Positions 1 to 64,000 of a stretch of 64,000 bases of DNA are shown here, in pieces (the first letter of the stretch is position 1; the number at the start of each line of letters is the position of its first letter). A model generated the notes under the pieces. That model searched no databases. It worked only from the letters and a program-made list of their open reading frames with translations, and was not told the DNA's origin. The stretch lies in assembly GCA_023957235.1 (NCBI GenBank), contig JAMLHI010000011.1, forward strand, positions 1 through 64,000, in the 5' to 3' direction. Origin of the DNA: Chitinophagales bacterium (GTDB taxonomy: Bacteria > Bacteroidota > Bacteroidia > Chitinophagales > JADIYW01). Made by a program: the position numbers and the translations under genes.

Positions 1-436
1 AGTAGGATTGATGTGCTTGCAAGTATTTACAGAAGGAAGCAAAGAGAAATTTGAAGAATTAAAACCGTATGCTATGAAATTAGGTTCTGCATTTCAGAAA
101 ATAAATTTTTTAAGAGATTTAAAAGACGATTATCAAATTTTAGGCAGAACTTATTTTCCCAATGTAGATATGTGCGTGTTTGATAATTGTGTAAAATGTC
201 AAATTGAACAAGAGATAGAAGAGGAATTTAAAGAAGCTTTAATTGGAATAAAAAAACTACCTAATTCGTCTAAATTCGGGGTGTATTTGGCGTACAAATA
301 TTACATTTCTTTGTTTAAGAAAATCCAAAGAAGAACATCCACAGAAATTTTAAATAGTCGTGTTCGTGTTTCTAACCTTCAAAAAATTTTTGTGGCATTT
401 AAAAGTTATGTACAGTTTAAAACTGCCATTTTATGA
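1..436 (+). CDS. crtB: Phytoene synthase, C-terminal part (5' end outside window)
   Basis: Condenses two geranylgeranyl diphosphates to phytoene, the first committed carotenoid step. The reading frame is open to the left edge, so only about 145 C-terminal residues are present. They include the second aspartate-rich block of squalene/phytoene synthases, NFLRDLKDDYQ followed by GRTYFP, which binds the Mg-diphosphate groups. Start codons near positions 8 and 11 are internal methionines, not the real start. The stop codon overlaps the next ATG (ATGA), so the genes are translationally coupled in the carotenoid operon. A CrtI phytoene desaturase is probably just upstream but cannot be seen. Confidence 0.93.
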   Translation, partial: VGLMCLQVFTEGSKEKFEELKPYAMKLGSAFQKINFLRDLKDDYQILGRTYFPNVDMCVFDNCVKCQIEQEIEEEFKEALIGIKKLPNSSKFGVYLAYKYYISLFKKIQRRTSTEILNSRVRVSNLQKIFVAFKSYVQFKTAIL

Positions 437-888
437 TGAAAATACTTATATCATTTCTACTAACTTCCATGCTATTAACTTCTTTGAACAATTCAGATAT
501 GAATGAAGTTAGAACAAACTTTAATTTAGCGGTTCAGGATAAAAATATATGTAAAAAGATGATGGAAAAATTGGAACAATACAATGAAAAATCATCTGTA
601 TATTTAGCATATCTAGGAGGCTATCAAACGATTTGGGCAAATCATGTATTTAATCCATCAAGCAAACTGCAAACTTTTAATAAGGGTAAAAAAAACATTG
701 AATTAGCAGTCAAAAACGCACCTGACAATATTGAAATCAGGTACATTCGTTTTTCGGTTCAGAAAAATGCACCTGCTTTTTTGGGGTATAACAGTCATTT
801 GAAAGAAGACAAGGATTTTCTTGTTAAGAACAAAAAAAATATCAATTCAGATTTGCTTCAAAAAAATATTGAAATACTCTTAAAGTAA
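433..888 (+). CDS. Small exported protein of the carotenoid operon, unknown function
   Basis: A 151-residue protein starting with a hydrophobic stretch (ILISFLLTSMLLTS) that looks like a signal peptide without a lipobox. The rest is polar and probably helical, with a YLAYLGGYQT segment and a repeat-like second half (NIELAVKNAPDNIEIRYIRF) resembling a degenerate TPR. It overlaps crtB by 4 nt and is followed after 6 nt by the SRPBCC gene, so it is cotranscribed. I know of similar small proteins beside crtB in other Bacteroidota but of no assigned function. It could be a periplasmic accessory protein; that is inference from the leader and position only. Confidence 0.75.
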   Translation: MMKILISFLLTSMLLTSLNNSDMNEVRTNFNLAVQDKNICKKMMEKLEQYNEKSSVYLAYLGGYQTIWANHVFNPSSKLQTFNKGKKNIELAVKNAPDNIEIRYIRFSVQKNAPAFLGYNSHLKEDKDFLVKNKKNINSDLLQKNIEILLK

Positions 889-894
889 TTAGTT

Positions 895-1356
895 ATGAAA
901 CATGAATTATACAGAGAGCAACAATTGAATTGTGATTTACAAACCGCTTGGGATTTTTTTTCATCACCGATGAATTTACCAAAAATAACCCCAAAAGATA
1001 TGGCATTTACCGTGTTGTCTGAACAAAAAACAAATAAAATATTTGAAGGAATGATAATTGATTACACGGTTTCGCCTTTGCTCGGCATTCCGCTAAAATG
1101 GAAAACAAGGATTACATCGGTAATTCCCAATAAGAGTTTTACGGATTTTCAGGAAAAAGGACCTTACAAATTATGGAACCATCACCACGAATTTATACCC
1201 AACGAAAAAGGTGTGTTAATGATAGATAAAGTCGATTATGAATTGCCTTTCGGACTTTTAGGAAATATAGCCCACGCTTTATTTGTAAAAAAGAAATTAG
1301 AAAAAATATTTAATTACCGATTTCAAATTTTAGAAAACTTATTCAACAAAAATTAA
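895..1356 (+). CDS. SRPBCC (START/Bet v1-like) ligand-binding protein
   Basis: 153 residues, the usual length of a single SRPBCC domain. The N-terminus (LYREQQLNCDLQTAWDFF, then SSPMNLPKITP) is the typical opening beta strand and helix of the polyketide-cyclase/START-like fold. The C-terminal long helix is at about residues 120-150. There is no signal peptide, so it is probably cytoplasmic or membrane-peripheral. Such proteins are often annotated as cell division inhibitor-like and are common in carotenoid operons of Bacteroidota. The fold binds hydrophobic ligands, so handling a carotenoid or isoprenoid intermediate is a reasonable inference, but unproven. The next gene starts 1 nt after the stop. 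Confidence 0.8.
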   Translation: MKHELYREQQLNCDLQTAWDFFSSPMNLPKITPKDMAFTVLSEQKTNKIFEGMIIDYTVSPLLGIPLKWKTRITSVIPNKSFTDFQEKGPYKLWNHHHEFIPNEKGVLMIDKVDYELPFGLLGNIAHALFVKKKLEKIFNYRFQILENLFNKN

Positions 1357-1357
1357 A

Positions 1358-1813
1358 ATGAAAGTACTACTTGTTATACTTGTTTTTATACTAATGGAAG
1401 GAGCTACTTGGCTTATTCACAAGTATATTATGCACGGTTTTTTATGGTTTTTGCACAAAGACCACCACGATCATAGCAATAAAGGCGAGTTAGAAAAAAA
1501 CGATTGGTTTTTTGTGATTTTTTCACTGCCTACTATTGCGCTGGTGTATTTTGGATCATTGGATAATTTTAATGAGTTGTTTTTTATTGGTTTAGGAATT
1601 ATGTTCTACGGAATGGCTTATTTCTTTGTGCACGATATATTTATCCATCAACGAATGAAGTTTTTCTCTCACACGAAAAACCGTTATTTTTTGGCACTTC
1701 GCAGAGCACACAAACAACATCACAAACACTTGGGAAAAGAAAAAGGCGAGTGTTTTGGGTTTTTATATGTGCCATTCAAGTATTTCAAAATGTATTATAA
1801 ATCTAATTTTTGA
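1358..1813 (+). CDS. crtZ: Beta-carotene 3-hydroxylase (CrtZ family, fatty acid hydroxylase superfamily)
   Basis: Integral membrane di-iron hydroxylase that adds 3-hydroxyl groups to beta-rings. The 151 residues contain the histidine clusters of the family: HKYIMH near residue 21, HKDHHDH near 34, HDIFIHQ near 93, and RAHKQHHKH near 115. Four hydrophobic segments surround them. The length fits CrtZ rather than the larger CrtR. The stop overlaps the next ATG (ATGA), placing it firmly in the operon. With a one-ring substrate it would hydroxylate the single beta end. Confidence 0.92.
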   Translation: MKVLLVILVFILMEGATWLIHKYIMHGFLWFLHKDHHDHSNKGELEKNDWFFVIFSLPTIALVYFGSLDNFNELFFIGLGIMFYGMAYFFVHDIFIHQRMKFFSHTKNRYFLALRRAHKQHHKHLGKEKGECFGFLYVPFKYFKMYYKSNF

Positions 1814-3318
1814 TGACAAAAAAAATTGGCATTATCGGCTCAGGGATTGCAGGACTAGCAAGTGCTGTAAGGATGGCGGCAAGAAATTACGAGGTCCATG
1901 TGTTTGAAGCAAACAATTATCCTGGAGGAAAGCTTACAGAAAATAATTTAAATAAATATCGATTTGATGCAGGCCCAAGTTTATTTACGATGCCTGAATA
2001 TTTCGAAGAATTATTCGCTTTAGCTGGAAGGAGTTTTTATGATAGCTGCCCATATCAACGATTGGACGTCATTACTCATTATTTTTATATGGACGGTACT
2101 CGTTTTAAATCATACTCAAGCGTTGAAAATTCTGCTCAAGAAATGGAAAACGAACTAAAGGTCGATAAAAAAGCAGTAATAGAGCATATTGAAAATAGTA
2201 AAAAAATATTTAATTTGACTTCTAAAACTTTTTTACAAAAGTCAATTCATCATTATAAAAATTTTTCACTTTTTGACTTATTAAAAATTACGACTCATCT
2301 TAAAACACTTAACTTGTTTAATACAATGCATGCTGTTAATGTAAAAAAATTAAACAATCAAAAAGCAATACAGTACTTTGACAGATTTGCAACATATAAT
2401 GGTTCAAATCCTTATGAAGCACCCGCAGTGTTAAACGTTATCCCACATTTAGAGCACAATATAGGGGCTTATTTCCCGAAAGGAGGTATGATTTCATTGA
2501 CGGAATCTTGTTATAAACTAGCAATTGATTTGGGAGTTAAATTTCATTTTAATAAAAAAGTAAATGAAATAATAGTACAAAATAAGAAAGTGAGTGGGTT
2601 AGCATACAATGAAGTAAAACAAATAAATAATCAACACATTGATGTGGGAGATACAAATTTTATACCACTAGATACTGTCATTAGTAATATGGATATTGCA
2701 TATACCTATAAAAAACTTTTACCGAAACAAACTTCACCTAAAAAAATATTAAATCAACCTAGAGCTTTGTCTGCACTCGTGTTTTATTTTGGTATAAAGA
2801 AAGAATTTAAAGAATTGGGATTGCATAATATCTTCTTTAGCGAAAACTACAAAGAAGAATTTGATACATATTTCAAAAAAAACACCCTTTACAGCGACCC
2901 AACTGTTTACATAAATATTTCCTCTAAATTTAAACAAAACGATGCACCGCAAGGTTGTGAAAATTGGTTTGTTATGATAAATACACCACCTCAAATTGGG
3001 CAAGACTGGGACAAACTAATAAAAGATGCACGCACACATATTTTACAAAAATTATCAACTATTTTAAATACTGATATTGAATCACTCATTGAAGAAGAGG
3101 ATGTTTTGGAGCCAAGAATTATTGAATCTAAAACATTTTCATATCAAGGTTCTTTGTATGGAAACAGTTCCAACAATAAGTTTTCTGCATTTCTAAGGCA
3201 TGCAAATTTTAGTAGTCGAATTAAAGGCTTGTATTTTTGTGGTGGAAGTGTTCATCCAGGTGGTGGAATACCATTAAGTTTATTATCAGCAAAAATTATA
3301 GATGACATCATACATTAA
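1810..3318 (+). CDS. crtD: CrtI/CrtD-family carotenoid desaturase, probably 1-hydroxycarotenoid 3,4-desaturase
   Basis: FAD-dependent desaturase of 502 residues. The N-terminal dinucleotide fold is clear (IGIIGSGIAGLASAVRMAA), followed by EANNYPGGKL and FDAGPSLFTMP. The C-terminal FAD block CGGSVHPGGGIPLSLLSAK is typical of CrtI-type enzymes. The phrases YPGGKL, GPSLFTMP and ATYNGSNPYEAP fit the CrtD-like Bacteroidota branch better than phytoene desaturase, as I recall those families. The adjacent cruF gene supports this: a 1'-hydratase would make its substrate. A phytoene desaturase role is the alternative, especially if no other crtI lies upstream. It overlaps crtZ by 4 nt and cruF by 17 nt. 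Confidence 0.85.
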   Translation: MMTKKIGIIGSGIAGLASAVRMAARNYEVHVFEANNYPGGKLTENNLNKYRFDAGPSLFTMPEYFEELFALAGRSFYDSCPYQRLDVITHYFYMDGTRFKSYSSVENSAQEMENELKVDKKAVIEHIENSKKIFNLTSKTFLQKSIHHYKNFSLFDLLKITTHLKTLNLFNTMHAVNVKKLNNQKAIQYFDRFATYNGSNPYEAPAVLNVIPHLEHNIGAYFPKGGMISLTESCYKLAIDLGVKFHFNKKVNEIIVQNKKVSGLAYNEVKQINNQHIDVGDTNFIPLDTVISNMDIAYTYKKLLPKQTSPKKILNQPRALSALVFYFGIKKEFKELGLHNIFFSENYKEEFDTYFKKNTLYSDPTVYINISSKFKQNDAPQGCENWFVMINTPPQIGQDWDKLIKDARTHILQKLSTILNTDIESLIEEEDVLEPRIIESKTFSYQGSLYGNSSNNKFSAFLRHANFSSRIKGLYFCGGSVHPGGGIPLSLLSAKIIDDIIH

Positions 3319-3949
3319 AAATAATTTGTTTAAGCTCATAACAGCAAACATTATTCTTATATACGCTGTTGGAATTCTTACCATTACTTTCAGTAATGAT
3401 AGTATGAGAGGGGTAATTTTAGGCTTGACACCCGTTAACCTTATTATGAATTTGGTAATGTTACTTACTTTCCACAAAATCTGGGATCGCTCTTTTATCC
3501 TGAGTTCTTTATTTATTGCGCTATTAGGTTATTTTATTGAGGTAATTGGCGTAAAAACCGGTGCCATTTTTGGGAATTATACATACGGTGAAAATTTAGG
3601 TGTTAAAGTATTTGATGTGCCAATAATCATGTCTTTAAATTGGTTTATTTTGGTTTATAGTGCTGCTGTTATCTTGAACAAAGTAAAAAACATACTTCTT
3701 TTTTCATTTTTAGGAGCTACCCTAATTACTTTATTAGATGTCTTCATGGAACCATTATCTGCAAAACTAGATTTCTGGTATTGGGATTTAGGAGCGCCAC
3801 TTCAAAACTTTATCGCATGGTATCTGTTCTCACTTGTATTATTTATTATTTTCAGAAAAATAAATGGTTCAATTACAAATCCTCTAGCAAAAATTGTTCT
3901 GCTGCTACACTTTATATTTTTTATAATACTAAATGTTGTCCTTAAATAA
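3302..3949 (+). CDS. cruF: CruF-like carotenoid 1',2'-hydratase (DUF422 family)
   Basis: A 215-residue polytopic membrane protein with about six hydrophobic helices. Family hallmarks are GYFIEVIGVKTGAIFGNYTY near residues 78-97, the acidic LLDVFMEPLSAKLDFWYW near 143-160, and QNFIAWYLFS. Family members hydrate the psi end of gamma-carotene or bisanhydrobacterioruberin to give the 1'-hydroxyl. The start overlaps the upstream desaturase by 17 nt, so the two are coupled. Together with the CrtD-like enzyme it predicts 1'-hydroxy-3',4'-didehydro modification of the acyclic end. Confidence 0.87.
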   Translation: MTSYIKNNLFKLITANIILIYAVGILTITFSNDSMRGVILGLTPVNLIMNLVMLLTFHKIWDRSFILSSLFIALLGYFIEVIGVKTGAIFGNYTYGENLGVKVFDVPIIMSLNWFILVYSAAVILNKVKNILLFSFLGATLITLLDVFMEPLSAKLDFWYWDLGAPLQNFIAWYLFSLVLFIIFRKINGSITNPLAKIVLLLHFIFFIILNVVLK

Positions 3950-3994
3950 TAGTGTCCTTTATAAACTTATAACGAATAATTAATTTCAATCATA

Positions 3995-4678
3995 ATGGCT
4001 TACACCTATTCACTCATATTATTTTTCACCATCATCGTTTGCTTTGTTGCATCTTTTGATAGAAGAATTAAATTCAATCATTATTTTGGTTCATTCCTAA
4101 AAGCTGCCATTTTAGTAGCTGTTCCTTTTATCGCTTGGGATATATGGTTTACAGCTCATGGAGTATGGTGGTTTAATACAGATTACACTCTTGGAATTTC
4201 GTTTTTTGGTTTGCCTTTGGAAGAAATTTTATTCTTTATTTGTATTCCGTTCTCTTGCATTTTTACTTATTACACTATTGATAAATACTACAAATGGGAA
4301 GTCTTAGGGGCTTTTAATAATTTATTGGTCTTTGTAAGTATTATTATTTTGTCGGTTGTAGGTTTATTGCATACAGACAAAATTTATACTCTCATTACAA
4401 CAATAGTTACGATACTTACATTGATCTATTTACATTTTATTGCTAAAGTAGATTGGCTTACTAAAGCATCTTTGATTTTCACGCTTCTTATGCTTGGTTT
4501 TTTTCCGGTTAATGGAATTTTAACCGGTAGTTTTATTGAAAATCCGGTTGTTAATTATAATCCAAAAGATTTTTTGGGAATACGAATGTTTACCATTCCT
4601 ATTGAAGATGCAGTTTATGGATACTCTCAATTTCTTTTGGTGCTTTATTTTTTTAAAAATTTCTCAAAAGCAAAATAA
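3995..4678 (+). CDS. crtYcd: Lycopene beta-cyclase, CrtYcd/CarR membrane type
   Basis: A 227-residue, seven-helix membrane protein with the two tandem halves of heterodimer-type cyclases fused. The first half has GLPLEEILFFICIPFSC near residues 74-90 and the second has MFTIPIEDAVYGYSQFLLV near 195-213. The PLEE and PIED motifs are the conserved acidic catalytic sites. It cyclises psi ends of lycopene to beta rings without FAD. The start is 45 nt after cruF, with no overlap. Last of the recognisable carotenoid genes; with CruF and CrtD competing for one end, a monocyclic product is likely. Confidence 0.9.
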   Translation: MAYTYSLILFFTIIVCFVASFDRRIKFNHYFGSFLKAAILVAVPFIAWDIWFTAHGVWWFNTDYTLGISFFGLPLEEILFFICIPFSCIFTYYTIDKYYKWEVLGAFNNLLVFVSIIILSVVGLLHTDKIYTLITTIVTILTLIYLHFIAKVDWLTKASLIFTLLMLGFFPVNGILTGSFIENPVVNYNPKDFLGIRMFTIPIEDAVYGYSQFLLVLYFFKNFSKAK

Positions 4679-4744
4679 ATATGAAAATATAAGGCAATCT
4701 GAATTTGAAAAAACACAATATATTTTAAAATAAGTAGTAAGGAA

Positions 4745-5221
4745 ATGAACTATTTAGTAAAAGATAAACAGCTTGAATTGAAGTATGAGCCCGGAAAAGG
4801 TGCGTGGACATACCATATTCAAATACCTAATACAAAGCACATTGTAGGAAAATGGGGTTCGTTGAAAGCTTCTGGCACTATTGACAATTATCCTCTTGAA
4901 AAAATCAATCTATTTACCATTTCAGGACAAGATAAGTTGATTTCCATAAACGAAAAAATCAGAAAAGCAATAAATAAAACCGGTGGCGACAAAGTAAAAA
5001 TAACACTCTATTTGTTGACTTCAAATGAACAAATTACGGAGGATGAAATTTTAGAAACTTTTTCCCAGTCAGGTGTTTTAGAGGTTTTTGAAAGTCTGAC
5101 TGAGGATGAAAAAAAAAGAATAATTGAAGAAATAAAATCTAAAAATTCAGATGAAAAACAAATTAAATACATACTGAAATGTATCAATGAGCTTGATGTG
5201 AGGAATACTAAAGAGTGTTAA
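4745..5221 (+). CDS. DUF1905 / YdeI-like protein
   Basis: 158 residues without signal peptide or membrane helix. The N-terminal half is a DUF1905-type barrel (KYEPGKGAWTYHIQIP, then GKWGSLKASGTIDNYPL). The C-terminal part (near residues 95-150) is charged and helical, with ESLTEDEKKRIIEEI, as in YdeI/OmdA-like C-termini. Function is unknown in the family; some relatives are reported to protect against bacteriocins. A 66-nt gap separates it from the cyclase, so it may be a read-through member of the operon. Confidence 0.78.
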   Translation: MNYLVKDKQLELKYEPGKGAWTYHIQIPNTKHIVGKWGSLKASGTIDNYPLEKINLFTISGQDKLISINEKIRKAINKTGGDKVKITLYLLTSNEQITEDEILETFSQSGVLEVFESLTEDEKKRIIEEIKSKNSDEKQIKYILKCINELDVRNTKEC

Positions 5222-5254
5222 TCCATATTAACAAAATAATTTAAAAAAAATAAA

Positions 5255-5815
5255 ATGAAAAGAAAAACAATCATAGGAACTGCTTTTATCGCTTGCGGGA
5301 TTTTACTTTTAAATTCTTGTGCATCTATTCCTAAAAATGCAAAACCAGTCGAGAATTTTGATGTCAATCGCTATTTAGGTGCATGGTACGAAGTTGCCCG
5401 ATTTGATTTCCGATTTGAAAAGGATCTGGACAACACTTCCGCCCAGTATAAATTGGATAAAAAAGGAAATGTAATGGTCTTGAACAGCGGTTACAATTTC
5501 GTGAAAAAGAAATGGAGCAAAGCCGATGGATTGGCAAAATTTAGAGGAGATAAAATAGTGGCTGCGCTAAAAGTGAGTTTCTTCGGACCATTTTATTCAG
5601 GCTACAATGTAGTGGCTTTAGACGAAAATTACCAATATGCTTTAATTGCCGGAAAGAATTTGGATTATCTATGGATTTTGTCCCGCACAAAAACTATTCC
5701 CGAGGATATAAAAACAAAGTACTTGAAAATAGCGGAAGAAATCGGTTATGACACTTCCAAATTGATTTGGGTAAAACACGATAAAACAGATAGTCCGTAT
5801 TTGAATGAAAACTAA
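5255..5815 (+). CDS. blc: Outer-membrane lipocalin lipoprotein (Blc-like)
   Basis: 186 residues with a lipoprotein signal whose lipobox is LLLNSCAS near residues 18-25. The mature protein has the lipocalin signature YLGAWYEVARFDFRFEKD (GxW motif), a central barrel, and the conserved closing region YLWILSRTKTIP near 143-154. Blc-type lipocalins bind lipids or small hydrophobic molecules at the outer membrane and often sit beside photolyase genes in Bacteroidota. Its stop lies 8 nt inside the downstream photolyase reading frame, which begins at 5805. Confidence 0.9.
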   Translation: MKRKTIIGTAFIACGILLLNSCASIPKNAKPVENFDVNRYLGAWYEVARFDFRFEKDLDNTSAQYKLDKKGNVMVLNSGYNFVKKKWSKADGLAKFRGDKIVAALKVSFFGPFYSGYNVVALDENYQYALIAGKNLDYLWILSRTKTIPEDIKTKYLKIAEEIGYDTSKLIWVKHDKTDSPYLNEN

Positions 5816-7109
5816 ACTTTCCATATTCTGGTTTCGTAGGGATTTGCGATTGGAAGATAATGCTGGATTGTGTCAGGCTTTGGCTGCGGAATTTCCGGTA
5901 TTGCCGATTTTTATTTTTGATACAGCTATTTTAGATGCGTTAGAAAAAAAAGTGATAGGCGAGTAGATTATATTCATCAGGCACTTTCAGCAATCAATTT
6001 AACATTGAAAAATTATCATTCAAAACTGAGTTGTTTTTATGGAAAACCTTTAGAAATTTTTCAACAACTTTCCCAAGAATATGACATTCAAGCGGTGTTT
6101 TGCAACCGAGATTATGAACCACAAACCATTGAAAGAGATACCGAAATTTACAACTTTTTTCAAAACCCAAAACATTCCTTTTAAAGCATTTAAAGACCAG
6201 GTGATTTTTGATAAAAACGAGATTGTAAAAAATGACGGAACGCCTTATACGATTTATACGCCTTATGCTAAAAAATGGAAAGAAATTTTAACCGAAAAAG
6301 ATTATCACATTCACAAAGCAGATTTTAATCACTTTTTGAAACAAGATTTCACCGAAATTCATTCTTTAAAAGAAATTGGATTTAAGAAAACAGAATTTCA
6401 TTTTGAAACGCCAAAATTAGAAGCAAAAATCATTGATGAATATGATAAATACAGAGATTTTCCAGCACTTCAAAAAACAACTCAATTAGGGATTGCGTTA
6501 AGATTTGGAACCATCAGTATTCGTAAATGTGTGGATTTTGCTTTGCAACACAATCAAACTTGGTTAGGCGAATTGATTTGGCGGGAGTTTTTTATGCAGA
6601 TTTTGTATCATTTTCCCAAGGTGGTTCATCATTCATTTAAAGCAAAATACGATTTTATCCAATGGCGAAATGATGAACAAGAATTTGAACTTTGGTGTCA
6701 AGGAAAAACAGGTTATCCAATAGTAGATGCAGGGATGCGACAACTCAATGAAACGGGTTTTATGCACAATAGAGTTCGTATGATTGTAGCCAGTTTTTTG
6801 TGCAAGCATTTGTTGATTGATTGGCGTTGGGGCGAAGCTTATTTCGCCCAAAAATTAAACGACTACGATTTGTCTGCCAACAATGGAAACTGGCAATGGG
6901 CTGCAGGTTGTGGTTGCGATGCAGCGCCTTATTTCAGAGTTTTTAATCCTGCATTGCAAACCGAAAAATTTGACAAAAATTTAGATTATATCAAAAAATG
7001 GGTAGCAGAATTTGGAACGAACGATTATCTGAAACCGATAGTAGAACATAGTTTTGCAAGAGAAATGGCTTTAAAAGTTTATGGTGAAGCAGTAAAAGAA
7101 AGACAATGA
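5805..7109 (+). pseudogene. phr: Deoxyribodipyrimidine photolyase/cryptochrome, interrupted by two compensating frameshifts
   Basis: The start ATG at 5805 gives SIFWFRRDLRLEDNAGL, the photolyase N-terminal domain. The frame hits a stop at 5964-5966 just after an A8 run (5944-5951). Moving to the next frame at the run restores RVDYIHQALSAINL and continues to CNRDYEPQTIERDTEIYNFF. A second shift near a T6 run (6155-6160) returns to the original frame for QNIPFKAFKDQVIF and the FAD domain (TGYPIVDAGMRQL, NNGNWQWAAGCGCDAAPYF). The total length is normal. Either two real indels cancelled each other, or both are homopolymer sequencing errors, in which case the gene is intact. The TIGR01777 gene overlaps its stop (ATGA). 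Confidence 0.85.
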
Positions 7110-8008
7110 AAAAAATACTAATAGCTGGCGGAACTGGTTTTGTAGGAAAAAAGCTCATCTCTTTTTTAGTGGAGAAAGGTTATTTCATTCATGTTTTAAC
7201 CCGAAAATTAAGAGCTAATACATCAGAAAACATTCGTTTTTTTCAATGGGATATTGAAAAGCAATACCTCGACAAAAAAGCATTTGATGGAGTAACTATT
7301 CTTATCAATTTAACTGGTGCCAATATTGGAGAAAAACGATGGACAAACGATCGAAAAAAGGAAATTATTGACAGCCGCATAAAATCCATTGATTTACTGT
7401 ATCAATATATTTCGAAAAACAAGTTCAACATCAACACCTTTATTTCGTCCTCTGCTGTTGGGTTTTATGGAGCGGTAACAACTGATAAAAGATTTGTAGA
7501 AACTTCTGAAAGCGGAAACGATTTTTTAGCTTCTGTTTGTCAAAAATGGGAAACTACCGCTATGAAATTTAACGATTTAGGTATTCGAACAATTATTTTA
7601 CGCAAAGGAGTTACCCTTGGAAAAGAGGGCGGAATGGTTCAAAAGCTAAGTCCATTAGCCAAACTCGGAATAAATGTTTCTTTAGGTTCAGGCAAGCAAT
7701 ATTTACCATGGATAGACATTCGGGATTTGTTGAGATTGTACGATTTTATTCTTTCTAACTCTCAACTTGAAGGAATTTACAATGCTGTTGCAACGGAACA
7801 AATTACGATGAACTATTTTTCAAAAGTCTTATTGAAATCTTTCGAAAAGAAAAGTTTCTTACCAAATGCACCTACTTTTATCATTCGTTTCGTTTTTGGC
7901 GAAATGTCTGTGATACTTTTAGAAGGTTCAAAAATCAGCAACGAAAAATTAAAAAACACCGGATTTTATTTTGAGTTTGATACGGTGGAAAAGTCTTTAT
8001 CGAGATAA
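7106..8008 (+). CDS. TIGR01777-family NAD(P)-binding epimerase (YfcH/SDR39U1-like)
   Basis: A 300-residue atypical short-chain dehydrogenase. It has the Rossmann motif ILIAGGTGFVGKKLISFL at the N-terminus, LINLTGANIGEKRW near residue 67, SSSAVGFYG near 113-121, and the C-terminal family domain (ending TGFYFEFDTVEKSL). The substrate is unknown for the family. It is translationally coupled to the photolyase and is the last plus-strand gene before the accessory island. The palindromic repeat and IS begin directly after its stop, so 8008/8009 is the island boundary. Confidence 0.9.
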   Translation: MKKILIAGGTGFVGKKLISFLVEKGYFIHVLTRKLRANTSENIRFFQWDIEKQYLDKKAFDGVTILINLTGANIGEKRWTNDRKKEIIDSRIKSIDLLYQYISKNKFNINTFISSSAVGFYGAVTTDKRFVETSESGNDFLASVCQKWETTAMKFNDLGIRTIILRKGVTLGKEGGMVQKLSPLAKLGINVSLGSGKQYLPWIDIRDLLRLYDFILSNSQLEGIYNAVATEQITMNYFSKVLLKSFEKKSFLPNAPTFIIRFVFGEMSVILLEGSKISNEKLKNTGFYFEFDTVEKSLSR

Positions 8009-8080
8009 TTTAGCGTTGGAGAAATTTAGCTCTTTTGGTTTTTTTTGTGAGTGGCTTGTGCGTTGGCAAAAAACCAAATG
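8009..8080. repeat. Palindromic repeat (family 2), split by IS copy 1
   Basis: Starts with TTTAGCGTTGG, then AGCTCTTTTGGTTTTTT (from 8028) pairing with AAAAAACCAAATG (to 8080). The missing right flank continues after the IS as TGTATGGTTTTAGCGTTGG (9549-9567). A related, uninterrupted copy is at 17044-17107, and a third at 17332-17394. The first bases after the IS recreate ACCAAATGTG, as in the intact copy, which shows the IS landed inside this palindrome. Confidence 0.7.
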
Positions 8081-8143
8081 ACTCGTCCTAAAAAAAGTTT
8101 ACAGTTTAATAGATTAATTCTGTTATAAGTTTACAATTCATTT

Positions 8144-9067
8144 TTAGTCCTGATTTGGGTTTACAATAGTAGGATTTTTTCGATAATAATTCTTCCATAA
8201 TCTTTCTATTTTTATCTTGGTTTTTGAATGATGAATATGATTTGGTGTCAAATTACTGATACTCATGTGAGGTCTTTCGCTGTTATATAAATTCACTATG
8301 TCTTTGAGTAGTGTCTTGGCTTCATTGATATTATTAATGTCATACGTTTCTAAATACTCATCTTTAATAATTCCGTTTATTCTTTCTGCTACTGCATTTT
8401 CTAAAGGATTTCCATTTTCGGTCATACTAATTTTTATACCATTGTCCTGTAATAACTTTACATAAGCATGGCTACAATACTGAATGCCTCTGTCACTGTG
8501 ATGGATAAGATTCATAAGGCTCTCTGCCCCCAAGGCAGAGAGAGCCTTATGCAAAGCTTCAATACTTTCTATGGCTTCCATTGTTTCAGCTACCTGATAG
8601 CCTACAATTTTATGTGAGTAGGCATCGGTAATCAAGCTGATATAAAGGTGTTCGCCAGTGTTAATTTTCCAGTAAGTGATATCGCTCACCCATAGCTGGT
8701 TTGGAGCTGTTGGTACAAATTCTCGTATTAGATTGGGATACTTTCTTAGCCAATGGTAAGAGTTAGTGGTCTGTATCCTCCGCTTTCTTTTCCTTATGAG
8801 TAAATGATTGGAAGACAGTAGGTTGAATAATCCATCTCTGCCTATTTTTATTTGATGTTCAAGTAGGAATGGTTGTAACATTTCATATAGTTTTCGTGTT
8901 CCCATTCTTCGATGTTTTTTACGGATTTCTTTTACTCGTTGTATTACCAAATCTTCTTCCAAGGTAGTTGAGATTCCTTCCCAATTGTTTTGATAATAAG
9001 CCTGTCTGCTGATACCAAACCATCCACATAGCTTGGCTAATCCTATGTGTGAAAAATTACTTTTCAT
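8144..9067 (-). CDS. IS3-family transposase OrfB (DDE catalytic part), copy 1
   Basis: 307 residues. The N-terminal HTH_21-like region (GLAKLCGWFGISRQAYY) is followed by the rve-type DDE integrase core. Visible catalytic landmarks are the first Asp in LWVSDITYWK, the second in HSDRGIQYCS, and the Glu in NAVAERINGIIKDEY. The frame is open upstream of this ATG as far as the A6G slippery run, so the active transposase is probably an OrfAB fusion made by -1 frameshifting; the free OrfB start may be minor. Confidence 0.93.
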   Translation of the reverse strand: MKSNFSHIGLAKLCGWFGISRQAYYQNNWEGISTTLEEDLVIQRVKEIRKKHRRMGTRKLYEMLQPFLLEHQIKIGRDGLFNLLSSNHLLIRKRKRRIQTTNSYHWLRKYPNLIREFVPTAPNQLWVSDITYWKINTGEHLYISLITDAYSHKIVGYQVAETMEAIESIEALHKALSALGAESLMNLIHHSDRGIQYCSHAYVKLLQDNGIKISMTENGNPLENAVAERINGIIKDEYLETYDINNINEAKTLLKDIVNLYNSERPHMSISNLTPNHIHHSKTKIKIERLWKNYYRKNPTIVNPNQD

Positions 9068-9072
9068 GGCTT

Positions 9073-9504
9073 CTATGGTTTGGTATTGAACTTTTTTCTT
9101 ATCGGAATTTTAAACTCCTTTTCAGCAACATCTACCATTGTAGAGAAAGCAATTGCTTTTAGCTCTGCATCTTTTAATTGCTTTTCTAATTCCACTATTC
9201 GCTTTTTTAATTGCAGGTTATCAAATGATTCATCATCATTGTTAGTTGCTCTGTCTGGTTTGATTTTTTTCTGTACCATTGGATATAGATTTGATACAAA
9301 GTTAGGTCTTCTGGTTTTGATTCCAGTATTGTAGCCTAATTGTCGCATCCAGCGAAGCAACTGCCCGTGCTCTTGTTCTTCACCAGTGTATTTCTCCCAA
9401 ATCTCCACCTTGGTACATTGAGTAGAAATTAACTCCTGAATGATCTTGTGTTTCTCCTCTACGGTAAAATATTTACCCGCTTTTTGAATGATTTTTTTGT
9501 CCAT
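9073..9504 (-). CDS. IS3-family OrfA (DNA-binding part of transposase), copy 1
   Basis: 143 residues. Its N-terminal half has the helix-turn-helix pattern (TVEEKHKIIQELIST, IWEKYTG). The C-terminal half is a coiled coil (LQLKKRIVELEKQLKDAELKA), as in IS3 OrfA leucine zippers. It ends 5 nt before the OrfB ATG, in a different frame. The last codons contain the slippery run that links it to OrfB. Confidence 0.9.
   Translation of the reverse strand: MDKKIIQKAGKYFTVEEKHKIIQELISTQCTKVEIWEKYTGEEQEHGQLLRWMRQLGYNTGIKTRRPNFVSNLYPMVQKKIKPDRATNNDDESFDNLQLKKRIVELEKQLKDAELKAIAFSTMVDVAEKEFKIPIRKKFNTKP
9091..9097 (-). other. Probable programmed -1 frameshift site (A AAA AAG)
   Basis: On the minus strand the OrfA codons AGA AAA AAG contain the classic IS3 slippery heptamer. 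A -1 slip reads on as VQYQTIEAMKS, directly in frame with OrfB. The same site exists at 18415-18421 in copy 2. I did not model a stimulatory structure. Confidence 0.75.
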
Positions 9505-9569
9505 TTTTTACACTTTTTAGTGTAAACCTATTTTAGGACAAGACAATGTGTATGGTTTTAGCGTTGGCA

Positions 9570-10571
9570 TTATTTCCGTTTTTTGTTTTCTATCTTTTTA
9601 ATCGCTTTTTCAAAGTCGCCTTCACCGATTGTTTTCTGTCGGTTCTCTTTAAATTTCTCGTATTCCCGTTCCGCATTTGCTTTTCCCAATTCGTGGGAGA
9701 TGCTTCCTGCATTGTTCAGTATTTCTCGGTCGTTGAGTGTCAAAAATCCATTTAACTTCTCAATCCAATCTTTCATATACATTGGTACTCTCCGCTGCGC
9801 TTGTCCTTGTGCGAAAATCAGGTATTGCTCCACCAAATTGTTCAAGGCGGAGAGTTCTTCTTCGTTCAAATAATTCTTTGCAATGGAAACATCTGTCTTT
9901 CTGATTTGAGTACCTCTCCAAGTAGTCAAGCCCATATTCTTCTTCGAGCTGTTGGCTCGTTCGCTGATAATTTCTGCTGCCGTTTGACCCGTGATTGCCC
10001 AATGCAGTTTGTTCTGAACTGTTTTGAAGAACTCAATGCTAATGTCCAAAGTAGGGTCATAATCCACACTTGTGGCGTAAATGTCCGTGATTTTTCTGTA
10101 AAAGCGTTTTTCGGAAGTACGAATATCCTGTATCCGTCTTTCTAATTCTTCAAAATAGTCGAACGGCAAATCAGGATTTTTCAGACGTTCGTCATCCAAA
10201 ACAAATCCTTTTACAATGTATTCCCTCAAATGCTGGGTAGCCCATTGCCTGAATTTGGTCGCTATATGTGATTTTATACGGTATCCGACCGAAATGATAG
10301 CATCAAGATTATAGAAAACCTGCTTTCGTTTTACCTCTCGGTTTCCCTCTTGTTGAACTATTAAGAATTCCTTAATAGTTCGATTTTCTTCCAATTCGCC
10401 CTCTTCAAATATGTTTTTAAGGTGCATATTGATATTGGGAATGGATGTCTGAAACAACTCCGCCATCAGTTTTTGGGTGAGCCAAACGGTTTCATCCTGA
10501 AAACGAACGTCCAATTTTGTTTCTCCGTTTTCTGTCTGATAAATGACTATCTGGGATTTGTTTTCTTCCAT
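9570..10571 (-). CDS. rhuM: RhuM-family (virulence protein RhuM-like) protein
   Basis: A 333-residue cytoplasmic protein with the RhuM family start (IVIYQTENGETKLDVRFQDETVWLTQK as an opening, given here in outline), a helix-turn-helix-like N-terminus (QKLMAELFQTSIPNINMHL), the conserved VFYNLDAIISVGYRI near residues 85-99, and a C-terminal helical domain. RhuM proteins are common in Bacteroidota islands beside restriction systems, and their biochemistry is unsettled. It starts 11 nt after the PD-(D/E)XK gene stop, so it looks like the last gene of the restriction-modification operon. Confidence 0.9.
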   Translation of the reverse strand: MEENKSQIVIYQTENGETKLDVRFQDETVWLTQKLMAELFQTSIPNINMHLKNIFEEGELEENRTIKEFLIVQQEGNREVKRKQVFYNLDAIISVGYRIKSHIATKFRQWATQHLREYIVKGFVLDDERLKNPDLPFDYFEELERRIQDIRTSEKRFYRKITDIYATSVDYDPTLDISIEFFKTVQNKLHWAITGQTAAEIISERANSSKKNMGLTTWRGTQIRKTDVSIAKNYLNEEELSALNNLVEQYLIFAQGQAQRRVPMYMKDWIEKLNGFLTLNDREILNNAGSISHELGKANAEREYEKFKENRQKTIGEGDFEKAIKKIENKKRK

Positions 10572-10582
10572 TTTCTTCGCTG

Positions 10583-11569
10583 TTAATTGTCTTTTAAATA
10601 TGGTTGCAAGAGTACGTCAACACCCGAATCAATAGATTTGGAATTTATCAAATTGCTTGTAAACCTGACGTTGGAAACTTCTTTAGGAATGTTGGTGCTT
10701 TCAATCTTGGGAATATCCTCTGACTTATAAAACCGTAAAGATTCTTTGGCAAATTCGTAATTGAATTTGATTTCATTGACACGTTCAACATCAATACCCA
10801 ATGTTGAGTAAACTAAAAGATGTAGTTTCTCTTTTTGTTTTGGAAAATCATCTAATTTGCCGTTGATTTTATTCATTAAATCAATAACACTTAATCCTAC
10901 AACACTTATGTTTACAAGAATTGAAGCAATGATAATTTCCAAATTGTTGATTGGATTTAGTTGAGCCGAACTAAAATGATGTGTCCTCGATTCTGTGGAC
11001 GAACTTTTTACTTCTATTCGTAATTTATCAAAACTAAAATCAAATTTTTCTTCTGGAATGCTGTGCCAACCCAAAATGACTTTTTCTGGGAAATTAGACT
11101 GTTCTATTAAAAATAGTTCACTCCAAAGTCCTTGTATGGATTTTTGGGGTGGTTCTTTTATTGCTTTGAAAAGTTCGATAAATTTATCTACAGTCTGCTT
11201 TATTTTTTTATTGGATGGGTTTTGCCCAAGCGATTTTATCAAGATTTGACAGGTCTTCAAAAAAACATCTTTGACATCATCATTTTGACCGATGTAGGAA
11301 ACGACAGAAAAGTTATTTTGACTTACTTCCGTATCTGTTTCAATTTCGCATTTTACATTGTGCGTTACTTTGATGTTAAACAGGTTCTGATTTGCAACAA
11401 AGAAATCTTGGTTACTCTCTGAAATGAAAATCAGTAGGCTTGGGTTGTCATTAAAATTTTTGGCAATTCTATGATTCTCAAATCCCTTAATAGCTTTTGC
11501 TGAAAAGTTGTTGGAACTTGGCTTTTGTGGCAAGGGAAGTTTGTCATATATCTTCTTTAAATCAACCAT
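10583..11569 (-). CDS. PD-(D/E)XK motif protein, putative restriction nuclease subunit
   Basis: 328 residues. The nuclease core is near residues 147-190: a conserved Glu in GLWSELFLIEQ, then FDFSFDKLRIEVKSSS, which supplies Asp and the E-x-K pair (E186, K188). The C-terminal half is alpha-helical. It overlaps the Z1 gene by 8 nt. This protein with a Z1 ATPase, a MORC-like ATPase and a cytosine methyltransferase is an arrangement predicted to be a restriction system in work on MutL/MORC homologues. It is the most likely DNA-cleaving subunit, by motif only. Confidence 0.88.
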   Translation of the reverse strand: MVDLKKIYDKLPLPQKPSSNNFSAKAIKGFENHRIAKNFNDNPSLLIFISESNQDFFVANQNLFNIKVTHNVKCEIETDTEVSQNNFSVVSYIGQNDDVKDVFLKTCQILIKSLGQNPSNKKIKQTVDKFIELFKAIKEPPQKSIQGLWSELFLIEQSNFPEKVILGWHSIPEEKFDFSFDKLRIEVKSSSTESRTHHFSSAQLNPINNLEIIIASILVNISVVGLSVIDLMNKINGKLDDFPKQKEKLHLLVYSTLGIDVERVNEIKFNYEFAKESLRFYKSEDIPKIESTNIPKEVSNVRFTSNLINSKSIDSGVDVLLQPYLKDN

Positions 11570-13805
11570 TCTCTTTAGAGATTAATGATTGTGAAAGACG
11601 AGCAGGAATCCAAACTGCTATTGAGATTATATTTTTATAATCGGTATCACGGAAGTCAAGGTTATGAATTTGAACCGTTACAAAATCATCTGATTTTATC
11701 TTTTCGTCTCCTGGATAAATAACTTCTCCTGTTCTTGGGTTTTTACCTTGAAATAATTGCTGTATTTCATCTTTTTTCAAACGTCTTGTTCTTGCATCTC
11801 CTTTGGCTATCAGATATACAAAGCTATCTTCGGGTGGAAATTCATCTGTGTACAAATCAATCACAGATTTCAGATTTGTAAAGGTGGTAGAATCAGTCTG
11901 TCTTGTAAATTTCAATTCATTCAACAAATCCGTAAACAAGTCTTTTAATGGTAGTTTTGCTACAAGATGTTTTTGTTCTTCTGTTCTGTCCTTATGTCCT
12001 TCGTCTTCTGTAAATAACTCCTTGTATTTATCAGTAAATGAATCAACTGCGGCTCTATTACTTTCGATGATTATTTCGCTGTCGTGGGGAGCTCTAATTC
12101 TCACCCATTTGTTGCCAAAAGTGGTTCTTGTCAAATCTTCGGACAGTACATTTTTCCTTGTTAGCTTAAACATTTCATCAAGGACAAATCTTCTTTCCAA
12201 GTCGTTTAGATGTTGCCCCGAAAGTTTATGTTCTAATAGTTTTTTTCGTATATCTTCTTCGTGATTGACATACTCACTAAACAGGTGTACGTTTTCAGCA
12301 TCAAGATAAACCCGACAATGACCTAAATAATCTTTTTTGTAGCCAAAAAAACGAGCCCTTTGCTGTAAAGTGTCGGCATTTCCAACGCCTTTATTTCTCG
12401 GCATATAGGTAATGGTCAAGCCCTCAACTGTAAACCCTCTGTCCATAGCCTGACCACCAACAAGAATAAAAGAATAATTGCTACTCCAATCAACTAAACT
12501 TCCTGCCTTTGAGTTGAGTTGTTCGACTGCTGTACTATTGATATTATGACCCAATGTTTCCAAAAGTTCTTCAAAAGGTTGGACTTCTGGAGCATTTGCT
12601 TTCAAGTCTTTGTATGCCTCTTTGAACTCTGAAATTATTTGCTGTTTGGACTCATCATCATCAGCTCTTTCCAATAAAACTTTTCCCCAAAGGTTTTTTA
12701 TATGCGTAACCCACTCATAATAAATCCCGTGGTCATCCACTAAACGGGAAGGATGCACCATCATAGAGCGATTTTTCGGATTTCCCTTTTTTGCACCCAA
12801 TAACCGCCCTGACGTAACACTTAAAAAGAAAGTTCGCATAGCTTCTTTTAAACTATCAGGTGCTTCATCAAATACATTTTCGTCACTGTAAATTTCGGAA
12901 TAGGGGATTTGCCTTATTATAAAATGGTTTTCCAAACAAAATGCTCTACCTCCTGTGTATTTATCTCCGGGAGTCAATAATTGAATAAAATTGGGCGACA
13001 GATTATCAAAAATATTTATGAATAATGGAGCTTGCGGAGTAGCGGTGTATTGAATAAAAGTATGATGTGGCAAAATGTTTTTTAAATCTCTGATTCTGCC
13101 ATAAATTGTACTCATTTCTTGCTCGGTATGGATGCCTGTTTCTTTTGCCCTTTTAGCATTAGAACTTGCTTTGGTATTCATACTCGCTTGGTCTCCCTCG
13201 TCATCTATTATCAAAGTTGGAACGTTTGATAAATCAAGTTTTTTAAGCACTGCAAACAAGTTTTTCAAGTGACTTGTGTTTTTCATTACCGTAATCAGTA
13301 ATGTTTTTTTGAAGTCATCAGGTGTATTGGGTTTTTTCCAATTCTGCAATTCTCTTTGAATGGTGTTTTTGTCTTGTGGATTTCGGCTTGGGTCTTTTGG
13401 ATTATTGAGCATTACCCATTTTCTGTGAAACCCTTGATTTACGCCTAAATCATTTTGCAGTCTGTTGAATGATTGATTGACCAAATTTGTTGAAATGCCT
13501 GCAAGCACAATTACAATTTGATAATCATTGTCTCTTGCCAATGCTGTTAGGGTAGTAAAAGATAGGGTTTTTCCACTTTGGACATAACCAAAAACCAATC
13601 CTGTATCATTATTGGTAGTTTCATTGGGATTACCGCACAATTTCATAATGTGGTAAGTTTCTTCTTTAACCTTTTCTTTGGCATCCGCATCATCACCAAA
13701 AACTTTGTCTAAAAGTTTTTCTGTTTCTTCACCATATTGAGGTGTCCAATTGCCGTTATTTGGTGTAGTGTCAGACATTATGTTTATGTTTTCAGTTTCA
13801 GACAT
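11562..13805 (-). CDS. Z1 domain-containing superfamily II-type ATPase
   Basis: 747 residues. Helicase-like motifs are visible: Walker A GYVQSGKT at residues 73-80, a Walker B-like LIIDDEGD at 198-205, the Z1 hallmark GGQAMDRGFTVEGLTITYMPR, and a motif VI-like QQRARFFGYK. The last 200 residues are an extra domain, probably for DNA or partner binding. The gene lies between the GHKL ATPase (3-nt gap) and the nuclease (8-nt overlap), so the three are surely co-expressed. Its expected role is ATP-driven translocation or remodelling in restriction; substrate specificity cannot be read from sequence. Confidence 0.92.
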   Translation of the reverse strand: MSETENINIMSDTTPNNGNWTPQYGEETEKLLDKVFGDDADAKEKVKEETYHIMKLCGNPNETTNNDTGLVFGYVQSGKTLSFTTLTALARDNDYQIVIVLAGISTNLVNQSFNRLQNDLGVNQGFHRKWVMLNNPKDPSRNPQDKNTIQRELQNWKKPNTPDDFKKTLLITVMKNTSHLKNLFAVLKKLDLSNVPTLIIDDEGDQASMNTKASSNAKRAKETGIHTEQEMSTIYGRIRDLKNILPHHTFIQYTATPQAPLFINIFDNLSPNFIQLLTPGDKYTGGRAFCLENHFIIRQIPYSEIYSDENVFDEAPDSLKEAMRTFFLSVTSGRLLGAKKGNPKNRSMMVHPSRLVDDHGIYYEWVTHIKNLWGKVLLERADDDESKQQIISEFKEAYKDLKANAPEVQPFEELLETLGHNINSTAVEQLNSKAGSLVDWSSNYSFILVGGQAMDRGFTVEGLTITYMPRNKGVGNADTLQQRARFFGYKKDYLGHCRVYLDAENVHLFSEYVNHEEDIRKKLLEHKLSGQHLNDLERRFVLDEMFKLTRKNVLSEDLTRTTFGNKWVRIRAPHDSEIIIESNRAAVDSFTDKYKELFTEDEGHKDRTEEQKHLVAKLPLKDLFTDLLNELKFTRQTDSTTFTNLKSVIDLYTDEFPPEDSFVYLIAKGDARTRRLKKDEIQQLFQGKNPRTGEVIYPGDEKIKSDDFVTVQIHNLDFRDTDYKNIISIAVWIPARLSQSLISKENG

Positions 13806-13808
13806 ACC

Positions 13809-15371
13809 TTATAATTTTGATAATGAACCAAGTAAAAGTTCGTTCATATTATTTCTTAATTCCGTTATAGGAGCACCTGATTTTTTCACGATAATTTCAG
13901 ACAACCCTAAAGCTACAACCATCCGTAATAGTGGCTCAATTATTTTGTGGTCATCTCCTGCAAATTCTACCATAAAAGGATGTGTAAGAGATAATCTAAC
14001 TCCGATATTTTTAAAGTTTGGTGTTTTTTCAGGAATTAAATGGTCTCCAACTTGAATTAATTCATCAATGGTTTCGTCATACGATAATTCTATGTGAACC
14101 ATATAATCAATATTGGAAATGTTCAATGGGAATTTCTTATGATATGATTTAGAAACCTCTTTTAGTGATGGTTCTTCAACTTTATCAGGAATAGGTTTTG
14201 CAACAACATTTTGTACATCTTGGGAAATGCTATCTTTAATCTTGTCAGTTGTATTGTCAACTACCTTTTTAGATACTTCTTGATATTTTTTTGCACTTTC
14301 ACGAACCCTGTATTTATCAGCCTGTTTTAAAATTGGAATTGAATTTTCACTTTCTAATTCTTCTTTTAAAATTTCCAAAAATGCTTCCATATTGTCATCC
14401 CACTGAAAACCATCTTTTGTGTGGCTTACTTTAAAGCCTTCAAGATGCAATTCCCCAAAAAGTCTTTTATATCTATGGCTACCCAAAGAACCTGATAAAG
14501 CAGGTGGTCTAAATCCTTCGTCATTGTCCGCACTGCCTTCAATTACTCTTCCTCGTCTAAATAATGCAAACCCACTATCGCTTACAGACATTGTTTCCAT
14601 AATGGCAACAAATCCTTTGGCTCTTAATTTTCCTCCTTTGTGGTCATCACCAAAGTCAAAATCAACTTCCTGTTTCCATTTTATGCTTTCACCATCAGGT
14701 GTTTCATAATAAGCAGTATTTAAAATTTTGGGAGTCTTGTAAGTCAGTTTTTCTCCGTTAATGTATAAGTCTAAAATCCCATTTCTGAAAAAATCCCTGT
14801 AAATGCTTGCTAAATGCCTTTTCACCTTTCCAAGTCCTCTTCTTACAGGCATTTTTTCCTCAACTCCGTATAGCGTAATTAAGGTATAGTGCGAATCAGG
14901 GTTGGCGGTTTTAGTGTCAATTTCTAACTCTTGGATTTTATCTTCTACGATTTTTGAAATATCAAATACTACCGTGCGTTCAACATTTTCATTAATTGCC
15001 TTTGTCTTAACCTGCCATTTGTTGGAAAACCAACAGGCGGCAGATTTCATCCCCATACCAAATTCTGATAGTCGAGTATTATCAGGAGGTAATTCGGCAG
15101 TTCTAAATGCTCTTTGGTAATCACTTGAATGAATCCCTGCGGCATTATCTTTAATGTTGATTCTATTGTTATTGGTGTCAAATTCAATATCAACTCTTAA
15201 CTTAAAGTTATCGCCTTCAATCTTCTTTAATTCTTCTTCATTTTTCAAATAACTGTCAATAGCATTATCAACAAATTCAGCTAATGCATAATATGATTTG
15301 TAATTAAGGTGTTTTAAAACAGAAAGAATTGTTACACCTGGTCTGATGTTTACATTATTTAATTCTTTCAT
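13809..15371 (-). CDS. MORC/MutL-like GHKL ATPase of the restriction system
   Basis: 520 residues with an N-terminal HATPase domain of the Hsp90/MutL/MORC type. The N box is ALAEFVDNAIDSYL (N36), the G1 box KDNAAGI (D75, G79), and the G2 box SEFGMGMKSAACW (105-110). A transducer-like S5 domain follows, then a charged helical segment near residues 330-400. It overlaps the methyltransferase gene by 17 nt. MORC-like ATPases clamp DNA on ATP binding, so coupling of recognition to the Z1 motor and nuclease is a plausible role, inferred from family knowledge. Confidence 0.92.
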   Translation of the reverse strand: MKELNNVNIRPGVTILSVLKHLNYKSYYALAEFVDNAIDSYLKNEEELKKIEGDNFKLRVDIEFDTNNNRINIKDNAAGIHSSDYQRAFRTAELPPDNTRLSEFGMGMKSAACWFSNKWQVKTKAINENVERTVVFDISKIVEDKIQELEIDTKTANPDSHYTLITLYGVEEKMPVRRGLGKVKRHLASIYRDFFRNGILDLYINGEKLTYKTPKILNTAYYETPDGESIKWKQEVDFDFGDDHKGGKLRAKGFVAIMETMSVSDSGFALFRRGRVIEGSADNDEGFRPPALSGSLGSHRYKRLFGELHLEGFKVSHTKDGFQWDDNMEAFLEILKEELESENSIPILKQADKYRVRESAKKYQEVSKKVVDNTTDKIKDSISQDVQNVVAKPIPDKVEEPSLKEVSKSYHKKFPLNISNIDYMVHIELSYDETIDELIQVGDHLIPEKTPNFKNIGVRLSLTHPFMVEFAGDDHKIIEPLLRMVVALGLSEIIVKKSGAPITELRNNMNELLLGSLSKL

Positions 15372-16737
15372 AGTTTAATTCGTTTGTTATAGCGGAGTTT
15401 ACTTGAGTTCCATTTATTGCTTTTTTAGCACCATTTAACTCGACAACTTTGGGTTGTTCTTGTATAAGTTTTTCCGCAATTAATTTGACGATTTTAGAGT
15501 TTACTGCATTTCCCAAAGCCTTAAAAGCTGCATTGTCATTTTGTGGTAGGGAAATGCCTTCCAAAGATTGCAATTTCAAACCTTCTTCTCTTGTGATGTA
15601 GCGTTTTTGCCAACCAATGATTGGGATTTGGGTATTTGTGCAAACAAGCGATGGAAAAAAATCGACTTTTTTCACCCTAATTCCCGAAGCTCTGAATTGC
15701 AGGATGTAATTTTCTAATTTTCTTTCTCCATCACCAACATTCCACTCCAACTTTTGCCAACTTTGTGAGGGGTATTCGGCAATTTTTGCCACCACACCGT
15801 TTATATATTTTTTGTTGTCGTTGTAAAAATCCCTGCTTTGTCGAATGTAGTTTCGTTTCCAACTTGGAAAAGATTTTTCTACTCTTGCATAACTCGGCAA
15901 ATTGGCTCGTTGGTCTTTTTTACTCATCCCTTTTAAGGCTTTCCCAAAATTTCCTTTGTATTCGCCCAAGTTTTTTGCGGATAACTTTAATGGATATGAT
16001 TTTTCATAAGGGTAGGTAGCCCCAAATTCCATTCCCCAAATTGGAAATCCGGGTAGTTTGGTTTCTTTTGGAATTTGGTCAATGAATGTTTGCCAAAGTT
16101 TCAAACATTCTTGATTTGCCTTTGGCAGTTCTTTGAATAACTTTGGTTTTTCTTCAATGAACTGATGTATATCAATTATGGGTGTTTTTTGTTCATCAAT
16201 TTCATCAAACGAAAAATGGTCAAGCCCGATTAATGAGCCTACAATAAAAATTCTTTTTCTGTGTTGTGGTACTCCAAAATCTTGGGGCGAATATACTTGG
16301 TGGTCAACCGTATAACCCAAGCTTGAGAGCTCGTTGTGCATATAATTCCAAGTCTCCTCATTGTCGTGTTGCTTGATAAATGGCACATTTTCAAGAATGA
16401 AGAATTTTGGTTTTCTAAATGCAAGGATTTTAGCAATTTCGTCAAATAACGTTCCCCTGTCATCATCTCGCCCCAATTGCTTTCCTGCTTTTGAGAATGG
16501 TTGGCACGGAAATCCTGCACATAAAATGTCGTGTGGTGGAATTGATTCTATTTCTTTTTCCACTATTTTTTTGATGTCGCCTTGGGCTTCAATTCCCCAA
16601 TTTTCCTGATAAACTTGTCGTAAGGTAGGGTCAAGTTCGCTTACAAATACACATTCGTGTCCAAGTTCGTGTAATGCTTTATGAAAGCCCCCAAGTCCTG
16701 CAAACAGGTCTATAAATTTTAATTTCGTTTTAGTCAT
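15355..16737 (-). CDS. dcm: DNA (cytosine-5) methyltransferase
   Basis: 460 residues with all main m5C motifs in order: I (FIDLFAGLGGFHKAL, 8-22), IV (CAGFPCQPFSKAG, catalytic C78), VI (ENV, 116-118), VIII (QHRKRIFIVG, 158-167), a long variable target-recognition region, and IX/X near the C-terminus (ALGNAVNSKIVKLIAEKL). It protects the host DNA and sets the recognition sequence, which cannot be predicted here. It overlaps the HTH gene by 8 nt upstream and the GHKL ATPase by 17 nt downstream. Confidence 0.95.
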   Translation of the reverse strand: MTKTKLKFIDLFAGLGGFHKALHELGHECVFVSELDPTLRQVYQENWGIEAQGDIKKIVEKEIESIPPHDILCAGFPCQPFSKAGKQLGRDDDRGTLFDEIAKILAFRKPKFFILENVPFIKQHDNEETWNYMHNELSSLGYTVDHQVYSPQDFGVPQHRKRIFIVGSLIGLDHFSFDEIDEQKTPIIDIHQFIEEKPKLFKELPKANQECLKLWQTFIDQIPKETKLPGFPIWGMEFGATYPYEKSYPLKLSAKNLGEYKGNFGKALKGMSKKDQRANLPSYARVEKSFPSWKRNYIRQSRDFYNDNKKYINGVVAKIAEYPSQSWQKLEWNVGDGERKLENYILQFRASGIRVKKVDFFPSLVCTNTQIPIIGWQKRYITREEGLKLQSLEGISLPQNDNAAFKALGNAVNSKIVKLIAEKLIQEQPKVVELNGAKKAINGTQVNSAITNELNYERIK

Positions 16738-16933
16738 TCTTATTTAGGCTCTCCGTTAATAAATCTCTCGCATCTACTTTCAGTAGTTCAGCTATTTTGT
16801 ACAAGTCTTCTATGCTCGGTTGTCTTCTGTTTTGGGCGTAAGAGTTTACCATATTGTAGCTTTTCCCCAATTGTTCAGCGAGCCAAACCTGTTTTATTCC
16901 TTTTTCTTCTAAAACCTTTTTTATTCGGTTCAT
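16730..16933 (-). CDS. XRE-family helix-turn-helix regulator (controller-like)
   Basis: 67 residues from the chosen ATG at 16933 (MNRIKKVLEEKGIKQVWLAE). An upstream in-frame ATG at 16957 would add eight residues that are not typical of the family. The HTH spans KQVWLAEQLGKSYNMVNSY, followed by RQPSIEDLYKIAELL. It is the first gene of the restriction-modification operon and overlaps dcm by 8 nt, as controller proteins do. It probably times expression of methylation before cleavage. A palindrome just upstream is a candidate operator. Confidence 0.88.
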   Translation of the reverse strand: MNRIKKVLEEKGIKQVWLAEQLGKSYNMVNSYAQNRRQPSIEDLYKIAELLKVDARDLLTESLNKND

Positions 16934-16993
16934 TTTTGAATTTTTTATGTCGCACATTTCAACTCCACAAAAATAATCAAGATTTTCGCTTAT

Positions 16994-17006
16994 CTCATTA
17001 AATGAG
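16994..17006. promoter_or_regulatory. Candidate operator upstream of the HTH regulator
   Basis: CTCATTAAATGAG is a perfect 6+1+6 palindrome about 60 nt before the regulator start. It lies in the leader of the restriction operon, where a controller protein would bind. There is a looser TCATTT-containing stretch just beyond it at 17018-17026. No binding data can be inferred. Confidence 0.4.
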
Positions 17007-17043
17007 CTTAAAAAATATCATTTCATTTGTTAGCGTTGGGAGA

Positions 17044-17107
17044 GGCAAGCTCTTTTGGTTTTTTCAGCGGTTGGCATTTGTGTCGGCAAAAAACCAAATG
17101 TGCTTGA
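17044..17107. repeat. Palindromic repeat (family 2), intact copy
   Basis: Left arm GGCAAGCTCTTTTGGTTTTT, right arm AAAAAACCAAATGTGCTTG, 23-nt loop. The outer AAGCTCTTTT/AAATGTGCTT arms are shared with 17332-17394, while the inner stem differs. It is preceded by GTTAGCGTTGG (17029-17039), also seen at 8009 and 9557. It lies between two GTTAGC/GCTAAC cores (17029 and 17139), so it may be the body of a gene-less cassette of about 110 bp. Confidence 0.65.
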
Positions 17108-17131
17108 CTGTGCGGTTGGCTTTTAGTATGT

Positions 17132-17267
17132 GTGCTAACGTTTCTCAGCTATACGCAGGCAGGGCATTTTATCACTGAACTTCCTACGAAGAACTGAACT
17201 TCAAATTTACCACTTTCCTGTCCTACGAAGCACTAAACCCCTGCTTGCGTATAGCTGATGTTAGCAC
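17132..17267. repeat. attC-like site A (GTGCTAAC ... GTTAGCAC)
   Basis: 136 bp. Arms CAGCTATACGCAGGCAGGG (from 17146) and CCCCTGCTTGCGTATAGCTG pair almost fully. The centre contains CACTGAACTTC and related CACT motifs seen in the other sites. The outer cores are GCTAAC and GTTAGC. There is no gene between this site and IS copy 2, only a second palindrome. Confidence 0.7.
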
Positions 17268-17331
17268 TTCGCCCTTCTTTTCTGTCGTGTTTGCTCGTTG
17301 TCATTTCGTGACTGTCTTGGTGCATTGGCAA

Positions 17332-17394
17332 AGCAAGCTCTTTTGCAATTTTGGGTCTGTGCATTGGCTTGTGCGAATTGCAAATGTGCTTGCT
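17332..17394. repeat. Palindromic repeat (family 2), third copy
   Basis: Left arm AGCAAGCTCTTTTGCAATT, right arm AATTGCAAATGTGCTTGCT. The inner stem (GCAATT) differs from the GGTTTTTT stem of the other two copies, but the change is compensated in both arms, so base pairing is conserved. It ends 10 bp before IS copy 2. Confidence 0.65.
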
Positions 17395-17467
17395 TTTAGG
17401 GTTGACTCGTCCTAAAAAAAGTTTACAGTTTAATAGATTAATTCTGTTATAAGTTTACAATTCATTT

Positions 17468-18391
17468 TTAGTCCTGATTTGGGTTTACAATAGTAGGATT
17501 TTTTCGATAATAATTCTTCCATAATCTTTCTATTTTTATCTTGGTTTTTGAATGATGAATATGATTTGGTGTCAAATTACTGATACTCATGTGAGGTCTT
17601 TCGCTGTTATATAAATTCACTATGTCTTTGAGTAGTGTCTTGGCTTCATTGATATTATTAATGTCATACGTTTCTAAATACTCATCTTTAATAATTCCGT
17701 TTATTCTTTCTGCTACTGCATTTTCTAAAGGATTTCCATTTTCGGTCATACTAATTTTTATACCATTGTCCTGTAATAACTTTACATAAGCATGGCTACA
17801 ATACTGAATGCCTCTGTCACTGTGATGGATAAGATTCATAAGGCTCTCTGCCCCCAAGGCAGAGAGAGCCTTATGCAAAGCTTCAATACTTTCTATGGCT
17901 TCCATTGTTTCAGCTACCTGATAGCCTACAATTTTATGTGAGTAGGCATCGGTAATCAAGCTGATATAAAGGTGTTCGCCAGTGTTAATTTTCCAGTAAG
18001 TGATATCGCTCACCCATAGCTGGTTTGGAGCTGTTGGTACAAATTCTCGTATTAGATTGGGATACTTTCTTAGCCAATGGTAAGAGTTAGTGGTCTGTAT
18101 CCTCCGCTTTCTTTTCCTTATGAGTAAATGATTGGAAGACAGTAGGTTGAATAATCCATCTCTGCCTATTTTTATTTGATGTTCAAGTAGGAATGGTTGT
18201 AACATTTCATATAGTTTTCGTGTTCCCATTCTTCGATGTTTTTTACGGATTTCTTTTACTCGTTGTATTACCAAATCTTCTTCCAAGGTAGTTGAGATTC
18301 CTTCCCAATTGTTTTGATAATAAGCCTGTCTGCTGATACCAAACCATCCACATAGCTTGGCTAATCCTATGTGTGAAAAATTACTTTTCAT
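17468..18391 (-). CDS. IS3-family transposase OrfB, copy 2
   Basis: Identical in translation to the OrfB at 8144-9067, with the same DDE landmarks (SDITYW, HSDRG, AERINGIIKDEY). No disabling mutation is visible, so both copies may be active. An internal near-perfect hairpin of the sequence AAGGCTCTCTGCC is present in both. Confidence 0.93.
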   Translation of the reverse strand: MKSNFSHIGLAKLCGWFGISRQAYYQNNWEGISTTLEEDLVIQRVKEIRKKHRRMGTRKLYEMLQPFLLEHQIKIGRDGLFNLLSSNHLLIRKRKRRIQTTNSYHWLRKYPNLIREFVPTAPNQLWVSDITYWKINTGEHLYISLITDAYSHKIVGYQVAETMEAIESIEALHKALSALGAESLMNLIHHSDRGIQYCSHAYVKLLQDNGIKISMTENGNPLENAVAERINGIIKDEYLETYDINNINEAKTLLKDIVNLYNSERPHMSISNLTPNHIHHSKTKIKIERLWKNYYRKNPTIVNPNQD

Positions 18392-18396
18392 GGCTT

Positions 18397-18828
18397 CTAT
18401 GGTTTGGTATTGAACTTTTTTCTTATCGGAATTTTAAACTCCTTTTCAGCAACATCTACCATTGTAGAGAAAGCAATTGCTTTTAGCTCTGCATCTTTTA
18501 ATTGCTTTTCTAATTCCACTATTCGCTTTTTTAATTGCAGGTTATCAAATGATTCATCATCATTGTTAGTTGCTCTGTCTGGTTTGATTTTTTTCTGTAC
18601 CATTGGATATAGATTTGATACAAAGTTAGGTCTTCTGGTTTTGATTCCAGTATTGTAGCCTAATTGTCGCATCCAGCGAAGCAACTGCCCGTGCTCTTGT
18701 TCTTCACCAGTGTATTTCTCCCAAATCTCCACCTTGGTACATTGAGTAGAAATTAACTCCTGAATGATCTTGTGTTTCTCCTCTACGGTAAAATATTTAC
18801 CCGCTTTTTGAATGATTTTTTTGTCCAT
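18397..18828 (-). CDS. IS3-family OrfA, copy 2
   Basis: Identical in translation to the OrfA at 9073-9504: N-terminal HTH and C-terminal coiled coil. The A AAA AAG slippery site at 18415-18421 would give the OrfAB fusion. Confidence 0.9.
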   Translation of the reverse strand: MDKKIIQKAGKYFTVEEKHKIIQELISTQCTKVEIWEKYTGEEQEHGQLLRWMRQLGYNTGIKTRRPNFVSNLYPMVQKKIKPDRATNNDDESFDNLQLKKRIVELEKQLKDAELKAIAFSTMVDVAEKEFKIPIRKKFNTKP

Positions 18829-18870
18829 TTTTTACACTTTTTAGTGTAAACCTATTTTAGGACAAGACAC

Positions 18871-19003
18871 CACCAACGGTTGGCGGTATGGTTAGTTGCC
18901 GATTTCGAAGCACTTTCCTATCAAGTTACAACAACTTTTAATACGAGCTGTGCCGCTCGAATACCCACTGCACCGGCAATTAACTATACCGCTTGTTGGG
19001 CAC
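18871..19003. repeat. attC-like site B (CCAAC ... GTTGGGCAC)
   Basis: 133 bp. Long arms GGTATGGTTAGTTGCCG (18885-18901) and CGGCAATTAACTATACC are nearly perfect complements. The right core GTTGGGCAC (18995-19003) is the reverse complement of GTGCCCAAC at 20403-20411, at the far side of the neighbouring gene cassette. The left core is atypical because IS copy 2 ends next to it. Confidence 0.75.
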
Positions 19004-19010
19004 TGTAATT

Positions 19011-19217
19011 CTATTTGTCTTGGATTGAAGTCGAAACCAAGTAGCCATGATTTGTATTTTTTCCGTAAATACTTTGGCTGCCTATGGTTTTGGGTTGGAC
19101 GAAAGTTTCATATTCCAACTTAATCTTTCCTTTTATAGAAAGATTTGCACTTTTCATTTTGAAAGGACCTAAATCCTGAATTAGTGCATTGCTACTATTT
19201 GAGTTATATATTTTCAT
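19011..19217 (-). CDS. Small hypothetical ORF in a cassette
   Basis: 68 residues, polar, no signal peptide or membrane helix, beginning MKIYNSNSSNALIQDLG. It shares the cassette with the serine proteinase gene upstream (59-nt gap) and ends 8 nt before the attC-like core, as a cassette's last gene would. I recognise no family. It could be a truncated gene or chance ORF. Confidence 0.4.
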   Translation of the reverse strand: MKIYNSNSSNALIQDLGPFKMKSANLSIKGKIKLEYETFVQPKTIGSQSIYGKNTNHGYLVSTSIQDK

Positions 19218-19275
19218 GAAAAATCAGTTTACAAAAGTACGACATATTCTTAATTAAAACAATTTATTTTAGATT

Positions 19276-20373
19276 TTATTGTTGTTCTGCCTTTTCATAT
19301 ACCCACTCACTCTTTACTGGTATTACATTTACAGCTATATTATTATCAGGTAATCTATTAGAAAATATTTTACCATTGATTTTAAAATGGCTCTTGCAGA
19401 ATATTGATTCTACGCAAGCAATAAACAAGTCGTAGTCTAAAGGTGGAATTTGAGTAACTTGAATCTGCTGCAATACCTGATTATATGCCTGTTGTAAAAT
19501 TTGAGGGGGCAAATTTGCTGGTAACTGAATTTGATTTACTGGAGCAAGTAAAGCTGCTGTTTGTGCATTGCTTAAAACAATTTCAAGTGGATTAAAAGGT
19601 GAATCAAATTTCATTTCATCTTCAAAGCTAATTAAAACATCATGCAAGAGTTCTTTAAGTTCGACAGTGGGGTTAATCACTGGTAAACCTATTTTTTTTG
19701 CTTCTGTTGGCCCAAGAGGATAGCCATGATGGTAAAATGACTTATTTAGTGTTTCTGCTATCGTTTTAGCTTTGTTGGAATCTGACATATGTAATGAAAG
19801 GAGTTTTTCTCCCATTGACAACGCCAATTGTGAACTTCTTTTTGCAATTCCAATAGGTATTGCACCTACTTCTTTACATGCTAGTTCAAAGGATTTTTGA
19901 AGTTGTTCTTGGTCAGAAATTCCGACATCAGTTTTTACAAAATCAAGAAAGTTTCGCAAATCTTCTGAACCAAAATGAATCTCTTTGTCTTGGCTTTTAT
20001 GAGTTAATTGAGGGTCCACAGGTCCTAAATTAGCAAAAGGATGCATAATTATTTCATCAGCACCGAGCGAAATAAGTGTTGCCGCACTATAAGCTGTATA
20101 TGGAAGTAAAACTCCAAACTTTTTAAATCTTTCTCTTAATAAATTCACTATTCTATAAGCAACTGTAGGGTCACCTCCATAACTTATTAATAATAAGTCA
20201 ATATTTTCAGTTTCTGCTGGTATTTCAGAAAGTTGTTTTAAAAAATGTGAAATAACATCTGAAGCAATTGAGGCATTTGCATTACCTCTAAAACTTGTAA
20301 CATACGAAATAAGAGGTCTTTTTCTTATTTCAGCAATTTTCTCATAAAGTTCTTTTCTGTTTTCGTAATTCAT
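19276..20373 (-). CDS. Serine dehydrogenase proteinase (SDH/SppA-like Clp-fold) family protein
   Basis: 365 residues with a ClpP/crotonase-type serine protease domain in the first 230. Landmarks are LLISYGGDPTVAYRIVNLL near residues 61-79, the nucleophile region YTAYSAATLISLGADEI near 96-112, and HPFANLGPVDPQL near 115-127. There is no signal peptide, so the protein is cytosolic. Such proteins are found in defence islands and stress contexts with unknown substrates. The start is about 30 nt inside the cassette boundary at 20403-20411, and the cassette core GTTGGGCAC lies beyond its 3' side. Confidence 0.82.
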   Translation of the reverse strand: MNYENRKELYEKIAEIRKRPLISYVTSFRGNANASIASDVISHFLKQLSEIPAETENIDLLLISYGGDPTVAYRIVNLLRERFKKFGVLLPYTAYSAATLISLGADEIIMHPFANLGPVDPQLTHKSQDKEIHFGSEDLRNFLDFVKTDVGISDQEQLQKSFELACKEVGAIPIGIAKRSSQLALSMGEKLLSLHMSDSNKAKTIAETLNKSFYHHGYPLGPTEAKKIGLPVINPTVELKELLHDVLISFEDEMKFDSPFNPLEIVLSNAQTAALLAPVNQIQLPANLPPQILQQAYNQVLQQIQVTQIPPLDYDLFIACVESIFCKSHFKINGKIFSNRLPDNNIAVNVIPVKSEWVYEKAEQQ

Positions 20374-20402
20374 ATTTTTATCGTTTTTGGTTTCTTATTA
20401 TA

Positions 20403-20539
20403 GTGCCCAACGTTTTGCAGCTACACGCAGGTGGGGATTTTTAGCACTGAACATCATTGAAAGCACAGAACTTGGATTTAGCACTTCACTGTCATAGATG
20501 CACTGAACCCCCACTTGCGTGTAGGTGCTGTTATGGCAC
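20403..20539. repeat. attC-like site C (GTGCCCAAC ... GTTATGGCAC)
   Basis: 137 bp. Arms CAGCTACACGCAGGTGGGG (from 20418) and CCCCCACTTGCGTGTAGGTG pair. Internal TTTAGCACTGAAC and ATTTAGCACTTCACTG motifs recur in other sites. The two outer cores do not match each other; each matches the core at the far end of its own neighbouring cassette. Confidence 0.78.
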
Positions 20540-20543
20540 GTTA

Positions 20544-21380
20544 TTATTCCCATCCGTCAAATGTCGTAGTCGTATTAGTCAATAAGTCTGATACAGATAC
20601 ACCGATAATTTGTCCGACTGTTGTAAGGTCAATTTTTTGTAAACCTTGTTCCCATATTTTTTTCATTGAATCTTTAAGAGAAACGTCTCTCATTTTCTCA
20701 AAGTCATAAATAAGATTATCCTTTTGAAACATATCATTTAAGCCACGACCAATGAAAGTGTTAACTTTCAAACACGATAGTGATTCTAAATGTGTTATAT
20801 CAATTTCTCTGAATGTTATATTCTGATAAGGTTTAAGCCTTATAATTAACCAATTGTCCAACCAAGCTTGGAAATTTGTTTCATTCACACCTAATGGCGG
20901 ATATGGATTTGGTCTTATTCCATAAAAATTCACTGCCAATCCCAAAATCATTAATTGATTCACAGTTGCATATGATATTGCGTCACAAGCCATTTTTGAA
21001 CCTAATGCAAGTATAGATTCTGGTTCTGTTTTTAGTCTTTCAGAAACAAGTCTTGCCAATATAATGTGTTTGTCTTTATTGTCTGTTTGAGCCGATGTCA
21101 GTAATGCTTTTTGGAGAAGAGCAGAAAAGTCAGGGTGGTCTTGTGCTGAATTAATTTTTTCTTGTGAAATCTGTTTTGATTCTTCAAGTTGTTTAACTTT
21201 TTGTGCTAATTCATTTAGAAAGTCCATTGTGTTTTCAGTCGCCTTTTGTTGAGCAACTTCTTTATGGTCTTTGAAAAATGTTTGAATCCATTTCTCTCCC
21301 GAGTCCCAGGCTTTTTCTACAAATTTTCCAGCGGCTCCACCAACTGCGGCTCCAATTGCTATTATTGATAATGGTTCCAT
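20544..21380 (-). CDS. Hypothetical cassette protein, 278 residues (possibly LPO_1073/Vpar_1526-like)
   Basis: The N-terminus SIIAIGAAVGGAAGKFVEKAW is a glycine/alanine-rich hydrophobic segment, perhaps a membrane or pore-like helix. A coiled coil follows near residues 50-75 (FLNELAQKVKQLEESKQIS), then a mixed helical domain with LALGSKMACDAISYA and LMILGLAVNFYGIRP. The overall plan resembles proteins NCBI labels LPO_1073/Vpar_1526 family, but I am not certain. It is the only gene of its cassette, with the stop 5 nt from the attC-like core GTTATGGCAC and the start 35 nt from the complementary GTGCCATAAC. Confidence 0.7.
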   Translation of the reverse strand: MEPLSIIAIGAAVGGAAGKFVEKAWDSGEKWIQTFFKDHKEVAQQKATENTMDFLNELAQKVKQLEESKQISQEKINSAQDHPDFSALLQKALLTSAQTDNKDKHIILARLVSERLKTEPESILALGSKMACDAISYATVNQLMILGLAVNFYGIRPNPYPPLGVNETNFQAWLDNWLIIRLKPYQNITFREIDITHLESLSCLKVNTFIGRGLNDMFQKDNLIYDFEKMRDVSLKDSMKKIWEQGLQKIDLTTVGQIIGVSVSDLLTNTTTTFDGWE

Positions 21381-21414
21381 AGTTTTATTTGATGTTTGTC
21401 AGTAGTTTTATAAT

Positions 21415-21553
21415 GTGCCATAACGTTTTCGGGCTTTGCGTTCGGGCGGGTTTCGGAGCACAAAGTTTCAATTTATTACTAAAGTTCATTAGAAACACAA
21501 AGCTCCAAGTTTGCACGTCAACCCGCCTGACGCAAAACCCGTGTTAGCGGTTC
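21415..21553. repeat. attC-like site D (GTGCCATAAC ... GTTAGCGGTTC)
   Basis: 139 bp. Arms CGGGCTTTGCGTTCGGGCGGG (from 21430) and CCCGCCTGACGCAAAACCCG pair. The centre has paired GGAGCACAAAG and ACACAAAGCTCC motifs. The left core complements GTTATGGCAC (20530) and the right core complements GACCGCTAAC (22165). Confidence 0.78.
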
Positions 21554-21555
21554 GG

Positions 21556-22140
21556 CTATTTTTCAAGTTTTTCACCGGTTAAAGGTTCGGTTAATATTGG
21601 TGTCTTGCTTGAAGTTCGTTTATAAAATCCGTTTGCTACAACTGCGTGTCCAAATCCACAACCTGAGTTGTAGTCAGCTGTTTCTTCTAAAACTGTAACG
21701 CCTTTTTTGTCAAAATGAAAAGTAATCTTGCACGTTGAGTCAATGTCGTCAGGAACGGTGTAAAGTGCGATATTATTTTTGTATGTCAAGGTGTCCACGA
21801 ATGAGCCCGAATTATAACTTGGTGCACCCTTATTGACTTCAAAGGTCATTACAATTTTGTCTTTAGTAATCTTTTTTACTTGAATGTATCCAGAATAACC
21901 ATAAACTTCTCCATTTTTCTCTTCTGTCTTGTTGTCAAGTTTGTATGTTCCTGTTGGGTCAATATATGCTACTTGCTCATTATGAAGTTCCTCGTTGTTT
22001 ACTTCATTCTTTTCAATAGAAAAATTGTCAACTTGAACCATACTGTCTATTATGGTTTCATTGTCAACCGTTTTTTTGTCTGTCGAATTCTTACAGGCAA
22101 AAACTCCTAAAATTAATATTGTTATTATTGTCATTTTCAT
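21556..22140 (-). CDS. Hypothetical lipoprotein in a cassette
   Basis: 194 residues. A lipoprotein signal ends in LILGVFACKN (lipobox Cys near residue 16). The mature protein is acidic at first, then beta-rich (GTYKLDNKTEEKNGEVYGYSG, then ITFHFDKKGVTVLEETA). I recognise no family; similar small beta-rich lipoproteins are frequent in Bacteroidota. It is the single gene of its cassette, with its stop 2 nt from the attC-like core at 21543-21553. Confidence 0.7.
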   Translation of the reverse strand: MKMTIITILILGVFACKNSTDKKTVDNETIIDSMVQVDNFSIEKNEVNNEELHNEQVAYIDPTGTYKLDNKTEEKNGEVYGYSGYIQVKKITKDKIVMTFEVNKGAPSYNSGSFVDTLTYKNNIALYTVPDDIDSTCKITFHFDKKGVTVLEETADYNSGCGFGHAVVANGFYKRTSSKTPILTEPLTGEKLEK

Positions 22141-22164
22141 AGTTGTAGTGTCGTCATTTTAGCT

Positions 22165-22302
22165 GACCGCTAACGGTTGGCGGCTACCCGAAGGTGGCGA
22201 TTTCGAAACACTTCACTTTCAGGCAAGTACAAACTTTGATAGAAGTACAATGCTTGATTTAACCACTGAACCGCCACTTTTGGGTAGGTGCTGTTATGCC
22301 CA
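22165..22302. repeat. attC-like site E (GACCGCTAAC ... GTTATGCCCA)
   Basis: 138 bp. Arms GGCTACCCGAAGGTGGCG (from 22182) and CCGCCACTTTTGGGTAGGTG pair. The left core complements GTTAGCGGTTC at 21543, across the lipoprotein cassette. The right core complements TGGGCATAAC at 23703, across the two-gene cassette. Confidence 0.78.
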
Positions 22303-22318
22303 GTTTTTCTTTCTCTCG

Positions 22319-22960
22319 TCATAGTTGTTGTCGCAATATTTTGTTTAGTTCTACTGCTTTATTGAGTGTCATTAAGTGTCCACCGTTTTTAATTGTCGAG
22401 TTACATTTTACAAAACTCAAAGGTAAAATTTTGTCATTTGTTCCGTGAATATGAAATATGTTTTTCGTCTGTGTTTGATTTGTCCAGCGAGTTACTTTGT
22501 CTATTGCCCACTTCAAAAAAGTCGGGTCAGTGTCAATAAGAATTTGTTTTAATAACTCTTTGTCAAATGTTGAACTTGTCCCGAAAAACCAGTTTGTAAT
22601 AAAGTTTGAACTTTTTAAAAGTCGTGTCGGCAAAAGTTTGTGAAGTCCAAGTTGTCCAGCGAAACGATAGTAAAATGGAATTTCATTTTTTGTCTTGACA
22701 GAAGCAATTAAAATTACTTTTTCAGTGTCAATTTGTTTAGCAACTTCAACAGCTATAAGTCCACCAAATGAGAGTCCGATTAGAGTTGGATTTGTTGTCG
22801 TGATTTGGTCGAGAAGTCGTGTAACGTAATTTTCAATTGTTTCCTTGTCTTGCGGAACAATCCATTTTATAAAAGTTGTCGAGAAACCAGAAAAGTCAAG
22901 TTGTTGAAAAACTCTTTCGTCTGCTCCAAGTCCACTAAATATGTAAAGTTCTTTTGTCAA
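22319..22960 (-). CDS. Alpha/beta hydrolase fold protein
   Basis: 213 residues, short for the fold. The N-terminus has the oxyanion-region phrase LYIFSGLGADERVF. The nucleophile elbow is LIGLSFGGLIAVEVA near residues 80-94 (Ser in GLSFGG). An acidic and histidine pair is plausible in HIHGTNDKILP and KNGGHLMTL near the C-terminus. Substrate unknown. It is the second gene of a two-gene cassette, starting 12 nt after the DUF2071 gene. Confidence 0.82.
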   Translation of the reverse strand: MTKELYIFSGLGADERVFQQLDFSGFSTTFIKWIVPQDKETIENYVTRLLDQITTTNPTLIGLSFGGLIAVEVAKQIDTEKVILIASVKTKNEIPFYYRFAGQLGLHKLLPTRLLKSSNFITNWFFGTSSTFDKELLKQILIDTDPTFLKWAIDKVTRWTNQTQTKNIFHIHGTNDKILPLSFVKCNSTIKNGGHLMTLNKAVELNKILRQQL

Positions 22961-22972
22961 ATCGTTGTTAGA

Positions 22973-23680
22973 TTATTTGTCCGTTTCGCTTTTCCATTCG
23001 TGTTCAATGTTTGTCATTAATAATGCGTTGTCAAATGTCACCGAGCCTTTTGGAAAAATTTCTTCGTTTTCAAAGAAGCTTGATTTTACATTTTGAACAT
23101 CAAGTGGTCGAACTTCCCAATTATATGCTTTTAGTCTTAGTCCGTCAAATTTGTCTTTGTTTGGCGAATAACCAAGGTCGCCATTCTCAAAAAAGTCCGA
23201 AGCATTATTTAGTGTTTCAAAAATTGATTTGTCATTAAACAATTTTGTCTCAGTGGCGTCAATTAAAATTTCCGTGTCGTCCGAGCTTTTGAAGTCTATA
23301 TGATAATTTCCGTTGTTTTCTTCTACGTTGAATTTTGCGTAATAATGTCTGCCCGGAAATATTCGTCCACCGACAAGTGCGTTTAGTTTAAGCGAAGTGT
23401 CCCTGCGAGGAATGTAAACTCCTGATTTCGTCTCTCCATTTTCGTCCCATTCAACTGCAATTCTGTGAGCACCATTTTCAGAGTTTACGCCAAGAAAGTC
23501 AGGAAGTCCTTTTGGTTTAATGTTTTTTAGCCTTATTAGGCAAATACCAACGATTGCTTTGTCCTTATAGATTTTGGGTCTAAAAGGAAACGGAATAATT
23601 TTCTCCACCGCTTTTGGGTCAGCCGTGAAGTTGATTAAAATTCTTCTGTCTATATATCCGTGTATTGTCGGAATTTTCAT
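22973..23680 (-). CDS. DUF2071 (YqjF-like) family protein
   Basis: 235 residues. The family pattern is visible: an N-terminal FTADPKAVEKIIPFPFRPKI, then GICLIRLKNIKP, VYIPRRDTSLKLNALVGGRIFPG near residues 93-115, and YHIDFKSSD. DUF2071 proteins have an acetoacetate-decarboxylase-like fold with no established reaction. First gene of its cassette, starting 22 nt from the attC-like core at 23703. Confidence 0.82.
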   Translation of the reverse strand: MKIPTIHGYIDRRILINFTADPKAVEKIIPFPFRPKIYKDKAIVGICLIRLKNIKPKGLPDFLGVNSENGAHRIAVEWDENGETKSGVYIPRRDTSLKLNALVGGRIFPGRHYYAKFNVEENNGNYHIDFKSSDDTEILIDATETKLFNDKSIFETLNNASDFFENGDLGYSPNKDKFDGLRLKAYNWEVRPLDVQNVKSSFFENEEIFPKGSVTFDNALLMTNIEHEWKSETDK

Positions 23681-23702
23681 TGTCGTGGTGTCGTTTTAAA
23701 AT

Positions 23703-23840
23703 TGGGCATAACGGTTCTCGGCTTTGCGAGGGAGCGGATTATTTGCACTAATGCTCAATCGAAGAACCGAACTTCAAATATAGTATAAAAGTTTCAAACG
23801 AAGTACTTCGTTCGCTCTCTTGCAAAACCGATGTTGGCAG
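23703..23840. repeat. attC-like site F (TGGGCATAAC ... GTTGGCAG)
   Basis: 138 bp. Arms CTCGGCTTTGCGAGGGAGCG (from 23718) and CGTTCGCTCTCTTGCAAAACCGAT pair. Internal TTGCACTAATGCTC and AAGAACCGAACTTCAAAT resemble the other sites. The right core GTTGGCAG (23833-23840) is the reverse complement of CTGCCAAC at 26997-27004, 3.1 kb away beyond a three-gene cassette. Confidence 0.78.
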
Positions 23841-23846
23841 TCTGGG

Positions 23847-24800
23847 CTATTCATTATCATCATTGTCTTCTAGTCCTGAAAACAAGTTTGGTTGCTGTAT
23901 AATACCCTTGTCTTTATGCTTTTTTCGATGTGCTATTGCTTTTATTGGCGTATCATCTTCACCATAATTTGCAACATTTATTACCTCTCTTGATATTTTT
24001 GTTTCTTCTGTTTCAATGTTCGTTGTTGTAATTGTTTTTAACTCACAATTTATGAAAGTGCCATTTTGAAAGTTGATATGCTTATTCCAAACTTGTTGTA
24101 AAAACTCTTTGTCGGATATTTTGAAATCTATGTTATTACTTTCTATAATTCCTTTCCAAGAATCTCGCCTCCCTTTAATTAATATCGGAGCAACGATATA
24201 AATTTTGGCTTCTTGAGTTTCTTCAATTTCCTCTGTTGTTTTTGTAATGATAAAATTGTCAAAATCTTTCCTATCAATAATAATAATTATTGGCTGTGTT
24301 TTCGTTTCTGCTTTAGTAGTTGATTCAATTTTTACGACATCTTTTTCTTGTTTTACCGACTTGAAGAAGCTACTTTTATATTTCCGTAAATCTTTGTCAT
24401 TACTAGCTATATAATCAAAATCATCTTCTGTTAAAGTGCCTGTTTTTATTTGGTCTTTTATCGTTTGTAAGTTTTCCAGTTTTTTACTTGTTTCATCGGT
24501 TTTGTGTTTTGCTGTTGGAAGCTTTGAATCAAAAAATTTTGTTGCAAAAATACCCACTAACACACCAAATATTGGGCTGTTTACAGTAACAGTTAAAATA
24601 TCAATTAAACTTCCTTCTTCTCTGGGTTTTATTTTAATTTGAATTGTATCTTCAAAATACTTTTCTGTACTTTTTATTGCTTTGATAAATTGTCTTTCAC
24701 ATTCATTGAATATTTCAGCATTCATCGAGTGTTTATTCTCATCATCAAAACGATAACGAAGTTCTATTTTTAAGTTAGTATTTGATGTTTCGGTATTCAT
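23847..24800 (-). CDS. Unknown third protein of the adenine methyltransferase/HNH cassette
   Basis: 317 residues. One hydrophobic segment (NSPIFGVLVGIFATKFF, near residues 73-90) may span or touch the membrane. It is flanked by PREEGSLIDILTV and a long charged region rich in Lys, Glu and Thr. The C-terminus is a basic then acidic tail (AIAHRKKHKDKG, LEDNDDNE). I recognise no family. The start is 3 nt from the HNH gene stop, so it belongs to the same three-gene unit and may be a sensor or effector. It ends 6 nt from the attC-like core. Confidence 0.75.
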   Translation of the reverse strand: MNTETSNTNLKIELRYRFDDENKHSMNAEIFNECERQFIKAIKSTEKYFEDTIQIKIKPREEGSLIDILTVTVNSPIFGVLVGIFATKFFDSKLPTAKHKTDETSKKLENLQTIKDQIKTGTLTEDDFDYIASNDKDLRKYKSSFFKSVKQEKDVVKIESTTKAETKTQPIIIIIDRKDFDNFIITKTTEEIEETQEAKIYIVAPILIKGRRDSWKGIIESNNIDFKISDKEFLQQVWNKHINFQNGTFINCELKTITTTNIETEETKISREVINVANYGEDDTPIKAIAHRKKHKDKGIIQQPNLFSGLEDNDDNE

Positions 24801-24803
24801 TGC

Positions 24804-25886
24804 CTATTTTCCACTTTTTCTTCTGTTATCGTCCTTACATAACATTTGGCAGTTGTCAGACGAAGTTTTTCCGCCTAAATGCCAAGGTGTGATGTGGTCG
24901 CCCTCCATTTCTTCAATTTCGTAATGTTCTGTACAAACTGGACAAATCCCTTTTTGTCGTTCGTATGCTTCACGCTTTTGATTGTCTGTAAATGCTCTAA
25001 TATTCAAAAATTTTTCTTTTCGTGTGAGTATGTATTCGTAAATCCCTTTTTTGTTTGTTACATCTTCATCTTGCATAAGTTTTGAAATTTCTTCTTCCAA
25101 CTTTTTATGGTCAAAACTTTGTTTGTAGAACTCGTTGTAAAGATTTCCCCAAGTAACGCCTTTCATTTCCTTACGGTATTTTGGAAAAACAACTTTCACC
25201 CAATTGATAACGTTTTGAAAATATAACCACAACTCGTTTGCGTTCGGTTCGTGTTGTTGCTTTGCCATATAATTTTCAATGTCGTCATTGCTTATCCACT
25301 TGATTGTTGTTTCCAAAAAATCTTGTCGAATGGGTGAACCGTTTAAGTAGTCGCCACCCAGACTATAAGCTGGGCAACCGTTTTTAGAAAAGTAGCGTTT
25401 TGCATCACTTACCCAACTTCCAGAATAAACGGCATTTCTAAGTTCTTGGTCGGTTAGCTTTTCTCCTGCAATATTGATTGTTCTGAACCACTCTAATTTT
25501 TCGCTGTCCGTTCCAGAACACAAATAAACCATTAGTTTGTAATTTAAAATTTGCTCTTTTTCGTCTTGTTGCAGATTATGAAAATAACGGTTGTTAAATG
25601 CAAAATCTCCTTCTACAAATTGGCTGATTGAAATAGTTCTTTGTTGTCCGTCAATGACTTCATAATCTCCGTTTTCACGAACTGCCCAATACATTACATT
25701 TAGCGGAAAATCTTTTGTAACCGTGTTTATCACGGCTTCTCGTTGTTTGTCTTTGTAGATAAATTCTCTTTGGTAGGGTGGGCGAATATCCAACTTACCA
25801 CCAAAACCAACAACTCCGTTTTCTTCGTTGTCTTGATAACCATTTGTAAGTTCACGGATAGAAATTTCTTTAAGTTCTATTTTCAT
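24804..25886 (-). CDS. DUF262 + HNH endonuclease (GmrSD-like), putative restriction component
   Basis: 360 residues. The N-terminal DUF262 domain has RPPYQREFIYKDKQREAVI near residues 35-53 and the ParB-like VIDGQQRTISISQF near 77-90. A helical linker follows. The C-terminal HNH domain has CPVC, EGDHITPWHLGG, and NCQMLCKDDNRRKSGK, with the zinc Cys pairs and catalytic His visible. DUF262 domains hydrolyse NTPs and the HNH motif cuts DNA in GmrSD-type enzymes. The 4-nt overlap with the methyltransferase gene indicates an R-M pair. Confidence 0.88.
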   Translation of the reverse strand: MKIELKEISIRELTNGYQDNEENGVVGFGGKLDIRPPYQREFIYKDKQREAVINTVTKDFPLNVMYWAVRENGDYEVIDGQQRTISISQFVEGDFAFNNRYFHNLQQDEKEQILNYKLMVYLCSGTDSEKLEWFRTINIAGEKLTDQELRNAVYSGSWVSDAKRYFSKNGCPAYSLGGDYLNGSPIRQDFLETTIKWISNDDIENYMAKQQHEPNANELWLYFQNVINWVKVVFPKYRKEMKGVTWGNLYNEFYKQSFDHKKLEEEISKLMQDEDVTNKKGIYEYILTRKEKFLNIRAFTDNQKREAYERQKGICPVCTEHYEIEEMEGDHITPWHLGGKTSSDNCQMLCKDDNRRKSGK

Positions 25887-26914
25887 AATCTTTTGTTCTT
25901 GATAAATACTCTTGCATAAGTGTTTTTTCCGCTGATTAATGGGCGTGCATCTTTGTCGCCTAAAAATGGAATACCGACAATTTCTTTGTCGTAACCGGCA
26001 GATGCCGACATTCCTAAGATTTCGAATTGTTCAGGATTATGTTTGTCTAAAAATGTGATTGGAACTCCTAAAACTTCTTTACAATCCAAAGGAATGTCCT
26101 TTGTTTTATCAACATTGACAGCATCGTAATTATCATATGTTGGATATTCTTCTGGTGTATAATTCTTGTAAAGAATTAAATCTTCGTGCCGTTTTGCAAT
26201 ATCTAAATTTGTGAACCAAACTGCTTGTGCTCTACCTTTTACAACTCCGTTCACTATTTTATAGCCACTTCCTTCTTTTTTATTTGCAACAAGCTCTTTT
26301 GAAAAATCTTCTGGTACGTCAAACAACATATCTGTACTCATTGGTGTGTTGCCAACCCACATTTTATCTTCCTTGATTAGCTTAAAGATTTCTTTGTAAG
26401 TGATTGCGTTTTTATTACCAACGATAATAAATTTTTTTCCGTGTTCAATGAGTTGTGCAACATATTCACGGAACAATGAAAAAGGTGGATTGGTAACGAC
26501 AATATCGGCTTGCGTTAGCAAGCTGATACTTTCTTTACTTCTAAAATCGCCATCACCTTTTAGTTGTTTTATTCCGATTTCGTTTGGGTCGGGAACGAAA
26601 TTCCCATTTTTGTCGCCTGTGTATTCCAAGTAAATGGCTTGTTCGCTGTCGTTTTGGCTAAATAAGTCCATACTTTGACTTTTGTAACAAGTTGCAATTA
26701 ACTTTTTAAGTCCAAGTTTTTCAAAGTTGTAGGAAAAGAAATGAAAGAAATTACTTACTCGTGGGTCATCGCAGTTGCAATAGATAACTTTGTCTTTGAA
26801 ATGTTTTTTATAATATTTCAACTCTCGTTCAATGTCCGAAAGTTGAGTATAAAATTCATCGTTCTTTTTGTTTTTTGCTTTATGTAAACTTTTGTTCTGT
26901 GCCGTTTTCGCCAT
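25883..26914 (-). CDS. EcoRI-family adenine-specific DNA methyltransferase
   Basis: 343 residues. The family N-terminus KNDEFYTQLSDIERELKYY is followed by KVIYCNCDDPRVSNFFHFF near residues 42-60. The amino-methyltransferase motif IV is VVTNPPFSLFREYV (NPPF, 142-145). It resembles M.EcoRI in overall plan and length. It is the first gene of the cassette next to the recombinase, and its stop overlaps the HNH gene start (ATGA). It probably protects host DNA from the DUF262-HNH protein. Confidence 0.9.
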   Translation of the reverse strand: MAKTAQNKSLHKAKNKKNDEFYTQLSDIERELKYYKKHFKDKVIYCNCDDPRVSNFFHFFSYNFEKLGLKKLIATCYKSQSMDLFSQNDSEQAIYLEYTGDKNGNFVPDPNEIGIKQLKGDGDFRSKESISLLTQADIVVTNPPFSLFREYVAQLIEHGKKFIIVGNKNAITYKEIFKLIKEDKMWVGNTPMSTDMLFDVPEDFSKELVANKKEGSGYKIVNGVVKGRAQAVWFTNLDIAKRHEDLILYKNYTPEEYPTYDNYDAVNVDKTKDIPLDCKEVLGVPITFLDKHNPEQFEILGMSASAGYDKEIVGIPFLGDKDARPLISGKNTYARVFIKNKRL

Positions 26915-26995
26915 TGTCGCCCGATTTACGGCAACAAGTCAAAACGGACTTAATTTGTCGGACTGTTGATTTTAGCACCGAGTTCCGTTAGCCTT

Positions 26996-27042
26996 GCTGC
27001 CAACTTACTTATATACGCTATAAAACTTCTCCTTAAAGGCCT
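26996..27042 (-). other. Array end, candidate attI-like recombination site
   Basis: The core GCTGCCAAC (26996-27004; minus strand GTTGGCAGC) complements GTTGGCAG at 23833 and ends the last cassette. Beyond it the palindromic arm found in all attC-like sites is absent. Instead there is 38 bp of unstructured AT-rich sequence up to the stop of the recombinase remnant. That is what an attachment site next to an integrase would look like. It could also be a broken attC. Confidence 0.45.
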
Positions 27043-27303
27043 TTATTGTTGTATTGGCGAAACTTTATTGCGTTTATATATCCTCAAATATAATATTATT
27101 TTTTGTATATCTCTCATACTCACATGAGTGTAAATTTCAGTTGTTCTACTGCTATTGTGATCTAATAGTTCTTGAATATATCGAATGTCAGTTCCATTTT
27201 CCAATAAATGGGTGACATAACTGTGCCGTAACCAATGGAGAGTAGCTGGTTTGTGAATCTTTGCTTTTTCAAGGGTATGCTTTAGAACATTTTGTAAGCT
27301 CAA
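27043..27303 (-). pseudogene. Tyrosine recombinase (IntI/XerC-like), C-terminal fragment
   Basis: 86 residues of the catalytic C-terminal domain: [16 protein letters not shown] with the HxxR box, [14 protein letters not shown], and the nucleophile TTEIYTHVS. The N-terminal three quarters of the protein are missing. In-frame codons continue a few residues upstream (SKYFSN) until an IS end remnant at 27323, so deletion next to the IS removed them. The usual C-terminal end is also altered (long tail after IQKI). It lies directly beside the last cassette, transcribed in the same direction as the cassettes. The integron-specific insertion region is not included in the fragment, so IntI identity rests on context. 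Confidence 0.75.
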
Positions 27304-27322
27304 ATTTGAAAAGTATTTTGAA

Positions 27323-27347
27323 GTGTAAAACTATTTTATGACAAGTC
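27323..27347. mobile_element. Solo right-end remnant of a related IS3 element
   Basis: GTGTAAAACTATTTTATGAC and the following AAGTC match the right end of the two full copies (GTGTAAACCTATTTTAGGAC, AAGAC) with three mismatches. No transposase remains. The body of the IS would have been on the left, where the truncated recombinase now starts, so a deletion joined the two. Confidence 0.65.
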
Positions 27348-27464
27348 TCTTTTTGTACATATTTGATTTTTTTTATTAAATTTAAATGGGCATCAATTGG
27401 GTTGTATTTTTTGCTAATTATTTGATCTTAATTGATGAGTTTTATAGAGCTAAATAGGAGATAG

Positions 27465-30400
27465 ATGAGAGTTTTTTTGAGTTGGATAATAGTAATATTA
27501 TGCTTATTGAATGGGCTAAACGCTCAGAATAGGATAGAGGTGGAAGATTTTAGTAGTGGGAAATATTCTCAGGAACAGCTGAAGTCCTCTGATTTTGTTG
27601 TTTTACAGTTAAAGAATAAGGAGCAAATTCATTGGTTGAAGAATACAATTTCTTTGGGAAATAATTGGGTTGCTATGAGAAAAGAAGATGTAGATGCTCA
27701 AAATATATTAAAAAAAGATATTGTTGCTCAATTTGGTCGGTTAAAATCCTCTTCGAAATATAGTGAACTCTTTGAAATAGATTTTGATTTACATGAAAAA
27801 TACCATTCTCAAGAGCCATTGGGTTTTCAAGTTCATACTTGGGGAAGTCGTGAAGAACTGGAAAATGTATTGAAAGCACATGGCATTGCCCCAATTCAAT
27901 GGAATCAGGATTTACATTTTGCTACTGTAATAACTAATAAATCAAAAATTGAAAATATAATTTCTTTCAATCAAATATCCTTTATTGAACCCATTTCAGA
28001 ACAACGCACACCTCTGCAGAATAATGCAGGAGCTTTGAGCAACTATTCTCGTGTTCATCAAAGTATTCCAATTGGATTAGGAATTGGGGGTGCTGGAATT
28101 AATATCGGAGTGTGGGATTATGGTTTGGCTGGTTTTCATAGAGATTTATCAGGGCAATTTACTAATGTAGAAAAGAATTTCTATGGTAATGGTGCTACGC
28201 AACATTCTACATTAGTGTTAGGAGCAATAGCCTCCAAAGGTGTTTTGAGAGATGATTATATCGGTGCTGCACCACAGTCTAAAGTATTGATGTATGATTT
28301 TTTTGGTAGTGTGTTAGATGAGATGAGAGATGCTAAAGAGAATCATCAAGTCTATGTTACTAACCACTCCTACAATCTGGGTGGAAATTATCGCTGTTTT
28401 ACTGATTATGCTTATAGTACTGCAAGTCAGCAGATTGACCAGTTTGCTATTGATGAGCCTCAGATTGTCAATGTTTTTGCTGCTGGAAACTCAGCCGTTG
28501 CTTGTGCATACGATTATAAAACAATTGTGCCTGGATTTCAATATGGTAAAAATGTTTTATTAGTAGGAAATTTACAACGTAATGAAACTTTTTATCCCGG
28601 TAGTGCCAAAGGACCGACTAATGACGGAAGATTGCGTCCAGATGTGATGGCACAAGGCTCTGGCTCGTTTACCCCTACTACTGGTATTCTTTTACAAACT
28701 CCCACTGATGGATATACACATGCTTATGGCACTTCTTTTGCTTCGCCTATTGTTGCAGGCATTGTAGGATTAATGCAAGAAGCTTATTTGAATAAATTTG
28801 GAGTGCTTCCATGGAATGCAACTGTAAAAGCGATATTGTGCAATACAGCAAAAGATTTGGGAAGAAAAGGCCCTGATTATGAATATGGATATGGGAAGGT
28901 GGATGCTTTTGAAGCAATTAAAGCTATAAATAATCATGAATTTATAGTGGATGCTGTTGGCTATCAGGATGCAAAAAGCTATGATATCAATATCCCTTCA
29001 GGAGTATTAGAAGCCAAATTTTTTATCACTTGGAATGATATCCCTGCTTCATTACCCAATGCAAAAGTATTGCTGAATGATTTAGATTTGCAAGTATTGG
29101 ATCATCTAGGTCAAGTCCATTATCCTTTGGTTTTAGATCCGCGCCAACCTCTGTTAATCGCTCAGCAAGGTAAAGATACATTGAATAATTCAGAGCAGAT
29201 AGTAATTAGAAATCCTCAAGCTGGTCAATATCAAATCAAAGTTGAGGGTAAGGATATTATAAATGGCAATCAGAGTTTTGCGCTATCATATTGGTTGGAT
29301 ACATCAGAATTTACTTGGAACTTTCCTTATCAGGGTAAAACATTACCTGCCAATTCAATCAATATTATTCGATGGAGATCGAGTGTTGAAGATGCTATAC
29401 ATATTCAATATTCGGTAGATGATGGTGTGACTTGGTTGGAAGTGGGAACACAATCAGCAGATAGTAATGAATATGGATGGAATACACCTGATGGATTTTT
29501 TCCAAAAGTGAGATTAAGAGCTTTAACTACTGAAAATCAAGTATTGAAGGTGTCTGAAATTTTCTCTATATGTCCTAGGATGACAATTGCATCTAATAAG
29601 ATTTGTTATGACCATATCCGTTTGAATTGGGTAGCGCTTCCAATGGCTGAAAAATATTTGGTCTCTCAATTAAATGCCCAAAACTATTGGGAAGACATAG
29701 GTGAAACTACTCAAAATGTTTTTTATTTCCCTAAAGCTAAAGAGGGTCAGGAATATATTTTTTCTGTTAGACCTGTCATTGACGGGATAGTAAGATTAAG
29801 AAGCTATGCTTTAAAAGTAACTGCCAAAAATCAAGCGACATGTGCATTCCCATATAAAGATATTGCTGTATCATCAATTTCTCCTACTTCAGGAACCTTT
29901 GGGGAGGAACATAGTCTTAGTGATGCACAGAAAGTAAGTTTTAAAATTATCAATTATGGCAACCTACTTGTCAATGATGCTTGGTTATATTACCAAGTTG
30001 ATACTCATGAGATTAAGAAAGTATCATTGGGGAATATTGCCGCTAATGCTGTTGTTGATTGGCAAACAGATACTTCCTATGATTTTTCTCATGTAGGTGA
30101 TTATCTTGTTCGAGCTTGGGTGTATGCTGTCGAAGATTCACTTCCTTTTAATGATACACTAGAGCAAGTCATCTCACAAAAATCACCTGTAGTTGCTGAG
30201 TTTCCTTATATTCAAGATTTTGAAAGTATCCATCAAGAAGCGTTTTATGCCCAGTCTTTTTCTGGATTATATACGATACCAGAATGGGATTATGCAAAAA
30301 AAGGGACAGGGAGATTATTGAATTTCAACTCAATTTCATTTTCACCCAATGGTAGCAGGTCTTTAAGTACAGATTCATATATTGATAATAGTGAAGCAGA

Positions 30401-32726
30401 AAATATTTTGTATCTACATATTGATTTGAGTAGTCAGAAAGACTCTTTGGTTTACTTGGATTACAATGTCATTCAGAGAGATGCAACTGGCAATGATTCA
30501 ATTTTTATCCAAACAAATCCAAATGCAGGTTGGATACCAGTCAAAAGTATTTTTGAGCCGAATAGATATAAAGGAGAAATATACGCTGAAAAACGTATTA
30601 ATCTGAGTGAATCCATATTTCAGTCTGGACAAGAATTTTCAGATCACTGTGATTTGAAGTTTGTGATGAATAGCAATAGAATCACTAGCAGTATAGGTTC
30701 TAGTGGTGGATATACCTTAGATGATATACATATTTATAATGGAAGTGAAGACATTTCATTGGAGAGAATAAGTATTCCGACAGCTAATTGTGTGTATCAA
30801 AATACACTGCCAATTCAGATACCAATAAAAATTTTAATAAAAAATCATTCTCCTAATGTCATAGCAGCAAATCAAGTGAATGCTCTGGTATTTATTGGCG
30901 ACAGCTTAATCCTCTCAGAAGAAATACCTTTTGAAATTCAAGCTTTTGAAGAAATAGAATATGAGTTTAGCCAATATCTAAGTTTTGAAAATTTTCAATC
31001 GTATTTGATAAGTAGCAAAATTGAATATGCTAAAGATTTAATTGATGAGAACAATCAAATTATTGATTATCCTATCAATTTTCTGAAGGCAATCAAACAG
31101 TTGCCAGTGGAATTTTCATTTGATCAAGCAGATGAATTGCCCTTTATTCCTTCAGGAGTGTCCTATAGTTGGGAGTTAGGGCGACCAGAAAAAGGTTATT
31201 TGTATAATGTAGCAGATAATTCGGGCAATGCTTGGGTGACAAAGCTGAAAGATTTGTATCCAGCAGATGAATCTTCATTCCTTTATATCGGATGCTTGGA
31301 GCCTTCCCAACTCAATTATGCGAGTGAATTATCTTTCTTGTCTATTCTCAATACTGAAATGGGGGCTGATGGTGCTTGGATTGAATATTCATATAATGGG
31401 AATGATTGGCTAAAATTAGGAACCAACCAGACTGGTTATAACTGGTACAATAAAGACAATCAGTTGCAGATATGGGATGGCAATCAACTGAATTGGCAGG
31501 TGAGGTCATTCCCTTTGACTGGATTTGTTGATATTGATAGTAATGCTTTGTTTTTTAGATTTGTTTTTAGTAGCAATGAGTATATTCAGATGGAAGGGAT
31601 GGGGATTGATAATTTGAGAATCAATAATGAGCTCCATGCTAGAATAGCTACAGCATCATTGACGGCATCTGGTATTAGCACTGGAAATGGATGGGTAGAG
31701 CTAAAAAATGATGAAACTATTTATGGATATTTGAATGACCAAGGTCAAAACTTAGGCGCAATTTCTTTAAGTGTAATAGTAGCAGATTCGCTGGTGCCAG
31801 TATATAGAGATAAATATTTATTGCCTAGATATTATACAATACATACTGAAAATAAAGCTACTCAATCATATAGTTTAAAATTGTTTACTAAAAATGATGA
31901 ATATCTCAGCTATCTGACCAGAGATTTGAATATCAGACGAATGGGAGAAATTGGCTATCTGGTGTATGATGGTTTGAACGTAGATAGTTCATTTGAGAAT
32001 AATCATTTTGATGAAAACTATCAATTTTTTCATCCTGATAGCATAGAATTTTGGCCATATATTGATGGTTATGAGCTAAGATTTTCGCTAAATTCTTCGA
32101 ATGCTGAAATCTATTTAACTAGCTTTCAACCCATACAGAGTGCTTATCCTTTTGTTGCGATTACAGATTTGAATGTATGGAGAACAGATAGCTCTGATCA
32201 TACTTTTGTTGAATGGAAGGTGTCAAAAGAAGATAATGTCCAGCAATATATTGTCCAACACTCAGATAATGGAATAGATTTTTCTGATATAGGTACAGTT
32301 CAGCCTCGTACCGATAAAAATTACCTATTGATTGACTCATTACATAATTATACAGGGTCGCATTATTATCGAATTCGAGTCAAAAATATAGATGCTACTT
32401 CTTATACTTCATTAATTGACTCGATTTCATTTCAATTTACCCATACTGCTGTAGATAATTATTCTCTAGTAGATCATCAGATTTCAGTATTTTATCAGGG
32501 AGCTGGCATATTGGATATTTCCAAAGAAGGAGAATCGATTGATTTGAAAAAAATAAGATTGATGGATATTTCAGGGAGAGTATTGTCTGAGCTAAAAAAT
32601 TTGACGCTAGCTTCTCATCAGAAATTATATTTTAATTCTTTGGAAAAAATGGCATCAGGAATATATATTCTCCAATTTGATTTCAATAATGGAAGTATTA
32701 GCCATAAATTTGTAAAAAGTGAATAA
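27465..32726 (+). CDS. Secreted S8 (subtilisin-like) serine peptidase with T9SS sorting domain
   Basis: 1753 residues. Signal peptide WIIVILCLLNGLNAQ. The peptidase domain has the catalytic Asp in NIGVWDYGLAGFH (near residue 217), His in HSTLVLGAIASKG (near 247), and Ser in GTSFASPIVAGIVGLM (422-437). PPC-like and several beta-sandwich modules follow, ending in a type A T9SS C-terminal domain (LMDISGRVLSELKN, ASGIYILQF, HKFVKSE). It should be exported to the surface and processed by the T9SS. The region 27348-27464 upstream is AT-rich with no clear promoter. The MnmD gene starts 8 nt before this stop. Confidence 0.93.
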   Translation: MRVFLSWIIVILCLLNGLNAQNRIEVEDFSSGKYSQEQLKSSDFVVLQLKNKEQIHWLKNTISLGNNWVAMRKEDVDAQNILKKDIVAQFGRLKSSSKYSELFEIDFDLHEKYHSQEPLGFQVHTWGSREELENVLKAHGIAPIQWNQDLHFATVITNKSKIENIISFNQISFIEPISEQRTPLQNNAGALSNYSRVHQSIPIGLGIGGAGINIGVWDYGLAGFHRDLSGQFTNVEKNFYGNGATQHSTLVLGAIASKGVLRDDYIGAAPQSKVLMYDFFGSVLDEMRDAKENHQVYVTNHSYNLGGNYRCFTDYAYSTASQQIDQFAIDEPQIVNVFAAGNSAVACAYDYKTIVPGFQYGKNVLLVGNLQRNETFYPGSAKGPTNDGRLRPDVMAQGSGSFTPTTGILLQTPTDGYTHAYGTSFASPIVAGIVGLMQEAYLNKFGVLPWNATVKAILCNTAKDLGRKGPDYEYGYGKVDAFEAIKAINNHEFIVDAVGYQDAKSYDINIPSGVLEAKFFITWNDIPASLPNAKVLLNDLDLQVLDHLGQVHYPLVLDPRQPLLIAQQGKDTLNNSEQIVIRNPQAGQYQIKVEGKDIINGNQSFALSYWLDTSEFTWNFPYQGKTLPANSINIIRWRSSVEDAIHIQYSVDDGVTWLEVGTQSADSNEYGWNTPDGFFPKVRLRALTTENQVLKVSEIFSICPRMTIASNKICYDHIRLNWVALPMAEKYLVSQLNAQNYWEDIGETTQNVFYFPKAKEGQEYIFSVRPVIDGIVRLRSYALKVTAKNQATCAFPYKDIAVSSISPTSGTFGEEHSLSDAQKVSFKIINYGNLLVNDAWLYYQVDTHEIKKVSLGNIAANAVVDWQTDTSYDFSHVGDYLVRAWVYAVEDSLPFNDTLEQVISQKSPVVAEFPYIQDFESIHQEAFYAQSFSGLYTIPEWDYAKKGTGRLLNFNSISFSPNGSRSLSTDSYIDNSEAENILYLHIDLSSQKDSLVYLDYNVIQRDATGNDSIFIQTNPNAGWIPVKSIFEPNRYKGEIYAEKRINLSESIFQSGQEFSDHCDLKFVMNSNRITSSIGSSGGYTLDDIHIYNGSEDISLERISIPTANCVYQNTLPIQIPIKILIKNHSPNVIAANQVNALVFIGDSLILSEEIPFEIQAFEEIEYEFSQYLSFENFQSYLISSKIEYAKDLIDENNQIIDYPINFLKAIKQLPVEFSFDQADELPFIPSGVSYSWELGRPEKGYLYNVADNSGNAWVTKLKDLYPADESSFLYIGCLEPSQLNYASELSFLSILNTEMGADGAWIEYSYNGNDWLKLGTNQTGYNWYNKDNQLQIWDGNQLNWQVRSFPLTGFVDIDSNALFFRFVFSSNEYIQMEGMGIDNLRINNELHARIATASLTASGISTGNGWVELKNDETIYGYLNDQGQNLGAISLSVIVADSLVPVYRDKYLLPRYYTIHTENKATQSYSLKLFTKNDEYLSYLTRDLNIRRMGEIGYLVYDGLNVDSSFENNHFDENYQFFHPDSIEFWPYIDGYELRFSLNSSNAEIYLTSFQPIQSAYPFVAITDLNVWRTDSSDHTFVEWKVSKEDNVQQYIVQHSDNGIDFSDIGTVQPRTDKNYLLIDSLHNYTGSHYYRIRVKNIDATSYTSLIDSISFQFTHTAVDNYSLVDHQISVFYQGAGILDISKEGESIDLKKIRLMDISGRVLSELKNLTLASHQKLYFNSLEKMASGIYILQFDFNNGSISHKFVKSE

Positions 32727-33408
32727 TGCCTTTCCATTTCGGGAGTTGAAATATACAGCTGATGGCTCAGCTACCATGTACGTACCCCAATGGGATGAGC
32801 ATTATCATTCTATTCATGGAGCCATACAGGAGTCTGAACATGTTTTTATCAATGCAGGATTAAAATATTTTTATGAAAAATATGGAATGTCAGAAATTCA
32901 AATTTATGAAGTAGGATTTGGTACTGGTTTGAATGCATTGTTGAGTGCAAAATTTGCCACAGATAATCAGATAAAGGTCAATTATCATGCAATTGAAGCC
33001 TATCCATTAAGTTTAGAAGAGGCGATTTCGCTCAATTATACTCAAAACTTAGATACTCAATGGAAAAATATATTTGAGGATTTACATCGTGCTTCTTGGG
33101 AAGAAAAGGTGGAGATTTCTAATTATTTTTCTATCTATAAAGAACATGGGCGAATAGAAGACAAAAAGGAAGTCAAAAGTATAGATATTGTTTATTTTGA
33201 TGCGTTCGCACCTTCTGCGCAACCAGAATTGTGGACAGAATTAATTTTTAAATCTTTTTATGATTACATGTCGCCTGATGGAATATTGGTAACTTATTGT
33301 GCAAAAGGGATAGTTAAGCGAGCTATGAAATCTGCAGGATGGTCTATTGAAAAGCTACAAGGGCCTCCAGGGAAAAGAGAAATGACAAGAGCATTTGTAT
33401 TCAAATGA
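32719..33408 (+). CDS. mnmD: tRNA (mnm5s2U34)-methyltransferase MnmD (stand-alone MnmC methylase)
   Basis: 229 residues. The GTG start at 32719 gives MNNAFPFRELKYTADGSATM; no earlier start fits, and the next ATG would cut into this conserved opening. The methyltransferase fold has IYEVGFGTGLNALLSA near residues 68-83 and IDIVYFDAFAPSAQPELWTE near 155-174, both typical of DUF752. It methylates nm5s2U34 of tRNA in the last step of wobble uridine modification. The stop overlaps the next gene by 4 nt (ATGA). Confidence 0.93.
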   Translation: MNNAFPFRELKYTADGSATMYVPQWDEHYHSIHGAIQESEHVFINAGLKYFYEKYGMSEIQIYEVGFGTGLNALLSAKFATDNQIKVNYHAIEAYPLSLEEAISLNYTQNLDTQWKNIFEDLHRASWEEKVEISNYFSIYKEHGRIEDKKEVKSIDIVYFDAFAPSAQPELWTELIFKSFYDYMSPDGILVTYCAKGIVKRAMKSAGWSIEKLQGPPGKREMTRAFVFK

Positions 33409-34436
33409 AAAAGATAGATATTTTAATTGTAGGTCAAGGATTGGCAGGAAGTGTATTGAGTTATCTAGCTCAAAAACGGGGACTTTCTATTATGGTGATA
33501 GATATACCACTTTCTGGACGAGCTTCTTATGTAGCTGGAGGGATGTTTAATCCAGTGACAGGAAGAAGGGTGAAAAAATCATGGAATTATGATATTTTTT
33601 ATTCCAAAATGGTAGAAACTTATCAAGAATTAGATATTTTATTGGGTATCAAAGCGTTTCATTTAACGCCGATTCATAGATTGCTATCTACCGTAGAAGA
33701 TGTAAATAACTGGGAAATACAACGACTTGAAGATGACTATCATTCATATATGGGGCAATCTGTAAAGGTAGATGATGAACGTTTAATTCAACATGAGGGT
33801 GTAGGAATATTGAATAAGGGTGGATGGCTAGATATGGTGAAATTTTTGTCAGCTTTCAGAGTGTTTTTGCAAGAAAATCAGCAATTGGTAGAAGAAAAGT
33901 TTGATTATTCTCAATTAAGAAATAATCAGTACAAAGATTTATTTTTTGATAAAATTATTTTTTGTGAGGGATATCGAGTAATGGAAAATCCATTTTTTTC
34001 TGACATTCAGTTGTGGAGTACCAAAGGAGAGACGATAACTATTGAACTCGAAGGAGAAGATTTTGATTTCATTCTGAATAAAAATATGTTGATTGTACCA
34101 TTGGGCAATGGAAAATATAAAGTAGGGGCGACACTAGAGCGCAATATTGATATAGATATTACTTCACATGGTTTGGAAGAATTGAAAGAAAAAGTGGAGT
34201 CAGTAATTAAAGTGCCATTTCGAGTAATAGATCAAGAAGCAGGAATTCGACCTAATGTGAGAGATAGAAAGCCATTGATAGGAGTTTCTAAGGAAATTGA
34301 CAACTATTATATATTCAATGGATTAGGAAGTAAAGGAGTTTCTTTAGCACCCTATTTTGCTGAACATTTATTATCTTTTATCTATGAAGGAAAAGAACTT
34401 CAAAAAGATGTAAATTGGCAAAGAATATTCAAATAA
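33405..34436 (+). CDS. FAD-dependent oxidoreductase (DAO family), possible split MnmC oxidase domain
   Basis: 343 residues. The N-terminal Rossmann motif is DILIVGQGLAGSVLSYLA. Other landmarks are YVAGGMFNPVTGRR near residue 45, and the C-terminal GIRPNVRDRKPLIG and NGLGSKGVSLAPYFAEHL that close around FAD. The methyltransferase-then-oxidase order repeats the domain order of the fused MnmC protein, where the FAD domain removes the carboxymethyl group. That makes a tRNA-modification role attractive. Glycine oxidase-like activity is the alternative. Confidence 0.85.
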   Translation: MKKIDILIVGQGLAGSVLSYLAQKRGLSIMVIDIPLSGRASYVAGGMFNPVTGRRVKKSWNYDIFYSKMVETYQELDILLGIKAFHLTPIHRLLSTVEDVNNWEIQRLEDDYHSYMGQSVKVDDERLIQHEGVGILNKGGWLDMVKFLSAFRVFLQENQQLVEEKFDYSQLRNNQYKDLFFDKIIFCEGYRVMENPFFSDIQLWSTKGETITIELEGEDFDFILNKNMLIVPLGNGKYKVGATLERNIDIDITSHGLEELKEKVESVIKVPFRVIDQEAGIRPNVRDRKPLIGVSKEIDNYYIFNGLGSKGVSLAPYFAEHLLSFIYEGKELQKDVNWQRIFK

Positions 34437-34469
34437 TTAGATTGAATATGAAGGGGTGAAAAATCAATT

Positions 34470-35648
34470 TTATTGATATTCAAATGACCCATATTGGCTT
34501 TTAATAGTCACTTTTTTCTTTTCAGCACTTTCCACATATCCTATGATCTGAGCCTGAATATTAAAAGATTGTGCTATGTCAATCAAGGTTTGTGCTATAT
34601 TTTGAGGTACATAAGCTTCCAATCGATGACCCATATTAAAGACTTGATACATTTCCTTCCATTGGGTGCCAGATTCTTCTTGAATCATTTTGAAGAGTGG
34701 AGGCACTGCAAGTAAATTATCTTTAACGATATGAAGATGATCAATATAATGCAAAATTTTTGTTTGAGCTCCTCCCGAGCAATGTATCAATCCATGAAGA
34801 TGATTTTTTAGCCCTTCATCTATCCACTTTTTGACTAGAGGTGCATAGGTGCGAGTAGGAGAAAGGACTAGTTTGCCTGCATTTAATGGAGCACCTTCAA
34901 CAGTATCTGTTAGTAATTTTGAACCACAATAGATAAGTTCTTTAGGGGTATTAGGGTCGAAACATTCTGGATATTTTTCAGCATAGATATTTGAAAAGAC
35001 ATCATGTCTGGCTGAAGTCAAACCATTACTGCCCATCCCACCGTTATATTCAGATTCATAAGTTGTCTGTCCATAAGATGAAAAACCGACAATGACATCG
35101 CTGCTCTGAATTTGTTCATTGCTAATCACATCCTCTTTACGTATCCGAGCAGTCATGACAGCATCTACCATTATCGTACGCATAGCATCTCCGACATCAG
35201 CGGTTTCTCCTCCCATCAAATGAATGTTGACACCATGAGAACTCAGAGTGTCTGCTACTTCTTGAGAACCTTCGATAAGTGCTTTGATAATTTCACCAGG
35301 AATTAAATGTTTATTTCTGTTGATGATAGAGCTCATTAAAAAATTATCTGTTGCACCAACACATATCAGGTCATCCGTGTTCATGACAATAGCATCTTGC
35401 GCTATGCCTTTCCAAACACTCAAATCTCCAGTCTCTTTCCAATACATATAAGCGAGAACAGATTTTGTTCCAGCACCATCGGCATGAATAATATTGCACC
35501 ACTGACTATCTTGTCCTAAAAAATCGGGATATAATTTGCAAAAAGCATTGGGGAATAATCCTTGATCTACTTTTTTGATAGCTGCATGTACCTCGTCTTT
35601 TGTGGCAGAAACACCTCTCTGGTCGTATCTTTTAGAATCTGAACTCAT
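34470..35648 (-). CDS. purM: Phosphoribosylformylglycinamidine cyclo-ligase (AIR synthase)
   Basis: 392 residues from the ATG at 35648. A TTG three codons upstream is excluded because it lies inside the -7 promoter motif. PurM hallmarks: HADGAGTKSVLAYMYW near residues 57-72, MNTDDLICVGATDNFLMSS near 90-108, LMGGETADVGD near 145, and GFSSYGQTTYESEYNGGMGS near 186. It performs step five of purine biosynthesis. The protein is longer than the E. coli enzyme, as usual in Bacteroidota. It converges with the MnmD pair, 33 nt apart, with no obvious terminator. Confidence 0.92.
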   Translation of the reverse strand: MSSDSKRYDQRGVSATKDEVHAAIKKVDQGLFPNAFCKLYPDFLGQDSQWCNIIHADGAGTKSVLAYMYWKETGDLSVWKGIAQDAIVMNTDDLICVGATDNFLMSSIINRNKHLIPGEIIKALIEGSQEVADTLSSHGVNIHLMGGETADVGDAMRTIMVDAVMTARIRKEDVISNEQIQSSDVIVGFSSYGQTTYESEYNGGMGSNGLTSARHDVFSNIYAEKYPECFDPNTPKELIYCGSKLLTDTVEGAPLNAGKLVLSPTRTYAPLVKKWIDEGLKNHLHGLIHCSGGAQTKILHYIDHLHIVKDNLLAVPPLFKMIQEESGTQWKEMYQVFNMGHRLEAYVPQNIAQTLIDIAQSFNIQAQIIGYVESAEKKKVTIKSQYGSFEYQ

Positions 35649-35654
35649 GATAGG

Positions 35655-35662
35655 CAAATTTA
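35655..35662 (-). promoter_or_regulatory. Bacteroidota-type -7 promoter element for purM
   Basis: Minus-strand TAAATTTG fits TAnnTTTG, 6 nt before the chosen ATG at 35648, so the leader would be very short. It overlaps the alternative TTG start and so argues against it. I see no strong -33 TTG. Confidence 0.45.
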
Positions 35663-35746
35663 AGAAAGTGTATGGATTTGAATGCTATATTTTGGAATTA
35701 TAGACAAAATAGGACTTGTGATGAAAAGAAATTTGAGAAAAAGGGT

Positions 35747-36196
35747 TTATACTCCAAATTGTTGTAGGTGATGGTCAAGATGCTTATACAGTAAGACACC
35801 CCATTCTTCGTAAGATAGTTTACCAAAAATCGGATGAGAGACAAAATCTTTTGGAACACTAGTATGAGTTATTTTTTGAAAAGTATTCAAAAATTCGATT
35901 TTGTTGGTTTGAAAATCTTCATTGTCTTTTGGAATATATTCTTTGGCAGTCGGAAGATTTTTCATAAAAGGCATTCCAAAAATCAATAGTTTTTTGACAG
36001 GGCCTAAAGATACTATACTTGATAGTGGGTTTTTGGACACTTTGATTTCATCTATTGCATTTTTATAAGCGATATCTATATGTTTCAACATCTGAGCAGC
36101 ATTCATTTTACCCCATTTCTGAATAGCATTTTGTTGCAAATTGTCAAGTCTGTTTTTTAGTTCAGCTTGTTCTTGTGAGTTCCAAATTGTTTTCAT
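35747..36196 (-). CDS. DUF1569 family protein (DinB-like fold)
   Basis: 149 residues. The DUF1569 pattern is clear: RLDNLQQNAIQKWGKMNAAQ, then MLKHIDIAYKNA near residues 39-50, and a C-terminal SYEEWGVLLYKHLDHHLQQFG with the HxxHHxxQ helix of DinB-like proteins. The histidines could bind a metal. Function unknown. The start overlaps the upstream OmpA-family gene stop by 1 nt, so the two are cotranscribed. Confidence 0.85.
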   Translation of the reverse strand: MKTIWNSQEQAELKNRLDNLQQNAIQKWGKMNAAQMLKHIDIAYKNAIDEIKVSKNPLSSIVSLGPVKKLLIFGMPFMKNLPTAKEYIPKDNEDFQTNKIEFLNTFQKITHTSVPKDFVSHPIFGKLSYEEWGVLLYKHLDHHLQQFGV

Positions 36197-38151
36197 TATA
36201 ATTCATTTAGGATTTTAAATGTAGTTCTTCGATTTTGCTGATGTTGTTCTTCAGTACATGCTTCACATGGACATTTATCCAAAAGCATAGACTCTCCATA
36301 TCCTTTTGCTGAAAGTCTTTTATTGTCTATCCCCCTGGCAATCAGATATTTCACTACACTTTCAGCTCTTTTTTGAGAAAGATATAAATTATATTCTTCA
36401 TTTCCTCTACAGTCTGTATGAGCAGCTATTTCTATTGATATTTTTTCATTTTCTTTTAATATCATCGCTAAAGAATCAAGAGTGGAAAATGCATCTTGCC
36501 TAATATCCCATTTGTCAAAATCGTAATAAATATTATTCAATACTATCTCAACATCTTTATAAATTTTAGATAAGAATACTTTTTGCCTAAAATATATTGT
36601 ATCTCCAGGTTTTGATTGAATATTTGAGGTGCTAAATGGAATATTCACTGTCAAATATCCATTTTTTTGAACCACCAATTGATATGCAATTCCACTATCT
36701 AATTGAGTTGTAAAAAAACCTTCTAGGTCTGAAGGAATCAATTCACCACTTAGTTTGACATTGGGGAATGTGATATTTCTTTCCCCTAGTACTTTACTAT
36801 TAGGATTGAGAGAATCTGTATAAATATGTTCTACTACTTGCCCTTCAAGAATATACATTGCGGGAGCAATTTCTTTTAATTGTGATTTTTTGACTTCAAC
36901 AAAATATAAATCATCGCTCTTTGAAGCTGCTCTATTACTAGATATTATTCCAGTGAAAGCAATACTCGTATCAACAGGTGTTGTATTAAAGATTTCTAAT
37001 CCAAAATCATCTCTTCCAGTATTCAATCCATAAGGTAGTCTTTCAGAATTTGTAAATAAGCGACCTATTCTGGTAGCTTTGAAAATATCCAAACCTCCAA
37101 AACTGTTGATATTATTGGATGAATAAAATAGGGTATTGCCATCAGGAGTGATAAATGGAAACATTTCGTCATAGGCAGTATTAACTTTAGAACCTAAATT
37201 GATAGGTTCTCCATAGGTGCCATCTTTTTGTATCTGTAATGAATAAAGATCTTTTCCTCCATAGCCAAAAGGTGCATCAGATGCAAAGTATAAAGTTTTG
37301 CCATCTTGAGAAATATGAGCTTGACCATTATTGCTGGTGTCTCCAAAAATATGAATTCTTTCTGGGGTCGTCCATTTGTCGTTTTCTTTTTTGACTCTAT
37401 AAATACCACAATAGTCTGTGACTCCTATTTCATCAGAGCCGCATTGAGTGAAATAGATAGTTTTTCCATCTTCTGTAGTTGTCAGTGAAGCGACATGGTA
37501 CTTTTCATCAAATGTGTTATATTTTTCAATTTTATTTCCATCAAGATTTACCTTCCACAATGAAGCATATCCTTCATTGTTCCAGTCTGTTTTGAGAGAA
37601 AGGTCATTCTCTATCCTTGTTGAAGAAAAAATGATATCATCTCCAATGATATTAGCATCAAAATCTGAATTGTCTGAATTGTTCACAAAAGGAGTAACTT
37701 TTACCAAATCCAAATCATTTTTACCTTCTTTTTGGACATATATACAAGTGTTTATAAGAGGCTCAACAATTTTTCTGTCTTGTCTATTGATTTTGAGATA
37801 TTGTTCTAAGATGCTTTGAGCTTCAACATACTTTTCATTGCGCATTAATGCTTTAGCATATATCAAGGATGCTTCTTGCTCAATTGAATTGTCTTTGTAT
37901 ATTTTATACCACTTTTCAGATGCTTCATATTGATTGGCGTAGTCTAAAGATTCTGCTATCATTAGGGCTATTTCTGCTCTCTGCTTATCATCTTTCGCTT
38001 TATGAAACTCTGTCTCTAATAATGGGACTGCTAAGGCATACCTCTTTAGAAGAAATGCTTCTTTACCAGAATGAATTTTATTACTAGTAGTACAACTACC
38101 TACTAATAGGATTAGAAGTATAAAGAAAAATATTCTTTTTGATAGCATCAT
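36196..38151 (-). CDS. porE: PorE-like OmpA-family lipoprotein (TPR, beta-propeller, CRD, OmpA)
   Basis: 651 residues. The lipobox LILLVGSCTTS ends the signal peptide. Next come TPR-like helices (FLLKRYALAVPLLE, near 33-130), WD40/PD40 blades (TEDGKTIYFTQCG, SQDGKTLYFASDAPFGYGGKD, TPDGNTLFYSSN), a carboxypeptidase regulatory-like domain (LEGQVVEHIYTD to NGYLTVNIPFS), and a C-terminal OmpA domain (EIAAHTDCRGNEEYN, RLSAKGYGES). This exact order is that of PorE, the T9SS component that binds peptidoglycan. The window also encodes T9SS cargo. A related non-T9SS OmpA lipoprotein is the alternative. Confidence 0.83.
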   Translation of the reverse strand: MMLSKRIFFFILLILLVGSCTTSNKIHSGKEAFLLKRYALAVPLLETEFHKAKDDKQRAEIALMIAESLDYANQYEASEKWYKIYKDNSIEQEASLIYAKALMRNEKYVEAQSILEQYLKINRQDRKIVEPLINTCIYVQKEGKNDLDLVKVTPFVNNSDNSDFDANIIGDDIIFSSTRIENDLSLKTDWNNEGYASLWKVNLDGNKIEKYNTFDEKYHVASLTTTEDGKTIYFTQCGSDEIGVTDYCGIYRVKKENDKWTTPERIHIFGDTSNNGQAHISQDGKTLYFASDAPFGYGGKDLYSLQIQKDGTYGEPINLGSKVNTAYDEMFPFITPDGNTLFYSSNNINSFGGLDIFKATRIGRLFTNSERLPYGLNTGRDDFGLEIFNTTPVDTSIAFTGIISSNRAASKSDDLYFVEVKKSQLKEIAPAMYILEGQVVEHIYTDSLNPNSKVLGERNITFPNVKLSGELIPSDLEGFFTTQLDSGIAYQLVVQKNGYLTVNIPFSTSNIQSKPGDTIYFRQKVFLSKIYKDVEIVLNNIYYDFDKWDIRQDAFSTLDSLAMILKENEKISIEIAAHTDCRGNEEYNLYLSQKRAESVVKYLIARGIDNKRLSAKGYGESMLLDKCPCEACTEEQHQQNRRTTFKILNEL

Positions 38152-38202
38152 GAATTAAAGTTAAAGCAAGAGTTTTCTATTCACAAGAATTTAGCCTCTT
38201 TA

Positions 38203-39495
38203 TTATTTTAAAAATATCCACTTGCCCATATCTTTGAGGCTGACTTTCTGACCTTGAATCAATATCCCAACTCGATATATTCTTCCTGCCAACCAAAGCA
38301 TAGCAATAGAACTCATCACTAGAATGATCATTGAAATAATTTGTTGAGTTATACTGATATCAAATGGTATTCTTGCAAGCATAATAATAGGAGAGAACCA
38401 TGGCACCATTGAGCTCCATATCGCTAGACTAGCATTGGGTTGCTGAATGACAACATTCATTATGATTAATGCTATTATAATCGGCATAGCAATAGGCATT
38501 GTGTAACTATTGGCATCGGAATCATCAGTTATCGCAGCACCTACAGCAGCAAACTGTGCTCCATAAAATAAAAAGCCAAATATAAAATAGAAGAAAAAGC
38601 TAATCGTAATTCTTGATAAATCCAAAGATTTGAAAGTTTGGATAGCATCAAAAATGGCAGTTTCGTTGGCAGCCGCCATGCCTTGAGATTGAAGGTCTGA
38701 AATATGCTGAAGTTCTTTTGCAAAAAATATTCCTATTAATAATTGTACTCCTATAATTGTTGCAAACCATAACATAGATTGTAAGATAGCCACTAATCCA
38801 ATACCCAAAACTTTGCCACTCAACAATTGAATTGGGCGTATGCTACTTAACATAACTTCTACTATTCTATTATTTTTTTCTTCAGCAACTCCTTTCATCA
38901 CCATTGCTCCGTAAATAAAAATGAACATGTACATGACAAAACCCATCGCATAACCCAATCCAGAAGATATATCACTCTTGCCTCCTTTTTCCTTTTCTTT
39001 AATGATAGATTCAAATGTTACTTTCTCATCTAATTTTTGAAGTAGCTCACTATCATATCCTTCCCTTTTCAAAACATTTGTTTTAATAACATCGGTCAGA
39101 GCTGTGGAGATGAGATCTTCAGTCTGAGGACCCATTTGATTATTACTATAATATTTTATTCCTTTTGGTTGGTCAATATTAAGTTGAGGTATATATAATA
39201 CTCCACTATAAACATCGTTTTTAGCATCTTCTTTGAGCTCTTCAATGGAGCTTGTTCTCATGTATTTGAATGTAAGCGTTTCTCCTTGATCTAAGCCTCT
39301 AAATTTATCTTCAAACAAACCACTTTCATCTTTGACTGCAATTGTCATTTTTTCATTGCCATAAATGGCTATAACAATTGAAGCAACAATAATGGCTATA
39401 AATGCCAAAGGAAGCAGTAATGTAGAAATAATGAACGATTTTGTCCTTACTCTGGAATTGAATTCTCTTTGTATAATCAGCCATACTTTATGCAT
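38203..39495 (-). CDS. ABC-2 type transporter permease (NatB-like)
   Basis: 430 residues. An N-terminal membrane helix after a short basic start (REFNSRVRTKSFIISTLLLPLAFI) is followed by a large extracytoplasmic domain near residues 45-180, then a block of five or six helices (MGFVMYMFIFIYGAMVMKGVAEEKNN, VLGIGLVAILQSMLWFATII). This is the NatB/ABC-2 layout. It overlaps the ATPase gene by 8 nt and would form the membrane part of the exporter. Last gene of the four-gene operon. Confidence 0.9.
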   Translation of the reverse strand: MHKVWLIIQREFNSRVRTKSFIISTLLLPLAFIAIIVASIVIAIYGNEKMTIAVKDESGLFEDKFRGLDQGETLTFKYMRTSSIEELKEDAKNDVYSGVLYIPQLNIDQPKGIKYYSNNQMGPQTEDLISTALTDVIKTNVLKREGYDSELLQKLDEKVTFESIIKEKEKGGKSDISSGLGYAMGFVMYMFIFIYGAMVMKGVAEEKNNRIVEVMLSSIRPIQLLSGKVLGIGLVAILQSMLWFATIIGVQLLIGIFFAKELQHISDLQSQGMAAANETAIFDAIQTFKSLDLSRITISFFFYFIFGFLFYGAQFAAVGAAITDDSDANSYTMPIAMPIIIALIIMNVVIQQPNASLAIWSSMVPWFSPIIMLARIPFDISITQQIISMIILVMSSIAMLWLAGRIYRVGILIQGQKVSLKDMGKWIFLK

Positions 39496-40399
39496 AATTT
39501 GATTCTTTTACTTTTTGAATAAAAATTTCATTTACTGTAGGAAGTGTTTCTTGAAATCCTACAATCACAGCTCCTGATGCAATAATGTCAGATAATAATT
39601 CATTGGTATTGTGGTCTTTAAGAAAGACTTGGTACATATTATTTCCTAATGGGCTAGCTGGATATTTATGATTTAAGCTATCAGGCCAATTGCTATTCTC
39701 GTCTAAGGTAATCTCAAAAAGATTCTTTTTGTTTTCATAACGAATGGCTTTAATATTGCCTTGAAGAATAATATTTCCATTATTAATGAGCGCAATTTCT
39801 TCACACATTTCTTCAATAGATTCCATCCTATGAGTAGAGAAAATAATTGTTACTCCTTTTTCTTTCATAGCAATCATTTCATTTTTAATCAGATTGGCAT
39901 TGATAGGGTCTAGTCCGGAAAATGGTTCATCTAAAATCAATAGCTCTGGCTCATGTAAGATAGTTGCAATAAATTGTACTTTTTGCTGCATTCCTTTTGA
40001 CAAATCTTCAATTTTTTTATTTCTCCAGTCCTCAATTTGAAAATGACTGAACCATTTATTGACTTTGTTTTCTGCTTCTTTGGCTGATAGCCCCTTTAGC
40101 CTTCCCAAATAAATCAGATGTTCACCAATTTTCATTTTTTTATATAAACCTCGTTCTTCTGGCATATAACCCATGTTTCTGACATGTTTATCTTGGAGTG
40201 TTTCATTCATAAAAAGAATTTCTCCACTATCAGGTCTATAAATTTGAGTAAGGTTTCTAATCAATGTTGTTTTCCCAGCTCCATTGGGACCCAATAAGCC
40301 AAAAATGACTCCTTTGGGAATATTTAAAGATACCCCTTTTAGTGCCTGATGATTTTCAAAACTCTTTTTGAGGTGATTAATCTGAATAATATTTGTCAT
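39488..40399 (-). CDS. ABC transporter ATP-binding protein (NatA-like)
   Basis: 303 residues. Walker A LLGPNGAGKTTLIRN (near 34-48), Q-loop in GYMPEERGLYKK, signature LSKGMQQKVQFIATIL, Walker B LLILDEPFSGLDP and switch His in IIFSTHRM. A C-terminal extension of about 70 residues fits the DUF4162 regulatory domain of NatA-like ATPases. It energises the permease encoded downstream (8-nt overlap). The adaptor gene ends 31 nt upstream. Confidence 0.94.
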   Translation of the reverse strand: MTNIIQINHLKKSFENHQALKGVSLNIPKGVIFGLLGPNGAGKTTLIRNLTQIYRPDSGEILFMNETLQDKHVRNMGYMPEERGLYKKMKIGEHLIYLGRLKGLSAKEAENKVNKWFSHFQIEDWRNKKIEDLSKGMQQKVQFIATILHEPELLILDEPFSGLDPINANLIKNEMIAMKEKGVTIIFSTHRMESIEEMCEEIALINNGNIILQGNIKAIRYENKKNLFEITLDENSNWPDSLNHKYPASPLGNNMYQVFLKDHNTNELLSDIIASGAVIVGFQETLPTVNEIFIQKVKESNYA

Positions 40400-40430
40400 T
40401 AATAAGTACTTGAAATCAGTTTTGAATTAA

Positions 40431-41735
40431 TTATTTTTTTTCTTTTGACACTTGAATATTCATTTTATTTGTTAGCACTTTGGAGAGAATCTCATAAGGT
40501 CCAGTGATAATTTTATCTCCTTTACTGATACCACTTTTGATATGAATATATGTGTCATCTTGAATTCCTGTGGTGACAGGCCTTTGAATAGCTAAACCAT
40601 TACTATCTATAAAAACTACTTCTAAAGTTTGATGAGATAGAGAGTCTTCTCGCGTGACAACCGCCTGAATGGGAAGCGCAAGGACTTGCCTTTCTTTTTG
40701 AGTGAAAATATCTACTGTGGCTGACATTCCTGGCAAAAATGGTCTTTTACCCTTTTCAATAAGATCGGAGTACGAAGAAGCTAAAATTCGTATTCTAACA
40801 ACAAAATTAGTAGATTGGTCGGAAGAAATATTTGTGTTTGAAATTCCTTTAGAAGAATTAGAGACTTGAGTAACAATACCTTGAAATTTCCTTCCAATAT
40901 ATGCATCAACTTCTATATTGGCAGAATCGCCAATTTTTACTTTAATAATTTCATTTTCTGAAACATCTACTCTAACTTCCATATTTGTAAAGTTGGAAAT
41001 ACGCATCATTTCAGTGCCAGTCATTTGCAAAGTGCCTACTACTTTTTCCCCTTTTTCGACATTCAAAGGTGAAACAATACCAGACATTGGAGCGAAAATA
41101 GATGTTTTTGTCAAGTTGGATTTAGCATCTTTGATTGCAGCTTGAGCTCCTTTAACACTTGCCTGTGCTGCTTCGACTGAAAAATTGGCTGCTTTTATTG
41201 TTTCTTTATTGGCTTCAATTTCTGCTTTAGCCGTTTTATAATTCATTTCTGCCTGCTCCAAATCAGCGGTAGAGATTGTCTTTTGAGCATATAAATCTTT
41301 TGCCCTTTTGTAAGCTAATGAAGCGTTGTCAAATTGTGCTTCTGCTAATCTTCCTCTGGCAATGGTATTAGAATGATTGGCTTGCATATTTTTTAAATTA
41401 GCAAGTGCATTATTATACTGAGCTTCTGCCTGCTCCACTAGAGCAAGATAGCTTTCAGGTTGTATTTTTGCTAAAAGTGTTCCCTTTTCTACATATTGTC
41501 CTTCTTTGATATTCAATTCTACAATTTCTCCTGAAACATCAGAACTGATTTTTACTTCTTCCTCCGCATTGATTTTTCCACTGGCAGTAACTGATTCCGT
41601 GATGTCGTGTAAGTCAGCTATCTGTTCTTCTACTTCTTTAGGCTTATTGCTATCTTTCTTAGACTTCTGAATAGCCATAAATATTCCAATAGCGATAAGC
41701 AGGAATAGACAAGCATAGATATATTTTTTCTTCAT
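40431..41735 (-). CDS. Periplasmic adaptor (HlyD/MacA-like membrane fusion protein)
   Basis: 434 residues from the ATG at 41735, one base after the TolC gene stop; an earlier in-frame start at 41762 would overlap tolC and add a poor signal. There is one N-terminal membrane anchor (YIYACLFLLIAIGIFMAI). The barrel-sandwich domain has VKISSDVSGEIVELNIKEGQ and APMSGIVSPLNVEKGEKV, enclosing a coiled-coil hairpin rich in Ala, Gln and Lys (near 100-200). It bridges the inner-membrane ABC transporter and the outer-membrane TolC protein. Confidence 0.9.
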   Translation of the reverse strand: MKKKYIYACLFLLIAIGIFMAIQKSKKDSNKPKEVEEQIADLHDITESVTASGKINAEEEVKISSDVSGEIVELNIKEGQYVEKGTLLAKIQPESYLALVEQAEAQYNNALANLKNMQANHSNTIARGRLAEAQFDNASLAYKRAKDLYAQKTISTADLEQAEMNYKTAKAEIEANKETIKAANFSVEAAQASVKGAQAAIKDAKSNLTKTSIFAPMSGIVSPLNVEKGEKVVGTLQMTGTEMMRISNFTNMEVRVDVSENEIIKVKIGDSANIEVDAYIGRKFQGIVTQVSNSSKGISNTNISSDQSTNFVVRIRILASSYSDLIEKGKRPFLPGMSATVDIFTQKERQVLALPIQAVVTREDSLSHQTLEVVFIDSNGLAIQRPVTTGIQDDTYIHIKSGISKGDKIITGPYEILSKVLTNKMNIQVSKEKK

Positions 41736-41736
41736 A

Positions 41737-43161
41737 TTAGTTGAGGTCAATTTTTTTACCACTATAAAAATCTAAAACTTTCACATTAAATAAATATTCA
41801 AATTTTGCTTGAGTTAATCTCGATTGAGCAATTAATAAATTGTTTTGTGCAAGATTGAGTTCTAATTGTCCGACTGCTCCATTTTTCAATCGTTCTTTAG
41901 CATATTCTAATGATTGTTGTGCTGCTTTTAGATTTTTATGTGCTGCTTTAAAATTTTGTTCAGAAGAGACTGCTTTTATATGAGCTTCTTCAATGTTATT
42001 ATATAAATCGTATTGGGTCTTCTTGTTTTGCAAATCTGACTGTTTTAATGCCAGTTTAGCCCTTGTTGAACTGATATATCCAGCTCTTCTGTTGTAGATT
42101 GGAATTGAAAGATTGATTCCAAATGCATAAGACATATTATTCTTGATTTGTTTACCAAATGGCATGGTAGCACTATTGGATAATGGCATTTGAGTAAAAA
42201 CACTCTCCCCAGTACTTTTGATATAACCGATTGGTGTTTCAATCAGTCCATTAGATGTAGATTGTGTAAACTGGTCAGAAAGATTGGCTCCAATTCCAGA
42301 GAAAAAAGATATACTTGGATAATAAGCAGAGCGAGATATTTTTATGCCTATTTGAGAGCTTTCTAGTTTGGTTTCTGCAGATTTTATTTCTGGTCTTGAA
42401 ACCATCGCGCTTTGATAAATTTTTTCAGCAGGTTCTATCTCAAAAATTTCAGATTCGATATCAATATTGGGTTGAAGAATTTTAATTTCTTTACTTAAAT
42501 CTAAATGCAATATGGTTTTTAATGCCATATAAGCCAACTGTGTCTGCTGTTTTGTTACTGCTATATTATATTCGTCAGAAGCAATTTGAACCTCATTATC
42601 CACCAGCATTCGTTCAGATAGAGCTCCATTGTCAACTAATATTTTATTGCTTTGATATTGGAGTTGACTTCTTTGGAGTTGCTCAATTGCTTGTTGTTCT
42701 TGTTCCTGAGCATTCAAAATATTTAGATAGGCATTCATGATTTGCAATTGAATATTTTGCCTTAATGCTTCATTATCTAATTGGGCAGCTTGAAGATCCA
42801 ATTTAGATTTTTTGACAGAGTGGATATTTTTTAAACCTTCAAAAATGGGTTGATTGAGAGATACTTGAAAATTTCCGCTATTGACAGGTTTTGTAACATA
42901 TTGATACTTGGACATATCGACAGTTCTTCCTATTGCATAAGTATAAGATGCATCAGTCTGAACAAATGGTGTCAAACTGAGTCGGTCTTGTTGAATTTGT
43001 AATTCAGAAAGAGAAAGGTTGATCTGATCCAGTTGAATCTGGATATTATTTTCCATTGCATATTGTATGCATTTGTTCCAATCCCATATTTCCTGTGCAT
43101 TATTTGAAGGCAAGCTACTTGTAAGTAGTAAAATGCATATTATTTTCTTTATGATTTGCAT
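41737..43161 (-). CDS. tolC: TolC family outer-membrane efflux protein
   Basis: 474 residues. Signal peptide ends near NNAQ (residue 23). The mature protein has two OEP repeats of long helices: WNKCIQYAMENNIQIQLDQINLSLS and, in the second, IYQSAMVSRPEIKSAETKLESSQ. Both contain the short beta segments of the channel (DASYTYAIGRTVD, ISFFSGIGANLS). First gene of the exporter operon, one base from the adaptor start. The substrate cannot be told; NatAB-type tripartite pumps move peptides, ions or antibiotics. Confidence 0.9.
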   Translation of the reverse strand: MQIIKKIICILLLTSSLPSNNAQEIWDWNKCIQYAMENNIQIQLDQINLSLSELQIQQDRLSLTPFVQTDASYTYAIGRTVDMSKYQYVTKPVNSGNFQVSLNQPIFEGLKNIHSVKKSKLDLQAAQLDNEALRQNIQLQIMNAYLNILNAQEQEQQAIEQLQRSQLQYQSNKILVDNGALSERMLVDNEVQIASDEYNIAVTKQQTQLAYMALKTILHLDLSKEIKILQPNIDIESEIFEIEPAEKIYQSAMVSRPEIKSAETKLESSQIGIKISRSAYYPSISFFSGIGANLSDQFTQSTSNGLIETPIGYIKSTGESVFTQMPLSNSATMPFGKQIKNNMSYAFGINLSIPIYNRRAGYISSTRAKLALKQSDLQNKKTQYDLYNNIEEAHIKAVSSEQNFKAAHKNLKAAQQSLEYAKERLKNGAVGQLELNLAQNNLLIAQSRLTQAKFEYLFNVKVLDFYSGKKIDLN

Positions 43162-43212
43162 AAAATTAGTCAGCAGATAAATGTAATTGATTAATCGGCT
43201 TCTTCCAAATTC

Positions 43213-43337
43213 AAAAAACTAATGTTTGTGAAAAAAGATAGATTTGCTTTTCTAAAAAGGGTTGGCTTAATTCATTTTTAATGTTGAACGATAAATTTTT
43301 CACTAGCGAGTTGTTGACCACCAATGGCTGTAATAAG
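43213..43337. repeat. Direct repeat copy 1 (partial T9SS-domain gene end)
   Basis: About 125 bp nearly identical to 44562-44687. On the minus strand it still encodes the last residues of a T9SS sorting domain (QQLASEKFIVQH and stop), but nothing of the gene before them. It therefore looks like a duplicated tail of the esterase gene, 1.35 kb away, left beyond the KilA-N gene. Confidence 0.85.
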
Positions 43338-43394
43338 ATTTGCGTGTTGGCAATAAATGTAAATGTGCCACTAAATGCGTAGGTTATCTATCAA

Positions 43395-44207
43395 CTATTT
43401 CAATAATTTTCGTTTTTCAACTTCTTGTAATATGCTCATTTGCTGAATGGCAATTTTATTCAGTTTTATCAGTCTTTCGTTTTGTGGAATTTTCTCATTA
43501 ATGAATACAGCATTTAAGTTTTCCATATTTGATAAACAAATCAGTTCATTGATTGACGCATAATCTCTGATGTTCCCTTTCAAGTTAGGATTTGTATCAT
43601 ACCATTGTTTTGCTGTTATTCCAAACAAAGCTACATTCAATACATCAGCCTCATTGGCATAAATAATTGAAGTTTCTTTAGATGTTAATTCTTTTGGAAT
43701 AAGGTTTTGTTTAACTGCATCTGTATGAATGTGATAATTTATTTTTGTTAATTCTCTTTTGGCAGTCCACCCAATATTTTTTTGCTCTTCCTCTTTTAGT
43801 CGCTTAAATTCTCTTACGAGGTACAATTCAAATTCTGCCGAAATCCAAGAAGCAAACTTGAAAGCGATATCCGAATGTGCAAAAGTTCCACCTCCATATC
43901 GCCCTGATTTAGAGACTAATCCTATGGCATCAGTTTCTTTAATCCATTTTTGAGCCGACATCCAAAAATGAGGTTTTGCAGATTCACTTTTAAACCCCTC
44001 ATAAATGTGGGGTTTAAAATCAGGATTGTTTAACATTTCCCATAAACCGATGTATTCTATTGTGTTATAGGTTCTTAACCACAAGCTGATTATTTGAGAA
44101 GGGTTTTCTGCATCTCTAACCTTTGCGATGTCGGTTAGAGAAATATAATCTTCCTGCTCTTTTTTGAACACTACAATTTCCGTATCTTTTACATTAATTT
44201 TTGCCAT
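43395..44207 (-). CDS. KilA-N domain-containing protein
   Basis: 270 residues. The N-terminal KilA-N domain is recognisable from YISLTDIAKVRDAENPSQII, LWLRTYNTIEYIGLWE, and GRYGGGTFAHSDIAFKFASW with FELYLVREFKRL, near residues 20-135. The C-terminal half is helical. KilA-N proteins are DNA-binding proteins common in phages and mobile islands. The gene stands alone between two 125-bp direct repeats and next to a decayed gene, so it looks recently acquired. Confidence 0.9.
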   Translation of the reverse strand: MAKINVKDTEIVVFKKEQEDYISLTDIAKVRDAENPSQIISLWLRTYNTIEYIGLWEMLNNPDFKPHIYEGFKSESAKPHFWMSAQKWIKETDAIGLVSKSGRYGGGTFAHSDIAFKFASWISAEFELYLVREFKRLKEEEQKNIGWTAKRELTKINYHIHTDAVKQNLIPKELTSKETSIIYANEADVLNVALFGITAKQWYDTNPNLKGNIRDYASINELICLSNMENLNAVFINEKIPQNERLIKLNKIAIQQMSILQEVEKRKLLK

Positions 44208-44261
44208 AATACAAAGAAATGAAATATAAATTATGCAAACTTAATTCTTGTTTGTTTTTGG

Positions 44262-44402
44262 TTATAGAAATTTAGAAATAATAAAGCCTACGCCTACAAC
44301 TATGTCAACTATATTCCAAATTTCTCTATCCCATGCGATTTTAATAAACGGCTGAAAGAGTAGTGTCCATATTCCGTAAATAATAATTTCTGATTGGCTT
44401 CC
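44262..44402 (-). pseudogene. Fragment of a small membrane protein gene (DUF6804-like?)
   Basis: A 46-codon open stretch, too short for a standard ORF list, ending at 44262. It reads IIIYGIWTLLFQPFIKIAWD then IWNIVDIVVGVGFIISKFL. The two hydrophobic segments around an aromatic/acidic turn resemble the C-terminal half of DUF6804-like small membrane proteins, as I remember them. No start codon or first half is present, so I read it as a remnant. The segment 44403-44561 between it and the repeat is AT-rich with nothing recognisable. Confidence 0.4.
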
Positions 44403-44561
44403 TTACACCCTTAAAAATGGAATTAAAATTAAGAAATAGTAAAAAACACTTGGCTTGAAAAAATGAGTGCTAAATTTAGTAGGAATTTTAAATTTTTATT
44501 ATCTAAATTACTTATTATCAATAGAATATAACCGCACTAAATTTGAGGGGAACAAGTCGGA

Positions 44562-44687
44562 AAAAAACTAATGTTTGTGAAAAAAAGATAGATTTGCTTT
44601 TCTAAAAAGGGTTGGCTTAATTCATTTTTAATGTTGAACGATAAATTTTTCACTGGCGAGTTGTTGACCATCAGTAGCTGTAATAAG
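44562..44687. repeat. Direct repeat copy 2 (3' end of the esterase gene plus downstream DNA)
   Basis: About 125 bp matching 43213-43337 with a few differences. It covers the last 20 or so codons of the esterase gene and about 65 bp after its stop. This copy is the original, because the full gene continues from it. Confidence 0.85.
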
Positions 44688-45767
44688 GTACATTCCATTA
44701 GGAAGTTGAGAGCAGTCAATTTGATGAATACCTGAAATATTATTGGAAGAGTGGTAAACTTGTTTGCCTGTATAATCAAATATAGAAATATTTAAAAAAT
44801 TATTCTGAATATTTGGAGGCATTTGAATATTGATTTTATCTCTGGTCGGTATAGGGAAAATATTGATTGAAGCAGAAGAAAGATTTTCCTTAATAGCAGT
44901 AGGGACTATTGGTGGATTGAAAAAATTCCACATAACTTCTGAATAACTAATATCATTTTTTTGAGCATTTAGTAAAATATGATCTGCATTATGTATTTTG
45001 AAAAACTCTAGTCTTTCATTGCAATTTTGATATACATATTGGGTAACAAAATAGCCATCAACTTTAGTATTTGGAATATTTATTGAAATAGGAGTAGGGT
45101 CACAACCATTGATTTTCTGCCATTTCTTTAATAATTCATCAACATTAATCCCAAATAAATTGATAGTATATCCAACATTAAGATCGGCAGTGCCATGGAA
45201 ATGCAGTATAGGCAAGGTTCTAGAAGGATTACAATCATAGACTTTATTACCTATTGTCCCTGCTATAGATGCGATAGCAGCATATCTTTCATTGGATTGA
45301 CAAGCCATTCTCTGAACCATAAACCCTCCATTGGAAAACCCGAAAAGATAAGTTTTTTCTTTGATGATAGGATATTCTCTCTGCATCTTATCGGTCAATG
45401 AGTCTATGAATCCAACATCATTATATTGCTCACTTGGATATATTCCTAGATTTCCAGCTGCAGCATTCCAGCCTGTTCCTAAAATTAGATTGTCAGTTCC
45501 TTGAGGAAATGCCAAAATAATATTTTGGGAGTCAGCAATCTCTTTAAATTCCCAAAATGCGTTTGCAAAATTTGTCATATTATCACCTAATCCATGAATG
45601 CCTATCACTAATGAATAAGATTGGTCTGGTGAATAATTCTGAGGTAGATAAACCCTAAAATCCCTTGTTACACCATCAATTTGTAAGGTGTTATTAAAAT
45701 ATCCTGCCTTGACTATTGATGGGGCGAATTGGAATAAAATAAAAGTGAAAAAAAGAATTTTCTTCAT
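44628..45767 (-). CDS. Secreted PHB depolymerase/feruloyl esterase-like hydrolase with T9SS domain
   Basis: 379 residues. Signal peptide FFTFILFQFAPSIVKA. The alpha/beta hydrolase domain spans about 30-290: GIHGLGDNMTNFA (oxyanion region), nucleophile elbow LFGFSNGGFMVQRMA, Asp in HFHGTADLNVGY, and His in IHNADHILL. The C-terminal 80 residues are a T9SS type A sorting domain (FPIPTRDKINIQMP, IFDYTGKQVYHSS, NGMYLITATDG). The protein is therefore likely to reach the cell surface. Its 3' end is duplicated at 43213-43337. Confidence 0.9.
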   Translation of the reverse strand: MKKILFFTFILFQFAPSIVKAGYFNNTLQIDGVTRDFRVYLPQNYSPDQSYSLVIGIHGLGDNMTNFANAFWEFKEIADSQNIILAFPQGTDNLILGTGWNAAAGNLGIYPSEQYNDVGFIDSLTDKMQREYPIIKEKTYLFGFSNGGFMVQRMACQSNERYAAIASIAGTIGNKVYDCNPSRTLPILHFHGTADLNVGYTINLFGINVDELLKKWQKINGCDPTPISINIPNTKVDGYFVTQYVYQNCNERLEFFKIHNADHILLNAQKNDISYSEVMWNFFNPPIVPTAIKENLSSASINIFPIPTRDKINIQMPPNIQNNFLNISIFDYTGKQVYHSSNNISGIHQIDCSQLPNGMYLITATDGQQLASEKFIVQH

Positions 45768-46000
45768 TGTGTTGAATTTTGCGTGTTCATTATTAGAATA
45801 AATCTAATAAAATATTAAATAAAAAAAGGAATTGTTTTACAAAATTATATAGGAAAAACTAAGCTTATTTCTATAGTCTGCACCTTAAAACCCCTAAGAA
45901 AATGATTCTAGGTTATTATATCAACAAATCAATCCATTATATTAGATTAAATCTTTGCATTAATACAGACTATTCAACTAATTGTATATACGCTATTTAT

Positions 46001-47386
46001 CTATTTAACAGGCGTTTTGACTTTGTATTTAAGTTTGATGAAGTACATTTCAAAGTATTCAAAACAATATTTGGACAAAAACCATAATGCAGGCAAATAA
46101 ATAGCCATCATCACTAGTTCTGAAGTAATCTGACTTCCCACTAAACCAATATAATCGCCAAAAAATGAACTAATTATTTTAGTACTAATTTTAGAAACCT
46201 TTGCCATGATAGGCATCGTGAATAAAATGATAAACATTAGTAAAGGATAGTGAAATAGATAAGCTCCGTAAGTGATTTTTCCTGTATATACAACTTTGTC
46301 ATTTCCCATGAATTTTAAAAATGGTTTATTGCGGATACAACTCATCACTATTAAAAAGGATAGAAAGTTGACAATTGTATAGATATATACAAAATGATAG
46401 TTTTCAATTAGCACTAAATGTTCTGAAACTGCAGAGTAAAATTTAACAAACCACATTGGAAAAATTTCCATCGTCTTTCTTAAAATTGGATTCAATTGAG
46501 CCAAATCCATGATGTGATGAGTATCAATTTGGGTAGCGGTATAGATTCCATTGAGTGTTACAATAATCAAAAAAGCTAAAAATGACCACCAAAACCATTT
46601 TTTAGCACTCTTGATCCATGTGAAATCCCAAAGTGCTAATGCCATACCAAAAGCCAAACAATCCAGTTGGCACCATGTAGAGCGAAGCATGATGACAGCA
46701 ACCCAGCTGTTTTTCATAAAATCATTTCCGTTAAAATAGCTATTGTATTCAGGAGAGTATGCAAGGTGATTAAAATAAAAATAAGTGGCCAAACGAGCTA
46801 ATGGGGATAAAATAATAATGCCTAATACCAGCCTTCTCAAGTTTTTTAGACTGAGAAAATATACCATAAAGGGCAACATTAAATAAAATTGTTCTTCAAC
46901 AGATAATGACCATAAATGAGATAAAAAGGGGTTGAAATTGGGTTGTACATTTTGTAAAAAATTGGCTAGTTCTTTATAGTTGTATGTATATGACCAAAAA
47001 AGCCACCAATTGACCTGATATTCCTTTAAAAAGTCAGATATTAAAGGTATCTGTGTGGTGCCGACTAAAAAAATAACAATAGCCAATATTGCTAAGAACG
47101 CCCAGTATAATGGGAATATTCTATAAAATCTTTTTAGGTAAAACTCTTTTAGATATTCCTTAAATGCATATCCTTTTTGTTTGTCTTTCAATAAGATAAG
47201 TGTGAGTAAAAAACCTGAAATGACAAAAAATGATTGTAAAACCCACCATCCATAAGCAAATGGAGTGCGAATAAAAATAAATGGTACATGGTGCATGACC
47301 ACTACAAAAGTACCAAATGCACGATAGCCGTCTAATGAACCAAAATATTTACCTGTTGAAGGTTTAGCTTGTGCAAGTTCTGCCAT
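46001..47386 (-). CDS. Acyltransferase family protein (OafA/YrhL-like)
   Basis: 461 residues with about ten membrane helices. The acyltransferase-3 hallmark is GSLDGYRAFGTFVVVMHHVP near residues 16-35, with the catalytic-type His, then VLQSFFVISGFLLTLILL, and LWSLSVEEQFYLMLPFMVYF near 163-182. It O-acylates a surface sugar or lipid. The 233 bp between it and the esterase, and the 198 bp before the MFS gene, contain no further gene. Confidence 0.9.
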   Translation of the reverse strand: MAELAQAKPSTGKYFGSLDGYRAFGTFVVVMHHVPFIFIRTPFAYGWWVLQSFFVISGFLLTLILLKDKQKGYAFKEYLKEFYLKRFYRIFPLYWAFLAILAIVIFLVGTTQIPLISDFLKEYQVNWWLFWSYTYNYKELANFLQNVQPNFNPFLSHLWSLSVEEQFYLMLPFMVYFLSLKNLRRLVLGIIILSPLARLATYFYFNHLAYSPEYNSYFNGNDFMKNSWVAVIMLRSTWCQLDCLAFGMALALWDFTWIKSAKKWFWWSFLAFLIIVTLNGIYTATQIDTHHIMDLAQLNPILRKTMEIFPMWFVKFYSAVSEHLVLIENYHFVYIYTIVNFLSFLIVMSCIRNKPFLKFMGNDKVVYTGKITYGAYLFHYPLLMFIILFTMPIMAKVSKISTKIISSFFGDYIGLVGSQITSELVMMAIYLPALWFLSKYCFEYFEMYFIKLKYKVKTPVK

Positions 47387-47563
47387 TTACTTTTTTTAAA
47401 GTTCCTAATATCTATTAATTCTATGAAACTTTTTATTCTTTCTTCAATAAAATATTTGTTTGCAAGGTGTAAGTGCTTTATCGTTTAAGATAATTTTATT
47501 TAAGCGGAGGTATTTTTGAATTTTAACTTTCCATTTTCTGATTCAAGATTTTAAGTAAAAACC

Positions 47564-47571
47564 TATATTTG
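47564..47571 (+). promoter_or_regulatory. Bacteroidota-type -7 promoter element for the MFS gene
   Basis: TATATTTG fits TAnnTTTG and ends 13 nt before the ATG at 47585, giving a short leader. A -33 TTG is not obvious. Confidence 0.45.
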
Positions 47572-47584
47572 TGTTTTTTGCCTT

Positions 47585-48946
47585 ATGAGTACCGCTAAAC
47601 CTCCAGTTCCTTTATTTATTAAGATGATGTATTCTTTAGGGCAAACAGGTTGGAATTTGGCCAATTCGTGTTTCATGCTTTTGTTAATATATTTTTATCA
47701 TCCGCCTATCATTGGGAATGAAAGTGTATTTACTGAATTCATTGAGCGTAAAGTTGTCTTCCTGTCATTTACTACTGTGGGATTACTTATGTTTATAGGA
47801 ACAGCTGTAAGTGCTATTGTAGATATTTTAATGGGACCTATTTCAGATAAGTCAAAGTTTAAATTCGGTCGAAGAAGGACTTTTTTAGCAATCTCATTTC
47901 TGCCTATATCGCTATGTGTATTAATGTCTTTTTTCCCATTGATTGATGGCAAGTCTTCAATAAATATATGGTGGTTAGCTGTGGGTGCTTTGGGTTTTAA
48001 TATATTTTTATCAGTTTATGTTACACCTTTTAATGGTCTGATTGCCGAATTGGGTCATAATCAAAAAGATAGAGTATTTATTAGTACTTTATTAGCAGTG
48101 ACATGGGGTATTGGATTAATAGGTGCTAATACCATTTTTGCTTTAAAGGGATGGGTGTCAGATTATTTCCATATAAGTGGCACACATGCTTTTCAATATT
48201 TGATTTTATTGTTTTGTGTGATTTCGATGGTGTTGATGCTCTTGCCAGTCATTTTTGTAAATGAAGATAAATATTGTATTAAGACTGCTCCTGTAAAAGG
48301 AAATCCATTTGAGCAAATGAAATCTATACTTAAAATTACCAATTTTAGGAGATATATGTGGGTAGAGTTATTCTATTGGTTTTCAAGCCAGTTTATCCAA
48401 TTGGGAATAGCTTATTATGTTACTACTATCGTTGGGCTAGAGGAACATTTTGTTACATTGGTCGTCATCGGTGCTGCTGCATGTTCGTTTATTTCTTTTC
48501 CATTGGTCATGCCATTGACAGAAAAGTATAATCAGAAAACATTATTATTGATAGCATTTATTATGCTAGCATTATTATTTGCATTCATACTTTTATTGGG
48601 TGTTGTTCAACTTCCAATTCCAATTATAGCACTGATTATTATTTTACTCAATACGTTTCCCATGGCGATTTTTGGTATTCTTCCTATGGCTTTAGTTTCA
48701 GATATGGCGACAGAAGATGCTCAAAACACAGGGCAATTTCGATCTGCTACCTTTTTTGGAGTGAAGTTTTTTGTGATGAAGATTGGAATCTCATTGACAA
48801 ATTTATTGTTTCCGACCTTATTATTATTAGGTAATAGCCTAGAAAATAATCAAGGAGTAAAAATGACTGCTTTAGTAGGGATGATAGGAACTATTATCTC
48901 CTTGCTATTAATGACGAAAGTCTATTTGCCTAAACTGAAAGAATGA
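47585..48946 (+). CDS. MFS transporter (GPH/SLC45-like)
   Basis: 453 residues with 12 predicted membrane helices. The cytoplasmic loop between helices 2 and 3 is GPISDKSKFKFGRRRTFLA, the R-x-G-R-R motif of the glycoside-pentoside-hexuronide and related symporters. The second half has ALVSDMATEDAQNTGQFRSA near residue 377, typical of the same group. The cargo is probably a sugar, but it cannot be named. The gene stands alone, converging with the WD40 gene 55 nt downstream. Confidence 0.88.
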   Translation: MSTAKPPVPLFIKMMYSLGQTGWNLANSCFMLLLIYFYHPPIIGNESVFTEFIERKVVFLSFTTVGLLMFIGTAVSAIVDILMGPISDKSKFKFGRRRTFLAISFLPISLCVLMSFFPLIDGKSSINIWWLAVGALGFNIFLSVYVTPFNGLIAELGHNQKDRVFISTLLAVTWGIGLIGANTIFALKGWVSDYFHISGTHAFQYLILLFCVISMVLMLLPVIFVNEDKYCIKTAPVKGNPFEQMKSILKITNFRRYMWVELFYWFSSQFIQLGIAYYVTTIVGLEEHFVTLVVIGAAACSFISFPLVMPLTEKYNQKTLLLIAFIMLALLFAFILLLGVVQLPIPIIALIIILLNTFPMAIFGILPMALVSDMATEDAQNTGQFRSATFFGVKFFVMKIGISLTNLLFPTLLLLGNSLENNQGVKMTALVGMIGTIISLLLMTKVYLPKLKE

Positions 48947-49001
48947 TTATAAGTTGTTGATTATTAATATATAGAAATAAATTTTTAAACTATTACTGTA
49001 A

Positions 49002-49904
49002 TTATTCTTCTTTTATTTTCCAATAAATAATCTTCCTATCATCTCCAGTACTTATCAACTCAGTCTCACTCATCCATAACAATCTATTGACACTATGGGA
49101 ATGTGATTCACTGTATTTGTCTTTGTTCAATACCTTGAGTAATTTCATACTTTTTGTATCCCAAATTTTAATCGTCTTATCTCTCCCTGCACTTGCTAAA
49201 TATCTTTCATCGGGAGATTTTGAAATATGATTGACAGTATATAAGTGAGCTTGAATCATTTCTTGATGTACCCATTGTTTATTAATTTTTTTCCAAATAT
49301 GGAAAACAGCATCTCTTCCTGCACTGATAATACAGTTATCGTGAATAGATTCAATAGTAAATACAGAATTATTATGAAGTCGGAGAGATTGTACCGGATT
49401 AAGAGAATATAAATCAATGATTTGGATGCTGTGGTCAGAAAGGCCAAGTTGTAATTCATTCAGCATAGGCGAATAATGAATACATCGAATATTTGTATTA
49501 CAAAGCTTAAGGTCATGAAGAAATTGCATGTCTTTTTCCCATACTTTCAAAAATCCATCTCCACCTACAGTAAATATTTTCCCATTGGCTTCTTGTATAG
49601 CAAAAACATCTCCTTCATGTGCTTGAATGGCTTTGGGTTCATTCTTTTTAGTCAAATCAACTAAAATCACCACTCCAAATCTTTGTCCAACATATAGAAT
49701 TTGGTTCTTAGCATCATGATACAAAGAATATATACTTCCATTGGCTTTCACTAATGGCCCATTAAATGCTTTTGTTTGAATATCCCAACTTCCAACAAAT
49801 TGGTCGCCACTACCACTATAGAAAATATCTTTTTTGTCTCCTAAGCATAAACTGTACACAGGTTCAGAGTGCCCAGTGAAAACATGTTCCAATTCAACTC
49901 TCAT
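49002..49904 (-). CDS. WD40 repeat protein
   Basis: 300 residues forming about seven WD40 blades, for example GHSEPVYSLCLGDKKDIFYSG, IQAHEGDVFAIQEANGKIFT, LHNNSVFTIESIHDNCIISA and IWDTKSMKLLKVL, with the GH...WD spacing visible in several. There is no signal peptide or fused enzyme domain, so it is probably a cytoplasmic scaffold. Its partners are not visible from context. Confidence 0.9.
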   Translation of the reverse strand: MRVELEHVFTGHSEPVYSLCLGDKKDIFYSGSGDQFVGSWDIQTKAFNGPLVKANGSIYSLYHDAKNQILYVGQRFGVVILVDLTKKNEPKAIQAHEGDVFAIQEANGKIFTVGGDGFLKVWEKDMQFLHDLKLCNTNIRCIHYSPMLNELQLGLSDHSIQIIDLYSLNPVQSLRLHNNSVFTIESIHDNCIISAGRDAVFHIWKKINKQWVHQEMIQAHLYTVNHISKSPDERYLASAGRDKTIKIWDTKSMKLLKVLNKDKYSESHSHSVNRLLWMSETELISTGDDRKIIYWKIKEE

Positions 49905-50006
49905 GTTGCTGTAAAGATAAGGCTATTTCGTCTTCAAAATTGTATTAATTGTGTTTTTCTATTAGGATTGAATAGTACTTTAACTGATGAATGGTTAAAT
50001 CCCTAA

Positions 50007-50765
50007 TTAATTCATTATCAAATAACTATAATATCCAATAATTTCTTTCAATAATCGAAACCAATCATTGAATGTATTGATTTCAGGGATAATATATTCG
50101 TTCCAAAAGTATTTTCTCTCAGAACCACAATCCTCATCGGCAGGATAAGCATCCACTTTTATTCCATTGTTTTCGAATATTTTTTGAGCTCTCTTCATGT
50201 GGATAGCAGAAGTAATCAATAGAAAAGAATTATATTCTGGGTATGAATTGGCTAGTAATTCTTTAGTAAACTGAGCATTTTCAACAGTATTTCTTGATTT
50301 AGATTCTATAATCAAATTTTTTTCTGGAATCCCCCAACTGAGTAATAGTGCTTTAAATTGATTGGCTTCATCTAATCCTCTGTCTTGAACGTAACCACTA
50401 CCTCCAGTGATTAATATTTTATCAATTTTGTGATTGTAATATAAATCGAGAGCTTGCCAAATTCTATCACCACTTCTCTGAAGTACTAGTCTTTCAGTAT
50501 TTGAATCATATTCTGACATTCCACCCAATACAATCCCAATTTGATGATGTTCAATGCTAGATTTGGATACTGCTGGGGTTTCCCAAAGGTGCAATACTTT
50601 CTCGTAAATAAATGTATTAGAGAAAAATAGGGCAATCAATAAGGAAATAATAAGAAAGATTTTTTTTGTCTGAACTTTTCTTGCAAAAACAGCAATAAAT
50701 AGACTCGCTATCAACCAAGATAATGGAGAGATGAGAAAATATATAATTTTTGAAATAATCAGCAT
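50007..50765 (-). CDS. YdcF family protein (DUF218, SanA-like)
   Basis: 252 residues from the ATG at 50765. An in-frame ATG at 50783 is rejected because it lies within the terminator hairpin of the upstream gene. Two N-terminal membrane helices (IIYFLISPLSWLIASLFIAVF and KIFLIISLLIALFFS) precede the DUF218 domain: GIVLGGMSEYDSNTERL, ILITGGSGYVQ, EANQFKALLLSWGIPEKNLI, ESKSRNTVENAQFT. It probably acts in the envelope; the substrate is unknown. Confidence 0.87.
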   Translation of the reverse strand: MLIISKIIYFLISPLSWLIASLFIAVFARKVQTKKIFLIISLLIALFFSNTFIYEKVLHLWETPAVSKSSIEHHQIGIVLGGMSEYDSNTERLVLQRSGDRIWQALDLYYNHKIDKILITGGSGYVQDRGLDEANQFKALLLSWGIPEKNLIIESKSRNTVENAQFTKELLANSYPEYNSFLLITSAIHMKRAQKIFENNGIKVDAYPADEDCGSERKYFWNEYIIPEINTFNDWFRLLKEIIGYYSYLIMN

Positions 50766-50768
50766 AAT

Positions 50769-50797
50769 AAAAAACCAGAGCAATGCTCTGGTTAATA
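50769..50797 (-). terminator. Rho-independent terminator after the cytochrome gene
   Basis: The minus strand reads ACCAGAGCA-T-TGCTCTGGT followed by TTTTTATTAT, a perfect 9-bp stem with a single-base loop as written (effectively a shorter stem and loop). It lies 20 nt after the cytochrome stop and separates that gene from ydcF. Confidence 0.75.
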
Positions 50798-50816
50798 AAG
50801 GTTGACAAAAACTGAA

Positions 50817-51233
50817 TTATTCTTGTAGTTTCTTTTGATAGTGGAATGCTTCTTTTTGTCCGTTATGGCAAGTCATACACGAAATTTGGTTGACCATGCC
50901 GTCATGAGGGTACTTAGAAAAATAATTTTCATTAATTTCTTTTGTCATTTGCATCATTCCTCTTGCGATATGTTTTTCCATTTTCTCGTCACTTGCAAAA
51001 TCTAAACCTTGACCATCTGGTTTGGCTGCATGGCAATGACCACATTTTACACCTAATGAAGTATTAAATGCTTTCATGATACTTTCCAATTCTCCTTCGG
51101 AGATGTTTTGTGGAAGAATTTTTAAATTTTGGAATTGTGGAGTGTCATTTGTTGCTTGGCTTTGCATACTAGTCAGCGTGGCACATGACACAGCTAAAAT
51201 TAAAATAGCCGAAAAAATCAATAGTTTATTCAT
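50817..51233 (-). CDS. Di-haem c-type cytochrome lipoprotein (reaction-centre cytochrome-like)
   Basis: 138 residues. The signal peptide ends in a lipobox-like LAVSCATL. Two CxxCH haem sites are present: GVKCGHCHAAKP near residues 60-71 and ISCMTCHNGQ near 116-125. The spacing and the phrase ILPQNISEGELESIMKAFN fit the photosynthetic reaction centre cytochrome c subunit family, which in Bacteroidota has a general electron-transfer role. Periplasmic or outer-membrane facing. Confidence 0.88.
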   Translation of the reverse strand: MNKLLIFSAILILAVSCATLTSMQSQATNDTPQFQNLKILPQNISEGELESIMKAFNTSLGVKCGHCHAAKPDGQGLDFASDEKMEKHIARGMMQMTKEINENYFSKYPHDGMVNQISCMTCHNGQKEAFHYQKKLQE

Positions 51234-51304
51234 GTTTTAAATTTTTGTTGAATATAAAATAAAAATCTGTACAAGACAATATTATGACAAACTTAATGAG
51301 CAGA

Positions 51305-51487
51305 TTAACCTCCACATCCACCAAAAAAACGTTTTTTGTCCTTCTTGAGCATTTCCACTAATTCATCGTTTAGACTATTGGGTAATTCCAAGTCTTTAAT
51401 TTTTTCATTAGATTTTGCAAGTTCTGTCTGCTTAGTGGAAGATTTGTTTTCTTGATCTGGAGGGGAGTTTTTTTTACCATCTTTCAT
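51305..51487 (-). CDS. Small hypothetical protein with Gly-Cys tail
   Basis: 60 residues, strongly charged, with no signal peptide. The first half is rich in Lys, Ser, Gln and Glu (low complexity). The C-terminus is KKDKKRFFGGCGG, an unusual glycine-cysteine tail. Its start overlaps the 112-residue gene by 14 nt, so it is expressed with it. I recognise no family. The tail could bind metal or be a processing site, but there is nothing else to support this. Confidence 0.6.
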   Translation of the reverse strand: MKDGKKNSPPDQENKSSTKQTELAKSNEKIKDLELPNSLNDELVEMLKKDKKRFFGGCGG

Positions 51488-51812
51488 TTTCTTCTATATT
51501 AGTTGGTGAAGATTTAAATTTATTTCTCCAATATATTTTTTGTTTTTGTCTTTCCAAAATAAGTGTTGCTATTGTCTTGGATGCATTGACTCCTTTAGTA
51601 GCCGAGAGCATTTCTCTGACTTTATTCTCACTGACATCAATTCGATAAAGTAAAAACAATAATCCATCAAAGTCTTTAGAAATCAAATCATCAATATACA
51701 TACTGAGCCACTCTAATATTTTATCTTCAGTAGCCATGTCTGCCATGGGAGTGGAGTCAATATTTAAAGTTTGAACAAGTAACTGTTTAATATCGTCAAT
51801 TTCATTATTCAT
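51474..51812 (-). CDS. Hypothetical helical protein, 112 residues
   Basis: No signal peptide; predicted to be all helix (DIDDIKQLLVQ-like start, EDKILEWLSMYIDDLIS, LLFLLYRIDVSENKVREML). A basic tail follows. The motif around FLLYRIDVSE resembles short conserved proteins of Bacteroidota with no known role. It lies 5 nt after osmC and overlaps the 60-residue gene, forming a small operon. Confidence 0.65.
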   Translation of the reverse strand: MNNEIDDIKQLLVQTLNIDSTPMADMATEDKILEWLSMYIDDLISKDFDGLLFLLYRIDVSENKVREMLSATKGVNASKTIATLILERQKQKIYWRNKFKSSPTNIEENERW

Positions 51813-51817
51813 GATTA

Positions 51818-52234
51818 TTACTTGATGATTTCATAGCTATGAGTGATAGTAGCTGATTTTTCCAGCATTTTTGATACTGAGCAATATTTATCCATAGACA
51901 AATGGATAGCTTTCTCCACATTTTTAGGGTTCAAATTTCCTTTTAAAATATAATGGACATGGATAGTCTTAAAAACAGCAGGAACTTGGTCTATATCTCG
52001 CTCTCCAGTTACTTCAACTTTATAATCCTCAATTCCCTCTTTCATTTTATTTAAAATACTTAATACATCCATACTACTACATCCAGCAATAGAACTGAGC
52101 AGCACTTCCATTGGTCTCATCCCCAAATCTTGTCCTCCGATTTGTGGTGAGCCATCCATAGAAATAGATATATTTTGCTCATTGGTGGCTATCAGGTGTA
52201 CAGCTGAATTAGCACGTTGAATTGATACTTTCAT
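51818..52234 (-). CDS. OsmC-family protein
   Basis: 138 residues, normal for the family. GMRPMEVLLSSIAGCSSMDVLSIL near residues 37-60 carries the first peroxidatic Cys (Cys52). The second Cys is in DKYCSVSKMLEKSA near 118-131. It detoxifies organic hydroperoxides or a thiol-reactive relative. It heads a three-gene set with the two small hypothetical genes. Confidence 0.9.
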   Translation of the reverse strand: MKVSIQRANSAVHLIATNEQNISISMDGSPQIGGQDLGMRPMEVLLSSIAGCSSMDVLSILNKMKEGIEDYKVEVTGERDIDQVPAVFKTIHVHYILKGNLNPKNVEKAIHLSMDKYCSVSKMLEKSATITHSYEIIK

Positions 52235-52261
52235 AGGATAAAGTTAAGTATTTGAAATGAA

Positions 52262-52286
52262 AAAGGCTATCTAGAGGATAGCCCAA
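52262..52286 (-). terminator. Terminator after the outer-membrane barrel gene
   Basis: The minus strand reads GGCTATC-CTCTA-GATAGCC followed by TTTTTC. It is a 7-bp stem and 5-nt loop, located 27 nt after the barrel gene stop, and closes the alpha-2-macroglobulin operon. Confidence 0.7.
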
Positions 52287-52310
52287 TATTAACACACCAC
52301 AATTTAATAC

Positions 52311-53063
52311 TTAAAATCTAAATAGTGCATACACTTGAAATCCTGTATTTGAAACAAACTTTTTATCGCCCATTATTAATCCATCACTCTCTGTTAAGGT
52401 TCCTTTGTAGTCATTATTACTTAAATCCAAAAATCCTTTTTGAAATCTTGCTCCTACACCAAAACCACCATTAGTTACAAATTCCAAACCAATATTTGCA
52501 CCCAAATCGAATCTGTTCATCGGCAATTCTCCATTAACATCTTTATAATCATCTCCATACCAATTGTTGCTTTCCTTAGATTGCTTTTTACCATCAAATA
52601 CATTTTCTATTTTGGCAGCTCCACCTAGAATATATGAAAAATATGGTCCAGCATATAGATTAAAATTATCTCCCAAATAGAATTTTGCAGATACAGGAAG
52701 ATCTATAGTGAACAGATTTCCTTTCATTGTAAGTTTCCCTTCTTTTCCTAGAATAGAGTATGTACTTTGCCTTTTTACTCCTTTATTTGCTAATAAAGCT
52801 TCAATATCTAGGGCGAAATGATCTCCAAATCTTTTCTCGTAAGTAACTCCCAACATCCCTCCAACTTTCCATGTGTTTTTGTTGTTCTTGAAATTAAAAC
52901 TTTCTACTTCTTTGGGTTCTCCAAAGCTTAAAGTTGAAAATCCAACACCACCTTTTAAGCCAAAGCCTCCTTCATTGTTGCCATCTTTTGCAACTGAGAT
53001 GCTGATCATTCCTAAAGAAAACAATCCTGCTAATACTACTTTTCTTGATTTGAATATATTCAT
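52311..53063 (-). CDS. Outer-membrane beta-barrel protein (porin-like, OMP_b-brl)
   Basis: 250 residues. The signal peptide KVVLAGLFSLGMISISVAK is followed by glycine-rich amphipathic strands (FGLKGGVGFSTLSF, WKVGGMLGVTYEKRFGDHFALD, FNLYAGPYFSYILGG, FGVGARFQKGFLDLS) and a C-terminal strand ending in Phe (FQVYALFRF), as required for outer-membrane assembly. It starts 9 nt after the alpha-2-macroglobulin stop, so the two are expressed together. Confidence 0.88.
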   Translation of the reverse strand: MNIFKSRKVVLAGLFSLGMISISVAKDGNNEGGFGLKGGVGFSTLSFGEPKEVESFNFKNNKNTWKVGGMLGVTYEKRFGDHFALDIEALLANKGVKRQSTYSILGKEGKLTMKGNLFTIDLPVSAKFYLGDNFNLYAGPYFSYILGGAAKIENVFDGKKQSKESNNWYGDDYKDVNGELPMNRFDLGANIGLEFVTNGGFGVGARFQKGFLDLSNNDYKGTLTESDGLIMGDKKFVSNTGFQVYALFRF

Positions 53064-53072
53064 AAAAAAAAT

Positions 53073-56000
53073 TTACTGTTTAATTTCAAATATTGTGCCA
53101 TTAGAATGAAATCTGTATTCAGGTGCATATAAACATTCGCCAATAGTTACTCCACTACTATATTTTCCCGCAACGTTAATATTAACGCTATATTCAAAAA
53201 TATAGTTTCCTTTTTTGATGTTTTCTAAAAACCAATGCGTTGCTGCATCTCCATTTACTTCATAATACCACAGCCCACCTTGATATCTATATCCAGAAAG
53301 TAGATTTTTAGGCTCGAACCCTGATGCTCTAGTATCTTGCAAATGGAAAAACTCTAAGTCTCGATTGATTTTTAATTCCAATTTTATTTTTAGTTGATCG
53401 CCAATAAAAATTGGGGTTTGAGGAGTTATTGGGATGAGTTCTTCTCCTTGTTCATTATGAATCACCTTATAAAGTGTTCTTTTAATTTTTAAATCTTCAT
53501 TGCTCTGACTTTCCGTATTGCTCAAATCTTCCCAATATTGCTGATAAATAGCTCCCCAAGACGGTGATTTTTGTTTTTTTCGAATGTCAATAGTTTGAGG
53601 TTGTTTTTCTCCAGATTCCAAACTCCAAGATTTTTTGAAATAAGCAGTTCCACTAAACAAATCTGTATTTAAAATTTTTTGATTATCTATCTTAATAACA
53701 TCTGTACTCACTGATTTCCAATCGCTGCCAGTTAACAATAATGCGTAACAAGCATTGGCGGTAGCTCTGGGTTGTTCCCATCGGTTGCTTTGTTTTTGTC
53801 TGAGTAACCACAATTTAAGATAGTCAATATCTTTGTCGTTTTTGTTGATTTCTTGAAAGGCCAAAATAATATGAGCTTGAGTCTCAATAGGAGAATTATA
53901 CCAATAGTTCCAATTGTTTGATTTCCAATACATTCCTTCCTTTTCAGAAAAAACTGCTGATTGTTTGAGGCTCTTTAGTATTAAAAGTGCATTGTTTCTA
54001 TCGCCTAATCTATTGAGTGTCATTGCAATTAATGCTTTTGCATGATTGCTTTTTTGAAAGCCATACTTTTGTGATTGTTGATAGAAATATTTTGCGGCCT
54101 CAGTAGTGATTTTTGTATTGAAATAAGAATTTAAATACAAATTTTCTATTTCTATATCGTCTAAATGGTCATTAGATAGATAATTAGAATCTTGTTGTTT
54201 GATTTCAAGAAATTTCTTTTCTACTTCTTTATCCAGATATTTTACTGATAGATTGACCCAATCTTTCAACTGGGTATTGCTAGAGATTTGTATGGCACCT
54301 AATTCATTCAGTCTAAACAAACCCAACAAAATATACTGAGTGATATATCTGTTTTGAGGCATTCCTAGAAACCAAGATATTCCTCCTGATGGATTTTGTA
54401 ATTTTTGAAGTTTGCCAAGGAGAGTGTTGACTATATTGGAATTGTCTGCCTCTGACAGCAACTTGTATAGTTGTTGCATTTGAGCAGTTTCGTCCTGAGC
54501 ATCTCTTAACCATGGAGTCGCTTCTAAAATTATAGATTTAAGCTCTTGATTCTTTTCTAAAGCTGATTTTAATGAGCCTTCTTTGCCCCATGCTTCTAAA
54601 AGTTTTTTGCTTTCAGGAATTTCTCTTAAAATATAGGAAGCTAGTGTGTTAGCATAATATCTGTCAAATAGAGCAAGAGCAGATTCATCATTTTGTTCAT
54701 TGAGATAGGGTAGTGCCATTAATGCATTCCACACTGGCATTGATGTATATTCAAAGCTGAGCATTTTATTATTTGAAGTAGGTGTCTTAGTGAGCACATC
54801 CTTTAAGTCCCATGAATATTTCCCTTTTTTATTGATGAAAATTGGAGTTGATTTTGTGAGTAAAATTTGATTTTCTAGAATTGGAATGATATCTTTTTCT
54901 CCATCAGAAAAGGAAGGAGTTGTGACAGAAACCTCATAAATAATAGCATCATATTGATTAGGAATTTCAATTTTCCACTCTACGCTTATATTACTGTTAA
55001 AAGGAACTAAACGTTGAATAGATGCACTAGATTTTAGAATTTCAGAAGTGATATCTTCTTTTGTATATGCATTGCGAAACAAAATATTTATGGATGCTTG
55101 TTGTTGATTGTCTGTCAGATTGGAAACTTTTGCTTTCAGATAAATAATATCACCTTTTCTTACAAATCTCGGTTTGTTCAATTGAATCATAATATCTTTT
55201 TGCGTCTTTACTTTGTCCTGGAAGATATTATAATGTAAATCTGGAGTATGAGCAAATGCCAAGAATTTCCATGTTGTCAAGGCATCCGGTATAGTAAAAT
55301 CTATTGAATATTCACCTAGTGAGTCAGCATATAAAAATGGATAAAAAAAAGCTGTTTCGCTAAAGTTTGTCCTAAAAATAGCTGGGTCAGCAATTGATTT
55401 CGAAGTATTATTTTCATTCTTAACTTCCTCTTGAGACAGAGGTGTTTCAGCCGAATCATTGTTATTGCCTCCTAATGCCAATGATTTTTCCATCATCATA
55501 GGAGCAGGCATCCCTCCGCCATCAGCGAAATGTCTATAATAATACTTGGCAAAGCCTAAACGCCAATTAAAATAATTAATCTCAGGACTGAATAATGAAA
55601 CATAATTAGGATAGGAATTAAAATATTGTCCTTGATATTCTAAAGTATTACTTAATCTGAATGAAGGATTAGCATAGTATAGATAACTCACCCATCTATT
55701 TTGAGCAAATGGAAGGTAAAAATTAAAGTCATTAGAAGCAAACTGGTCTAGAGAGGCATCATACATTGTTGCTAATAATTCGGCTTTTGCTAGTTGATTT
55801 TTGGCATCTGTTATTTTCAAAGTCCATTTTTCATGTGAACCAGGTAATAGCTTATCTCTGAAGGTTTGCCATCTGATATTCAAATCATCCCATTTTGGAT
55901 ATTGAACTGGTATGTCTAAGCTATTCCTGATGACCCTGTTTTCTACAATTATTTCGTAAAATATGGTTACAATATCTCTATTGCGAATTTGAAACGGTAC

Positions 56001-59000
56001 GTTCCATACAACTGATTTTCCGTTGAGAGTGATTGAAGTATCTGATATAATTTCTCCACCGACTGTTATAAAGGCATTAACATAAGATGGCTGAATGTCA
56101 GAGTGAAATGCTATTGTTACTGAATCCTTAGTCTGATAGTTGCTTTTATCAAGAGAAACTTTGATGAATTCGGGCTGAATGGAAGGAGCTAAGGCTTGTT
56201 TGATTTCAAAGTATCGAACTAAGACAATGGTGTCAGATTTGTTGATAATAGTGGAAGATATTTTATACATGCCTTCTTTGAGATGAGTCGGCAATTGATG
56301 ATAGGTGCTATCTCCCGATACTTCAATTTTGCTTTCCCATTCTTTGGCTTTCACAACCCAGTTTTCAGGAGAATTATCTTTGGCAAAAATATCATAAGGA
56401 AATCTTTTTTGATGTTCTAGTTCTGTCATTGAGTATTGATCAGGCTCAGCCCAGTATCTTGCTTTTTGAGGATATTTAGGAGGAGTTAAAGATTCAATCT
56501 TTAAGTGGAACAGTGATGTAACGGGTACATTTTGAAGATTCTTAGAACTTAAAAATAAAGAGGGAGCTGTGGAGGGAGTCCATATCGCATCAATATTCAT
56601 TTGAGGTTCGATGGCATTTTTTCCTACTCGTAAATCATAAGAGGTACTCCTTGTTTCACCAGTTATATCTGTTACTTCCACATTGATAGAATATTGATAT
56701 GTCGAAAGATTATTTTTATCTTTTTCTGCTTTAAAAGTTATCTCAAATTCACCATTTTTATCTGTTGTGATTTTTTGTGTTGCGATGATAGCAGGTAAGG
56801 CATATTGAGGAAAATATTTACCATGCATTCTCCAAATAGGGTAATAAGCTTGTCTTTTGATGGAGTAAGTTACTTCGGCTTGGGAAATAGATGCACCGCT
56901 ATAAGCTATTGCCTGGCCTTTAATTAGGATATTGTCATCTAGTTGAAATGCCCCCTCTACTGGAAGGATTTTGACTTCAAAAGTGGGTCTTTTATAATCT
57001 TCGACTGAAATATTCGCTGAGCCATAGTCCGTTTCGATAGTAAAGTTGCCATTGAGTCCACCTAAAGGTATTTTAAAAAAACCGCTAAAACTCCCGTACT
57101 CATTGGTGGTAAAATTTTGAGTAGAAACTTCTTGGTAATTGGCATCTCTTAAAGTGACCTTTAATGTTTGTTGAGTAGAAGGTTTTACAGTGTCTCCATC
57201 TGAAGATATTAATATGCCTTTAAAATAAATCTCTTGACCTTGTCTGTATATAGCCCGATCAGTAAATATCCTTGCAGTGGTATTCCAATTTTTACTAAAA
57301 TGATTATTGTAGTAATGAAAATATTGATTATCAAGAGTTAAAGTATCTCGTCCTTTTTTAATTATTATTTTGAAAAATGAATTGCTTATTGACGTTTTTT
57401 CTATATTAAGCTCTGATTTTGAATTAGGAAAACCGCTATAAATAGTTTGATAGGGTTCTTTGTCTCTTTGTAGTTTTAATATTTCTACCGAACAATTTTG
57501 TATAGGAAATCCAGTTTTTCTATCTAAAATTCTGATAACCAAATTTTTGTTGTTTTCATTAACAGTAATAGAAAGATTAGTAACTTGAAAAGGAGTAATC
57601 GTAAATTTACTTTTGTTGAATTGTTTAGAAATATCATTTGTAAATGTTACTAATGCATACTTCCCAGTAGATAATCCTTTGAAAGCAAATTCAATACTAT
57701 GTTGTAAATAATCATTGGATGCAGGAAGGCTTAGTGATCCTGCTTGAATAGAATTTGTCTTTTGAATATTATTCCAAATTTTTTCATGAGAATTATTTTC
57801 TGCGATAGCATAAGAAGGATTCCATTCAATGATTTTATATTGAATGCCATCAATATTTTTATACTGCACCCACACTTTAAAATCTTGATAACTAGGTATG
57901 AATTCTTCAGTCCTTACTTGTAATGATTGATTGAAAATTTCATCTAAAATCGTTTGAACAAGGGCAGCTCCATAAGTGTCATGATAATCTTTAATGTGTT
58001 TCTCAGCTTTGAGAACTATCTCTTTTAATGGGATATTTAATTCCAATCGATTATTGTACTGATGAAAAAGCAATTCAGAATTAAAAAGAGATTGTGAAGA
58101 TTTTGATACAGATTGTTGGAAAGCAATTTTTAAACTATTAGAATATAAATCTAATTTGTTTTCACCAAGGAAATTTTCATTTACAAATCGAAGCCTTTCA
58201 TAATCAATATAACTTAACAGTTCTTTGTCACTATCATTAATATGTTCCTTTGCCCATTGTTGGAATAATTGCAAAGCGTATAATTCATTGGAGAAGGTCT
58301 GGCTTTGAATTGGAAGATTAACAAATTGTGTGATTGGAAAAAAATATTCTTTTTGATTGATTTGAAATGCATGAGCAGCCTCAATCAGTTGTATGTTTTT
58401 TGACTTGTAAAAATTAATAGCTTCTAAATAGAGTAAATCTGAAAGATTTTGAATAGGAATATTAAATTTCATATTCTCATCTTGAAGCATAATAATGGAC
58501 GAATAATTTTTAAGTGAATATTCTTTAAGCAAATTTTTACTATTTAGAATATCCATATACAGAGAGTGGATTTGACTTTGAAACTGCTTGGCATCCCACA
58601 TGGTAAAGTCATCAGATAATTCCTCTGAAAATGTTCTATCCAATATAGAATATTGATTATCAATATAATAAGTGAAATATGAACGAGCCAATAGCATCTT
58701 TAATAATGCCTTTTCATCTATACTTTTAGAATTTGAAATTTTTGATTTTAGGTCTTGAATAATTTTTACCTCACTATTTTCCTCAATTTGTAGCTGGTTT
58801 TTGTAAATATGGATAAGTGCTTTAAACTTTTGTTCAGTCACATTTTCGCTTTGTGCCTTATTGTATATCAATTGTGCCAATTGTAAAGCATCTTTGTTGA
58901 ATCCTTTGCTTTCCAAATCACTATATTTTTTCCACATATCATTATACTGCTCTGCCATTACACCTTGGATACTTAATAAAATAATAGTCAATAATATAGT

Positions 59001-59024
59001 TGCTGTTTTTTGTGTAAGTTTCAT
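53073..59024 (-). CDS. Alpha-2-macroglobulin family protein without thioester
   Basis: 1983 residues. Signal peptide TILLTIILLSIQGVMAE. An N-terminal helical region of some 400 residues precedes the macroglobulin domains. MG2 is marked by RIFTDRAIYRQGQEIYFKGI near residue 587, and the bait/alpha-2-M region by FRTNFSETAFFYPFLYADS near 1222. At the usual thioester position (near residue 1440) the sequence is MALPYLNEQNDESALALFD, with no CxEQ. The thiol-ester-domain helices follow (KLQNPSGGISWFLGMPQN). It is envelope-anchored or periplasmic, and may trap proteases or act structurally rather than by covalent linkage. Confidence 0.92.
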   Translation of the reverse strand: MKLTQKTATILLTIILLSIQGVMAEQYNDMWKKYSDLESKGFNKDALQLAQLIYNKAQSENVTEQKFKALIHIYKNQLQIEENSEVKIIQDLKSKISNSKSIDEKALLKMLLARSYFTYYIDNQYSILDRTFSEELSDDFTMWDAKQFQSQIHSLYMDILNSKNLLKEYSLKNYSSIIMLQDENMKFNIPIQNLSDLLYLEAINFYKSKNIQLIEAAHAFQINQKEYFFPITQFVNLPIQSQTFSNELYALQLFQQWAKEHINDSDKELLSYIDYERLRFVNENFLGENKLDLYSNSLKIAFQQSVSKSSQSLFNSELLFHQYNNRLELNIPLKEIVLKAEKHIKDYHDTYGAALVQTILDEIFNQSLQVRTEEFIPSYQDFKVWVQYKNIDGIQYKIIEWNPSYAIAENNSHEKIWNNIQKTNSIQAGSLSLPASNDYLQHSIEFAFKGLSTGKYALVTFTNDISKQFNKSKFTITPFQVTNLSITVNENNKNLVIRILDRKTGFPIQNCSVEILKLQRDKEPYQTIYSGFPNSKSELNIEKTSISNSFFKIIIKKGRDTLTLDNQYFHYYNNHFSKNWNTTARIFTDRAIYRQGQEIYFKGILISSDGDTVKPSTQQTLKVTLRDANYQEVSTQNFTTNEYGSFSGFFKIPLGGLNGNFTIETDYGSANISVEDYKRPTFEVKILPVEGAFQLDDNILIKGQAIAYSGASISQAEVTYSIKRQAYYPIWRMHGKYFPQYALPAIIATQKITTDKNGEFEITFKAEKDKNNLSTYQYSINVEVTDITGETRSTSYDLRVGKNAIEPQMNIDAIWTPSTAPSLFLSSKNLQNVPVTSLFHLKIESLTPPKYPQKARYWAEPDQYSMTELEHQKRFPYDIFAKDNSPENWVVKAKEWESKIEVSGDSTYHQLPTHLKEGMYKISSTIINKSDTIVLVRYFEIKQALAPSIQPEFIKVSLDKSNYQTKDSVTIAFHSDIQPSYVNAFITVGGEIISDTSITLNGKSVVWNVPFQIRNRDIVTIFYEIIVENRVIRNSLDIPVQYPKWDDLNIRWQTFRDKLLPGSHEKWTLKITDAKNQLAKAELLATMYDASLDQFASNDFNFYLPFAQNRWVSYLYYANPSFRLSNTLEYQGQYFNSYPNYVSLFSPEINYFNWRLGFAKYYYRHFADGGGMPAPMMMEKSLALGGNNNDSAETPLSQEEVKNENNTSKSIADPAIFRTNFSETAFFYPFLYADSLGEYSIDFTIPDALTTWKFLAFAHTPDLHYNIFQDKVKTQKDIMIQLNKPRFVRKGDIIYLKAKVSNLTDNQQQASINILFRNAYTKEDITSEILKSSASIQRLVPFNSNISVEWKIEIPNQYDAIIYEVSVTTPSFSDGEKDIIPILENQILLTKSTPIFINKKGKYSWDLKDVLTKTPTSNNKMLSFEYTSMPVWNALMALPYLNEQNDESALALFDRYYANTLASYILREIPESKKLLEAWGKEGSLKSALEKNQELKSIILEATPWLRDAQDETAQMQQLYKLLSEADNSNIVNTLLGKLQKLQNPSGGISWFLGMPQNRYITQYILLGLFRLNELGAIQISSNTQLKDWVNLSVKYLDKEVEKKFLEIKQQDSNYLSNDHLDDIEIENLYLNSYFNTKITTEAAKYFYQQSQKYGFQKSNHAKALIAMTLNRLGDRNNALLILKSLKQSAVFSEKEGMYWKSNNWNYWYNSPIETQAHIILAFQEINKNDKDIDYLKLWLLRQKQSNRWEQPRATANACYALLLTGSDWKSVSTDVIKIDNQKILNTDLFSGTAYFKKSWSLESGEKQPQTIDIRKKQKSPSWGAIYQQYWEDLSNTESQSNEDLKIKRTLYKVIHNEQGEELIPITPQTPIFIGDQLKIKLELKINRDLEFFHLQDTRASGFEPKNLLSGYRYQGGLWYYEVNGDAATHWFLENIKKGNYIFEYSVNINVAGKYSSGVTIGECLYAPEYRFHSNGTIFEIKQ

Positions 59025-59239
59025 TATAAAAATTGTTGATGTATTAAAAGTAAACTCTGCTAATTGAATGCCAAAAAAAAATGAGTGAAAAATATTTAAC
59101 TTTTTACTCTATCTAATTTAACGTAAAGAAGAATATTGAAATTTTATCAATACAGTCCAAAAAATATTTAGGATAGCATTGGTCAATAATATGTATAACA
59201 CACATTTTTAATAAAAAGTGTTCATTGAAATGCCAACTT

Positions 59240-60211
59240 TTACCAGACTGCAAGATGTTCTTCAGCGACACCCCAAGCTGTGAAATTTTCTTTAACACCA
59301 TTGACTGTTATAGTGCCAGTGTATTCTCCAAAAGGCTGAATGAAAACACTTTTCATAATAGCAGCATTAAGATTTTCTTGTCGAGCTCCTAATGGTTGTA
59401 ACCGCATTTTTAAAATTGAATCATTGGTTTCTATTCTCCAGATATCATTTTTTAGGTCAGGGCCATAGGTGAATTTTGCATCAGAGAGAAGAATTCTTTC
59501 TTTGTCCAACCATAGGATATTTTCCATATTGGAGTTGAATTTATTGACTATATTAAATGCGATGGACTTGCCACTTTCTGTTTTTCCTATTGCACTACTC
59601 CAGTTCCATTCTGTCTGTCTTGGTGGATATCCTTTTGTGAAATCTATTGCACCATAAGCACCTTCAATTTCATATACTTTGCCCCGATAGTCAATTTTGC
59701 ATTGAATAGGAATTGGCAAATCTTTATAAGTAAAGTTAAATGGTCTGTTACCTTCTGAGGGTGCAACAATGCTAACCCCGTTGTCCAATAGATGGGCTGT
59801 GATTTCCAATTTATATTTTCCCTTATAATTCAATGACATCATTTGATGGGTGGTTCTAATCGAATACTTGCCAAGACTCCAGTCGTCAGTCAAAGAAGGG
59901 TCAAAATTATTTTTAAATCCAAGAGGTAAAGTCGTTTTGTCTTCAATAAATAAATTTTCTGAAGGCACATAAAAATAGGTAAATGCAGTAGATACCATTC
60001 CTGCATCTACTATTGCCATTCCAACATAAAAATCTTTACTATATATGCCAAAAAATATCCAAGCTTTGCGTTGAGTCCTCCTTCTTTTGAAACCAGGGAA
60101 TCCCTCATCATCCCAAAATGTTGTCAAAGGTTGAGTAATAAGATTTTTATAACGACCAAACTCAATATGTTTTCCATACTGTAGTAATTGTTTTTCTTGT
60201 TCTTTAAGCAT
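59240..60211 (-). CDS. DUF2804 family protein
   Basis: 323 residues, no clear signal peptide, mostly beta. The DUF2804 pattern is visible in GYPPRQTEWNWSSAIG near residues 206-221, FGIYSKDFYVGMAIVDAGM near 53-71 and WRIETNDSILKMRLQPLGAR. The family is related to lipocalin-like hydroxyneurosporene synthase folds and has no assigned reaction. It precedes the M20 gene by the minus-strand order below, with a 60-nt gap between them. A 215-nt gap on the other side has no gene. Confidence 0.87.
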   Translation of the reverse strand: MLKEQEKQLLQYGKHIEFGRYKNLITQPLTTFWDDEGFPGFKRRRTQRKAWIFFGIYSKDFYVGMAIVDAGMVSTAFTYFYVPSENLFIEDKTTLPLGFKNNFDPSLTDDWSLGKYSIRTTHQMMSLNYKGKYKLEITAHLLDNGVSIVAPSEGNRPFNFTYKDLPIPIQCKIDYRGKVYEIEGAYGAIDFTKGYPPRQTEWNWSSAIGKTESGKSIAFNIVNKFNSNMENILWLDKERILLSDAKFTYGPDLKNDIWRIETNDSILKMRLQPLGARQENLNAAIMKSVFIQPFGEYTGTITVNGVKENFTAWGVAEEHLAVW

Positions 60212-60271
60212 CTGACTAATTATAACAATACAAAATACCGAAAAAATAAGATTAATTTCAGAGTTTTTATT

Positions 60272-61714
60272 CTATTGTTTTTTAATGAAGTCCACATAAA
60301 AGCCAATGGTGTTTTTGTAATCTTTGAGATTCAGATATTCATTTACACCATGGAACCCACTTGGATTTGTCAAGGGACTGAATTTATAAATATTTTTTGT
60401 GACAATATCAAAATGTTTTGAATCTGTGCCTGCTATCATTAAAAATGGAGCAGTAATTGAATTTTCAAAATGAGAAGAAACTGAACTAGCAATATTTTGA
60501 AAAGAAGTTGTATTGTAAGGAGATATTCCAGAGGCTTCTTGACCTTCTGATTTCTTTTTGATATGAACTAATGGATTGTTAATGGCTTTTGAGGTATGAT
60601 CAATCACATCTTGAATAGTAGTCCCCAAATTAATTCTGTAATTGATATTGGCACTGGCTATATTGGGAATAACGTTATCTTTTTCACCACCATTAATGAT
60701 TGTTGGTACCATAGTAGTCCTTATCATTGCATCACTAGGAGCTGACTGACTATAGATATTGTAAATTAAAGGTTTGAATAGCCATAAATTGCTCAATGCC
60801 AATCTGTTAATAAATGATGAGTAAGGTGCAATATGTTGCATGAAACTACTTACAGAAGGAGATATAGAAGGTTGAAAGGGTTGATTGCTTAAGTCTGTAA
60901 TAGCTGCGCTGAGCATGTTGATAGCATTTTCTTTATTAGGCATAGATGAATGCCCTCCATCAATATTTACTGAAAGTTCAAGATTTAAGAACCCTTTTTC
61001 TGCTGTGCCCACTAAGGCAACAGACTTAGATACTCCCGGGACAAGTCCTACAGATACATATCCACCTTCATCTAAAACAAATTCTGCTTGAATATTTCTA
61101 CTTTTTAGTAGTTGAGCAACAGCTAAAGCACCATTTTTGCCACCAATTTCTTCATCGTGACCAAAAACAAAATAGATATCCCTTTGAGGCTTGAAATTTT
61201 GTTGAAGTAGAAAATTTACAGACTCAAGTTGAGCCAATAAATTTGCTTTATTGTCAATACTACCTCGTCCAAATAAAGTGTCATTATGAATAATTCCACC
61301 AAAAGGAGGGAAACGCCACAAATCTTTGGTGTCTTCAGATACTGGGACTACATCTTGATGAGCCATTAATATTCCAGGTCTAAGTTGACTATCTGTTCCT
61401 GTCCATTTCAAAACAACAGTGTATTCATTGACAGTTTCAAACTCCAAATTTTTGAAAATGATAGGATAGCTGTTTTTTAAAAATTGATGAAATTCTAAGA
61501 ATATGCTATAATCAATCAATGAAGTATCTTCAAAAGACACAGTCGGATAAGTAATTGCCTTGGCTATGCGTTCTTTATATCCATTGATTGAAGAAATATC
61601 TGTTAGTGTCGGTGCTTGCTGGTCCGTATTTGGACTTATTTTAAAGAAATTAAAAAATAGTATTCCAATAAGGATTACAAATATCAAAAGTATCAATAAG
61701 GCAATTTTCTTCAT
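60272..61714 (-). CDS. M20 family metallopeptidase (PM20D1/CPS1-like)
   Basis: 480 residues with one N-terminal membrane anchor (IALLILLIFVILIGILFF). The M20 zinc motifs are MAHQDVVPV (His near 117), GRGSIDNKANLLA (Asp and the general base region near 148-160), FGHDEEIGGKNGA (Glu pair near 182-194), VLDEGG, and the C-terminal HGVNEYL His. The catalytic domain faces the periplasm or outside. Length and extra N-terminal segment fit the PM20D1-like branch, which cleaves or forms N-acyl amino acids. Confidence 0.9.
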   Translation of the reverse strand: MKKIALLILLIFVILIGILFFNFFKISPNTDQQAPTLTDISSINGYKERIAKAITYPTVSFEDTSLIDYSIFLEFHQFLKNSYPIIFKNLEFETVNEYTVVLKWTGTDSQLRPGILMAHQDVVPVSEDTKDLWRFPPFGGIIHNDTLFGRGSIDNKANLLAQLESVNFLLQQNFKPQRDIYFVFGHDEEIGGKNGALAVAQLLKSRNIQAEFVLDEGGYVSVGLVPGVSKSVALVGTAEKGFLNLELSVNIDGGHSSMPNKENAINMLSAAITDLSNQPFQPSISPSVSSFMQHIAPYSSFINRLALSNLWLFKPLIYNIYSQSAPSDAMIRTTMVPTIINGGEKDNVIPNIASANINYRINLGTTIQDVIDHTSKAINNPLVHIKKKSEGQEASGISPYNTTSFQNIASSVSSHFENSITAPFLMIAGTDSKHFDIVTKNIYKFSPLTNPSGFHGVNEYLNLKDYKNTIGFYVDFIKKQ

Positions 61715-61829
61715 TTGATTATATTCAGAGTGATGAAATTAAGTGAATTTTATGAAGAATAATGTTGTTTGATATATTTTCAGGCAAATGGATAGAGAGA
61801 TATAAAATTGAAGTTGAAGATTTTTGACC

Positions 61830-61862
61830 AATAAAAAAGGCTACCAATTTTGATAGCCTCTT
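61830..61862 (-). terminator. Terminator after aspartate kinase
   Basis: The minus strand has AGGCTATC-AAAATT-GGTAGCCT (6 to 8-bp stem) followed by TTTTTTATT, 25 nt after the aspartate kinase stop. Confidence 0.75.
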
Positions 61863-61884
61863 CATAATTTTTATAAATTAAATT

Positions 61885-63147
61885 TTATTTCATGTATAGC
61901 ACTTGATAAGTAGAAGGTCTTTTTTGAGAGATAATCACCTGTTTATCAGCAATATGTTTTTGAATAACATCATTATTATAATGTCTGATAGTCAAAATCA
62001 CTAAATCATTTTCTTGATGAATGTTGAAAATATTTTTTACCAATTTTATCACCTTTTCAATTTTTTCAGGACTATTATCTACAACAGCTTGTAAAGATAT
62101 AGCACCAGTCTGCATCATGTTGATTTTCAAATTTGCGAGTGCAAAAGCTTTAAGCAAATCGCCTACAGTATCATCTGCAACAAATGAAAAGTCTATAGAA
62201 TGGAAAGTCAACAAAGTTTGATTGTCTTTAATCACTCTCACAGGAGGATATTGAATAGGGTACTCGGCTCCAAACACTTTTGTTCCTTTACCTTCTGGGT
62301 TTATAAATGATTTGACAAGTAAAGGGATGTTTTTATTCTGAATAGGTTTGATTGTTTTAGGATGAATGACGCTTGCTCCATAATAAGTCATTTCCACAGC
62401 TTCAAGATAAGAAAGTTCGTCTATAAAGACTGCATCTTGAAATCTTCTTGGGTCACCACTCATTACTCCGGGTACATCCTTCCATATAGTTTGATTTTCA
62501 GCATCCAAAATATTAGCAAAAATAGCTGCAGTATAATCTGAACCTTCTCTACCTAATGTAGTAGTGAAACCTTCTACAGTCGAACCAATAAATCCTTGGG
62601 TAACTACAGTATTTTTTTCTAACAAAGGTCTAAGGATTTCATTTGTTTTTTGGGTAGAGTCTTCCCAATTGATGATGGCTTCTCTATAGGTATCGTCAGT
62701 TTTTAATACTTTACAAACATCTAACCAACTGTTTTTTACTCCAGCATAATTAAGATATTGACTTAATATAACGGAAGAAATCATTTCGCCAACAGATACG
62801 ATTTGGTCATAGACATAGCTATTACTGTCGGGTCTGTCTTTGCTAACAAATTTTTCTAAATCATAAAAAATATCATTTAACTGTTGATAGACGGCATGCG
62901 ATTCATCTGAGAATAATCCTTTACAGATATTGTAGTGATTGTCTTTTATGACTTTAATTTTATCTTGAAGTTCATCCGTATTTTTGAGATAGGCATTAAC
63001 GACTTCCTCTAGAGCATTAGTTGTCTTTCCAGTAGCGGAAACAACAATTAAAATTTTTTCATCACCAAATCTTTTAATAATATCGGCTACATTTTTGACT
63101 CCGGCAGCATCTTTTACTGAAGCCCCTCCAAATTTGAAAACTTTCAT
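61885..63147 (-). CDS. lysC: Aspartate kinase
   Basis: 420 residues, a monofunctional enzyme. The kinase domain starts with MKVFKFGGASVKDAAGVKNV and contains LGREGSDYTAAIFA near residues 198-211, WKDVPGVMSGDPRR near 220-234, and MTYYGASVIHPKTIKPI near 251-267. One or two ACT-type repeats follow (SIDFSFVADDTVGDLLKAF; INMMQTGAISLQAVVDN), for feedback control by lysine or threonine. It makes aspartyl phosphate for Lys, Met and Thr synthesis. It starts 14 nt after the acetyltransferase gene. Confidence 0.94.
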   Translation of the reverse strand: MKVFKFGGASVKDAAGVKNVADIIKRFGDEKILIVVSATGKTTNALEEVVNAYLKNTDELQDKIKVIKDNHYNICKGLFSDESHAVYQQLNDIFYDLEKFVSKDRPDSNSYVYDQIVSVGEMISSVILSQYLNYAGVKNSWLDVCKVLKTDDTYREAIINWEDSTQKTNEILRPLLEKNTVVTQGFIGSTVEGFTTTLGREGSDYTAAIFANILDAENQTIWKDVPGVMSGDPRRFQDAVFIDELSYLEAVEMTYYGASVIHPKTIKPIQNKNIPLLVKSFINPEGKGTKVFGAEYPIQYPPVRVIKDNQTLLTFHSIDFSFVADDTVGDLLKAFALANLKINMMQTGAISLQAVVDNSPEKIEKVIKLVKNIFNIHQENDLVILTIRHYNNDVIQKHIADKQVIISQKRPSTYQVLYMK

Positions 63148-63161
63148 TTTTACACTTTATT

Positions 63162-63644
63162 TTAAAGTAAATACAATTTGTCTTTTTCTATTTTACATGT
63201 TAACCATTGATTATCAAAGGTAGCATTGATTTTTTTGTAAAATTCAATAGCAGGTTCATTCCAACTCAATACATGCCATCTAAGTTGATTGGCACCATGT
63301 TCGCAGGTTGCAGCGATTAGAGCTTTGAATAATAATTCTCCAATTCCATTTCGTCTGTATGCTTCCTTGACAATTAAATCATCTAGATATACCATATTGC
63401 CTTTCCAAGTAGAATATCCTAAATAATATAAAGCTATTCCTATGATTTCATGTTCTTTCTCAGCAATAATTACCCTATATCTGGGTTCCTCTCCTGAGCC
63501 ATCTGCAACAAAATCTTTTAAGCTGTTGGTCGGTTCATTAGGTTCATTTTCATAAATTGCCAATTCTTTAATGAGTTGATAAACTGCCGGTAAATCTTGT
63601 TTAGTGGCAATGCGAATATGAACTAAATCAATTTCTTTGGTCAT
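63162..63644 (-). CDS. GNAT N-acetyltransferase
   Basis: 160 residues with a single GNAT fold. RIATKQDLPAVYQLIKELA opens the domain. The acetyl-CoA site is LDDLIVKEAYRRNGIGELLFKAL near residues 87-109, with the R/Q-x-x-G-x-G/A pattern as RRNGIG. AIEFYKKINATF near 131-142 is the closing segment. The plan resembles spermidine/diamine acetyltransferases, but the substrate cannot be set. It is the first gene of a two-gene operon with aspartate kinase. Confidence 0.9.
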   Translation of the reverse strand: MTKEIDLVHIRIATKQDLPAVYQLIKELAIYENEPNEPTNSLKDFVADGSGEEPRYRVIIAEKEHEIIGIALYYLGYSTWKGNMVYLDDLIVKEAYRRNGIGELLFKALIAATCEHGANQLRWHVLSWNEPAIEFYKKINATFDNQWLTCKIEKDKLYLL

Positions 63645-63661
63645 CTTTTTAAATAGGAATG

Positions 63662-63669
63662 CAAATATA
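63662..63669 (-). promoter_or_regulatory. Bacteroidota-type -7 promoter element for the GNAT/aspartate kinase operon
   Basis: Minus-strand TATATTTG fits TAnnTTTG, 17 nt before the ATG at 63644. The rest of 63670-63761 is AT-rich without another signal. Confidence 0.5.
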
Positions 63670-63761
63670 TAACATTAGCATACTCTCTAAAAATTTAATG
63701 AATTAAATCTCATATTCTTTTTTCTTGATTTTTTATTTTTTTCATTATTCTTTTACAATAA

Positions 63762-63804
63762 ATCAACTTTTGCGGCTTAGCGTAGTGGTGGATGTTTAGC
63801 ACTG
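63762..63804. repeat. Half of an attC-like site, truncated by an IS end
   Basis: ATCAACTTTTGCGGCTTAGC, then GTAGTGGTGGATGTTTAGCACTG, follows the left arms of the cassette-array sites closely (compare the CAACGTTTTGCAGCTACACG and GATTTTTAGCACTGAAC parts of 20403-20539). The right arm is missing, replaced by the IS end. It shows that the same type of site exists at a second place in this chromosome segment. Confidence 0.55.
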
Positions 63805-63827
63805 ACTCATCCTAAAAAAAGTTTACA
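63805..63827. mobile_element. Solo left-end remnant of the IS3-family element
   Basis: ACTCATCCTAAAAAAAGTTT followed by ACA matches the left end of the full copies (ACTCGTCCTAAAAAAAGTTT) with one mismatch. No transposase sequence follows, so the element body is lost. Confidence 0.7.
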
Positions 63828-63834
63828 ATATATC

Positions 63835-63897
63835 TTAACTAGCCCGGTTGATAGCCCAGGTTAGCATGTTGTTATTTACATTTACTTCATTGCTCAT
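63835..63897 (-). pseudogene. Start of a truncated gene (antitoxin-like, ImmA/IrrE-type?)
   Basis: Twenty codons, MSNEVNVNNNMLTWAINRAS, end in a stop 8 nt from the IS remnant. The phrase MLTWAINRA is like the first helix of XRE-COG2856/ImmA-IrrE proteins. The rest of the gene is gone, most likely deleted with the IS body. It overlaps the upstream gene stop by 4 nt (ATGA), so the two formed an operon. Confidence 0.35.
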
Positions 63898-64000
63898 GGT
63901 GCAAAGTTATTTATTTCCCATATTTTACCTGCGGCTCGGCTGCCATTGATAATTGTTCTTTTGCTTCGCTTTTTATCTTCACCTGCCCATTCATCAGTAA
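63894..64000 (-). CDS. C-terminal end of an unknown protein (runs off the window)
   Basis: 34 residues up to the stop, from TDEWAGEDKKRSKRTI on through INGSRAAGKIWEINNFAP. The frame is open to the right edge. The basic, glycine-containing tail gives no family. The ATGA overlap with the next start supports real coding. Confidence 0.4.
   Translation of the reverse strand, partial: TDEWAGEDKKRSKRTIINGSRAAGKIWEINNFAP

Follow-up and report, generated by a model that had tools for sequence, protein, structure and literature searches.

The palindromes at 17029-17139 and 17332 belong to a large family of elements, here called B, whose head and tail copies are distinct subtypes that lie in the same orientation and are paired around operons. 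The B palindromes are real, their stems are truly compensated, and the family occurs almost only in Bacteroidota records among the matches listed. In the window, by which we mean the whole analysed stretch of 64,000 nucleotides, an 8-kb methylase/Z1/DUF4420/RhuM operon has its head element at 17029-17139. The copy at 17332, interrupted by an insertion sequence (IS), forms the tail of a second cassette, and the one at 8028 is a hybrid split by an IS. We propose that pairs of B elements serve as insulator-like boundaries of large operon cassettes, which mostly encode restriction-modification or other defence systems and lie in integron-like arrays of Bacteroidota; on our judgement the case for this reading stands about even. 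Judged by title and abstract, none of the open-licence PMC papers listed in our searches describes B elements or boundary elements of this kind.

Elements of the window

The features are listed in the order of their coordinates.

8012-8078, plus strand: left half of the IS-split B element, head-type sequence (weak match to covariance model R1, 33.2 bits)
8079-9545, minus strand: IS copy 1
9546-9568, plus strand: right half of the IS-split B element, with the tail-type flank TATGGTTTTAGCGTTGGC, abutting the RhuM stop codon (compared with other tail copies)
9570-16737, minus strand: operon between B elements (Pfam and PADLOC), consisting of RhuM (9570-10571), DUF4420 (10583-11569), Z1 helicase (11562-13805), HATPase (13809-15371) and C5 DNA methylase (15355-16737)
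16741-16933, minus strand: small Cro/HTH-like ORF, the first gene of the operon (by eye)
17033-17120, plus strand: head-type B element (R1 match, 67.0 bits), with repeat GCGTTGG, stem1 GGCAAG/CTTGAC, stem2 GGTTTTTT, a G/T-rich loop and outer repeat TGCGGTTGGC
17050-17057/17095-17102, plus strand: core of the head B, CTCTTTTG/CAAATGTG
17129-17270, plus strand: A element (R2 match, 114.9 bits), attC-like palindrome 17134-17262 (GCTAACG...TGTTAGC)
17321-17402, plus strand: tail-type B element of the second cassette (R1 match, 87.3 bits), 3' repeat interrupted by the IS; stem1 GCAAG/CTTGC, stem2 CAATT/AATTG
17403-18869, minus strand: IS copy 2, in place of the gene or genes of the second cassette; ORFs are an rve transposase (17468-18391) and a 143-aa ORF (18397-18828)
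18867-19005, plus strand: A element, R' GTTGGGCAC (R2 search)
20401-20540, plus strand: A element, R'' GTGCCCAAC, R' GTTATGGCA
21414-21553, plus strand: A element, R'' TGCCATAAC, R' GTTAGCGGT
22164-22303, plus strand: A element, R'' ACCGCTAAC, R' GTTATGCCC
23702-23843, plus strand: A element, R'' GGGCATAAC, R' GTTGGCAGT
26996-27004, plus strand: array end GCTGCCAAC (8/9 complementary to GTTGGCAGT), followed by the attI-like stretch AACTTACTTATATACGC (by reading)
27043-27303, minus strand: C-terminal fragment of a tyrosine recombinase, 86 aa, at the attI end of the array

The initial annotation had described three copies (8028, 17044 and 17332) with common outer arms and differing inner stems. 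The inverted repeats are present at 17043-17064/17088-17109 (86% complementary) and 17330-17350/17376-17396 (90%), and the inner stems do differ, GGTTTTTT/AAAAAACC in the former against GCAATT/AATTGC in the latter. In the copy at 8028, however, the two outer arms are not both the shared ones. Its left side has the sequence TTTAGCTCTTTT, and its right side is broken after CAAA by the IS and continues at 9546 as ATGTGTATGG. The two IS copies are identical (1467 of 1467 nt). Since its left half is of head type and its right half carries a tail-type flank, the 8028 copy is probably the product of a rearrangement borne by the IS. Elsewhere, an IS with ends like those of the window's IS interrupts a B element, with 3 bp (AGC) duplicated (L231:3856-5385, flanks judged by eye); together with both copies in the window, this insertion hints that the IS may favour B. 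An empty-site comparison in 12 relatives matched the gene to the right of the IS (19276-20373) in none of them, and the epimerase to the left only distantly (at most 47% identity, 9 of 12). A further palindrome, CTCATTTAATGAG, is seen by eye in 16933-17030, between the head B and the HTH gene, and is a possible operator of that regulator.

Covariation in the B family

Single copies fold only modestly better than shuffled sequences (z of -1.85 and -1.90 for 17029-17145, -3.0 for 17325-17400, -1.4 and -1.7 for 8018-8082), and one copy alone is therefore weak evidence; chance is excluded by the statistics of the family. Matches to the conserved core pattern, some by chance, occur in 32 of 99 relatives, and a covariance model (R1) detects B in 44 of the 99. 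The core pattern matches at least 118 GTDB loci, whose titles are nearly all Bacteroidota among the matches listed, and the counts of B given here depend on the loci fetched with the exact core pattern among those matches. Viral contigs hold few true copies, with at least 4 stem2 pairs in only 4 of 120 pattern matches.

The claim that pairing is kept while sequence changes is strongly supported at the level of the family. The distinct anchor matches number 282. Both stems reach 4 of 5 Watson-Crick pairs or more in 151 of them, with a bimodal distribution, and the stem not used for selection shows 90% Watson-Crick pairing as compared to 43% in shuffles. For copies selected by stem2, Watson-Crick pairing in stem1 is 0.897 versus 0.425 when permuted (maximum 0.472 in 500 permutations); for copies selected by stem1, pairing in stem2 is 0.932 versus 0.483. 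As related sequences are not independent, these permutation figures are not probabilities. The arms themselves are diverse, with 49 distinct 5-bp arms in stem1 and 32 in stem2.

A set of near-core copies gives the same picture. R1 finds 26 matches that the pattern misses, all on fetched loci; 22 are counted, and 4 with poorer cores were dropped. Uncompensated inner stems in further copies, which the initial annotation had named as grounds for refutation, are rare in this set, an outcome in favour of compensation: both stems are formed in 17 of the 22 copies and neither in 1. T.T stands at both mismatch positions in 21 of 22, and the core pairs beside T.T covary as well, for example CTCTTTTA/TAAATGTG and CTCTTTGC/GCAATGTG. 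Mismatches across 163 B elements comprise G.T (27), A.C (15) and other combinations (78), versus 1673 Watson-Crick pairs. An RNA helix is expected to tolerate G.U on one strand. The near absence of G.T favours, without proving, selection at the level of DNA, on both strands.

Arrangement of B elements, A sites and cargo genes

Further copies of the A palindrome (17129-17270) stand on one strand at 18867, 20401, 21414, 22164 and 23702. From 18867 on, the ends of neighbouring A sites are complementary in 4 of 4 cases (GTTGGGCAC/GTGCCCAAC, GTTATGGCA/TGCCATAAC, GTTAGCGGT/ACCGCTAAC and GTTATGCCC/GGGCATAAC); the sites at 17129 and 18867, which the IS separates, fail to match (2/6). When all loci are taken together, neighbouring A sites that have no B between them are complementary at 6/6 positions beyond GTT/AAC in 62 of 75 pairs, against a mean of 2.45 for random and 2.57 for own-site comparisons, a count that leaves out pairs less than 300 or more than 9000 nt apart or without AACG/TGTT at their ends. 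With B between them, 10 of 15 pairs are complementary at 5/6 or more. Complementary ends of neighbouring sites are the rule for integron cassettes, and the arrays described here consist of tandem attC-type sites on the same strand, with GTT/AAC cores and with each R' complementary to the next R'' across the cassette. They also resemble integrons in their small accessory ORFs and in the tyrosine recombinase at one array end. To our knowledge, integrons have no counterpart of the B elements.

Model R2 detects A in 71 of the 99 relatives, and A is present in 41 of the 44 B-positive genomes (p 1.4e-5). An apparently strong G.T bias of the A sites (102 versus 14) was corrected to 34 versus 14, since two invariant columns account for 68 of the 102. 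Columns 11/132 and 29/118 (0-based) of alignment A2 hold an invariant G.T in the A stem, perhaps a counterpart of the unpaired bases of attC.

The array of the window ends at 26996-27004 beside the recombinase fragment, and related tyrosine recombinases are found 59-312 nt from B at five other array ends (L280, L298, L341, and as fragments in L283 and L199). Those of the array-end recombinases that were aligned lack the IntI-specific insertion, unlike the one true IntI found (G029:C40:3592-4530). This is the only IntI above the curated cut-off among the 99 relatives, and its genome has no A or B matches. A canonical IntI in the window's own genome was rejected, as nothing there exceeds the TIGR02249 cut-off. 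A candidate attI, an AAC..TTATATACGC-like stretch after the last cassette end, is visible by eye in the window (26996-27045) and at about a dozen loci; a crude attI pattern matches 18 of 110, against a background of 7.6%. In several array-end recombinases (L298:3465-4544, L219, L333-L335) the N-terminal part is weakly DUF5710- or HARP-like (E 0.001 to 0.05), and judged by this similarity it may be a domain that binds single-stranded or fork DNA.

The predicted association of B with the GTT/AAC cores of a cassette system is borne out. An attC-like A site lies within 700 nt of 70 of 138 B matches, on the same strand in 70 of 70, with A downstream in 31 and upstream in 39. The remaining 68 have no A within this distance, some of them close to contig ends; among the 91 matches flanked on each side by 400 nt or more, 36 lack an A in this range. 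Overlapping loci (L010/L330 and L176/L294) cause a few A and B matches to be counted twice.

The position relative to genes differs between the subtypes. For tail copies, the right-hand gene is on the minus strand in 33 of 34 cases, and its stop codon lies within -20 to +45 nt of the match end in 32 of 33. For head copies, the left gene is on the minus strand in 25 of 26, with its start mostly 11-121 nt away (one R1 match shorter than 80 nt was removed before these neighbours were counted). The box TAnnTTTG, given in PMC6847099 as the Bacteroidetes -7 consensus, is found 0-40 nt gene-ward of 28 of 55 head copies and 0 of 48 tail copies (background 2.7% per 40 nt); the other 27 head copies have no perfect -7 box within 40 nt. 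Head and tail of a pair differ in the type of stem2 in 16 of 19 pairs. With the head upstream of the promoter, the tail after the last stop codon and both in one orientation, the B pair flanks a transcription unit inside the cassette. The order A-B-A occurs in 4 cases among 169 B matches, spanning 1.6-6.6 kb, and there is no solo B with A close on both sides.

The cargo of consecutive B..B units (1.8-7.7 kb) is strongly biased. A methyltransferase motif is found in 27 of 40 such units versus 3 of 80 A..A cassettes (p 6e-14), and in 27 of 38 versus 1 of 8 when only units of at least 2.4 kb are compared (p 0.0036); the background is 6 of 374 windows of 4.1 kb. In 104 genes beside B, Pfam and PADLOC searches detect N6 and N4 methylases, parts of type I, II, IIG, III and ISP restriction systems, and HTH regulators. 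Of the 13 methyltransferase-negative units, 9 were examined by one gene each, and 5 have defence-linked profiles (L276, L274, L259, L195 and, weaker, L181 with a WYL protein); in L203, L220, L172 and L214 the one gene tested matches no such profile. The link between B and defence is therefore not exclusive, as at least 4 of these 9 units have no defence gene in the gene tested. Restriction-gene cassettes without B do occur: the attI-proximal cassette of the window (23847-26914) consists of an EcoRI-type methylase and a GmrSD_N/HNH restriction gene, without B elements.

Proposed mode of action and relation to known systems

From this location, which is observed directly, we infer that B may act by insulation, by binding a protein and as a DNA hairpin or cruciform. 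The head copy sits just upstream of the operon promoter and the tail copy just past the last stop codon, in the same orientation. Each would act as a hairpin or cruciform site that combines conserved T.T mismatches with GTTGGC-like direct repeats and to which a protein probably binds; the pair would shield the operon from read-through in an array of genes that point in the same direction. Insulation would matter most for toxic restriction genes.

Among known systems, REP elements of the GTAG and CGTC families, as described with RAYT in PMC3733652, are likewise extragenic palindromes with unpaired tags. B elements are longer (about 85-100 nt, against a palindrome of 20-40 bp), carry two T.T mismatches, form head/tail pairs around operons and have the flank GCGTTGG (alignment A1) in place of a GTAG or CGTC tag. 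IS200/IS605 elements end in a pair of hairpins that are related yet distinct, lie in direct orientation and have fixed mismatches. B head and tail copies share all of these properties, and differ in being tied to a promoter and a stop codon, with no tie to a transposase found.

This likeness underlies the first alternative, namely that B elements are ends for recombination or mobilisation, similar to those of IS200/IS605 or to integron sites, that a recombinase or HUH transposase uses to move the operon between them. The direct orientation with distinct head and tail subtypes, the conservation of structure and fixed mismatches over varying sequence, and the tyrosine recombinases close to B at five array ends speak for it. 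Cassettes bearing B, however, already obey the end rule of the A sites (10 of 15 at 5/6 or more) and can therefore move in the manner of integron cassettes without B; no solo B closely flanked by A is found among the 169 matches, and transposon ends would not be expected to keep to a promoter and a stop codon. We consider this alternative unlikely, if worth keeping in mind.

Quite improbable, in our view, is that B is an RNA element, either a cis-regulator or a Rho-type terminator. Within B the sense strand is enriched in C and A relative to the loci (A.355, C.291, G.159, T.195, versus.304/.195/.193/.307), and the plus strand of the loop has G.405 and A.087; a hairpin after a stop codon with a C/A-rich sense strand is also what intrinsic and Rho-dependent terminators present. 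Against this stand the almost nil tolerance of G.U on either strand and the position of the head B upstream of the promoter wherever one was found. B departs from terminators in that its T.T mismatches are strict, one copy stands upstream of the promoter as well, and the tail has no U-tract. The tail B as an intrinsic terminator was rejected, as a run of T5 follows the hairpin in 1 of 46 copies; if it terminates transcription, the missing U-tract implies another route. Head copies have T-runs in 25 of 55, mostly within stem1, and T4 beyond stem1 in 2 of 55. B matches no Rfam family in the window or in six other loci. The window has 0 Rfam matches at gathering score, the mir-92_2 similarity at 17331-17397 being at chance level (21.7 bits against 70). 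The sole match in the six loci, a DUF805 RNA (L281:4499-4568, minus strand, 61.2 bits), lies outside B but beside it, about 100 nt from an A site.

The suggestion of the initial annotation that 17029-17139 is a cassette without a gene, based on the GTTAGC (17029-17034) and GCTAAC (17134-17139) at its ends, can be dismissed: both motifs are present, but GTTAGC is not a cassette core but the usual 5' flank of the B family, (T)TAGCGTTGG, found likewise at 8010 and 9558, head copies adjoin a gene start on their left in the same layout (25 of 26) and tail copies adjoin a stop codon (33 of 34). The cassette ends that are complementary are those of neighbouring A sites and not those of this segment.

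Reading B as paired boundary elements, we tentatively suggest, with less than even confidence, a wider picture: a widespread integron-like system of Bacteroidota with recombinases that lack the IntI insertion, in which defence operons would move as oversized cassettes delimited by head and tail DNA hairpins whose shape would be read by a host protein. For Bacteroidetes, PMC9024848 describes integrons as nearly absent: its authors' previous work had only integrase-only elements, to which the paper adds a single complete integron, that of Salinibacter ruber. In contrast to this reported near-absence, arrays of the present kind are frequent among the relatives of the window. The B pair offers a handle for locating defence operons in such arrays. 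Should B indeed insulate restriction operons, this would illustrate how an array of cassettes on the same strand can safely carry toxic gene sets.
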